Below are positions 1 to 39,033 of a stretch of 39,033 bases of DNA, piece after piece. How positions within the stretch are numbered: the stretch's first letter is position 1; the number at the start of each line of letters is the position of its first letter. Origin of the DNA: Candidatus Krumholzibacteriota bacterium (GTDB lineage: Bacteria > Krumholzibacteriota > Krumholzibacteriia > Krumholzibacteriales > Krumholzibacteriaceae). The notes beneath the pieces are model-generated. The model was not told the DNA's origin. It saw only the letters and a program-made list of their open reading frames with translations, and did not search any database. The DNA lies in contig JAFGCX010000004.1 in the NCBI GenBank assembly GCA_016932415.1, positions 1 to 39,033 on the forward strand. The letters run 5' to 3'. The position numbers and the translations under genes were made by a program.

Positions 1-2
1 AC

Positions 3-284
3 CTGACGGCGAAGGACATAAACAATTCGATCGGCCAGACCCGAGTGGATGTCCTGTATGTATGCCCGCTGAAGAAAAATAGCGTCGAATCTATCCTCAA
101 AATATCTCGTGATAAAAAAATATGCACCTACACCGGAGTTCCGGCATATGTCGTAGCGGGCCTGGTAGTGGGGTTTGATGATGAGGACGGTAAACCAAAA
201 ATTCTCATCAATCTGGAGGAAGCGAAGTTGCAGGGAGCTGACTTCAGTTCAAAGTTGTTAAGAATTTCGAGAATAATAAATTAG
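3..284 (+). CDS. YfiR-like (DUF4154) periplasmic protein, C-terminal part
   Basis: The frame is open from the first bases of the window, so the gene begins upstream and only about the last 93 residues are present; the GTG at 45 is just an internal codon. The end matches the DUF4154/YfiR pattern: a segment L-Y-V followed by a helix, a short strand with V-A-G-L-V-V-G-F, a strand of the I-L-I-N-L type, then E-A-K-L-Q-G-A-D-F-S-S-K-L-L-R-I. Family knowledge: YfiR-type proteins are small periplasmic proteins that often sit beside TonB-dependent receptors and GGDEF or histidine-kinase sensors; YfiR itself restrains the cyclase YfiN. Here the next gene, 51 bases on, is a TonB-dependent receptor, which fits that arrangement and suggests one transcript. 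Partner sensor not visible. The family call rests on pattern recall, not a search. Confidence 0.72.
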   Translation: MTAKDINNSIGQTRVDVLYVCPLKKNSVESILKISRDKKICTYTGVPAYVVAGLVVGFDDEDGKPKILINLEEAKLQGADFSSKLLRISRIIN

Positions 285-335
285 TTAATGGCAGGCATTG
301 TTTGTCGTTTTCATTTAGTCTTTGGAGGGATTGTC

Positions 336-2369
336 ATGAAAAAGCACATGAGTCTGGGTCGACTAGTGGCTGTGATGGCCGTTATGCTGCCGGTGGTTCT
401 CGGCGCGAGCGTTGCATTAGCGGAGGATACTGAAGAGATAGTGGATATGTCGCTTGAGGAGTTGTTGAATATCAAAATATCCATCGCTTCACAGTCGGAA
501 GAAACTATAACAGACAGCCCGGCGATCGTGTCCACAATCAATATGGAAGACATGAAAACATTCGGGGTGCGCACCCTGAAGGACGCTCTGGCCCACGTGC
601 CGGGTATAGTGATTCAGGACGCTCCGGTAGGCACGATCTCCATCATGATCAGAGGGCTTTCGGAGACGTTCAACCAGAAGGTGTTCTTCCTGCTGGAGGG
701 GGAGCCGTACTGGATGTCTTCGCACGGCGATATTCCCCTGTTGGGCATGCCGATTGAGATGATCGAGAAGATCGAGATCATCCGGGGGCCGGGGGCGGTC
801 ACTTACGGCACGAACGCTTCGGCCGGTGTGATAAATGTGATTTTGAAAAAGGATGTGGACCGGACGCAGGTAGCGATGACCGGCGGCAGCCACGGCCTGC
901 TGAACGTAAGCGCCCGGCACTCGAGAAAGTTCGATGGCGGCCACTATTATCTCGGCGCGTCCAACCAGTCCATGTCGGACGGATATGATGCGAAGTATGA
1001 TGAGACGGTGCTGGTATTTCCGTTCAGTGCGGGCCGCCAGGTGGCAGACGGTGACACCATAGCGTTCCCGACATCGGGTACCATTCAAAAAAGGGAAGAG
1101 TACTTTAATATCGTGGGCGGGCTGAATTATAAGGGTCTGAACGTGATGGGTCACTACTTCAAACAGACTGTCAACGGGCTTGGCGGCGCGCCGCTGATTT
1201 TCCAAAAAAATGATCTGACCTACCAGGGATTCCTGGCCCATCTGGATTACCGCCGGGATATATCCGGTTTTGAAACCAGGTTTTTCGCCAACTACAATCC
1301 GTTCTTTTTAGAGCTGGATATCGAAAATTTCCTGGGTTCCATGGGGGCAAACAATGTCGTTACTGCCGAGCGGGGGAAACAACAATACATCGGGCCTTTT
1401 TCCAACAATTACCGGGCCACGGCCGGAGCCAGCACGCGGTACAAATTCTCCGAGAACGGCAGCATGCTGCTCGGGCTGGAAAACGAAGTACGGAAAGCCG
1501 GGGAATACCAAAAAACGGATGCTGAGGACATCTTCGTCGCCCTTCAATCCGAGAATATTACGGTCAATGAATTTTCTTCGTTCCTGCAGCTGGACTGGAG
1601 GTTCGGCAAGCTGAGGACGGTGGCCGGCGGGAGATACGTGAACAATGAACTGGCCGGCTCCCACGTGTCGCCAAGGGCCTCTTTGATTTATGGAATAAAC
1701 GAATTCAACTCAGTCAAGCTGTTATACTCCGAGGGATTCAACTCGCCGGTTATTTCTCAGCAAGAACTGCTGATTCCGTTTGTTATCGAAGGCAATAAGG
1801 ACCTGAAGGCCGAGCTCATCCGTTCCATGGATTTGGCCTACACCCATGCGACGCAGAATCAGATTTTGATTCTAAGCGGCTATTTTATCAAAACTGTCGA
1901 TGCCATTGACCGGGTGCAGGAGGCATCCGCCTCGCAGCCACAGTACCAAAACGTGGACGGGTACGAACGGTACGGAGCGGAGTTGGATTTTCAGCGGTCG
2001 TTCTTGAAAATGAAGGTCATGGCCAACCTGGCCTACAATGAGCAGGGAAATGAAGTGCTGCCGGACGATGTGCTGGCCGCGTTCGTGCCCAAATTGACCT
2101 TCAGCCTGGGCATCAGATACAACGTGTATCAGCACCACTACCTCGGCCTGTCGGAACGATTTATTAGCGAACGGGGTGAAGTGGATTACCTGAACGTGAC
2201 CAACTTTAGCTACTGGCTGAACTACGACAAGCTGAATGTAAACTTCACTGTCGAAAATGTATTCGATGAAAACATTCAAAATCCGGACGTGAACTCGGGA
2301 AGAATTCCATCCATTCCAGGTGGTCCGGGCAGGAGCTTCTACGCCGGGGTGTCTTACAGTATTTTTTAG
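336..2369 (+). CDS. TonB-dependent outer-membrane receptor
   Basis: A protein of about 677 residues with a signal peptide (M-K-K-H-M start, hydrophobic core, cleavage near A-L-A-E), a short segment M-S-L-E-E-L-L-N-I typical of one receptor group, and a plug domain with D-A-L-A-H-V-P-G-I and I-E-I-I-R-G-P-G-A-V-T-Y-G-T-N-A-S-A-G-V-I-N-V (about residues 150-175). The rest is an alternating beta-barrel pattern ending in a terminal Phe, as outer-membrane proteins do. An in-frame codon exists at 288, but the ATG at 336 has a GGAGGGA ribosome site six bases upstream and starts directly with the signal peptide, so 336 is chosen. Substrate cannot be told. Codon choice (Leu CTG, Arg CGG) looks different from the AGG/CTC/CTT-rich genes further right, so the pair with the YfiR-like gene may have another origin. 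IS110 debris abuts the stop codon. Confidence 0.93.
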   Translation: MKKHMSLGRLVAVMAVMLPVVLGASVALAEDTEEIVDMSLEELLNIKISIASQSEETITDSPAIVSTINMEDMKTFGVRTLKDALAHVPGIVIQDAPVGTISIMIRGLSETFNQKVFFLLEGEPYWMSSHGDIPLLGMPIEMIEKIEIIRGPGAVTYGTNASAGVINVILKKDVDRTQVAMTGGSHGLLNVSARHSRKFDGGHYYLGASNQSMSDGYDAKYDETVLVFPFSAGRQVADGDTIAFPTSGTIQKREEYFNIVGGLNYKGLNVMGHYFKQTVNGLGGAPLIFQKNDLTYQGFLAHLDYRRDISGFETRFFANYNPFFLELDIENFLGSMGANNVVTAERGKQQYIGPFSNNYRATAGASTRYKFSENGSMLLGLENEVRKAGEYQKTDAEDIFVALQSENITVNEFSSFLQLDWRFGKLRTVAGGRYVNNELAGSHVSPRASLIYGINEFNSVKLLYSEGFNSPVISQQELLIPFVIEGNKDLKAELIRSMDLAYTHATQNQILILSGYFIKTVDAIDRVQEASASQPQYQNVDGYERYGAELDFQRSFLKMKVMANLAYNEQGNEVLPDDVLAAFVPKLTFSLGIRYNVYQHHYLGLSERFISERGEVDYLNVTNFSYWLNYDKLNVNFTVENVFDENIQNPDVNSGRIPSIPGGPGRSFYAGVSYSIF

Positions 2370-2373
2370 CCCC

Positions 2374-2556
2374 CAGATTCGGAACAGTATTAATATCTTT
2401 GTTTCTGAATGCTTCAAGGATTGCTTTCGCGTCGGTCCGGTCTGTTTTATTTTTTGGGACACATGGCCTGACTTCATGAGAGGGAAGAAGAAATACTTCA
2501 TGTCCGAGTTCTATGAATTCTCTAGCCCAATAGTGAGCAGCCCTGCGGGCTTCGAA
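2374..2556 (-). pseudogene. IS110-family transposase remnant
   Basis: Read on the minus strand, one frame gives about 60 residues with the IS110 N-terminal pattern: A-H-Y-W-A-R-E-F near the start, then G-H-E-V, then V-R-P-C-V, and K-T-D-R-T-D-A-K-A-I-L-E-A, the conserved DEDD-type nuclease region of IS110/IS1111 transposases. Upstream, the frame is broken by a TGA before the start region, and downstream nothing of the C-terminal half is seen. The fragment touches the stop codon of the TonB receptor. It is a dead piece, not an active element; no terminal inverted repeats or target duplication were recognised. Confidence 0.8.
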
Positions 2557-2559
2557 TCA

Positions 2560-2960
2560 CGAGACTGTCACAAAGAAGATGATCCTTTTAAGGTGATCTC
2601 AGTGTGGTAATAAACTCCGTTCGGTTCTGAAAACAATCTCCGGTTTGCCAACAACAAAGCCGACGATGTGACCGAAAAAAAACTGACTAAGGGTAATCCG
2701 ACAATGGCTGCAAAGTTCGCTGAGCCAAGAACGATGTTTCTGAATGACACTCACACCAAGCCACACTGCCCCGACCCTATTGAGCCCCAGGGGGACCCCA
2801 GGCTTGTGGGGCGGTTAGATCTTTGGTTCTATTCTGAAAACGTAGAATTGGGATACGTGATGTTATGACTTCGAGGATAATATTGCTGAGGAGAATCCAA
2901 AACCCAGGACCCCACCACTTTTATTCAAATAAATCAAAGAGATACCGGGTTATCATACAG
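2560..2960. other. about 400 bases without a recognisable gene
   Basis: This stretch lies between the IS110 and IS3 fragments. Short open frames occur on both strands but none has a ribosome site, a codon pattern like the neighbours or a family motif I know. It may contain further decayed transposon sequence, but I cannot identify any. Confidence 0.5.
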
Positions 2961-2965
2961 GAACT

Positions 2966-3025
2966 GGTCTCCGCCTGGCGAAGCGCAAAGGCGATCTACT
3001 GTTAGGTGAACCTTGTCTTCTTCAT
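2966..3025 (-). pseudogene. IS3-family OrfA (helix-turn-helix) remnant
   Basis: On the minus strand an ATG at 3025 is preceded by GGAGG with eight bases of spacing and reads M-K-K-T-R-F-T, stop, Q, stop, I-A-F-A-L-R-Q-A-E-T. This is the start of the IS3-group OrfA (transposase_8, HTH) with two codons turned into stops; intact relatives have E-E-Q in that place. After A-E-T similarity is lost. So it is a short inactive fragment. The IS5-prime flank (3026-3095) borders directly on the truncated secreted-protein relic. Confidence 0.78.
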
Positions 3026-3096
3026 GGTAAAATCCTCCGTTCCCAAGGCGGTATTTTACCAGAATTTTAACATTTTGAGTGGATCAGTTTATTGGA

Positions 3097-3405
3097 GGGA
3101 GGTCATACGACGTATACAGGAGCACCGTCTCGGAACTCTCCTACTCCTGGGAATTCCGCGGTACCGTGGCAGCATATCAGCTGCAATCATATTCATTCAC
3201 TGACTCGACTACGGCAGACGGGGATCTCATCGACCCCAACTATCATCATTACAGGATCGTGGCCAAATCCTCATCGGCTGACCTTTACTGGATCTCTCCG
3301 CCGGACAGTGGTTATTCGGAGGACAATATCTCTCCGCCATCACCGGTATCGCCCTGGGCCGCCCAGAACTATCCCAACCCGTTCAACCCTGTGACGACGA
3401 TCCGA
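3097..3405 (+). pseudogene. Relic of a secreted FN3 + type IX sorting-domain protein
   Basis: The frame carries the last strands of a fibronectin-III-like module (R-S-Y-D-V-Y-R-S, later H-H-Y-R-I-V-A-K-S-S-S-A-D-L-Y-W-I-S), then the linker P-D-S-G-Y-S-E-D-N-I-S-P, and finally the start of the sorting domain Q-N-Y-P-N-P-F-N-P-V-T-T-I-R. The same order (Y-S-V-W-R-S ... S-V-D-N-L-S-P ... N-F-P-N-P-M-N-P-V-T) occurs in the intact protein at 22034-24058. There is no signal peptide or propeller part, and the sorting domain stops after about 14 residues, right before a terminator hairpin. It is therefore broken at both ends; the IS3 fragment lies just upstream of the break. Confidence 0.82.
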
Positions 3406-3411
3406 TTGCTG

Positions 3412-3449
3412 AAAAAGCCGGGTCAGCTGATGATGATCCGGCTTTTCTC
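3412..3449. terminator. Two-way rho-independent terminator
   Basis: A stem of 13 pairs (one G-T) with arms 3413-3425 and 3434-3446 and an eight-base loop. The arms begin with AAAAGCCGG and end with CCGGCTTTT, so there is a T run on the 3-prime side on either strand. It lies about 70 bases past the stop codon of the minus-strand FG-GAP gene, so its main job is likely to end that operon; it also ends the plus-strand relic. Confidence 0.82.
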
Positions 3450-3516
3450 ATCGGGATGATACCGGTTGGGGAATTGACTAGATGGTTTTTGGTTTCAGCT
3501 CCTTAAAAGGTACTAA

Positions 3517-6500
3517 TTATCTCAACAATACCATCTTCTTCGTCTGCGCAAAATCGCCGGCAACGAGGCGGCAGAAATATATCCCGGAGGAGACTTGCCT
3601 GCCTTTATCGTTGTCGCCGTTCCAAGATATTTCATAACGATCTGGTTGCCTGTGGCTATCACATAATATTCTAACCAGAGACCCATTCACATCGTATATT
3701 CGCAGACTTACGTATTGGGGCTTTGCCACTTCGTATCTTATAACGGTCGATGGGTTAAATGGATTGGGATGATTCTGGCAGAGAGTCGTACGTGTCGGTG
3801 GCTTTGGCAACAAGTCATCGTTGTTTTCAATGAAATCTTCAGTGCCGACCAGAAGAATGAAGCGTGATTCACTCTCCTGATCGATAAATCTCCTGTTTCC
3901 CAGCAGGAACCTGTAGCAACAAATCTCATTTCCGATTTTGACCAGTCTATTGAGATCTTTATCGATAAGAAATACCTCAGTGTCTTCAGGCATGTCACCA
4001 GTTCCAAAGAAATTGAGAGATACCTCGTCACTTCCGGTTTCACCCTGGAAGTTCTTTGCCACGTCAAAATCCCATAGTTGTCCCCAGATTGTTTCTTCAT
4101 CAAGGCCGATAAATTTATATTCTGATTTCATGGTCGAGTACTCTTCAGATCTGAACTCCTGATATCCTCTTCTTATATCGGAACTGTAATTTCCTTTGTG
4201 TGTTCGCCAGGAATTATGAGGAAAATACAGAGATATATTATTCCCGGGAGGCATTGGCGCGTCGGACCGGTCATGGGTATCCCATCCATCTGACGCTCCA
4301 GGATCAACACCGATATAGTTTTCCAGGTCCTTCGAATCTTGAGAGAGCGCCTGAATATTGATTATCCAGGATGAATCGTCGTCATCAGTGTTTGGATCAG
4401 GAAGATTGCTGGAGGTATTGGCTGATAATTCAGCAGGAACTTTCCGGGGCGGGACAAGAAGAACAATATCCTTATCCATCAGGTTCTTCACCCAAAACCC
4501 ATTAAAAGGTTCAAGGATATCAACGTCGTAGTCATAACCTGTCCCAGGCACCCATTCTACAGGCGGTTCCACTGCGACCATTTCCGCCTCTGCCATCGAA
4601 AGAACGGTTCCGCCAATCGTGTCCACCATTATCGAATCCCAGGCGATATTAAAAGCGAAAGGATTACCTGTTAAATTATATCCGGTATTAAGTAGAATTG
4701 AAAAACTGCTGTCAGTCGGTGCCGACAGACCTTCAGCCGGGTCGGTATCGATCTGATGCGGTTCACGGGTTATGAACCAGTATCCTCTGCCCTGTTCAAA
4801 CGAAAAGAGGATATCATTGGGTAGTTCGGAATATGTGTTATTGTTATTCTCATAAGCGTACAACCGCCATTGCGTGTTATCCGGGCCGCCGACATCATCT
4901 GTGATCACACCGGTAAGTGGTTGCTGGATCTCAAGGGGGAGGGAGAGCATGCGAAACTGTTCACCTTGATGCAGCAAAGGCTCGCGAAGCTCCGTCGTTG
5001 TTACTCTGATGCTTTTGGGGTTGATTTCCGGCGTGAGTGGAGGATCGCTCAGAGTCCGGGTAAAGGTCCGGACATTGACCCAATATTCAATTCCCCTCGG
5101 ACCCGGCACGGTATCGGGAATAGTAGCGAATGGTAACTGCTCACCGACCTGGATTTCCACTTCCTGGTACTCTGTCTCTCCACCGGGGCGGTAATAAAGC
5201 GTTCCCTGCTCAAAAAACGTGCCTTCGGGAAGAGAGACCGATACTTTGATATCACGCCCTTGAAGAAAATCCGAATTCCGGTTCGGTCCCGGAACAGATG
5301 ATATCTGATCAGGTTGCTGAACTGCCTGATGGAAGACGGAATCTGCCGGGGCTCCTCGAGGATCGAACGCGAAGACCCCGCTGTTTTCCACACGGATATA
5401 ATAATCAAGACCTGCTTCCGTGACACCGTTCCCAGGTATCACCGCCATAAAATCACCTTCAGGGAGCAGCAAGATCGGGACACTGTCATTAAAAGCAACT
5501 CCGGAATCTGAAGGACGATAGAAGACGAACCCCTTCTCTATATTTACTTCCGGGCCAGGTATCATGTTTATCGTCAATGCCTCTCCGAGGGGTACGTCAT
5601 TCATCGGATTCAATAATCTGGTTTGGAAATCAAGGCTCCGTATATCGGTCGTTACCTGGACGGAAACATTCGGCTTGAGCGGATCATTGCTGGTTATCTC
5701 GATCGCGCCGGATATATCAAGTTCCAGACGGGGTTCCACATATATCAACATGGTATCGTTTTGACCCGGCAGGAGATTGAACACGGCAGACTTGGAAAGA
5801 CGCATTTCCGAAGAGGGCAGGTCGATATGATTGACTGAAAGCAGTTTGTTGCCCGAGTTGCCGATAACCAACTCGACTGAAGCAGTATCGCCCAGTGATA
5901 TGGTCTCGAAGGAGAGTGAATCGGCCAAAGTCGAGATTTCAGGCCGGAAAGGTTCTATCGGTCCAACATCTATCAAATAAGAAGCAATATGCTGTATGAT
6001 GCTCACGCGATTCGGTACAGAGATTGTCCGCAGGCGCAGGATGACGTCGCGGCTGTCAAACGGGACAAGAAAGGTATCCCAGATGAGCGAATCCTTCTTT
6101 CCGCCCGGGGATGTCCTGAAGGGTCCGACTTTCCCCGTTTGACCATTTATGGAGGAAGGATGCCACCCAGGTTCTCCCTCGAACTGATAATCCACTACGA
6201 TCCAGATCGAATCGGATTCGACATCGATCGCATTAAAATGTATACGGCAGGAAACAGAATCAATATGTTCCACCGCAACAGACTTTAAGAAGGCGCCGTT
6301 GTTGGGAAGGTGATTGGTCGGAAAGAGCGGGTCACCTTTATAGACGGGAGCTCTTAAACCTGAATAGATAGTGTTACTGCCATTGTTTCCGCACACAATA
6401 TCCAGGTCACCGTCTGAATCAATATCCTTCAGCGCAATATTATTTGTAAGATCATGCCGCAAAGAAGACCAGGCCGGTTCCGCCTGAAAGACTCCTCCAA

Positions 6501-8490
6501 AGTTCAGGTAGAGGTTGTTATATTCTTCAAAGTAATTGTTACCGCAGACGAGATCAAGGAACCCATCGTCGTTTATATCCCCCGGCGCTATGCTTTTTGT
6601 TTCGTTACTCGGTCCTGGAAACCAAACCGGTGTTGAATTCAAGACACCTCCGTTGTTCGGGTAGATTATATTATTCCCATCATTTCCACACACAAGATCC
6701 AGGTCTCCATCTGAATCTATATCAGACAGCACGACGCTGTTTGTCGGATTATACTCCCCCACCGAATACCATGCCGGCGTCGTTTGAAAAACACCCCCGT
6801 CATTCAGGTAAAGAGTGTTGGTCTCTTCGTCGTTTCCGCAGACCAGGTCGAGATCGCCATCACCATCGATATCGCCCAGAGCCACGCTGGTTGTCTTATT
6901 ATCCGGACCCGAGACCCATATCGGTTCCTGTTGGAACATTCCTCCGTCATTCGGGTATAACGTATTGGTTTGATCATAGTTGCCGCAGACCAGGTCGAGA
7001 TCGCCGTCTGAATCAATGTCTCCCAACGCGACGCTTCTTGTGTCATAAGCAGGTCCGGAAGACCAGATCGGTTCAAGTTGAAAAACGTTTCCGTTATTCA
7101 GGTATAGCGTATTGCTCGCACCGGATTCTCCGCAGACAAGATCAAGATCTCCATCCAGGTCTATGTCCCCCAGCGCGACGCTCGATGTATTATCGCCAAA
7201 TCTTGAAGACCAGGCAGGCTCTGTCTGGATGACATTCCCATCGTTCAGGTAGAGCGTGTTATGTTCCTGACCATAGTTCCCGCACACCAGGTCGATGTCA
7301 CCGTCCGAGTCTATATCCCCGATAGCCACGCTTCTTGTGTCATTGTTTGGTCCTGAAGACCAACCCGGGCTGGTCTGAAAAATGTTCCCATCGTTCAGGT
7401 AAAGGGTGTTGAAACCACCCCGGTCATTACCACAGACGAGATCCAGGTCACCATCACCATCTATATCCCCAAGGGCTACCCATTTTGTAATATCTTCCCA
7501 CTGCGACGACCAGGCCCATTGAAAAACGCCCCCATCGTTCAGGTAAAGCTTGTTGCTGGAAGAACTTCCACTCACAAGATCCAGGTCACCATCGGAATCT
7601 ATGTCCCCGAGGGCTACACTGTACACCTGGGCGGGGCCATTTTGCCAAATCGGCTCTACCTGAAATACTCCTTCATCGTTCAGGTAAAGAACACTATATT
7701 GAGAAACACCTACGGAGGAGTGGTTCCCACAAAGGAGATCCAGGTCACCATCACCATCCATATCCCCAAAGGCTACGCTTCTTGTCTCATTGCCGGGCCC
7801 TGAAGACCATATCGGTTCCTGCTGAAAGATCCCTCCATCATTGAGGTAGATTTTGTTACTGGCGAGGGTACCACAAGCTAGGTCCAGATCGCCGTCCGAG
7901 TCTATATCTCCGAGGGCCATGCTTGTTGTTTCTCCCGTAGACCATATCTGTCCAGTCTGAAAAACTCCATCAACGTTGAGGTAGAGCGCGTTGTCATAAT
8001 ATCCGTTACATACAAGATCCAGATCACCATCCGAGTCAACGTCTCCAAGGACTATACAGTCAGCATTACGCCCGGAAGACCATGCCCGCGGTGTTTGAAA
8101 AACTCCACCGGCATTCAGAAAAAGAACGATGTGACCATAATTGTCCCGAGTCACAAGGTCCAGGTCACCATCACCATTTATATCTCCAAGGGCCAGGCAG
8201 TATGAGTGAGTCGATTCCAGCGACAATGCCGGTTCCAGATGAAAAACTCCACCCTCGTTCAGGTAGAACCTGGTGTTAACCGAGTTGCCACAAGCGAGGT
8301 CAAGGTCGCCGTCTGAGTCTATGTCCCCGAGAGCGATGCTGTATGTCCAGTTAGCCAGTTCTGAGGACCAATCCGGATAATCGGGAAAATACGATTTCTG
8401 GCACAATGCCCGTTGTGAACAGATGGATGTCAGAACGGTGATCGCCAATATGAATCCAAGGGGTTTAAATTTTATTTTAATAAATGGCAT
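3517..8490 (-). CDS. Giant secreted FG-GAP/VCBS repeat protein with type IX sorting domain
   Basis: A 1657-residue protein. Order: signal peptide (about 1-30), 14 FG-GAP/VCBS repeats (about 50-735), a linker, an ASH/HYDIN-type Ig-like domain (about 870-975, with S-L-G-D-T-A-S-V-E-L-V-I-G-N-S-G), further beta-rich segments, a domain starting G-E-Q-F-R-M-L-S-L-P-L, and a sorting domain (last 88 residues: H-P-N-P-F-N-P-S-T-V to K-K-M-V-L-L-R). Each repeat holds a D-x-D-x-D-G-D loop, which in this family binds calcium. Fourteen repeats fit two seven-bladed integrin-like propellers. It is the second gene of an operon: only 18 bases separate it from the stop of the gene before it, and a terminator follows at 3412. 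The ribosome site is weak. Role unknown; adhesion or surface scaffold is inference. Base composition is more AT-rich than the 14-26 kb block. Confidence 0.93.
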   Translation of the reverse strand: MPFIKIKFKPLGFILAITVLTSICSQRALCQKSYFPDYPDWSSELANWTYSIALGDIDSDGDLDLACGNSVNTRFYLNEGGVFHLEPALSLESTHSYCLALGDINGDGDLDLVTRDNYGHIVLFLNAGGVFQTPRAWSSGRNADCIVLGDVDSDGDLDLVCNGYYDNALYLNVDGVFQTGQIWSTGETTSMALGDIDSDGDLDLACGTLASNKIYLNDGGIFQQEPIWSSGPGNETRSVAFGDMDGDGDLDLLCGNHSSVGVSQYSVLYLNDEGVFQVEPIWQNGPAQVYSVALGDIDSDGDLDLVSGSSSSNKLYLNDGGVFQWAWSSQWEDITKWVALGDIDGDGDLDLVCGNDRGGFNTLYLNDGNIFQTSPGWSSGPNNDTRSVAIGDIDSDGDIDLVCGNYGQEHNTLYLNDGNVIQTEPAWSSRFGDNTSSVALGDIDLDGDLDLVCGESGASNTLYLNNGNVFQLEPIWSSGPAYDTRSVALGDIDSDGDLDLVCGNYDQTNTLYPNDGGMFQQEPIWVSGPDNKTTSVALGDIDGDGDLDLVCGNDEETNTLYLNDGGVFQTTPAWYSVGEYNPTNSVVLSDIDSDGDLDLVCGNDGNNIIYPNNGGVLNSTPVWFPGPSNETKSIAPGDINDDGFLDLVCGNNYFEEYNNLYLNFGGVFQAEPAWSSLRHDLTNNIALKDIDSDGDLDIVCGNNGSNTIYSGLRAPVYKGDPLFPTNHLPNNGAFLKSVAVEHIDSVSCRIHFNAIDVESDSIWIVVDYQFEGEPGWHPSSINGQTGKVGPFRTSPGGKKDSLIWDTFLVPFDSRDVILRLRTISVPNRVSIIQHIASYLIDVGPIEPFRPEISTLADSLSFETISLGDTASVELVIGNSGNKLLSVNHIDLPSSEMRLSKSAVFNLLPGQNDTMLIYVEPRLELDISGAIEITSNDPLKPNVSVQVTTDIRSLDFQTRLLNPMNDVPLGEALTINMIPGPEVNIEKGFVFYRPSDSGVAFNDSVPILLLPEGDFMAVIPGNGVTEAGLDYYIRVENSGVFAFDPRGAPADSVFHQAVQQPDQISSVPGPNRNSDFLQGRDIKVSVSLPEGTFFEQGTLYYRPGGETEYQEVEIQVGEQLPFATIPDTVPGPRGIEYWVNVRTFTRTLSDPPLTPEINPKSIRVTTTELREPLLHQGEQFRMLSLPLEIQQPLTGVITDDVGGPDNTQWRLYAYENNNNTYSELPNDILFSFEQGRGYWFITREPHQIDTDPAEGLSAPTDSSFSILLNTGYNLTGNPFAFNIAWDSIMVDTIGGTVLSMAEAEMVAVEPPVEWVPGTGYDYDVDILEPFNGFWVKNLMDKDIVLLVPPRKVPAELSANTSSNLPDPNTDDDDSSWIINIQALSQDSKDLENYIGVDPGASDGWDTHDRSDAPMPPGNNISLYFPHNSWRTHKGNYSSDIRRGYQEFRSEEYSTMKSEYKFIGLDEETIWGQLWDFDVAKNFQGETGSDEVSLNFFGTGDMPEDTEVFLIDKDLNRLVKIGNEICCYRFLLGNRRFIDQESESRFILLVGTEDFIENNDDLLPKPPTRTTLCQNHPNPFNPSTVIRYEVAKPQYVSLRIYDVNGSLVRILCDSHRQPDRYEISWNGDNDKGRQVSSGIYFCRLVAGDFAQTKKMVLLR
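6350..8343 (-). repeat. 14 tandem FG-GAP-coding units of about 142 bases
   Basis: The N-terminal half of the gene is a run of 14 in-frame units of roughly 46-53 codons. The shared core is S-V-A-L-G-D-I-D-S-D-G-D-L-D-L-V-C-G-N, followed by N-T-L-Y-L-N-D-G-G-V-F-Q and P-x-W-S-S-G. Similarity is visible at DNA level too, so recent duplication or conversion between units is likely. The last unit is the most diverged. Confidence 0.88.
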
Positions 8491-8508
8491 AAAGTTATAA
8501 TAATTCTT

Positions 8509-10959
8509 TTATCTGATCAAAACCATTTTTGTCACCGCGACATAATCCCCTGAAGTCATCCTGGCAAAGTATATACCGGAGGTTACGCGTATACCGCTAC
8601 TGTTCTTTCCGTTCCATGTCGTCTTGAATTCGCCCGCCTGAAGGTACTTGTCAACAAGAGTCGCAACGCGGCGTCCGGCCACATCATATACGACAATCCG
8701 GACCAGAGTGGATCTCGGGATTGAGAATTTCAACGTGGTGGACGGGTTAAATGGATTTGGATAATTTGCTGACAGATAGTTCGAACAGGGAAGATGCGGG
8801 TCATCTCCCGCGTCAGTTGGATCACCGAGAAGATTGATCAGAACAGAGATGTTGCCAGATCCTCTGTTCGCCACGGCGAGGTCATTGTCCCCGTCTCCGT
8901 CGAGGTCGCTGCAGCAGATTGAATATCCATAATAACCAGAAGCATAATTTTCAGTCGGCATGAATGTTCCGTCACCGTTTCCAGAAAGAATTGAAACACC
9001 GCCAAATATTTCATAGTGTTCATTGATCGTGACCGCCGCCAGGTCTTTATATCCATCCCCATCGAGGTCACCGTAACAGATGCCATAACAAAGGTCTCTT
9101 ATGTAATAATCTACAGGTGGAGCAAAAGTACAATCACCGTTGTTTAACAGGATCGAAACCTGCCAACCCGCCACTGCCAGATCATTGTCTCCGTCTCCAT
9201 CAAAGTCACTGGTGTAGATTGACTGAATATCTCCATCTGCTTCAAAGATTACGGCAGGCGCGAAGGTGCCGTCGCCTTCTCCCGGGAGAATCGAGATTTG
9301 CCAGCCTGCCGACGCCAGATCCGCATGCCCGTCTCCATTCAGATCGCTGCAGCAGATTGAACTGGAACTATAACCGACACTATAGCTCAACGCACCGCTG
9401 AATGTACCGTCTCCTGCTCCCAGAAGAATTGAGATATTGTTAGGGGCATTTAACACCGCAAGATCCGTATGCCCGTCTTCGTCAAAGTCACCCACGGTAA
9501 CAGACTTCGGAATGCCGCCCGTGGAATAGTTCACGGCAGACGCGAACGAACCGCCGCCTGATCCGATGAGAATTGAAAGATCAGATGACAGGTAGTTCGC
9601 CACTGCCAGATCCGTATCCCCGTCTTCGTCAAAGTCACCAAATGTGACAGACACCGGGCTATCGCCCGCATCATAGTTTACGGCAGATGCGAACGTACCA
9701 TCTCCATTATTCAGAAGGACTGAAACATCATCGGAATAATAGTTCGCCACGGCCAGATCATTGTCCCCATCTCCGTCAAAGTCACTATCGCAGATTGAAC
9801 TGGGACCGGCACCGGCACTATAGTCCGCAGAGGAGACAAAGGTGGCATCTCCATTATTCAGAAGAAGGGAGATGACCCTGGTGTATTTGTTCGCCACAGC
9901 CAGGTCTTTATCGTCGTCTCCGTCGAGATCAATGCTGCAGATGGAACTTGTATAATAACCAGTTCCAGGGAATACCGTTTCTTCCGCAAAAGTCCCATTT
10001 CCATTATTTAAAAAAATCGAAATATCACCTGGATCAAAATTCGTTACTGCCAGATCTTCGTCCCCATCTCCATCGAGATCACTGCTGCAGATAGAATATA
10101 TTTCTCTAAAAGTATGATCCCCATAGCCTACAGAGGGCGCAAACGTGCCATTTCCGTTATTAAGAAGAATCGAAATGTATTCGTACTCGGAAGGTCCATT
10201 CCCAACTGCCAGGTCATTGTCTCCATCTCCATCCAGGTCGCTGACGCAAAGAGAACGAGGACGGCTATCAACAGCATAGGTCAGATCATTGGCAAAAGTC
10301 CCATCACCATTGTTTAAAAGAATTGAAACGTCGTTAGAGTAATGGTTGGCCAGCGCCAGGTCAATATCGCCATCTCCGTCGAGATCGCTGCCGCAGACTG
10401 ATTGAGGTCCATCGCCGGTACTGTAGAAGACTTCAGGTGCAAACGTGCCTTCTCCGTTATTCATAAGGACTGAGACATCATCGGAATCATAATTAGCCAC
10501 AGCCAGATCATTGTCCCCGTCACCATCCAGATCCGCGCTGCAGATCGACACAGGATTATCGCCAATGCCATAGGTCACGTCATCGGCAAAGGTGCCATCT
10601 CCGTTATTTAAAAGAATTGATACGTTGTCAGAGCCGCCGTTTGTCACGGCCAGATCATTGTCGCCGTCTCCATCGAAATCACCGCTGCAGATCGCTGTAG
10701 GGTTATTTCCGGTATCATAGTTTACGGCAGGCGCGAAAAGATATTCTCCATTAATAAGGACTGATATGTTGTCATAATCACCATTTGCCAAAGCGAGGTC
10801 TTCGTCCCCATCACCATCGAGATCACTGCTGCAGATGGCAACCGGGTCGCCACCGGAAAAAACCCTTGGCGTCGCGTAAAACGATGGTTCAAATGAAAAC
10901 ACGCTGCCAGCAGGGACTACGAGAGCGAATAGAATCATTATTAATGCAGTTCTTCTCAT
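8509..10959 (-). CDS. Secreted FG-GAP/VCBS repeat protein with type IX sorting domain
   Basis: About 816 residues: signal peptide (M-R-R-T-A-L-I-M-I-L start), 14 FG-GAP/VCBS repeats, and a C-terminal sorting domain (Y-P-N-P-F-N-P-S-T-T to T-K-M-V-L-I-R). Unlike its downstream partner it has almost nothing between propellers and tail. The frame is open to an ATG at 11010, but that ATG overlaps the -10 hexamer of a good promoter, so it cannot be in the message; the ATG at 10959 starts directly with the signal peptide and follows AAGAAG. It is the first gene of a two-gene operon with the 1657-residue protein. Repeats carry D-L-D-G-D-G-D or D-F-D-E-D-G loops, the usual calcium-binding sites. Role unknown; surface display likely. 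Confidence 0.92.
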   Translation of the reverse strand: MRRTALIMILFALVVPAGSVFSFEPSFYATPRVFSGGDPVAICSSDLDGDGDEDLALANGDYDNISVLINGEYLFAPAVNYDTGNNPTAICSGDFDGDGDNDLAVTNGGSDNVSILLNNGDGTFADDVTYGIGDNPVSICSADLDGDGDNDLAVANYDSDDVSVLMNNGEGTFAPEVFYSTGDGPQSVCGSDLDGDGDIDLALANHYSNDVSILLNNGDGTFANDLTYAVDSRPRSLCVSDLDGDGDNDLAVGNGPSEYEYISILLNNGNGTFAPSVGYGDHTFREIYSICSSDLDGDGDEDLAVTNFDPGDISIFLNNGNGTFAEETVFPGTGYYTSSICSIDLDGDDDKDLAVANKYTRVISLLLNNGDATFVSSADYSAGAGPSSICDSDFDGDGDNDLAVANYYSDDVSVLLNNGDGTFASAVNYDAGDSPVSVTFGDFDEDGDTDLAVANYLSSDLSILIGSGGGSFASAVNYSTGGIPKSVTVGDFDEDGHTDLAVLNAPNNISILLGAGDGTFSGALSYSVGYSSSSICCSDLNGDGHADLASAGWQISILPGEGDGTFAPAVIFEADGDIQSIYTSDFDGDGDNDLAVAGWQVSILLNNGDCTFAPPVDYYIRDLCYGICYGDLDGDGYKDLAAVTINEHYEIFGGVSILSGNGDGTFMPTENYASGYYGYSICCSDLDGDGDNDLAVANRGSGNISVLINLLGDPTDAGDDPHLPCSNYLSANYPNPFNPSTTLKFSIPRSTLVRIVVYDVAGRRVATLVDKYLQAGEFKTTWNGKNSSGIRVTSGIYFARMTSGDYVAVTKMVLIR
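8827..10848 (-). repeat. 14 tandem FG-GAP-coding units of about 144 bases
   Basis: Fourteen units of the form S-I-C-S-S-D-L-D-G-D-G-D-N-D-L-A-V-A-N, then D-V-S-I-L-L-N-N-G-D-G-T-F-A. Units 9 and 10 replace the core by V-T-F-G-D-F-D-E-D-G, and units 11-12 are shorter by a few residues. The consensus differs clearly from that of the next gene, so the two arrays were expanded separately although the count is the same. Confidence 0.88.
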
Positions 10960-11008
10960 AAAACTTCTTTTAAAAAAAACCAATAATTCAGAAAAATACC
11001 CGAAGCGC

Positions 11009-11037
11009 ATTCTACCATAAGTTCAGGTAATTTTCAA
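11009..11037 (-). promoter_or_regulatory. Promoter of the FG-GAP operon
   Basis: On the minus strand: -35 TTGAAA (11037-11032), 17-base spacer, -10 TAGAAT (11014-11009) preceded by TGG. The -10 overlaps the furthest upstream ATG at 11010, which decides the protein start at 10959 and gives a leader of roughly 45 bases. Confidence 0.72.
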
Positions 11038-11246
11038 TTTTCTTGAGTTACTTTTCGTTTTTCCCATTATTCAATTGTTCATCCGGAAGGTGACCTTGAC
11101 CTCTTCTTTTTCCCTCCGACCCTGGACCAGGCTCAGCCTTAATACCAATATGTTCATAGATAGACCGTATTTCCTGAAACATATTCTTGTTGCTAATCGT
11201 AATCAGAATCACACAATGAAATCGTTGTTTCCGAAGGGGGCAGATA

Positions 11247-12167
11247 ATGAGATCAGGAGAATCAGGAAAAGTGTTTTATGAGCAGGCTGGCGCCCTTGTA
11301 GCAATGACAACGATCTTTATCATGTCTGCATCGGTGCCGGGTCTTACAGCGATCATCCCCGCTGATGAAGGGCATGAAAGCGCTCTGACCGTAGTCGACA
11401 CTCTTGTCTCTGTCGGAGGATTCCGGTTGAATTTCAGAATAATAGAGGGAGGAAGCCCGACCATCCTTCTCGAGGCGGGGGGTGGCATGGATCTTACCGA
11501 ATGGGACGGGATCGCGCCGGAACTCGCTCGGAGGACTGGCGCTACGGTGATATGTTACGATCGTGCCGGGTTTGGTAAAAGTGACCTGCCGGAGATCCCG
11601 TGCGATATAAAGGTAGAGGCAGGATGGCTCTGGGAAGCCCTAGAACGCCTTGGGTACAAAGATGATATAATCCTGGCAGGTCATTCGTATGGTGGATGGA
11701 TGATTCGGATCGAAGCGAGTGAGAACCCTGACGCCGTAATCGGGATTGTCTTCATTGATCCATTCTCGGCGGAATTTGTCGACATGTTCGGAGTGGAGTA
11801 TCTGGACGAACATCCGATGTGCGGAAAGCTTCCCTTCGACACATCACAACCAGACAAGCTCACAAAGAATCAGCTTGCCCTGAGCCGCATGGTCAAGGGT
11901 GGACTGGCTCCCAAGATGAAGATCATGAAAAAAACCGTCGTTCCCAAAGGCATTCCGGTCTTTATCATCAAGAGCTTTCTCCAGACTCTTCCTGAAATAA
12001 AGGAACAGGAAGCCTGGGATCGGGCCCTCGACCAGATGGCCGCGTCTATAGAAGGTTCGGTAGTCCTCGTCGCCGAAGAAAGCAATCACATGATCCCTTT
12101 CTCGGAACCCGAACTGATCATAGAAACCATAATGAAAGCTGTTCATCTCTCCGGGTCCGGCAAATGA
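11247..12167 (+). CDS. Alpha/beta hydrolase, probably exported or membrane-anchored
   Basis: A 306-residue alpha/beta-hydrolase-fold protein. Visible signature parts: oxyanion region E-A-G-G-G-M (76-81), D-R-A-G-F-G-K-S-D (105-113), nucleophile elbow G-H-S-Y-G-G with Ser147, and the likely catalytic His281 in S-N-H-M-I-P-F. The acid is not certain. A hydrophobic stretch at about 14-37 suggests a signal peptide or anchor. The ATG at 11247 follows an AAGGGGG ribosome site with about six bases of spacing. The substrate cannot be told; the family includes esterases, peptidases and haloperoxidase-like enzymes. The gene faces away from the FG-GAP operon and no sorting tail is present. Confidence 0.88.
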   Translation: MRSGESGKVFYEQAGALVAMTTIFIMSASVPGLTAIIPADEGHESALTVVDTLVSVGGFRLNFRIIEGGSPTILLEAGGGMDLTEWDGIAPELARRTGATVICYDRAGFGKSDLPEIPCDIKVEAGWLWEALERLGYKDDIILAGHSYGGWMIRIEASENPDAVIGIVFIDPFSAEFVDMFGVEYLDEHPMCGKLPFDTSQPDKLTKNQLALSRMVKGGLAPKMKIMKKTVVPKGIPVFIIKSFLQTLPEIKEQEAWDRALDQMAASIEGSVVLVAEESNHMIPFSEPELIIETIMKAVHLSGSGK

Positions 12168-12219
12168 CTTCATCAGAAGGCTGTTCCCGATCAGTAGTGT
12201 TTCCCCTTCAAGTCTCCTT

Positions 12220-12450
12220 TTACGGGTACGTTTCGCATTGGCAGCAGACCATTGCCAATTCGCGTGTCTTGCTGCCGAGAGATGTCGACGTGAATCGAAC
12301 ATTGAACATGGCAGACGCTTCTGGGTCCAGGTTGCAAGCACTGTTTCCCACGATCTCAGATTCGTCGGAAGTCTTCCGGAAGGTTCCGGACAAAGCCCCT
12401 ACGCCGGTATTCTCGATGGCGAAGGCCAGATTTTACTCGTTTGATGTTGA
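12220..12450 (-). pseudogene. Relic of an ASH/HYDIN-type (choice-of-anchor D) domain
   Basis: On the minus strand one frame reads F-A-I-E-N-T-G-V-G-A-L-S-G-T-F, then E-I-V-G-N-S-A-C-N-L-D-P-E-A-S-A-M-F-N-V-R-F and T-S-T-S-L-G-S-K-T-R-E-L-A, ending in a stop at 12220. This order (N-T-G-x-G-x-L-S-G, then I-V, then F-x-V-R-F-x-P-T-S-x-G) is the pattern of Ig-like choice-of-anchor D domains in secreted proteins. There is no start, a stop codon lies upstream in the frame and no propeller or tail is left. The plus-strand frame over the same bases (12164-12457) has no family look. Confidence 0.6.
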
Positions 12451-12588
12451 TCTCTGAAAACGATCACGGGTCGGTCAGATTGTCAAGATGCTGGATTTCC
12501 ATTCTTTGATATGCTACTCACTGGATCATAGAACCATTTACTCGCCCGGAGATTCATATTATCCTTCAGTAATAGTGGAAAGGAAGAG

Positions 12589-13845
12589 ATGGACTACGAT
12601 ATTGCAGTTATAGGTGGAGGAGCGGCCGGGATGCTCGCGGCCGGAAGGGCGGCGGAGAACGGTCTGAAGGTCCTTCTGCTCGAAAGGAACGATCGTCTCG
12701 GCAGGAAGCTGGCGATAACGGGGAAGGGAAGATGCAATCTTACCAACAGCGCCGAGACGGAGCGTTTCATCGAGAATTTCGGAAAGAAAGGAAAGTTCCT
12801 TTATGGAGCGATCACAAGGTTTTCCAGTGGCGATCTTGTGAGATTCTTCGCCAGGCTCGGCGTGGAAATGAAGGAGGAGAGAGGGGGAAGGATCTTCCCC
12901 GCCAGTGACAAGGCATCCACTGTCGTAAAAGCTCTCGAGAGGTATCTCAGATCAAACGGAGTCGAGATCGGGCTTTCATCGAGGGTGGAGAGGATAGTCG
13001 CGGGCGCGGAAAGCGGATCGGTCGAGGGAGTGATCCTGAAAAACGGCGGAAAGGTGATAAATACAGGTAAGGTGATCCTTGCCACGGGAGGCAAATCGTA
13101 TCCCGCAACAGGGTCGACCGGCGACGGGTATACCATCGCAGCCCGCCTCGGTCACACGATTGTGGGGCCGAGACAGGGCCTTGTGCCTTTCGATACAGAG
13201 GATCGGTTCGTCCGCGATCTTCAGGGCCTTTCGCTGGATAATGTCGAAGTCACTGTCTTCACCGGAGGCAGGAAGACTGCTTCCGGTTTCGGAGATATGC
13301 TCTTCACTCATTTTGGAGTATCGGGTCCGCTCATCCTCACGATGAGCGGGCAGATAACAGACGATCTTGCCGCAGGCAAGACAGTCGAAATCTCGATCGA
13401 TTTCAAACCGGCTTTGACCGGCGAGAAACTCGACAGGAGGCTGATCAGGGAATTTGCCGCTTCGGGAACGAAGTATTTCAGGACCGTGATGAAAAACCTT
13501 CTTCCAGGAAGATTGATACCTGTTTTCATAAAGATGAGCGGAATCGCGCCGGAAAAGAGATGCAACCAGATGACATCTGCAGAAAGAAACAGCCTTGCCG
13601 CTCTCCTTAAAGATTTCAGGCTTACCTTGAAACGCCCGAGGCCTTTTGAAGAAGCGATCATCACTCGCGGCGGGATAGATCTGAAAGAGATCGATCCCAG
13701 GACGATGAGATCGAAACTCATAAAGGGGCTCTATTTCTGCGGCGAAGTGATCGACATCGATGGCAACACGGGAGGGTACAATCTTCAGGCGGCCTTCTCT
13801 ACCGCCTGGCTTGCCGCCGAGGCATGTTCGGACCATAAGTCATGA
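12589..13845 (+). CDS. FAD/NAD(P)-binding flavoprotein of the BaiN/HI0933 (YhiN) family
   Basis: 418 residues, the normal family length. A Rossmann dinucleotide motif V-I-G-G-G-A-A-G (7-14) opens the protein, followed by L-E-R-N-D-R-L-G-R-K (31-40) and the family signature T-G-K-G-R-C-N-L-T-N-S (44-54). The C-terminal flavin motif G-E-V-I-D-I-D-G-N-T-G-G-Y-N-L-Q-A-A is present. The ATG at 12589 follows AAGGAAG. Known members are cytoplasmic NAD(P)/FAD oxidoreductases; BaiN acts on bile-acid intermediates, but most have no known substrate, and I infer none here. It stands alone between secreted-protein genes. Confidence 0.94.
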   Translation: MDYDIAVIGGGAAGMLAAGRAAENGLKVLLLERNDRLGRKLAITGKGRCNLTNSAETERFIENFGKKGKFLYGAITRFSSGDLVRFFARLGVEMKEERGGRIFPASDKASTVVKALERYLRSNGVEIGLSSRVERIVAGAESGSVEGVILKNGGKVINTGKVILATGGKSYPATGSTGDGYTIAARLGHTIVGPRQGLVPFDTEDRFVRDLQGLSLDNVEVTVFTGGRKTASGFGDMLFTHFGVSGPLILTMSGQITDDLAAGKTVEISIDFKPALTGEKLDRRLIREFAASGTKYFRTVMKNLLPGRLIPVFIKMSGIAPEKRCNQMTSAERNSLAALLKDFRLTLKRPRPFEEAIITRGGIDLKEIDPRTMRSKLIKGLYFCGEVIDIDGNTGGYNLQAAFSTAWLAAEACSDHKS

Positions 13846-13853
13846 TATGATCT

Positions 13854-13900
13854 TCACTGCGCCAGCCGAAGCCAGATTACGCGTCGAAGATGCGCAGTGA
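13854..13900. repeat. Inverted repeat after the flavoprotein gene
   Basis: Perfect nine-base arms TCACTGCGC (13854-13862) and GCGCAGTGA (13892-13900) with a 29-base loop. No T run follows, so it is not a standard terminator. It may stabilise the 3-prime end of the message. Confidence 0.5.
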
Positions 13901-13965
13901 GAAGCGTGAGTCACTGCCGAGTAAAAAACGCCTGAACCATTACACCACCCGCAAATCCTGATCCC

Positions 13966-13994
13966 TTGCTAAAATCGGGAAAATGTGATATGAT
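13966..13994 (+). promoter_or_regulatory. Candidate promoter for the 567-residue propeller gene
   Basis: TTGCTA, 17-base spacer, TATGAT, with TGA directly before the -10 (extended -10 form). It lies 47 bases upstream of the ATG at 14042, which has an AAGGGGG ribosome site. Confidence 0.55.
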
Positions 13995-14041
13995 CGTCGC
14001 GGGATTATTCCATTTCAAAATTCAATCGAAGGGGGCCCCTC

Positions 14042-15745
14042 ATGCAACCCAGGCGCTTGACGACTTCATTTTTGCTTTTTGTGTCGATTGTTGCATTAAC
14101 CTTTCCCGCTCAGGCAGCATGGGTTGACAACGGAGTTCGGATCACCGAAGGGGAGAGGCCTGAATTCGAATCTCGTATAGCGCCGGATGGTGCCGGAGGC
14201 GCGTACATCGTCTGGGAACAGAGTTTCGTCAGCGCTTTTCTCAAAAACAGCATTTTTATTCAAAGGATCGACGGAACTGGAAATATCCTTTGGGGTTCCG
14301 GAGGCATATCACTCAGCCCGGATTCGACCATCGCCTGGTCGCCGGCAGACGTATCGCCTGACGGATCAGGTGGAGCGCTGGTTTGCTGGACCGATGGCCG
14401 CGATAGCGAGACCAATTCGCGGGATGTCTACGCCCAGCGCCTCGACTCGAACGGTAACCGACTCTGGGGAAGGTGGGGCGCCGAGGTCTATACGGGCTCC
14501 GAAGATCAGGATTATCCGCTTATTGTCTCAGACGGAGCGGGCGGAGCTGTGATCGTCTGGCGTGACAATCGCGATTCGAATATCGATCTTCGCGCTCAGC
14601 GCCTCGACGCGTCAGGGAGCATGCTCTGGGACCCGAGCGGTATACCTGTCTGCACGGATCTCTCAGATCAGAACCGTCAACAAATCGCAACGGATGGAAG
14701 CGGTGGCGTGATAGTCACATGGGACGATGACCGCGCTTCAAGCAACGATATATATGCACAGAGAGTAGATTTGAACGGGATCATCAAATGGGATCTTGAC
14801 GGCATACCGATCTGTGTGAGAGCCAATCAACAGACTTTTCCCCGGATCGTTTCAGACGAGACTGGTGGAGCGATCATAACATGGCAGGGATCGACTGTAT
14901 CATTGTACGCGCAGCGTGTTGATGCCGACGGAGACACCTTATGGGCTGCCAATGGCATAGTCGTCTGCTCCAATCCGTACGGATCGCGTTCCGATCCGCA
15001 GATCGCCATTGACGGAAGCGGAGGAGCGGTCCTGTGCTGGTATGATTCGCGGACACCAAGGGGAATCTATGGCCAGAGAATAGATGCTGCGGGCGATACG
15101 TTGTGGAACGGGGCCGGAGCAAAGATATGCCTGGCCGTCGGGTCGATGTCCGATCCGAGGATCGCCTCCGACGGAAGCGGAGGGGCGGCGATCGTATGGA
15201 AGGAATCTCTCAGGCAGCAGTATGACTATGGCGATGTCTATGCCCAGACCGTGGACGCGGATGGATACGCACAGGGTCCTTCCGGTGGGATCGCGGTATG
15301 CACAGCCGTCAACGAACAACGGTACGTTCATATCGCGACCGACAGCACAGGAGGCGGTATCATCACCTGGACCGACAACCGCTACCCCGCGACAAGCCAG
15401 TCTGACATATATGCAGGCAGAGCTTATTTCAACGGCTCGACGGATGCGGAGATACCGGATCTGCCCGCGGCAGGATACCTTTCGCAGAACTTTCCGAACC
15501 CGTTCAATCCCGTTACTACGATCGAATTCGGTCTGGAAAGGGATTCCCATCTCTCGCTGAGTATTTATGACGCGGCGGGAAGGATAATCAGGAAGATCGT
15601 TGACGAGGGAAGACCGGCGGGCCATTACGCCGAAGCCTGGGATGGAAAAGACGCTAACGGTAACGCGGTGGCGAGCGGCGTCTATTTTTTCAAACTGGAG
15701 ACAGAAACGCTCAAACGATCCAGAAAGATGATACTGCTTCGCTGA
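14042..15745 (+). CDS. Secreted eight-repeat beta-propeller protein with type IX sorting domain (paralogue 1)
   Basis: 567 residues: signal peptide (cleavage near A-Q-A-A), eight repeats of 50-60 residues (about 27-475) and directly a sorting domain (N-F-P-N-P-F-N-P-V-T-T-I-E-F to R-K-M-I-L-L-R). The repeat consensus is D-G-x-G-G-A-x-I-x-W-x-D-x-R, a variable turn, D-I-Y-A-Q-R-x-D-x-x-G-x-x-x-W, then x-x-G-I-x-V-C. It is the shortest of five paralogues because it has no fibronectin-III modules, so it shows the minimal form: propeller plus tail. Eight evenly spaced repeats fit one closed eight-bladed propeller. It is convergent with the next gene; five bases separate the two stop codons. Function unknown. 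Confidence 0.92.
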   Translation: MQPRRLTTSFLLFVSIVALTFPAQAAWVDNGVRITEGERPEFESRIAPDGAGGAYIVWEQSFVSAFLKNSIFIQRIDGTGNILWGSGGISLSPDSTIAWSPADVSPDGSGGALVCWTDGRDSETNSRDVYAQRLDSNGNRLWGRWGAEVYTGSEDQDYPLIVSDGAGGAVIVWRDNRDSNIDLRAQRLDASGSMLWDPSGIPVCTDLSDQNRQQIATDGSGGVIVTWDDDRASSNDIYAQRVDLNGIIKWDLDGIPICVRANQQTFPRIVSDETGGAIITWQGSTVSLYAQRVDADGDTLWAANGIVVCSNPYGSRSDPQIAIDGSGGAVLCWYDSRTPRGIYGQRIDAAGDTLWNGAGAKICLAVGSMSDPRIASDGSGGAAIVWKESLRQQYDYGDVYAQTVDADGYAQGPSGGIAVCTAVNEQRYVHIATDSTGGGIITWTDNRYPATSQSDIYAGRAYFNGSTDAEIPDLPAAGYLSQNFPNPFNPVTTIEFGLERDSHLSLSIYDAAGRIIRKIVDEGRPAGHYAEAWDGKDANGNAVASGVYFFKLETETLKRSRKMILLR

Positions 15746-15750
15746 TCAGA

Positions 15751-18141
15751 TTATCTTATCAGCACCATCCTTCTCGTCTGGTCAAGCTCCATTGAGATGA
15801 GCCGGTAGAAGTATACGCCGCTTGCGACAGGGACGCCGCGCGAATTAAGGCCGTTCCAGTGTTCGGTATAATGTCCCGCGCTCCTGTTCTCATCCAGGAC
15901 GACACTGACAAGCTTGCCGGAGATGTCATATACTTTCAGGCTTACACGCGAATCCTGCCTGAGCCCGAAGAGTATCGTGGTCGAAGGATTGAAGGGGTTC
16001 GGATAATTCTGATTGAGGTACGATAGATGAGGCAGATCGGGGAGATCCTCTCCAGTCATGTCGCCGGGGCCCGATACTGCGAAGGAGCTCTCGTTTCCGT
16101 GAATGTCGACCGCGCAGACCTTGTACCAGTAATCCTGATCCCATGACCATGCTTCATCGAACCACTCCGACACCGCCGGTGTCGCTACCAGCGTGGAAGT
16201 GCCGGGAATGAACCCTTCACTCGTGCCTCTGTGGATAGCATACCAGGCAAGATCGTTCTCCGTGTTTTTTTCCCATGTCAACTGGAGGCCTTCCGGATTG
16301 TAATCCTGTTCCGCCGCAAGCCCCATCGGTGGCTCCGGAGCGAGGTTATCGACCGAATATCCGCTGTCGGCAGCGCTCGCGTACCATACGGCGGGATCTG
16401 TAGTATGCCCTGTGACCATGTAGACCGACCACGGGATACCCGAGGTCGAGGAATCGGCAAGTGTCGAGACGCGGCAGGCGTAAGTCTCGCTCTGGGTGGC
16501 GTCAAGGCTGGCAATAAGTTCCCAGCTGCCCTCCGGAACGACTCCTCCTGCGGGTGCCCGCAGGATCGTTCTGCCGTCAGATCCCGTCATGAGGAGGACC
16601 GCGGGGCTGGAGGTTGCCGCCAATCCTTCGATCCTCTGCCAGATATCGTAACGCGAGAGCTGGAGAGGCTGATTGTTATCATCCCTGTCCGAGGCGGCGA
16701 AATTGATCCTGAGACAGCCTCCCTGGTCGCCGGGAACGTCCTCTGCCGACACTATCACCGGTTCAGGAGCCGAGGTGTCTCCCAGCGCGTCCAGGTACTG
16801 AGCGTAAACATCCTGCACCTGCCCTTCCCGGTCGTCGGTGATCGTCGCCAGTATTCCACAGGCGCCATCGGAAGCTACGTCGAAATCAAGGTTTCTCGGA
16901 TCACCCTGCAGGACTTCGACTCCATAGCTGTCCCACATCACCCCCCCTGAAATATCGACCTTCTGCGCGAAAAGAGCGCCCCCTCCGCGGTGGTCAGCCC
17001 AGACCGCGATAACACCCTCTTCGCAGGGAAGGAGCATCGGGAACTCATTCTCGTCCTCCGCGATAACCTGAATGCCGTTCGTTGTCCAGAGCCCGTTACC
17101 GAACCTGTCCAATCTCTGGGCATATATATCCTGCCCGTACTCGCGTTCGTCGCACCACGCGACGTAGACTCCTCCAGAGCCGTCTTCGATCATTGCAAGG
17201 TCATACTGGTCACCATCTTCCACGCAGACCATCTTCTCCGTTCCCCATTCGGCAGAGCCTGCCGCATCGACCTTGTTCATGTAAATATCGTGTTCACCGC
17301 CCCATTCGAACTCCCAGCAGACAAAAGCCCCGCCGAATCCGTCAGGTGCTACGACTGGTTCTTCCCGATTATAGTGACCGAGTGCCACGGGTACACCGTC
17401 AGCGATCCAGACCTCTCCCGACGCGAAGACCCTCTGCACGTAGATGTCAAGATCGAGAGAACCGAAACGCAGGCTCTGGAAAGCGACCAGGGCTCCCCCG
17501 AATCCGTCGCAGGCGAGGGATGGGTAGCCCTCGTCCGGCGAGGCGTCGGAGACGACGACATTATCCGGGGTGTCATCCCATACTATCGTCCCGTCGCGGT
17601 CTATCTTCTGGGCGTAGATACGCGACCCGCTTACGTTCTGGACCCAGGCCATGATGCATCCACCCGAACCATCCGCTACGGCGAGGATCTCTCCCATATC
17701 CCCATCGGCGACATTAATTCCGCGCGAATCCCAGAGCTTCGTTCCATCCGGGTCGATCCGCTGCGCGACGATCGTCGAACCTGATTCGAGCCAGACCAGT
17801 ATGGCGCCGCCGGCGTCATCGCTGACCATCTCGATCATTCTCTGATCGCCGGTACCACTCACCTGCACTCCTCCAGAGGTCCAGTACTCGTTCCCAGCTC
17901 CATCGAGCCGCTGCGCGAAGATCTTCCGGGGAATGACTCTCATGTCTTCCCACGCCACGATGCATCCCCCAGCTTCGTCGTATATTATCTCTACAGATTG
18001 CTGCGCCTGCCATTCGCCGCAGACCAGAATACCATCGGGGGGCCAGGCGGCGCGGAGAGGTCCGGCTGTTGCCGCAAGAGATACCGCGATGACTGTCATA
18101 AGTTTTATCTTTCGTAACAATGGATCGAAAAGAGGTGACAT
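15751..18141 (-). CDS. Secreted eight-repeat propeller, FN3 and sorting-domain protein (paralogue 2)
   Basis: 796 residues: signal peptide, eight propeller repeats (from W-P-P-D-G-I-L-V-C to the segment ending S-A-P-E-P), a first FN3-like module opening with D-V-P-G-D-Q-G-G, a linker G-Y-S-V-D-N-L-A-P-E-P-P, a second FN3 (N-T-E-N-D-L-A-W-Y-A-I-H-R and K-V-C-A-V-D-I-H-G-N-E-S) and a sorting domain (N-Y-P-N-P-F-N-P-S-T-T to R-R-M-V-L-I-R). Repeats 4 and 7 depart most from the consensus. The ATG at 18141 has AAGGAG eight bases upstream, and a TTGAAA/TAGAAT promoter lies at 18218-18246. Function unknown; export and surface attachment are inferred from the tail. Confidence 0.92.
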   Translation of the reverse strand: MSPLFDPLLRKIKLMTVIAVSLAATAGPLRAAWPPDGILVCGEWQAQQSVEIIYDEAGGCIVAWEDMRVIPRKIFAQRLDGAGNEYWTSGGVQVSGTGDQRMIEMVSDDAGGAILVWLESGSTIVAQRIDPDGTKLWDSRGINVADGDMGEILAVADGSGGCIMAWVQNVSGSRIYAQKIDRDGTIVWDDTPDNVVVSDASPDEGYPSLACDGFGGALVAFQSLRFGSLDLDIYVQRVFASGEVWIADGVPVALGHYNREEPVVAPDGFGGAFVCWEFEWGGEHDIYMNKVDAAGSAEWGTEKMVCVEDGDQYDLAMIEDGSGGVYVAWCDEREYGQDIYAQRLDRFGNGLWTTNGIQVIAEDENEFPMLLPCEEGVIAVWADHRGGGALFAQKVDISGGVMWDSYGVEVLQGDPRNLDFDVASDGACGILATITDDREGQVQDVYAQYLDALGDTSAPEPVIVSAEDVPGDQGGCLRINFAASDRDDNNQPLQLSRYDIWQRIEGLAATSSPAVLLMTGSDGRTILRAPAGGVVPEGSWELIASLDATQSETYACRVSTLADSSTSGIPWSVYMVTGHTTDPAVWYASAADSGYSVDNLAPEPPMGLAAEQDYNPEGLQLTWEKNTENDLAWYAIHRGTSEGFIPGTSTLVATPAVSEWFDEAWSWDQDYWYKVCAVDIHGNESSFAVSGPGDMTGEDLPDLPHLSYLNQNYPNPFNPSTTILFGLRQDSRVSLKVYDISGKLVSVVLDENRSAGHYTEHWNGLNSRGVPVASGVYFYRLISMELDQTRRMVLIR

Positions 18142-18217
18142 GACCGGGACTCCTTATTGCCTAAATCGCTGGATAATAATTCCTGTTCAACCGTTCCTGG
18201 ATTTTACTGTGACGGCT

Positions 18218-18246
18218 ATTCTATCACATAAAACAATTATTTTCAA
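18218..18246 (-). promoter_or_regulatory. Promoter of propeller paralogue 2
   Basis: Minus strand: TTGAAA (18246-18241), 17-base spacer, TAGAAT (18223-18218). The two hexamers are identical to those of the FG-GAP operon promoter. The leader to the ATG at 18141 is about 70 bases. Confidence 0.7.
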
Positions 18247-18473
18247 TATGGGAGCTTTAACTCATCAAGATATGCCGGATTTACCGGTTTATTTTCAGGA
18301 GATACCTGACATTTTTCGACCATTTATCCCGGTCCTCCGATAGAAACTGGTCAAATAATCCTTTTCGAAATAGTGGTCCGTATATTGCTCGGAGATGTGG
18401 CGTACCTTTGATTGGAACGGAATTTTTGAAAGGGCCGGTAACGACAGGCTGCCAGGAAACCACGGGAGAAATC

Positions 18474-19148
18474 ATGAGGAACTTTTTGCAGGCGGGATCA
18501 CTCGCGATTATCTGTATCGTATTGCTTATCACTTTCGCAGATAGCATGGCCGGCGACAAGAGTTGCCAGTCCACTGAATATGAATTGATGTCCATGCTTA
18601 TCACCAGTGAGTACGAGTCGGAATTCAGCCCTGTACTTATAAACCGTGACACAGAACTATGGTGCATTGCCGAGCGGCTCGATATCCTCCAGAAGGAATG
18701 GCCGGGACTGAAAAGCGAGACGATCGATTCTCTCATAGCGATCAACAGAGGCCCGGCCGTAAGGCTCACCGGGCAGTTCTGTATCCCCGTCGATTATAAA
18801 CTGGTATCGGAAGAAGAGTACGCCGACCTGCTTGGGCTCAGAAATATTTTCAAGGCTGGCGAAGGATCTGGAGTTGCCGGGATGGGACAGCACGCCTCGG
18901 CGGGCGATCGAGCCGAACCTGACTGGAATAATTTCGACAGGGTCTTTCCCGAGGCCCAGGGATACCTTACATTCTCAAGGATCGCCTTCGACTCCGATCG
19001 CACCCAGGCCCTGGTGATATTCTGCAACGCTTACCGGTGCAACGGAGTCAGGACAAAACCGGCGACGCGCCGGATAGCCTGTTTCATGAAAAAAGGCGGC
19101 ACCTGGAAGCTGTCCGGCATATCGCGCAGCATCAACACGATGTACTGA
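18474..19148 (+). CDS. Uncharacterised secreted or membrane-anchored protein
   Basis: About 224 residues. The frame is open from 18408, but the ATG at 18474 follows GGGAGA and starts directly with a hydrophobic segment (about residues 5-25), so it is taken as the start. No known family was recognised. The C-terminal third has the shape of a small beta-sandwich sensor or lipoprotein domain: F-S-R-I-A-F-D-S-D-R-T-Q-A-L-V, then C-F-M-K-K-G-G-T-W-K-L-S-G-I, resembling proteins in which a strand pair is followed by a G-x-W-K motif. Several Cys residues are present (in C-N-A-Y-R-C-N among others). It has no sorting tail and faces the next minus-strand gene with four bases between stops. Confidence 0.75.
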   Translation: MRNFLQAGSLAIICIVLLITFADSMAGDKSCQSTEYELMSMLITSEYESEFSPVLINRDTELWCIAERLDILQKEWPGLKSETIDSLIAINRGPAVRLTGQFCIPVDYKLVSEEEYADLLGLRNIFKAGEGSGVAGMGQHASAGDRAEPDWNNFDRVFPEAQGYLTFSRIAFDSDRTQALVIFCNAYRCNGVRTKPATRRIACFMKKGGTWKLSGISRSINTMY

Positions 19149-19152
19149 GTTC

Positions 19153-21840
19153 CTAACGCATCAGGATCATCTTCCTGGTGATCTGCTCCTTTCCCGCGGT
19201 CAGACGGTAGAAGTAGACTCCCGAAGAGACCTTGTCGCCGTTATCGCTGACACCGTTCCACCTGACGCTCTTTAACCCGGCGGTAAGTACCCCGCAGTCG
19301 AGGGCGCGGACCTTCCTGCCCGCGATGTCGAATATATCGATCGCGACATCAGTTCGGACCGGCAGATTGAAGCTTATCACCGTGGAAGGGTTGAACGGGT
19401 TGGGAAAATTCTGGAATAGCGCCAGCTCCCTTGCCGGAGTCGATACCGGTCCCGTTTCGAAAAGCACTCTCGTGCCTTCCTCGTCAGTCACCTCCACAAG
19501 GTATCGATAAGCCTTGCCCGCTTCTATTTCATTATCGACGTAAGCGAAAGCGAGGCCATCTGATTTGATCGCCGCGTCCTCGATCAGGGAGAATTCCCTG
19601 TTTCCGACAGAACGCGAGACTCGAAACTCCATGAACTCTCCAGATATTGATAATGTCCATGAGACAACTATCGATTCCGCCCCGTAAACGGCGGCGAATG
19701 ACTGAAGCTGTGTCTCCAGGATGATGCTGCCCGGGCTGAGTGTAGCCGGAGCGCCGATATTCCCGTGAATATCAACGGCGCATACCTTGTAAAAGGCACC
19801 GTCGCCGTTGGTCCATTTGGTATCGAAAACAGAGTTACCGGTTGACGTCAGGATGAGGTTGTCCCCAGCGGGAACGAATTCCTCGTCGAATGCCCTGTAA
19901 ATATTGTAGCAAGCAAGGTCGGACTCAGTGTTACGAGTCCATGAGACGAGCAGTCCCGCCGGCTCTTCCTGCTGCTCTCCCACTATACCTGCGGGAACGG
20001 CCGGTGCCAGGTTGTCGACCGAGTATCCTTCGATCGGGCCGGACATCCAGAAGATGACTGGAGTCGTCTCGTGAGCCGCGATCGCGAACTCGTGCATTCC
20101 ATCGGTAGCATCGATGGAATCATAATAGGTGGGGACCGAACAGGAGTACTCGGGAAGCATCGCTGCCTCCACATTTTCGATCCACTCCCACGCCGATGCG
20201 GCGGCTCCCGCGCCGTCTATCAGGACGGCTTTTCCGTCGTAATCGGGGCCGATATCGGCAAGCCCGACCGTTTCGTAACCACTTCCCGGAGAGAGCAGGG
20301 CGCCTTCGCTCATCTTTCTCCATACCGAGTAGTGGGAGATCAGGTAATATGGCTGGGCGTCAAGGTATGAGCGGACCCAGGTAAGCAGGACATTACCACC
20401 CTGATCGTAGGGGACATCGAGGGCCTGGACAGGTGCGGGCGCTGGATTACCCCATCGACCGTTGTTATCTATTCGCTGGGCGAAGCAGTCATGATCGATC
20501 GGCCCGAAAGCGTCGAAAGTCGCTATTACGCCGCCATCGGTCGGGACCAGGCCCCAGACGCCCTGATAATTCATCCCTTCTGTCAGCAGTATTCCGTCGC
20601 TGTCCCAGAGGAGGTCACCGTTGCCTGTCACTCTCAGCGCCCGCGCGGCCTGGTAATCGCTGCCCAGATTGAAGGTGACGATCGCTCCACCCTCTCCGTC
20701 CGGGGCCGCATGGAATCCTGAAGGTATACCGTTCGATGTTATCAGAGGAATACCATCGTCCTCCCAGACCGGATATCCGTAGTGGGTCATTCTCTGGGCA
20801 TAGATCGATATGCTGGCGTTATTATCCATCCAGATTACGATGACGCTGCCGTTTTCCGATAGCAAGAGCCGGGGCCATTGCTGGGTTCCCGGAACCCATG
20901 TGACAAACTCTCCAAAGGTCTGCCAGTTATAGTGGATCGATCCATCGCTGTCGATCCGGCTTAGCTGGATATCATAGCCGTTGGTTGCAGTACTTATCGT
21001 CCACGCGATATAAGCGCCACCTTCGCCGTCAGCGATTACGTCCGGTTCGTACTCTTCTTCTGAAGTCGAGGCTATTCCTTTTCCGTTAGCATCCCATTTG
21101 ACAGTCGCGTTCCCGTCGATATACTGAGCGTAGACGTCGTAATTTGCCGCGCTGCGGAAATCGGTCCAGGTTATCAGCAGCCCTCCCGCTCCATCACCGG
21201 CCACCACTGGAAAAGACTGTGAGTCGGTCGCGTTGCATATGGCAAACCCCGTATCGACCCAAACGCGGTTACCGGCCGCGCTGATCCTCTGCGCGAAAAT
21301 ATCCTGCCCGGTCGGCGACCCCATATAGCTGTTCGTCCAGACGATAAAGGCTCCGCCTGCTCCATCGGAGACTACCTCGGGGTTGACCTGGTGAGTATTT
21401 GATGTGCAGACCCTTACGCCGCTCTCACCCCAGAGGACAGTGCCGCTCTCGTCGATCCTCTGCGCGTACACGTGATAATCAGACCCGGCGGTATCCTGGT
21501 CCCAGACGATTATGCAGCCGCCTGCTCCATCACTGACGATATTATGGTCGAACTGGCTGAGAGTGTCGGCTCCGACTGCGATACCGGTTGCGGGCCACAG
21601 CATCTCCCCTCCGCCGTTTACCTTCTGGGCGAATATCTTGTATCTCGAAATTCCGACTGTCGATCTGAAGGCGATCACCGCTCCTCCGCTTCCATCGCTC
21701 GCCGATTTCGGGCGGAGCTGGGTCCCCCCCAGAAGACAGACAGGTGCTCCGATCTTGCTCCACTGGGCCTGGCCCTCGCCGGGGAAAAGGGATGAGATAA
21801 TAAGAACGAGCAAGATGGAAACGATGATATTCCGGGACAT
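19153..21840 (-). CDS. Secreted eight-repeat propeller with FN3 modules and sorting domain (paralogue 3)
   Basis: 895 residues, the longest of the five: signal peptide (cleavage near G-Q-A-Q), eight repeats of the D-G-x-G-G-A-x-I-x-W / A-Q-R-I-D-x-x-G type, then an FN3-like module (opening V-P-Y-D-Q-G-G-N-V-L-L-T-W), the linker G-Y-S-V-D-N-L-A-P, a second FN3 (N-T-E-S-D-L-A-C-Y-N-I-Y-R), a third one near the end (I-V-V-S-W-T-L ... Y-L-V-E-V-T-D-E-E-G) and a sorting domain (N-F-P-N-P-F-N-P-S-T-V to R-K-M-I-L-M-R). The ATG at 21840 has an AAAGGGG ribosome site. It lies 193 bases after the gene at 22034 on the same strand, so it may be the last gene of a three-gene operon; no clear promoter of its own was found. 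Confidence 0.92.
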   Translation of the reverse strand: MSRNIIVSILLVLIISSLFPGEGQAQWSKIGAPVCLLGGTQLRPKSASDGSGGAVIAFRSTVGISRYKIFAQKVNGGGEMLWPATGIAVGADTLSQFDHNIVSDGAGGCIIVWDQDTAGSDYHVYAQRIDESGTVLWGESGVRVCTSNTHQVNPEVVSDGAGGAFIVWTNSYMGSPTGQDIFAQRISAAGNRVWVDTGFAICNATDSQSFPVVAGDGAGGLLITWTDFRSAANYDVYAQYIDGNATVKWDANGKGIASTSEEEYEPDVIADGEGGAYIAWTISTATNGYDIQLSRIDSDGSIHYNWQTFGEFVTWVPGTQQWPRLLLSENGSVIVIWMDNNASISIYAQRMTHYGYPVWEDDGIPLITSNGIPSGFHAAPDGEGGAIVTFNLGSDYQAARALRVTGNGDLLWDSDGILLTEGMNYQGVWGLVPTDGGVIATFDAFGPIDHDCFAQRIDNNGRWGNPAPAPVQALDVPYDQGGNVLLTWVRSYLDAQPYYLISHYSVWRKMSEGALLSPGSGYETVGLADIGPDYDGKAVLIDGAGAAASAWEWIENVEAAMLPEYSCSVPTYYDSIDATDGMHEFAIAAHETTPVIFWMSGPIEGYSVDNLAPAVPAGIVGEQQEEPAGLLVSWTRNTESDLACYNIYRAFDEEFVPAGDNLILTSTGNSVFDTKWTNGDGAFYKVCAVDIHGNIGAPATLSPGSIILETQLQSFAAVYGAESIVVSWTLSISGEFMEFRVSRSVGNREFSLIEDAAIKSDGLAFAYVDNEIEAGKAYRYLVEVTDEEGTRVLFETGPVSTPARELALFQNFPNPFNPSTVISFNLPVRTDVAIDIFDIAGRKVRALDCGVLTAGLKSVRWNGVSDNGDKVSSGVYFYRLTAGKEQITRKMILMR

Positions 21841-22033
21841 GGCATACCCCTTTCAAAGGTGGTTCCTGGTTTTCGGTAGTGTCGGTCCTGTTGATGATTT
21901 CGCTATAAAATGGTTATCGTCCGCAAACCGGGATAGTTTACGGTAAAAATCGCGTGGTGACGAACCTCCGGCTTACAGGTATAAATTACCATCGGAAGCT
22001 CTGCCTGGGAAGGTGTGTCGTGCAGCTCTATCC

Positions 22034-24058
22034 CTATCTCAAAAGCACCATCTTCTTTGTCTCCGTGTACTCGCCGGCTGACAATTTGTAGAAGTACACT
22101 CCGCTGGCGGCCAGAACACCGCCATCGGTCCTGCCATCCCACAGCTTGTCGTGATACCCGGCGGGCATCGGTCCGTTCACCAGTTCTCGCACGAGCCGGC
22201 CCGCAGCGTCGTATATCCTCAGCGAGACGAATTCCGGAGCGTCCAGCCCGAACTTTATTATCGTGACAGGATTCATCGGGTTGGGGAAATTCTGTTCCAG
22301 ATAGGCTCCGGTCGGCATCGAAGGAGAGAGGTTGTCTACCGAGTGGCAGCTCAATGGTTGAGATGTCCACCAGAACAGGGAGCTTGAAGTCCTTGCCCTT
22401 ATCTTGAACCAGTGCGTCGCGTCGCCGAGAGCGCTCGAATCGGCGGTCGTGGAGGCCGCGTACTGGTAGGAGTCGAGGTAGTAGGCGTCCATACTGTCTA
22501 TCTGCGTGTAGGTGGCTCCGTCGGTGCTTCGCCAGATCGAATAATGCGTGACGATCTCGGTTGGATAGGCGTCAAGGTAGGAGGCATCCCAGGTAAGCAT
22601 CACGCGTCCGCCCTGGTCATTCGGGACATCCGCTGCTCCTGTGAGCATCGGCGCCGGGTAGCCCCAGTGGCCCCATTTCTCCATCCTCTGCGCGTAGACG
22701 TCGTAGTCGTTGGAATCCTCATACCTGAGGTCGTTCCATGTGATGATCGCCCCCTGCGCCCCATCGGTAGTTATCATGGCTGTCACCTGGTGATTGATCG
22801 CTCCTGATACCCTCTCGCCCTCTGTGGCCCACATTTTTGAACCGGCCGCGTCTATACGCTGCGCGTGGATGTCGTATTCGCTCCCTTGTCTCTGGTCCTT
22901 CCACGCTATTATGGCGCCGCCGACGCCGTCGGAGACGATACATGGCGTCCTCTGCCCGCCCGTGTAGTCTGATAAAGGAAGGCCGTTGGTTGTCCACTGC
23001 GCGTTACCGGAGGCGTTGACGCGCTGGGCGTAGACATGGTAATAGGCGGGTATTCTCTGATCCTGCCACGTGATTATCGCTCCGCCACCTCCGTCGGTCG
23101 TCAGATCCGGGAAATACTGACCGCCGGTCGCGGTGCATATCGATCTTCCCGAGGGGAGCCAGTATGTGTTCCCGTTGCTGAGAATGCGTTGGGAGTAGAT
23201 GTCGGTATCGACGCCGTTACGGTCGTCGTACCATACGACGATTGCTCCGCCCGAGCTGTCGGTGATCAGCTTGGGCAGGTTCTGCCACGAATTGCTGGTG
23301 CTCAGCCTGACGCCGTTAGCTGTCCACTGAACGAATCCCGTCGAGCTGACTTTCTGCGCGTAAATAAGCAGGTTGGTGGCGTCCCGGTAATCTTCCCATA
23401 CCATGGTGACGCCTCCGCTGCCATCGGCGATCATCTGTAATCCGTCCTGGACCTGGGCTGCGTTGCATACAACGAACCCGTCGGCCGCCCATTGGGTAAC
23501 GCCATTCCAGTTGATACGCTGGATGAATACGTCCTGGTTCCCGTTTCGCGAGTCCACCCAGCCGATGTACATGTATCCCGAAGTGCCGGCCGCGATGCGT
23601 GGAGCGCCCTGGTAGCTCGAATGCAGACAGACCGGCATCCCTGTGGACGCCCAAAGGATGTTTCCATCGGGGTCCACGCACTGGGCGAATATGTCATCGT
23701 TGCCATTGACATTGTCGCGATAGGCAACGACGACGTTTCCCCCATCTTTCATACAGATGACAGGGTCTCCCTGCTGGGAGGGCCCTTCAGCGACGGCGAT
23801 CCCTCCGTCGGCCCAAAGGGGGAAGCCGTACGAGTCGATCCTCTGCATATATACATCGGCATTTCCAATATTCCGGTAATCCCTCCAGACTACGTAAGCC
23901 CCGCCGGCTCCATCGGAGATCATATCAGTCACGTTCTGCATGTTGGCGAGAGCCGCGATCGGTACGCCGTCCTTAATCCACTGCGCCATGCCAGGCGAAG
24001 GCAGACCGAGCGAGAGCGCCAGGCAGAGAAGACCCGCCGCTTTGAATATCATCCTCAT
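22034..24058 (-). CDS. Secreted eight-repeat propeller with one FN3 and sorting domain (paralogue 4)
   Basis: About 674 residues. An upstream in-frame codon at 24091 exists, but the ATG at 24058 has AGGAGG seven bases upstream and opens the signal peptide (M-R-M-I-F-K-A-A-G), so it is chosen. Order: signal peptide, eight repeats ending near G-H-W-G-Y-P-A-P, one FN3-like module (D-V-P-N-D-Q-G-G-R-V-M-L-T-W ... H-Y-S-I-W-R-S), linker S-V-D-N-L-S-P and sorting domain (N-F-P-N-P-M-N-P-V-T-I to K-K-M-V-L-L-R). Note the M in place of F in N-P-F-N-P. The pseudogene at 3097-3405 has this same one-FN3 layout. Only 54 bases separate it from the gene before it, so the two are probably co-transcribed. 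Confidence 0.92.
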   Translation of the reverse strand: MRMIFKAAGLLCLALSLGLPSPGMAQWIKDGVPIAALANMQNVTDMISDGAGGAYVVWRDYRNIGNADVYMQRIDSYGFPLWADGGIAVAEGPSQQGDPVICMKDGGNVVVAYRDNVNGNDDIFAQCVDPDGNILWASTGMPVCLHSSYQGAPRIAAGTSGYMYIGWVDSRNGNQDVFIQRINWNGVTQWAADGFVVCNAAQVQDGLQMIADGSGGVTMVWEDYRDATNLLIYAQKVSSTGFVQWTANGVRLSTSNSWQNLPKLITDSSGGAIVVWYDDRNGVDTDIYSQRILSNGNTYWLPSGRSICTATGGQYFPDLTTDGGGGAIITWQDQRIPAYYHVYAQRVNASGNAQWTTNGLPLSDYTGGQRTPCIVSDGVGGAIIAWKDQRQGSEYDIHAQRIDAAGSKMWATEGERVSGAINHQVTAMITTDGAQGAIITWNDLRYEDSNDYDVYAQRMEKWGHWGYPAPMLTGAADVPNDQGGRVMLTWDASYLDAYPTEIVTHYSIWRSTDGATYTQIDSMDAYYLDSYQYAASTTADSSALGDATHWFKIRARTSSSLFWWTSQPLSCHSVDNLSPSMPTGAYLEQNFPNPMNPVTIIKFGLDAPEFVSLRIYDAAGRLVRELVNGPMPAGYHDKLWDGRTDGGVLAASGVYFYKLSAGEYTETKKMVLLR

Positions 24059-24112
24059 TGTAGATCCTCCTCTTTCAATTATCGTATTCACTCTGATATC
24101 TCCTTCAACCTG

Positions 24113-26581
24113 TTATCTCGTAAGTATCATTTTTTTCGTTTCGCTGAATGTCCCGGCGCGCAGGCGGTAAAAGTAGACTCCGCTCGCGACAGTCCTGTTT
24201 TTAGCGCTGCGCCCATCCCACGACTGCGTGTAGAGGCCAGCCTCGCGCGGTTCGTTGACGAGGGTTCGGACCAACCTACCCGAAACGTCGTAGATCGAAA
24301 GGGTCACAAGCTCACGCGAGGCGAGTCCGAATTGGATCGTCGTCGAAGGGTTGAATGGATTGGGTATGTTCTGAGTGAGATATGTCACCGCAGGGACGAC
24401 GTGAGTCTCATCACCGGTTATATCGTAAGGTCCCAGAAAAGCGGCCCCGCTCTCGTTGCCGTGGATATCGACCGTCCTGACCATATAATAGAAGCCGCTG
24501 TCCCATCGCCATTCGTCGTCGAAATATTCAGCATCGACCCCTTCATATATTCTGTTGTCAGGTCCGGTCTCGAAGTCGGGGAGCACGTCCCGGTAGAGGG
24601 CGTAATGGGAGAAATCGTCGCTGGAGGGCGCGCTCAGCCCGCCTGCGCCCCACGCGAGAAATAGCCCGGGAGGCTCGTAGCTCTGCGAGCCGGAGAATTC
24701 GGAAGGTTGAGATGGGGGGATGTTGTCAATAGAACACCCGCTGTCGGGCCTCGATTCCCAGAAGTCGAAGTGATCACTCCCATGGGCTATTACCATGAAA
24801 TAGTGCGTCCCGGGGTCGGATGGCGTGTAATCGAAGAGTGTAGATACCTGGTCGCTGTATGTAGGAGAGTTCGTTGCGTCGACATGATCAAGAAGCTCCC
24901 ATCCTGTCGCCGCGCCGCTCACCATCGAGATATAATAGATCGGCTCTGAGGCTGGCGCGTCTCCTGAGATCGTAGGGGCGGTGTCGGTATATCGGCCCAG
25001 CACCGCCGGATCGATCCCCTTTTCGCCTCTCGCGAGAAGAGCCTGGAACTGCGCGACAGGGAGCATCCGCCAGACCGAGTACTGGTCGATAACCATAGCC
25101 ATCACCGTCTCGATCCTTGATTTGTCCCAGGTGACTGTCACCTGGCCGCCCTGGTCTGAAGGCACATCAGCGACTGATGTGATCGTCGGGGAAGGATAGC
25201 CCCAGTTCCCGCACCGCTCGATGCGCTGCGCGTAGACATCGGCAGAACTTCCCGGGCGGTAGTCCTCCCAGGCGAAGATCGCGCCCCCGACGCCGTCGGA
25301 GGCGGCGCAGACGCGCACCTGATCGCTCCCCTCGGTGCAAACGGAGATTCCGTTTATATTCCACACAGGCAAGCCGTCGCCGGAGATCTTCTGGGCGTAA
25401 ATGTCACGATTCGAGCCGGAGCGATAATCCTGCCAGGCGATGACGGCGCCCAGAGCGCCATCGGCGACGATAGCCGGTTCTTTCTGAACCTGAGAGGAGG
25501 AACATACGATGGCCCCACTGTTGCTCCACTCGCGGTTTCCGAGATAACTCATTCTCTGGGCCAAGATGTCCTGGCTCAACCCCACTACCTGGGACCATGT
25601 GATGATCGCCCCGTTCCTTCCGTCCGATACGATGGCGGGCGTATACATATTTTCGACCGTCGTGCTCGCGGCGATGCCGTTTGGAGTCCAGAGGATGGTG
25701 CCGTACCTGTTGATCCTCTGGGCCCAGACTATCGGGTTCGCGCTGTTTCGATAATCAAGCCACGCGATGATGGCGCCGCCCCAGCTGTCGGCAACGATAC
25801 ACTGAGAATACTGGGTATTGACTGCGTTGCAGATGACCTTGCCGTTGGCGGTCCACATGGCAGCGCCCGATCCGTCGATCCGCTGCGCGTAGATGTCGCT
25901 CGGACCGCCGCGGTGGTCGTCCCAGGCGATAATAGCGCCGCCCACCCCGTCGGTGGCGAGGGCCGGCTCGTTCTGATCGAAAGAGGAGGTACAGACGTCG
26001 ATGCCGTCAGCCGTCCAGAGCGGCGATCCATCCTCATCGATCCTCTGAGCGAATATATCGGCCGAGCCGAAGATATCGTCTTCCCAGGCGATGATTGCGC
26101 CACCGGCTCCATCGGCGATGACAGCGTAATTAATCTGTGTCGTAGGCCAATCGCAGATCAGAATCCCGTCCTCTGTCCACTGCGCTGTTCCATCCGCGCC
26201 TATCCTCTGAGCGTAAAGATCGACATTTCCTTCGCGATCGTCGCCCCAGACCACTATCGCTCCGCCTTTACCGTCGGGTGCGATCTCCGGATAGTAATAT
26301 GTCATGTATGGTGTCTTAACCGGGACGCCGTTGACTGTCCAGAGGACGTTCCCCCAACCGTCGATTCTCTGGATATATATCCCGATGCCGGGCGCAGCGC
26401 TGCGGTTATCTTTCCAGACGAAGATCGCGCCACCAGCTTCGTCGGAGACAGCTTTGGGATGTATCTGGTCGTAAGTCTCCGAGACTATCGGCACACCGTT
26501 CTGGACCCACTGCGCGCTAAGCCCAGTCGAGATGAGAAGACCGATGAAACAGAGAATCAGAAATAGATATGATTTTCCCAT
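24113..26581 (-). CDS. Secreted eight-repeat propeller with two FN3 modules and sorting domain (paralogue 5)
   Basis: 822 residues: signal peptide (M-G-K-S-Y start, cleavage near L-S-A-Q), eight repeats from W-V-Q-N-G-V-P-I to the segment ending G-N-W-G-Y-P-S-P, FN3 (D-V-P-S-D-Q-G-G-Q-V-T-V-T-W), linker C-S-I-D-N-I-P-P, FN3 (D-F-S-H-Y-A-L-Y-R; V-D-I-H-G-N-E-S) and a sorting domain (N-I-P-N-P-F-N-P-S-T-T-I-Q-F to K-K-M-I-L-T-R). The last residues are T-R rather than L-R. It is the first gene after the promoter at 26768-26796, with a leader of about 180 bases that can fold into two hairpins. Confidence 0.93.
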   Translation of the reverse strand: MGKSYLFLILCFIGLLISTGLSAQWVQNGVPIVSETYDQIHPKAVSDEAGGAIFVWKDNRSAAPGIGIYIQRIDGWGNVLWTVNGVPVKTPYMTYYYPEIAPDGKGGAIVVWGDDREGNVDLYAQRIGADGTAQWTEDGILICDWPTTQINYAVIADGAGGAIIAWEDDIFGSADIFAQRIDEDGSPLWTADGIDVCTSSFDQNEPALATDGVGGAIIAWDDHRGGPSDIYAQRIDGSGAAMWTANGKVICNAVNTQYSQCIVADSWGGAIIAWLDYRNSANPIVWAQRINRYGTILWTPNGIAASTTVENMYTPAIVSDGRNGAIITWSQVVGLSQDILAQRMSYLGNREWSNSGAIVCSSSQVQKEPAIVADGALGAVIAWQDYRSGSNRDIYAQKISGDGLPVWNINGISVCTEGSDQVRVCAASDGVGGAIFAWEDYRPGSSADVYAQRIERCGNWGYPSPTITSVADVPSDQGGQVTVTWDKSRIETVMAMVIDQYSVWRMLPVAQFQALLARGEKGIDPAVLGRYTDTAPTISGDAPASEPIYYISMVSGAATGWELLDHVDATNSPTYSDQVSTLFDYTPSDPGTHYFMVIAHGSDHFDFWESRPDSGCSIDNIPPSQPSEFSGSQSYEPPGLFLAWGAGGLSAPSSDDFSHYALYRDVLPDFETGPDNRIYEGVDAEYFDDEWRWDSGFYYMVRTVDIHGNESGAAFLGPYDITGDETHVVPAVTYLTQNIPNPFNPSTTIQFGLASRELVTLSIYDVSGRLVRTLVNEPREAGLYTQSWDGRSAKNRTVASGVYFYRLRAGTFSETKKMILTR

Positions 26582-26599
26582 TACAGGGACCCCCTCTGA

Positions 26600-26665
26600 G
26601 AAAGAGATGTTTCTCTCTTTCCCGCTGCCGGAGTCCCGTCAGTCAATTACACGCGGCACTCCGGC
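26600..26665 (-). other. Two hairpins in the leader of the propeller operon
   Basis: Arms GAAAGAGA (26600-26607) and TCTCTTTC (26614-26621) with a six-base loop lie just ahead of the ribosome site of the 26581 gene. Arms GCCGGAGT (26627-26634) and ACTCCGGC (26658-26665) form a second stem. No T run follows either, so they may affect message stability or translation rather than termination. Confidence 0.5.
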
Positions 26666-26767
26666 TGATCAGAGTATGATAAATAAAGAAGAAAGAGGAG
26701 TCCGAGCGTTCGGTCGGCCGGGTCCCCCTTCTCCAGCAGACTTATCGAAACGAATCAGTAAGTTGGC

Positions 26768-26796
26768 ATTATAGCACTAATTATAAAGGATTTCAA
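26768..26796 (-). promoter_or_regulatory. Promoter of the propeller operon (paralogues 5, 4 and perhaps 3)
   Basis: Minus strand: TTGAAA (26796-26791), 17-base spacer, perfect TATAAT (26773-26768). It lies about 190 bases upstream of the ATG at 26581. Confidence 0.75.
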
Positions 26797-26805
26797 GGGG
26801 AATCG

Positions 26806-26829
26806 ATTTTCGGCCCCTGGCCCGAAAAT
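26806..26829. repeat. Perfect inverted repeat between two divergent promoters
   Basis: Eight-base arms ATTTTCGG (26806-26813) and CCGAAAAT (26822-26829) with an eight-base loop sit between the minus promoter (-35 at 26791) and the plus promoter (-35 at 26898). It could be an operator for a dimeric regulator of the divergent pair. No regulator gene is next to it. Confidence 0.45.
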
Positions 26830-26897
26830 GTACATGTTGAGAAGTAAGATCCTGGCTTATTCCTGCCGTAATATGAATCCCAGGCTGTTTCAAACAA

Positions 26898-26926
26898 TTG
26901 AGGAGACCGGGATCATATGGTATAAT
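26898..26926 (+). promoter_or_regulatory. Promoter of the methyltransferase gene
   Basis: TTGAGG, 17-base spacer, perfect TATAAT at 26921-26926; the ATG follows 44 bases later. Confidence 0.7.
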
Positions 26927-26970
26927 ATTCCCCTTGGATTAGATGGGTCATATTTAACAAGCGGAACGCC

Positions 26971-28209
26971 ATGATAGAGAGTAAGATCGAAAATATTCTG
27001 GCATGTCCGGTCTGCCATACGGCGCTCACAGGGACCTGGTCGGCTTACGGTTGCGGCGTATGCGGGAAGGAGTTCGATGCCGGCGGGGGGATCCTTTCGG
27101 CGCTGGTCGATTCAGGGAGGCTCACCGTAGATCCCGGTGGTATCAGGATCAAGGATGACAGGGAGGCTGGCGATACGATAAGGGAGATGAAGAGCATCGA
27201 TTATGGGTTCATAACGAAAACGAAGGCTTTCTACTTCGTCTATCTCTTTCTTTTTATCAGTATTGTCCTGCGAATCTGGCCCGGTACTCTCACCCTGGCC
27301 CTGATCCTCCTCACTGACTGGATCGTATTTCGTATCAAAAGAGGCAGAGCGCTTAGAAGTTATGTCGCCAACCCGCTCAGATTGAGGACGGTCAGCGATT
27401 ACAGATCTATAGACGGGCTTTACGAGGCAAGAGGCTTGCGCCAGCCAACGATGCTCGATTGGGTAAGGATGTCAGGTTCCGGTGGAGATCCGGCTCGGGA
27501 GGCGTCAAACCTCGATGATGAGAGGTATGAGGATATAGCGGCTGTCGTCGACCGGCTGCCGGAGCAGCCCCGGATCATTGTCGATGTCGGCGCGAATGAC
27601 GGCAGAGCCTGCTATCATACAGGGATCGGTAAGGATCAGTCTTTTATAGGTGTTGATATAAGCCGCCTGCTTCTGGAAGAATTTAAAAGAAAGCTTCCCG
27701 GGCAGACAGCTATCCTCGCAGACGGAGCGTCTCTTCCGTTGAAAGACGATTCGATTGATTTTCTCTTCTGCACCGAGACGCTCGAACATCTCTCCGATCC
27801 CGGCAGGGCGGTGGGGGAGTTCATGAGGGTGCTCAGGCCGGGTGGATCGATGATGATCCAGAGCCCGAACGCGCACCGCGTCCGCAACCTCAACATCTTC
27901 CATCTGGCTACGCTCATGCTGAGCCTCGTTTCTGATTCGATACTTCAGAAGAAGATCGTGCACGAGAATACGTGGCATAACGCCTGCACTTATCACTGGG
28001 ATTTCTCGATATCCGATTACAGGCGGTTTATCGGTCAGAATGGAGGATCTGTCAGGACCCTCTCAAGCAGCGCGTTTTTCTTTCCTCCCTTTCTTCTCAG
28101 GGGACGGAAAGGACTTTACAGAAAGAAGGAAAAGATCTTTTCCTCGATACCTTTTCTGAGGTATTTCGGCGGCGACCTTGTAGTCGTCGCCGAGAAGAAG
28201 ATTCGATGA
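26971..28209 (+). CDS. Zinc-ribbon, membrane-hairpin, SAM-dependent methyltransferase
   Basis: 412 residues. An N-terminal zinc ribbon of the Trm112-like kind has C12-P-V-C15 and C28-G-V-C31. Two membrane segments follow (about 86-103 and 105-122), then a class I methyltransferase: motif I I-V-D-V-G-A-N-D-G-R (203-212), motif II G-V-D-I-S (227-231), A-D-G-A-S-L-P-L (250-257), the E-H-L-S-D segment and L-R-P-G-G (288-292). This is a Methyltransf_11-type domain, so a small molecule, lipid or sugar target is more likely than protein or RNA. The membrane hairpin between ribbon and catalytic domain is not the usual form. Neighbouring glycosyltransferases suggest a role in a lipid-linked or surface glycan, which is inference. 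The ribosome site is weak (GCGGAA). Confidence 0.85.
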   Translation: MIESKIENILACPVCHTALTGTWSAYGCGVCGKEFDAGGGILSALVDSGRLTVDPGGIRIKDDREAGDTIREMKSIDYGFITKTKAFYFVYLFLFISIVLRIWPGTLTLALILLTDWIVFRIKRGRALRSYVANPLRLRTVSDYRSIDGLYEARGLRQPTMLDWVRMSGSGGDPAREASNLDDERYEDIAAVVDRLPEQPRIIVDVGANDGRACYHTGIGKDQSFIGVDISRLLLEEFKRKLPGQTAILADGASLPLKDDSIDFLFCTETLEHLSDPGRAVGEFMRVLRPGGSMMIQSPNAHRVRNLNIFHLATLMLSLVSDSILQKKIVHENTWHNACTYHWDFSISDYRRFIGQNGGSVRTLSSSAFFFPPFLLRGRKGLYRKKEKIFSSIPFLRYFGGDLVVVAEKKIR

Positions 28210-28317
28210 CCGGCCTTTACCGGCGGCATGTTTGCAGGGGAATGATGTTTGGATATGAAAAAATCCTTCCTCATCGCCGCAAGGGGCCAAAATTTAATTC
28301 ACCCCTCCATTTTATGC

Positions 28318-28347
28318 TTGAAAGCATGATTTGAAATATGGTACAAT
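28318..28347 (+). promoter_or_regulatory. Promoter of the 193-residue secreted protein
   Basis: TTGAAA (28318-28323), 18-base spacer, TACAAT (28342-28347) preceded by TGG. The -35 box is the same as at the other secreted-protein promoters. It implies a leader of about 210 bases. Confidence 0.7.
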
Positions 28348-28443
28348 ACACCCACTGTTTTAATATGGCTAAATTTGTGTTCAGAATCATGGTTTTGAAA
28401 AAGCAGTATGAGGAGGCGGACAGGAAATTACTGTTATTGTCAT

Positions 28444-28535
28444 GACAGCCCCGCAGCTGTCGATCTTCCCTGAAATTTGGATTCGGGCTCTCACGGGAGT
28501 AGAATCGGGGGTTCCCGCGAGAATTGGTTTTTATT
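28444..28535 (+). promoter_or_regulatory. Structured 5-prime leader, possible attenuator
   Basis: Two stems lie in the long leader. The first is perfect: GACAGC (28444-28449), six-base loop, GCTGTC (28456-28461). The second has arms 28490-28498 and 28513-28521 (CTC-a-CGGGA with TCCCG-c-GAG, one mismatch) and is followed by AATTGGTTTTTATT, so it resembles a terminator about 30 bases before the start codon. A regulated terminator or a ligand-binding leader are both possible; I do not recognise a known riboswitch class. Confidence 0.45.
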
Positions 28536-28566
28536 GCGTCTATAGTGGATCGTTAAGGAGTGCGAG

Positions 28567-29148
28567 ATGAAGAAAATTGTTATTTTACTTGTTGTTGGAT
28601 TGATGCTGGCAGCGGTTCCCGCAGCCGCGCAGAAGGTCACGGATAATTTCTACGTCACAGTCGGTTCGGGGATCGTCCTTAATGGGGGCGGAAGCGGTTA
28701 TGACGACGGCCATTGGTATGTCTATCCCTCGAACTGGATCAATCAGTGGTTCTATGATCATCCATTCGACAATACGAGAGGCAAGCTCATCCAGATCGAT
28801 TTCGACTGGGTTGCTTTGGATCCTGCCTGCACGACAGATATCACTGTCGCGGTGAACTGGTCTACTCCGGAATATTCAGCTCTCGGGCTGGGTGATACGG
28901 AACCCCCACTGCCGGGTTGCGATGAAGAGTTGTATATCATCCGCGAGAACATCCTCGATTTCTGCGGCATCCAGGCGACTGTCGAGCATGTCAAATTCTA
29001 TTACGTAATATACGATTACAACCCTGAATGGGTCTCGATCGATATAATGGGATGCAACTTCGTAATTACCAACGGCGTGATCGTCCACGAATGCGCCGTG
29101 GACAATGAAGCGACAAGCTGGGGGGCAATCAAGGCTCTGAACAGATAA
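28567..29148 (+). CDS. Uncharacterised small secreted protein
   Basis: 193 residues with a clear signal peptide (M-K-K-I-V-I-L-L-V-V ... A-A-A-Q). The mature part is rich in Trp, Tyr and Asp, with W-Y-V-Y-P-S-N-W-I-N-Q-W-F-Y-D-H-P-F-D, I-D-F-D-W, V-A-V-N-W-S-T-P-E-Y and E-W-V-S-I-D-I-M-G. This looks like one compact beta-sandwich domain with carbohydrate-binding-like aromatic clusters, but I know no named family for it. There is no sorting tail and no anchor, so it probably stays in the periplasm or is released. The ATG follows AAGGAG; a terminator closes the unit at 29195, so it is a single-gene transcript with its own promoter. Confidence 0.82.
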   Translation: MKKIVILLVVGLMLAAVPAAAQKVTDNFYVTVGSGIVLNGGGSGYDDGHWYVYPSNWINQWFYDHPFDNTRGKLIQIDFDWVALDPACTTDITVAVNWSTPEYSALGLGDTEPPLPGCDEELYIIRENILDFCGIQATVEHVKFYYVIYDYNPEWVSIDIMGCNFVITNGVIVHECAVDNEATSWGAIKALNR

Positions 29149-29189
29149 TAGATATCTTTAATAAAGGCGAAAGCCGGATTTTGATGCTC

Positions 29190-30293
29190 TCACAACGGCC
29201 CTGGAGGAACAATACTCCGGGGCCGTCTTTTTATCCGGCAGAGAAGGGCGCTGGCGTAGAGCAGGAAGAATGGTTCCAGGACTATCCTGTACCTTTTGGC
29301 GAACGATCCGAACAGGATCAGAAGAAGCGTATAGGATGCCACCGGAAGGAGTACGAACCTGTCCTCTTTCCCGTACTTTCTCGCGATGCCTGCCAGGCCG
29401 AGGAGCATGATGGCGGTATAGGAGTAAGCGGCTGTATAGGTGGAGTTCTTCTCCTGGTCCGTTCCGGCGGCATCGCTCAAAGCCCATTCTTTCCTCGTGA
29501 TCATCGAAGCGTTTTCATAGATCCACCAGATCGTGTTCCATCTTCCATTGAGGTTGCTCGGATAGAATTTCCTGAAGTTGAGATCATAGGCTTCCGCCCT
29601 GTATACCGGCACGGCCTTTTTTTCCATGAGAGAATTCCGGATAGTGGCCGGAAGGAGTATCGCGGCGAGGATAAGTAAAAAGACGAAGCGTCTCTTCAAC
29701 GTGAGAAGAATCCCCGGTACGAGAAAAGCCATGACAGGATCGAGCAACACGGCGATGCCGATTAAAATCGACGAATAGACGCCACGCGCCATATCTCCGA
29801 CATCTGACAGCGCCACAGTCAATATCGCGAGGACGATCAGTACCTCGAATGATCCTGGTGTCGGAGAATGGGATATCAGTACGAAACCGGGGTAGAGAGC
29901 GGCGATCGAAGCCGCGACAAGGGCGGTCTTTCTGTCAAAGACGCGCCTTGCCGCCAGGTACAGAAGAACGACGCATACAGTATTGACGATTCCCTGAAAG
30001 ACGTAAAGGGCCGTTACCGCCGAATCTCTGAATATCAGCTTGAGCAACCGAAGAAATAGGATATAAAGAGGAGCCTGGTCCGACCGGATCGCCCCCTTTT
30101 CGGAGATCTCGAGGAAGTCATCGGCGAATCCGAACGATAGGCCAGCGTCGAAAGCGAACGCGAAATAGAGTCTGAGGGCGAGCGACAGCAGTACTATCAC
30201 CGAGAGAAGATCAAGATCCCCCGAAAAGGACGGGGCGATCTTTTCCTTCCACAGGTTCAGGAAGAAACTGTTTTTCTCAACATCCTTTGCCAT
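29190..30293 (-). CDS. GT-C-like polytopic membrane protein (paralogue A)
   Basis: 367 residues with about nine to ten membrane segments, in the style of dolichyl/undecaprenyl-phosphate-sugar dependent glycosyltransferases (PMT/ArnT, GT39/GT83-like). The first outer loop has acidic residues in F-A-D-D-F-L-E-I-S and then Q-A-P-L-Y-I-L-F, where the family carries its D/E site and a P-x-Y motif. Near the end is R-Y-R-I-V-L-E-P-F-F-L-L-Y, shared with the two paralogues. The ATG follows AGGTGG, and the start overlaps the end of the gene upstream by 37 bases, so translation is coupled. The last 40 bases of the coding region are also the terminator of the facing gene. Donor and acceptor sugars are unknown. 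Confidence 0.8.
   Translation of the reverse strand: MAKDVEKNSFFLNLWKEKIAPSFSGDLDLLSVIVLLSLALRLYFAFAFDAGLSFGFADDFLEISEKGAIRSDQAPLYILFLRLLKLIFRDSAVTALYVFQGIVNTVCVVLLYLAARRVFDRKTALVAASIAALYPGFVLISHSPTPGSFEVLIVLAILTVALSDVGDMARGVYSSILIGIAVLLDPVMAFLVPGILLTLKRRFVFLLILAAILLPATIRNSLMEKKAVPVYRAEAYDLNFRKFYPSNLNGRWNTIWWIYENASMITRKEWALSDAAGTDQEKNSTYTAAYSYTAIMLLGLAGIARKYGKEDRFVLLPVASYTLLLILFGSFAKRYRIVLEPFFLLYASALLCRIKRRPRSIVPPGPL
29195..29232 (+). terminator. Rho-independent terminator of the 193-residue protein gene
   Basis: Twelve-base arms (29195-29206 and 29215-29226; one G-T pair) with an eight-base loop, followed by CTTTTTAT. It lies inside the 3-prime end of the facing minus-strand gene, so the same bases code for R-S-I-V-P-P-G-P-L. 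Confidence 0.85.
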
Positions 30294-31378
30294 ATACCAC
30301 CTGCCAGTATCGACGTGTAGATGATCAGGAACGGTTCGAGAGGGATCCTGTATCTATATTTGATCTGCGTCAGAATCACGATAAGGACAAGATACGACAG
30401 GGGAGGGTAAAATGCCGAAGAGTTTTTTGACGACAGGAACCTGAAAATGCCGAGCGATCCGGCGAGCAGGATCATTATATAGGAGTAACCTGTAATATGT
30501 TCATGGTCGGTCCTTTTTCCGAAGATCACCGGCATATGGCTTTTCTCGATGGCATTGCCGGCAAGGAACGAGATGTTTGAATCGATACCACTTATGATCT
30601 TCCATCCGTCGAACGGATTATTGAACTTCTTCAGATCGATGCCGTACCCGGATGCTTCATAGAGAAGAACCGGCCGTCCGGCGATCATGCTGTTCCTTAT
30701 TCCCCAAGGAAGAAGAAGCAGGAGAGTCAGAAGCAGGAAAGGTATCTTTTTTTTCACGATCAGTGCCGTGCCGGGAATAAAAAAAATGATCATCGGGTCA
30801 AGCAGCACTCCCGTAGATGAGATTACGGCGGTCGCCAGGGCTTTTGTCCTGTCGGTGAGCGCGGATACGTTGGTGAGGACGATCAGAAAAAGAAGGAGCA
30901 TGACAAAGGTGATCGGCAGCGCGACCAGATTGTAAATGATCAGGGATGGATAGAGAGCGGCCAGAATGGCTGCTGCCACGGCCGACTGTTTTCCAGCGGC
31001 GCGCAGCACCGAAAAGAACGCCACGGGAATCATCGCTACAGACACGATGCTCTGGATAATGAAGACAGAATGCAATCCATCGCCTCTTCCAAAAAAACGC
31101 GCTGCCATGAGAAATGCCGGGTACAGGGGGCCGTGTATCGTGTCGATATAGCGCGACGCTGCCATCTCATTGTACATCCCCATCTCGCCCTGTTTTGGAA
31201 TGACTCCGAGATAGGAGACGGGGTCGATCGAGAGGGCCAGTGCCAACCTGTGAATTGCGGAGAGGGCGACCGTGATCGAAAGGCTCACCAGATGCCATCG
31301 GGGCCGGGAGAGGCGCAAAAGCCGGAGAGCGTTATAGCGAAGCCCTTTTCCTGCCAGTGAAAGGGTTTTTAGAACCAT
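30257..31378 (-). CDS. GT-C-like polytopic membrane protein (paralogue B)
   Basis: About 373 residues from the ATG at 31378; a TTG at 31405 in the same frame would add nine residues, and no strong ribosome site separates the two. Around ten membrane segments. Family-like features: G-E-M-G-M-Y-N-E-M-A in the first loop, H-G-P-L-Y-P-A-F, then T-G-V-L-L-D-P-M-I-I-F-F-I-P-G, P-W-G-I-R-N-S-M and K-Y-R-Y-R-I-P-L-E-P-F-L-I-I-Y near the end. All of these recur in the genes at 29190 and 32505. It is the first gene of a two-gene minus-strand unit and is divergent from the GT2 gene. Probable role: transfer of a lipid-phosphate sugar on the outer face of the inner membrane (inference from family). Confidence 0.8.
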   Translation of the reverse strand: MVLKTLSLAGKGLRYNALRLLRLSRPRWHLVSLSITVALSAIHRLALALSIDPVSYLGVIPKQGEMGMYNEMAASRYIDTIHGPLYPAFLMAARFFGRGDGLHSVFIIQSIVSVAMIPVAFFSVLRAAGKQSAVAAAILAALYPSLIIYNLVALPITFVMLLLFLIVLTNVSALTDRTKALATAVISSTGVLLDPMIIFFIPGTALIVKKKIPFLLLTLLLLLPWGIRNSMIAGRPVLLYEASGYGIDLKKFNNPFDGWKIISGIDSNISFLAGNAIEKSHMPVIFGKRTDHEHITGYSYIMILLAGSLGIFRFLSSKNSSAFYPPLSYLVLIVILTQIKYRYRIPLEPFLIIYTSILAGGIWQRMLRKTVSS

Positions 31379-31548
31379 CGTTTTGTCAGATCGAAGTATA
31401 GTCAAAACCGCGCCATTCGATTTCAGTACGGAGAGGATCGATTCATGCGATGAAGATATCGCAGCGGGGAGGTGTCGTTCAAGAGTTTATCTTTCGATCC
31501 TCTCTGACTTACGCTGAAGCCCGCTTCGTTGCCTGGAAAAAGAAAAAC

Positions 31549-31576
31549 TCGACATTGGCCATCAGACGATGATAAT
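31549..31576 (+). promoter_or_regulatory. Candidate promoter of the GT2 gene
   Basis: TCGACA (31549-31554), 16-base spacer, GATAAT (31571-31576); five of six bases match in each box. It lies downstream of the first in-frame ATG at 31529, so it supports 31646 as the true start. Confidence 0.5.
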
Positions 31577-31645
31577 ATTACACAACCGGTTACATTACAG
31601 AAACGAAGCTCGCGAGTCTTTTTATTTTTTATCGATGGATTGGAA

Positions 31646-32512
31646 ATGCCTGTTTCTGACGCAGACCTTACTATTATTGTCCCGGCGCTGAACGAAGAAG
31701 CTGTCGTCGGCGAGGTGGTCAGGGGACTGATAGCCGAATTTCCTGAAGCCCGCGTCATCGTCGTCGATGACGGTTCGACCGACAGGACGGGTGAGCGTGC
31801 GAAAGAGGCGGGCGCCAGCGTCTACAGACACGATCGAAAACTCGGTTACGGGGCGGCTCTGAAGACGGGGATCAGGAACTCATCGAGCGAATTCGTGCTC
31901 TTTTGCGATGGAGACGGTCAGCATGAACCCTCCGACGCCCGCAGGTTGTTCAGCGAAGCGCATGACCAGGATATGGTCGTGGGAGAGAGGAGATCGGGAT
32001 CACACTCTCCCTTTTCCCGAAGACCGGGGAAGTTGATCCTCAGACTGTTCGCCGATTTTCTCGCCGGGGTAAAGATACCTGATCTCAATTCGGGACTGCG
32101 AGTCTTCAGGCGCGATATAATCATGAAATATCTTCATCTCATGCCGCAGGGATTTTCATTTTCGACGACAAGTACATTCGCGATGCTTAAATCCCAGCGC
32201 AGGATCAGGTTCGTTCCGATCACGGTAAGAAAGAGGGTCGGAAAAAGCACCGTGCGACAGTGGAGGCACGGACCGGCCACCCTTATGCTCATGCTCAGGC
32301 TAACCGTGCTCTTCGAGCCGCTGAAAGTATTCCTGTCGGTCTCGCTTGCCCTTTTCGTTATCAGCCTGGGATCTCTCACGATCGATCTGACGATGGGCGG
32401 TGGAGGAGTCGGAGATACTACCGCTCTTATGGCCGTATCTTCACTTATCATTTTCATGTTCGGACTGCTGTGCGACCAGGTCTCCGCTTTGAGGCGGGAG
32501 AAACATGATTGA
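31646..32512 (+). CDS. GT2 glycosyltransferase, polyprenyl-phosphate sugar synthase-like
   Basis: About 288 residues. A GT-A catalytic domain has I-I-V-P-A-L-N-E-E (10-18), V-V-D-D-G-S-T-D (39-46), L-G-Y-G-A-A-L-K-T-G (66-75) and the metal site D-G-D-G-Q-H (88-93). Later come D-L-N-S-G-L-R-V-F-R-R-D and two C-terminal membrane segments, as in DPM1/GtrB-like proteins. Known role of such enzymes: moving a sugar from a nucleotide donor to polyprenyl phosphate in the cytoplasm. Such lipid-linked sugars are what GT-C enzymes use, and three GT-C-like proteins sit next to it. An earlier ATG at 31529 gives 39 extra residues without family likeness, so 31646 is preferred. The stop overlaps the next start by eight bases. 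Confidence 0.9.
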   Translation: MPVSDADLTIIVPALNEEAVVGEVVRGLIAEFPEARVIVVDDGSTDRTGERAKEAGASVYRHDRKLGYGAALKTGIRNSSSEFVLFCDGDGQHEPSDARRLFSEAHDQDMVVGERRSGSHSPFSRRPGKLILRLFADFLAGVKIPDLNSGLRVFRRDIIMKYLHLMPQGFSFSTTSTFAMLKSQRRIRFVPITVRKRVGKSTVRQWRHGPATLMLMLRLTVLFEPLKVFLSVSLALFVISLGSLTIDLTMGGGGVGDTTALMAVSSLIIFMFGLLCDQVSALRREKHD

Positions 32513-33644
32513 CCGTTGGGAAGATACCCGCAGGCAGAAGGCCCTGCTGATCTCGATTCTGACCGTGGCGGTCGTGCTGAGGATCTTTCTCGCCCTTACC
32601 TGCGATGCCGTTCCCGATTACAGCGACATGGCCACTTACAACGAAGCGGCGATGTCAGATGGTATACCTTCTTTTCCCCCTCCGGGATACCCCCTTTTTC
32701 TCAGGGCTGTCTATTCGGTCTTCGGAGCCTTTAACTATAAGGCTGTATTCGTCGTTCAGGGATTGATAAGCGCGCTTACGGTGTTTCTGATCTATTCGAT
32801 CGCCCTCAGGACTGGCGGCAGGACCGCCGCGGTGGCCGCCGGGACCATAGCCGCCATCTATCCGAATCTTCTCGCCTATAATCTTACTACTCTTACCGAG
32901 ACGTTGAGCGTATTTCTCGTGATCATGATCCTTTATCTTATCACGTCGAAGTCGAGGGAAACTCTCTGCTCGATCCTCGCGGGAGTCGTTCTGGCAGCGA
33001 GTTATTTCGTAAAACCATCGATCCTTTTCTTTACTCCGGGAATATTCCCTGGCGTAAGGAAAAAGATCCTCTTTATCATGACTCTTGGAGCGATCCTCGG
33101 CCCGGTCTTCATTTACGGAAGCCTTACGGGGAAAGGAGAAGACCGCGGCCCGGTCCTGATTTACAAGGCGTATAATCCCCGCGCCGCCGAGACCCCTCAC
33201 TTCGACTGGGATGAGACCGAACTGGGAAGGAATGATTCAGGAGACAGATATCTTGAAGAGACGGTAAGGTTCATATCGGGGAACAAGTGGGAAACGCTCG
33301 ACATAATCTATTACAAGTCATCGCTTTTGATATCGCAGGGATGGGATTCTTTCGTCCTGAAGGATATAAGCAGGAATAACAGGCATCTTACAAATATCCT
33401 TACATATGGATATCTTCCCGTCATGATATTCGGATTCATAGGCATGATACGTTTTATAGACAGGAAAAATCGAATCATAGCCTGGATGACGATAAGCTAC
33501 CTTGCCATCCATATCCTGATCACAATATTCAAACTGCGATACAGGCTATTGATCGAACCGATGCTGATAATATATTCAGGGATCACGATCTCGAAGATCG
33601 TGGCAAGGTTCAGTCCGGGACGGGATGAAGATATTTCTTTCTGA
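32505..33644 (+). CDS. GT-C-like polytopic membrane protein (paralogue C)
   Basis: 379 residues, with roughly nine to ten membrane segments. The first loop holds D-Y-S-D-M-A-T-Y-N-E-A-A (acidic pair plus Tyr), then P-P-P-G-Y-P-L-F-L-R-A; the middle has Y-F-V-K-P-S-I-L-F-F-T-P-G and the end has K-L-R-Y-R-L-L-I-E-P-M-L-I-I-Y-S. These line up with the proteins at 29190 and 30257, and this copy is closest to the classic PMT/ArnT loop pattern. The ATG at 32505 lies inside the end of the GT2 gene (eight-base overlap), so the pair is coupled: one makes a lipid-linked sugar and the other probably uses it (inference). Confidence 0.82.
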   Translation: MIDRWEDTRRQKALLISILTVAVVLRIFLALTCDAVPDYSDMATYNEAAMSDGIPSFPPPGYPLFLRAVYSVFGAFNYKAVFVVQGLISALTVFLIYSIALRTGGRTAAVAAGTIAAIYPNLLAYNLTTLTETLSVFLVIMILYLITSKSRETLCSILAGVVLAASYFVKPSILFFTPGIFPGVRKKILFIMTLGAILGPVFIYGSLTGKGEDRGPVLIYKAYNPRAAETPHFDWDETELGRNDSGDRYLEETVRFISGNKWETLDIIYYKSSLLISQGWDSFVLKDISRNNRHLTNILTYGYLPVMIFGFIGMIRFIDRKNRIIAWMTISYLAIHILITIFKLRYRLLIEPMLIIYSGITISKIVARFSPGRDEDISF

Positions 33645-33715
33645 ATATTTTCCGTTCTCATTTTGTATCGTAGATTGTGACACTGATATCAGAATCTTAA
33701 TGACAGGAGGAGAGG

Positions 33716-34318
33716 ATGGAGACAATGAGAATCAAACCGAGCAGAGGGTATCTGAGCAAACTGCGTCTTATTCTTACTATAGTCGCGTTCGGGGTGGCCC
33801 TGTTCGGCTTTATAATGGGCATGCTGATAGGGATCGATGAAGGCCCCAGGGTGGCGATGGTCGTTTTTTATATCTTTCTGGCCGCGGACCTGGCCTGGTG
33901 GCTGCCGGCGATGATAATAGTCGGTTACTATTTCAAAAGCCTCAGCTACGAGATACAGGACGATGAAGTGATCGTACATGTCGGCATAATCACCAAGTCG
34001 GTCAAGCATGTTCCCTACAGGACCGTGACGAATATCACCGCGAGAAGGGGGCTTTTCGACAGGTACCTCTTCAACATCGGTTCGTTGAATATACAGACGG
34101 CGGGAATGAGCGCTCAGGCCGGGGCCGAGGAGAGTCTTGTGGGACTGCCCGACGTGAAAGGCGTATACGAGGTGATCGTTGAAAAACTGAGGCGCTTCCG
34201 TGGAGGGATGACACCCGACCAGGCAGGGATAGAGGACTCCGGGATTGTAGCTTCGAGCGCGCAGATGGAAGCGATTCTTGATGAACTGAAGGAGATACGA
34301 AAAAATACGACGAAATAA
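33716..34318 (+). CDS. Bacterial PH-domain membrane protein (YdbS/bPH2-like)
   Basis: 200 residues. Two membrane segments (about 17-40 and 46-70) are followed by a bPH2 domain (about 73-160) with the family pattern L-S-Y-E-I-Q-D-D-E-V-I-V-H-V-G-I-I-T-K, V-P-Y-R-T-V-T-N-I, then R-G-L-F-D-R-Y-L-F-N-I-G-S-L-N-I-Q-T-A-G. A short charged tail ends in a probable helix (L-D-E-L-K-E-I-R-K). Known members (YdbS, YdbT) are small membrane proteins of poorly known role, some linked to stress resistance. The ATG at 33716 follows AGGAGGAGAGG, a strong ribosome site. Confidence 0.85.
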   Translation: METMRIKPSRGYLSKLRLILTIVAFGVALFGFIMGMLIGIDEGPRVAMVVFYIFLAADLAWWLPAMIIVGYYFKSLSYEIQDDEVIVHVGIITKSVKHVPYRTVTNITARRGLFDRYLFNIGSLNIQTAGMSAQAGAEESLVGLPDVKGVYEVIVEKLRRFRGGMTPDQAGIEDSGIVASSAQMEAILDELKEIRKNTTK

Positions 34319-34465
34319 AATTGCAATCTCTGTTTGATCTTCCACCCGTGGCGACGGCTGAAAAACCGATAGGAATCGACCGGCATATGTGATATCGTGC
34401 CTCCGAGATCTATCGAATGAAGCTGATCATCCGGAAAGCTTTCCAGCGAGAGGAGATATCAGACA

Positions 34466-36418
34466 GTGGAAGAGCACAAGCCGTATATTCCCGCCGATTC
34501 TCTCATTAAAGATTTTAACCCGAAAACTGTGATCCTCGGAATCATCCTCGGAGCGATATTCGGTAGCGCCAACGCCTATCTCGGTCTCAGGGTCGGGCTG
34601 ACGATCAGTACGGCGATTCCGCTTGCAGTCGTTTCGGTCGCCATTCTGAGGCTGCTCACCCCGGTCTTCGGCAAACCGACTATCCTTGAATGCAATATCT
34701 CCCAGACGACCGGATCGGCCAGTTCATCGCTTGCGTCAGGGATAATCTTTACAGTCCCCGCGCTGTACATATGGGGATATGATGCGCCTCTTGTCCAGAT
34801 TACCCTGCTCGCTATCTGCGGAGGCGTCCTCGGCGTCCTCTTCATGATACCGCTTCGAAGCTTTCTGATCGTCAAGGAGCATAAAAACCTGCCATACCCC
34901 GAAGGGACAGCAAGCGCGGAAGTCCTGATCGTAGCGACCGGGGGGGGAGGTGCTTCGGCAAAAAGCGTCTTTCACGGTCTCGGCATAGGAGCTCTTTACA
35001 AGGGCCTGATCTCGCTTCTTTATCTCTGGCCTTCGAGAGTCTCCGTCACTCTTCCCTTCATAAAAAAAGCCGTCGTGGGAGTGTCCACTACTCCCGCTCT
35101 TCTCGGTGTAGGTTATATCCTCGGCAGAAGGATAGGGGCGATCATGGTCGGTGGAGGCCTGATCTCATGGGTGTTGATAATCCCGTTCATCGCCTGGAAA
35201 TTCGGGGATATGGAGATCTGGCCGAATACCCTCGTCTATCTGCAGTCGAAGGGGCTGGATCCGTCGATCACCCTGATCGGCCAACTTTCTCCCAAGGAGA
35301 TCTGGGAGGGGTATATAAGGATAATCGGCGCCGGCGCGGTAGCCGCCGCGGGCGTCATCACAGTAGCGAAATCGATACCGACAATGATCAACTCGCTTAA
35401 GATAGGGCTTAAGGAACTTCGATCGAGCGCCGCCTCCCTTGACGCTGGAAAGCTCAGGACCGAAAGGGATCTCTCTATCAAGTACGTCATACTCGGTGTA
35501 TCACTCATCGTCCTTCTTGTGACTTTTATACCCGGGATCATCGGGAACGACACTCATATCATAATGAGGTTTCTAAGCGCTGTCGCGATCGCCATTTTCT
35601 CATTCGCTTTCGTGACGGTATCGTCGAGGATCGTCGGTATGATAGGGGTCTCATCCAACCCGACATCGGGAATGGCTATCGTTACCCTTCTCGGGGTAGG
35701 CCTGATATTCAAGATGCTTGGCTGGACCGACCTGACAGGAAAGATCACAGCTCTTACCATAGGAACGATTGTGTGCATCTCAGCTTCGATCGCCGGCGAT
35801 ATCTCCCAGGACCTCAAGACGGGATTTATCATAGGGGCTACACCGAAAAAACAGCAGATCAGCGAGATACTCGGAGCGCTTGGATCGGCCTTCTTCGTCT
35901 GTCTTGCCGTCTATTACCTCGGTAAGGCGTACGGGTTCGGCTCCGAGGACCTGCCGGCGCCACAGGCGACTCTGATGAAAACAGTCCTCGACGGTGTGCT
36001 CGATGGTAACCTGCGATGGGATCTTGTCGGGATCGGAGCGGCTTTCTCTGTCCTGGTGATGATATTCAGGGTGCCGCCGCTTCCGTTCGCCGTCGGTGTA
36101 TACCTTCCTCTATATTCGATGACGCCGGTATTCATCGGCGGGCTTCTGCGCCATATGGTTGACAAGAGGTTCAAAGGAGATGACTCCGCCGAAAAGGGAG
36201 GAGACCACGGGATCCTTCTCGGTTCAGGGTTGATTGCCGGCGAGGGGCTTCTAGGAGTGGTGATAGCGATCATCGCCGTGATAATCTCAAAATCTCCAAA
36301 ATATCTCGAGATCTCCTACTCGCCTGTATGGATCGGTCAGGGAGTGTCGGCAATCGTATTCGCCGCTCTCGGATGGTATCTATACAGGGTAGCAGCAAGA
36401 TCGAGGAAGTCGGGATAA
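34466..36418 (+). CDS. OPT-family oligopeptide transporter
   Basis: 650 residues and around 14-16 membrane segments, the usual size for bacterial OPT proteins. Family-like parts: N-A-Y-L-G-L-R-V-G-L-T-I-S-T-A-I-P near the start, E-C-N-I-S-Q-T-T-G-S-A-S-S-S-L-A-S-G, N-L-P-Y-P-E-G-T-A-S-A-E-V-L, and G-D-I-S-Q-D-L-K-T-G-F-I-I-G-A-T-P. Such proteins take up short peptides or metal complexes by proton symport; the substrate here is not known. The start codon is GTG with AGGAG about ten bases upstream, rather far. No peptidase or binding protein is next to it. Confidence 0.92.
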   Translation: MEEHKPYIPADSLIKDFNPKTVILGIILGAIFGSANAYLGLRVGLTISTAIPLAVVSVAILRLLTPVFGKPTILECNISQTTGSASSSLASGIIFTVPALYIWGYDAPLVQITLLAICGGVLGVLFMIPLRSFLIVKEHKNLPYPEGTASAEVLIVATGGGGASAKSVFHGLGIGALYKGLISLLYLWPSRVSVTLPFIKKAVVGVSTTPALLGVGYILGRRIGAIMVGGGLISWVLIIPFIAWKFGDMEIWPNTLVYLQSKGLDPSITLIGQLSPKEIWEGYIRIIGAGAVAAAGVITVAKSIPTMINSLKIGLKELRSSAASLDAGKLRTERDLSIKYVILGVSLIVLLVTFIPGIIGNDTHIIMRFLSAVAIAIFSFAFVTVSSRIVGMIGVSSNPTSGMAIVTLLGVGLIFKMLGWTDLTGKITALTIGTIVCISASIAGDISQDLKTGFIIGATPKKQQISEILGALGSAFFVCLAVYYLGKAYGFGSEDLPAPQATLMKTVLDGVLDGNLRWDLVGIGAAFSVLVMIFRVPPLPFAVGVYLPLYSMTPVFIGGLLRHMVDKRFKGDDSAEKGGDHGILLGSGLIAGEGLLGVVIAIIAVIISKSPKYLEISYSPVWIGQGVSAIVFAALGWYLYRVAARSRKSG

Positions 36419-36445
36419 AGATCGATATCGGAGCTGAGTTTTCAT

Positions 36446-36475
36446 CTCCGGTCCGATAGAGAAGCTTCGGAGATC
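36446..36475 (+). repeat. Hairpin after the OPT transporter gene
   Basis: Arms ATCTCCG and CGGAGAT separated by about 17 bases, roughly 30 bases past the stop codon. No T run, so a protective 3-prime stem rather than a standard terminator. Confidence 0.4.
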
Positions 36476-36536
36476 GAGTTGCTTATAGGTTATTATACCT
36501 ATGTACATGGCTTGCTGACCGTGATATACTATATCA

Positions 36537-36671
36537 AGAGTAGAGTCCAGAGTAATGATACTCGATAGACGGGGTTTCGAGGATACTTAGTACAAATAAG
36601 CAGAGGTCGAAGATGGTATCTAAAGAGGCCCCGAACAGAAAGACCGTCGCGGAGAGCGGCGGATTTTGTTT
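36537..36671 (+). ncRNA. Candidate small RNA in the gap before the M6 protease gene
   Basis: The 332-base gap at 36419-36750 holds no open frame of note. A possible promoter TGTACA (36502-36507), 17-base spacer, TATACT (36525-36530) would start a transcript near 36537, and a terminator-like stem ends it at 36644-36671. Between them are a small stem GAGTA/TACTC, and nested arms CGGGG with CCCCG and GATAC with GTATC. This is only a layout-based candidate; the family is not recognised. It could also be part of the 3-prime region of the transporter message. Confidence 0.35.
36644..36671 (+). terminator. Terminator-like stem before the M6 gene
   Basis: Seven-pair stem CCGTCGC (36644-36650), loop GGAGA, GCGGCGG (36656-36662), followed by ATTTTGTTTATTT. 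It sits directly upstream of the M6 gene promoter and so separates it from the preceding unit. Confidence 0.6.
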
Positions 36672-36677
36672 ATTTAG

Positions 36678-36706
36678 TTGAAAGTTATTATTAATTGCTA
36701 TATATT
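36678..36706 (+). promoter_or_regulatory. Promoter of the M6 protease gene
   Basis: TTGAAA (36678-36683), 17-base AT-rich spacer, TATATT (36701-36706). The ATG at 36751 follows with AGGAG five bases upstream. Confidence 0.7.
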
Positions 36707-36750
36707 ATTAATTGAAGTGGTGAACTTTTCATTCGATCCGAGGAGCCTTT

Positions 36751-39033
36751 ATGAAAGGGAGAAGACAGACTAAATCGAAGTCGATCAGATTCTTGTCTGA
36801 CGGCCCGTTTAAAGCGTTATTGATAGTTGTTCTTTCATTCGCGGTTATGCAGGTCCTCTTTGCAGGCCGGGTCATCGCGGTCACGGCCAATCCTGAACCG
36901 GTCACCTTGAAACAGCCGGATGGAACAGTGATAACCGTGGTCCTTAAGGGGGATGAATATCTTCACTGGAACGAGGACGAAGCAGGTTACCTTATCACAA
37001 GATCTGCCGACAGACTGTGGTGGGTATACGCGAGGGAAGAACTTGGCAAGATAGTCCCGACCGAACATGTCGTGGGAACTGCCGACCCCGCCTCTGTCGG
37101 CATGCGGCCTGATCTTGACAGGCTTCGCGCCTCGACATCGATCAGACCGATCGATAGCGCGCCCGATATAGACCAGGCGACTCCGTCTGGAACGGTATAT
37201 AATCTCGTTGTACTTGTCAATTATTCAGACCTTACTATAACCAGTACAACCACGGATTTTGATAATCTTTTCAACCAGATCGGATACTCGGCAGATGGAG
37301 CGACCGGATCGGTAAAGGATTATTATTCGGAGATCTCGTATAATACGATGACGTTGCAGTCTGTGGTAGTAGCGCCGGTAACGATAAGCCAGGGATACGC
37401 CTATTATGGAGCCAACGATTCCTGGGGTTATGACCTGAGGCCGCGCGAAATGGTCACCGAGGCGCTGGCCGCCCTTGAAGCGAGAGGCTTCGATTTTACA
37501 TCGGTGGACGGTGACAGCGATGGCTGGGTCGACGGACTTACTATCATCCATGCCGGCGGTGGAGAGGAATATGGCGGCAACGATTCCAATTATATCTGGT
37601 CGCACCAGTGGGCGCTTTCCACGACGGTCATATACGACGGCGTGAGGATGCGCACATATCATACAGAACCATCCAGAAGAGGATGGGATTCGACACCGAG
37701 TACATGGGGAATCACAAGGATAGGCGTGATCTGTCATGAGACAGGCCATTTCTTCGGATTGCCCGATCTGTACGATTATGGTTACGACAGCCAGGGTGTC
37801 GGCGATTTCTGCCTGATGGCTGGAGGCTCGTGGAACGGCAATTACGGTTCCTCTCCGGCTCATATGAGTGCCTGGTGCAAGACTGATCTTGGATGGGTAA
37901 CCCCGACCCTGATAACCGGCGGTGGATACTTTCCGATCAACCAGATCGAGACGAATACCGAGATATACAAGCTTCAGGGAAACTGGCCGAGTAACGAGTA
38001 TTTTCTCGTTGAAAACCGGCAGGGTGTCGGGTTCGATGCCGGCCTTCCAGGTTCCAACAGGGGTCTTCTCATATGGCATGTCGATGAGAACCAGCCTGAT
38101 AACGACGACCAGAATCATTTCAAGGTCGATCTGGAAGAGGCAAGCGGGATCCAGCATCTTCAGCTTAACTCCAATTCAGGTGAAGATAGCGATTATTTCA
38201 GAGCTGGGAACGCGACTTCATTTACGGGGACGACAACGCCAAACAACATCAGCTATACATACCTGGCTCTCGGTCTTGACATCTCAGGGGTCAGCAGCAG
38301 CGGGTCGTCGATGTCGTTTTACGTAAACGCGATGACGATATCGCTGGTCTCGCCGATCGGTGGAGAGGTCTTCCCCGGAGGCCAGAATTTCCCGATCTCC
38401 TGGGCGATAGCCGGTCCGGCGCCCGATTCGGTCTCCATCCTTCTCAGTCTTGACAGCGGCGCCAATTTCAACGAGACGGTCGCCAGCGGGATAACCAGCG
38501 GCACGCTGTACGACTGGACGGTTCCCAATATTCAGACATCAACGGCGAGGATCAAGGTAATCGCCTATACGGCGGATTCCGAGATGAGTAGCGATATATC
38601 GATGAGCGATTTCACGATCAATTTTGTCGATATGATTGCTCCCACAGTGACAGTGACCGCTCCGAACGGCGGGGAGACTTTCGCCGCCGGCGACCCTGTC
38701 GATATCGAATGGACCGCCGATGATAATATCGCTGTCGATTATGTCGAAATCTATTACTCAGTAAACGGCGGCGGCGATTATACCCTGATCTCAGGCCCAG
38801 AAGTTGATGATGGTATCTATGAATGGATCGCTCCCGGGTTCGAATCGACCGACTGCCTGGTAAAGGTAGTGGCGTACGATACTTCGTTTCTCACCGGCGA
38901 GGACGAGAGCGACGCCTCGTTCACGATCTATATCCCCGACGTGACAGCCCCGACAGTGACAGTCACAGCCCCGAACGGCGGAGAGGCGTACGTCGAGGGA
39001 GACACGATATCCATCGAGTGGATAGCCCAGGAT
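36751..39033 (+). CDS. Secreted M6-family (immune inhibitor A-like) metalloprotease, 3-prime end outside the window
   Basis: The frame is open from the ATG at 36751 to the last base, giving 761 residues without a stop. Order: long signal peptide (about 1-43), propeptide region, M6 peptidase domain with the zinc site H-E-T-G-H-F-F-G-L-P-D-L-Y-D (329-342; His329, Glu330, His333), a beta-rich part, then Ig-like repeats of the V-T-A-P-N-G-G-E type: one starting S-P-I-G-G-E-V-F, one V-T-A-P-N-G-G-E-T-F and one V-T-A-P-N-G-G-E-A-Y cut by the window. Known M6 enzymes are secreted and cut host or environmental proteins. More repeats and perhaps a sorting domain are to be expected downstream, but that cannot be seen here. 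The promoter at 36678 belongs to the same TTGAAA group as the other secreted-protein genes. Confidence 0.92.
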   Translation, partial: MKGRRQTKSKSIRFLSDGPFKALLIVVLSFAVMQVLFAGRVIAVTANPEPVTLKQPDGTVITVVLKGDEYLHWNEDEAGYLITRSADRLWWVYAREELGKIVPTEHVVGTADPASVGMRPDLDRLRASTSIRPIDSAPDIDQATPSGTVYNLVVLVNYSDLTITSTTTDFDNLFNQIGYSADGATGSVKDYYSEISYNTMTLQSVVVAPVTISQGYAYYGANDSWGYDLRPREMVTEALAALEARGFDFTSVDGDSDGWVDGLTIIHAGGGEEYGGNDSNYIWSHQWALSTTVIYDGVRMRTYHTEPSRRGWDSTPSTWGITRIGVICHETGHFFGLPDLYDYGYDSQGVGDFCLMAGGSWNGNYGSSPAHMSAWCKTDLGWVTPTLITGGGYFPINQIETNTEIYKLQGNWPSNEYFLVENRQGVGFDAGLPGSNRGLLIWHVDENQPDNDDQNHFKVDLEEASGIQHLQLNSNSGEDSDYFRAGNATSFTGTTTPNNISYTYLALGLDISGVSSSGSSMSFYVNAMTISLVSPIGGEVFPGGQNFPISWAIAGPAPDSVSILLSLDSGANFNETVASGITSGTLYDWTVPNIQTSTARIKVIAYTADSEMSSDISMSDFTINFVDMIAPTVTVTAPNGGETFAAGDPVDIEWTADDNIAVDYVEIYYSVNGGGDYTLISGPEVDDGIYEWIAPGFESTDCLVKVVAYDTSFLTGEDESDASFTIYIPDVTAPTVTVTAPNGGEAYVEGDTISIEWIAQD

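Follow-up and report, generated by a model that had tools for sequence, protein, structure and literature searches.

An unusually strict count of eight in a little-studied family of predicted beta-propellers from Krumholzibacteriota, other bacteria and Asgard archaea

Introduction

Eight-bladed propellers are a minority class, known chiefly through PQQ proteins and the relatives of DPPIV. Five diverged, paralogous genes of a Candidatus Krumholzibacteriota bacterium (assembly GCA_016932415.1, contig JAFGCX010000004.1) raise the question of whether a further family belongs to this class and, if so, what keeps the number of its blades at eight. The genes lie in a stretch of 39,033 nucleotides, hereafter the window, for which a preliminary description, made from the sequence, had proposed five secreted proteins each bearing exactly eight propeller repeats. 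We examined the repeat count in these proteins and in their relatives, the predicted structure of the ring, the taxonomic spread of the family and its relation to known propellers.

Results and discussion

Five paralogous repeat proteins

All five open reading frames are present where they had been described. Protein A (567 aa; 14042..15745, forward strand) consists of a signal peptide, a ring region comprising an N-terminal closing strand and eight units (14117..15457, forward strand, delimited by segmentation and alignment) and a T9SS type A/FlgD-like tail (15491..15742, forward strand, from profile matches). The other four genes and their rings lie on the reverse strand, and each product carries FN3-like modules between its ring and a T9SS tail. 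Protein B (796 aa; 15751..18141) has its closing strand and eight units at 16753..18048, protein C (895 aa; 19153..21840) at 20446..21765, protein D (685 aa from a GTG; 22034..24091) at 22658..23983 and protein E (822 aa; 24113..26581) at 25193..26512; these limits come from segmentation, together with AlphaFold2 for C and E. An in-frame ATG located 11 codons downstream of the listed GTG is the likelier start of gene D. The T9SS type A tail of E (24116..24364, reverse strand) obtained the top TIGR04183 score of the five.

The repeat unit spans ~54 residues and carries a DGxGG turn, a WxDxR...DIYAQR hairpin and a G..W turn, all three recurring eight-fold. Segmentation at the DGxGG anchor yields eight units in every window protein, spaced by 49-58 residues, and autocorrelation of the window proteins peaks near a lag of 51-57 or double that, which confirms the count initially proposed. 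The other four rings are only 33-39% identical to ring E. Weak Pfam matches to DUF1491, Lipoprotein_15 and Mtf2_C were rejected as short matches to the repeat.

The regions following the ring differ as described before, with no module in A, one in D, two in B and in E and three in C when read from the sequence. These modules have no match to the Pfam FN3 models. The AlphaFold2 model of full-length C displays three beta-sandwich modules and the tail after the ring, and Foldseek pairs this model with fibronectin and receptor FN3 arrays, both results pointing to an FN3 fold in this protein.

Predicted ring and its closure

Based on an alignment of 78 homologues, AlphaFold2 modelled ring E with a mean pLDDT of 94.4 and a pTM of 0.93. 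The model contains one N-terminal strand, seven full a-b-c-d sets and a last a-b-c set, that is 1 + 7x4 + 3 = 32 strands (8x4), a total that includes the d strand of blade 5, which at two residues falls under the strand-listing limit. The divergent paralogue C, modelled at full length, likewise shows eight a-b-c strand sets. AlphaFold tends to close propeller-like repeats.

A signature of closure can also be read from the distribution of the fourth-strand motif, W..xG, over 171 rings. The motif is found in units 1-7 in 89-96% of the rings, in unit 8 in 5%, and directly before unit 1 in 78%. An eighth unit devoid of its fourth strand, along with an N-terminus supplying one, makes sense only if the ring closes after eight units, and the pattern is that of a 3+1 velcro arrangement. 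Taken with the strand count and the pTM, from which we infer closure, and with the census below, it renders the closed eight-bladed ring put forward in the preliminary description a well-supported prediction. Foldseek searches returned propeller neighbours for the ring, but the TM-scores to the query are low, about 0.35-0.56 for the best PDB matches. A search of BFVD gave generic propeller matches only.

Blade census in relatives

Eight further rings could be measured in the host genome and all of them (8/8) have eight units, which places the five eight-unit rings of the window far beyond chance. In one of the eight (L014) two units are degenerate and were located from the spacing; a further ring (L018), truncated where its contig ends, was left out. 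The first set of relatives, 80 loci from a scan of named genomes, had been picked by full-length similarity, a selection that favours eight. Less biased sets were therefore added: G014, whose genome is a single contig, further genomes assembled in few contigs, and fourteen genomes of other phyla, Asgard archaea included.

A single run of eight units was found in 165 of the 182 distinct complete relatives with strong units, and six more resolve to eight on inspection. The extra unit detected in E, L261, L124 and L042 is a spurious match of 1-3 bits and their true count is eight; accordingly, the apparent nine-unit proteins E, L261 and L124, which rest on matches of 1-2 bits, were rejected, the supposed ninth unit of E (2 bits in the HMM run) sitting in the linker. 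L162 and L143/L181 contain an Asp-box-type repeat block inserted within the ring and still total eight. L217 has its eight units spread across three frames. Larger proteins tend to hold whole rings: L223/L258 has 16 units, L180 has 16 arranged as 14, a stop and 2, and L078 has 15 with the start of a sixteenth at the contig end. The largest, L044 from Helarchaeota, comprises 32 units in four groups of eight separated by a spacing of ~155 residues, and was not in the automatic count owing to a terminal masked run.

Clear departures from eight are few. L129, from the same genus as the window source, has seven units, L209/L262 (Lokiarchaeota) has six, and L025 has seven, then a stop, then three, giving ten; L036, at a contig end, has at least 12. 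All proteins departing from eight come from draft metagenome assemblies, in which similar repeats can collapse. The count of seven in L129 is probably real, its units having diverged. Apparent four-, two- and one-unit proteins of G014 (L169, L179, L161 minus and L159) were left uncounted as they hold X runs of ~33 residues that are probably scaffold joins. A wide spread of repeat numbers among homologues, which would have spoken against a fixed ring, was thus looked for in the 182 complete relatives and not found; counting with the repeat HMM across genomes gave, almost always, eight or, in multi-ring proteins, 16 or 32.

These counts also bear on the notion that the repeats close as seven blades or form an open solenoid, eight being a coincidence of counting. 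The seven units of L129 and the six of L209 would fit it, as would the best PDB neighbours, among which are six- and seven-bladed propellers, but the near-uniform census, the missing strand of the last unit that the N-terminus supplies and the 32 strands of the confidently predicted ring E make such a coincidence extremely improbable. Closure after eight blades remains the reading that we adopt.

Inheritance and constraint

A constant count may merely reflect shared ancestry, no structural constraint being needed. Of 600 random pairs of rings, 342 gave their best alignment in register, where 75 would be expected, which indicates that most rings were passed on intact. A test for strong independent re-amplification of blades was positive in just 5 of 171 rings, whose units clearly resemble one another more than they resemble the nearest relative; overall, the mean identity between units is 0.49 within rings, slightly above the 0.44 between rings. 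Both observations favour ancestry. Yet the family, with identities of about 40%, is found in several bacterial phyla as well as in Asgard archaea, the five rings apparently homogenised within their own lineage still have eight units, and multi-ring proteins gain whole rings. Moreover, published surveys describe recently amplified propellers as holding to the preferred number of their lineage yet including many larger and smaller forms, a continuum of blade numbers (PMC9218822). The 8/16/32 pattern of the ring family is tighter than that continuum. We hence consider ancestry alone unlikely to account for the count; the scarcity of homogenised rings, combined with the agreement in register, suggests common descent, that is largely inheritance, plus constraint.

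A widespread additional family with a near-invariant count, handed down across phyla and at times re-homogenised with the count kept, is well suited as a natural test of the factors that set the number of blades.

Taxonomic spread, export and anchoring

Ring matches occur in 72 of 80 genomes of the window's phylum. Among the named genomes, matches were found in the bacterial groups Krumholzibacteriota, Eisenbacteria, Latescibacterota, Bacteroidota, Ignavibacteria and Gemmatimonadota, and further in Brocadia and other planctomycetes, Manganitrophus, Lokiarchaeota and Helarchaeota. One Helarchaeota genome encodes 28 single-ring proteins, each with exactly eight units, as well as L249, in which a weaker second series accompanies the eight units, and L044 with its four rings. 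The majority of the ring proteins of this genome end in a transmembrane-like helix.

All five window proteins end in a T9SS tail (TIGR04183/FlgD_ig), with TIGR04183 scores of 30.1-41.5 bits that each exceed the cut-off of 23. Besides these sorting domains, the host genome encodes the corresponding machinery, including SprA (471 bits against a cut-off of 200) and five C25 peptidases, and carries 75 T9SS tails above cut-off. Judging from these genes, export of the window proteins by the T9SS is credible and their attachment to the surface plausible. In their tails, and in that their genome encodes SprA and C25 peptidases, they resemble type A cargo of the T9SS; the family differs from such cargo in that many ring relatives use other anchors or none. 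Complete rings are followed by T9SS-like (82), membrane-helix-like (31) or other (37) C-termini or by nothing (9), and whereas Asgard ring proteins terminate in a transmembrane helix that would serve as membrane anchor, the rings of the Brocadia type (anammox planctomycetes) have no tail. The suggestion that the propeller serves as T9SS cargo therefore stands for the window proteins but not as a specific trait, and the mixed C-termini point to a widespread surface module.

We tentatively propose, with a little less than even confidence, that T9SS bacteria, anammox planctomycetes and Asgard archaea have in common one family fixed at eight and enlarged only by whole rings (16, 32), which every lineage joins to an anchor of its own; a single Helarchaeota genome encodes about 30 such proteins, mostly membrane-anchored. 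The ring would then be a general surface-recognition module that has moved between domains of life. Its recognition affords domain-level annotation for many surface proteins of Krumholzibacteriota-like bacteria and Asgard archaea that are blank in Pfam.

Putative function

In the scheme that we favour, each window protein would be exported by Sec and then delivered to the surface by the T9SS. Its N-terminal ~440 residues would form a closed beta-propeller with eight blades, of the 3+1 velcro type, in which the N-terminal W..xG strand would occupy the fourth-strand slot of blade 8, and the FN3-like modules would act as spacers between the ring and the tail. Conservation is high in the a-b turn (DGxGG), at the base of the b-c hairpin (W.D.R, DIYAQR) and in the c-d turn (G..W), motifs to which we ascribe a structural role; the b-c and d-a loops are poorly conserved. 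The ligand face of propellers is usually formed by the b-c and d-a loops. The variable face opposite the conserved turns would most likely bind a glycan or a protein partner, different from one paralogue to another. Considered as a whole, a T9SS-delivered surface protein made of a closed eight-bladed propeller with a variable binding face, displayed on FN3 spacers, is in our opinion a highly probable account of these genes.

The rings could alternatively be enzymes such as polysaccharide lyases or hydrolases, as Foldseek places near them propeller lyases and glycoside hydrolases, along with S9 peptidases and CylK, an alkylating enzyme. These structural matches are weak, however, and every invariant column across 78 rings corresponds to a G, W or Q residue of the eight-fold motif, with no position-specific catalytic or unique polar set conserved among them, an observation that speaks against a common active site. 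An enzymatic role thus seems quite unlikely, and a recognition or binding scaffold presented at the surface is the most likely function of the ring. These eight-bladed propellers, a family that has received little attention, probably bind a target at the cell surface.

Comparison with known propellers

The preliminary description knew of no named family for the repeat. This holds for Pfam, where no model scores above cut-off for the rings of the window proteins, but not for NCBIfam, whose TIGR04275 (beta_prop_Msarc) matches 76 of 78 ring members (best E 9.1e-35) and is the closest named family. The two have in common the core hairpin W.D.R.G..DIY and a propeller prediction, and one relative, L026, passes the TIGR04275 cut-off of 85 bits with 100.8 bits. 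One might accordingly argue that the ring family is merely TIGR04275, already described, and that nothing is added here. However, no window protein passes this cut-off (best 40.3 bits), the model covers 40 positions of a 54-residue unit, spanning strands a to c without the fourth strand, and our PMC literature search found no paper on the ring family. We regard a simple identity with TIGR04275 as rather unlikely, and treat the ring as a family to which this model is the nearest neighbour.

The SDG...(F/W).SDR.G...(D)IY hairpin of PD40/TolB (PF07676, TIGR02800) also resembles the ring unit, TolB ranks second in the Foldseek search with the ring, and of 78 members, 5 match the first model weakly and 9 the second. 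Conversely, the PD40 unit is shorter and no significant Pfam match to it exists in the window proteins. TolB itself is six-bladed. A single-unit hhalign comparison with PD40 was not significant (probability 3.5%), a result that provides no evidence against kinship given that the PD40 profile has only 31 columns. The similarity is suggestive only.

The A.xD..G...W turn of PQQ/BamB propellers resembles the corresponding turn of the ring unit. The window proteins match no PQQ model up to an E-value of 10, and PQQ/BamB structures are absent from the best 50 Foldseek matches of the ring. A further likeness is the blade number, PQQ/BamB propellers having eight blades (PMC3797127) as the ring does. 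Two genes nearby in the window (3517-8490 and 8509-11010) encode FG-GAP proteins with T9SS tails. These integrin-type FG-GAP/VCBS propellers differ from the ring by their FG-GAP-type repeat, with 13 matched stretches each, and profile comparison of single ring units with FG-GAP units revealed no significant similarity. Beside these known systems, the rings represent an ordinary fold in an undescribed family with an unusually strict blade count.

Blade number and insertions in relatives

Two relatives carry a ring, the predicted closed eight-bladed beta-propeller, that is interrupted by a second repeat block of the Asp-box type (motifs YRSxDYGDTW / RTxDGGxxW). In L162:1661-4636 the block falls inside a blade, in L181:952-4278 it separates blade 2 from blade 3, and despite this insertion the total remains eight units, one ~54-residue repeat per blade, in both rings. 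A relative from the window's genus, L129:1291-3717, consists of seven diverged units preceded by the N-terminal closing strand, the strand before unit 1 that fills the fourth-strand slot of the last blade, and is probably a real seven-unit ring. The protein encoded at L188:1251-5195 has a papain-like (C1) protease domain ahead of a very diverged ring, and a T9SS tail; eight units were counted by eye in this ring, whereas the HMM detected seven.

Across all rings, position 48 of the unit, located in the fourth strand (GVxVC), is a cysteine in ~41% of blades. These cysteines occur several per ring and have no obvious partner.

Rings of exactly eight units were also observed in ~30 proteins of a Helarchaeota genome (Asgard archaeon G081; loci L044 and L226-L257), most of them with a C-terminal membrane helix. 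At L044, four rings are joined by ~155-residue spacings.

Genomic context of the ring genes

Between genes B (15751-18141, -) and C (19153-21840, -), 18408-19148 (+) encodes a protein of ~222-246 aa with a signal-like N-terminus, for which a Pfam search gave no match. On the opposite strand, the short stretch 3115-3345 (+) matches the FN3-like module of protein E (24113-26581, -) with E 1.6e-6 and is perhaps a gene remnant. Two genes coding for FG-GAP (integrin-type) propeller proteins, at 3517-8490 (-) and 8509-11010 (-), each with 13 matched stretches and a T9SS tail, are neighbours of the five ring genes A-E (14042-26581). Consequently, ~23 kb of the window is taken up by seven clustered genes for secreted propellers.
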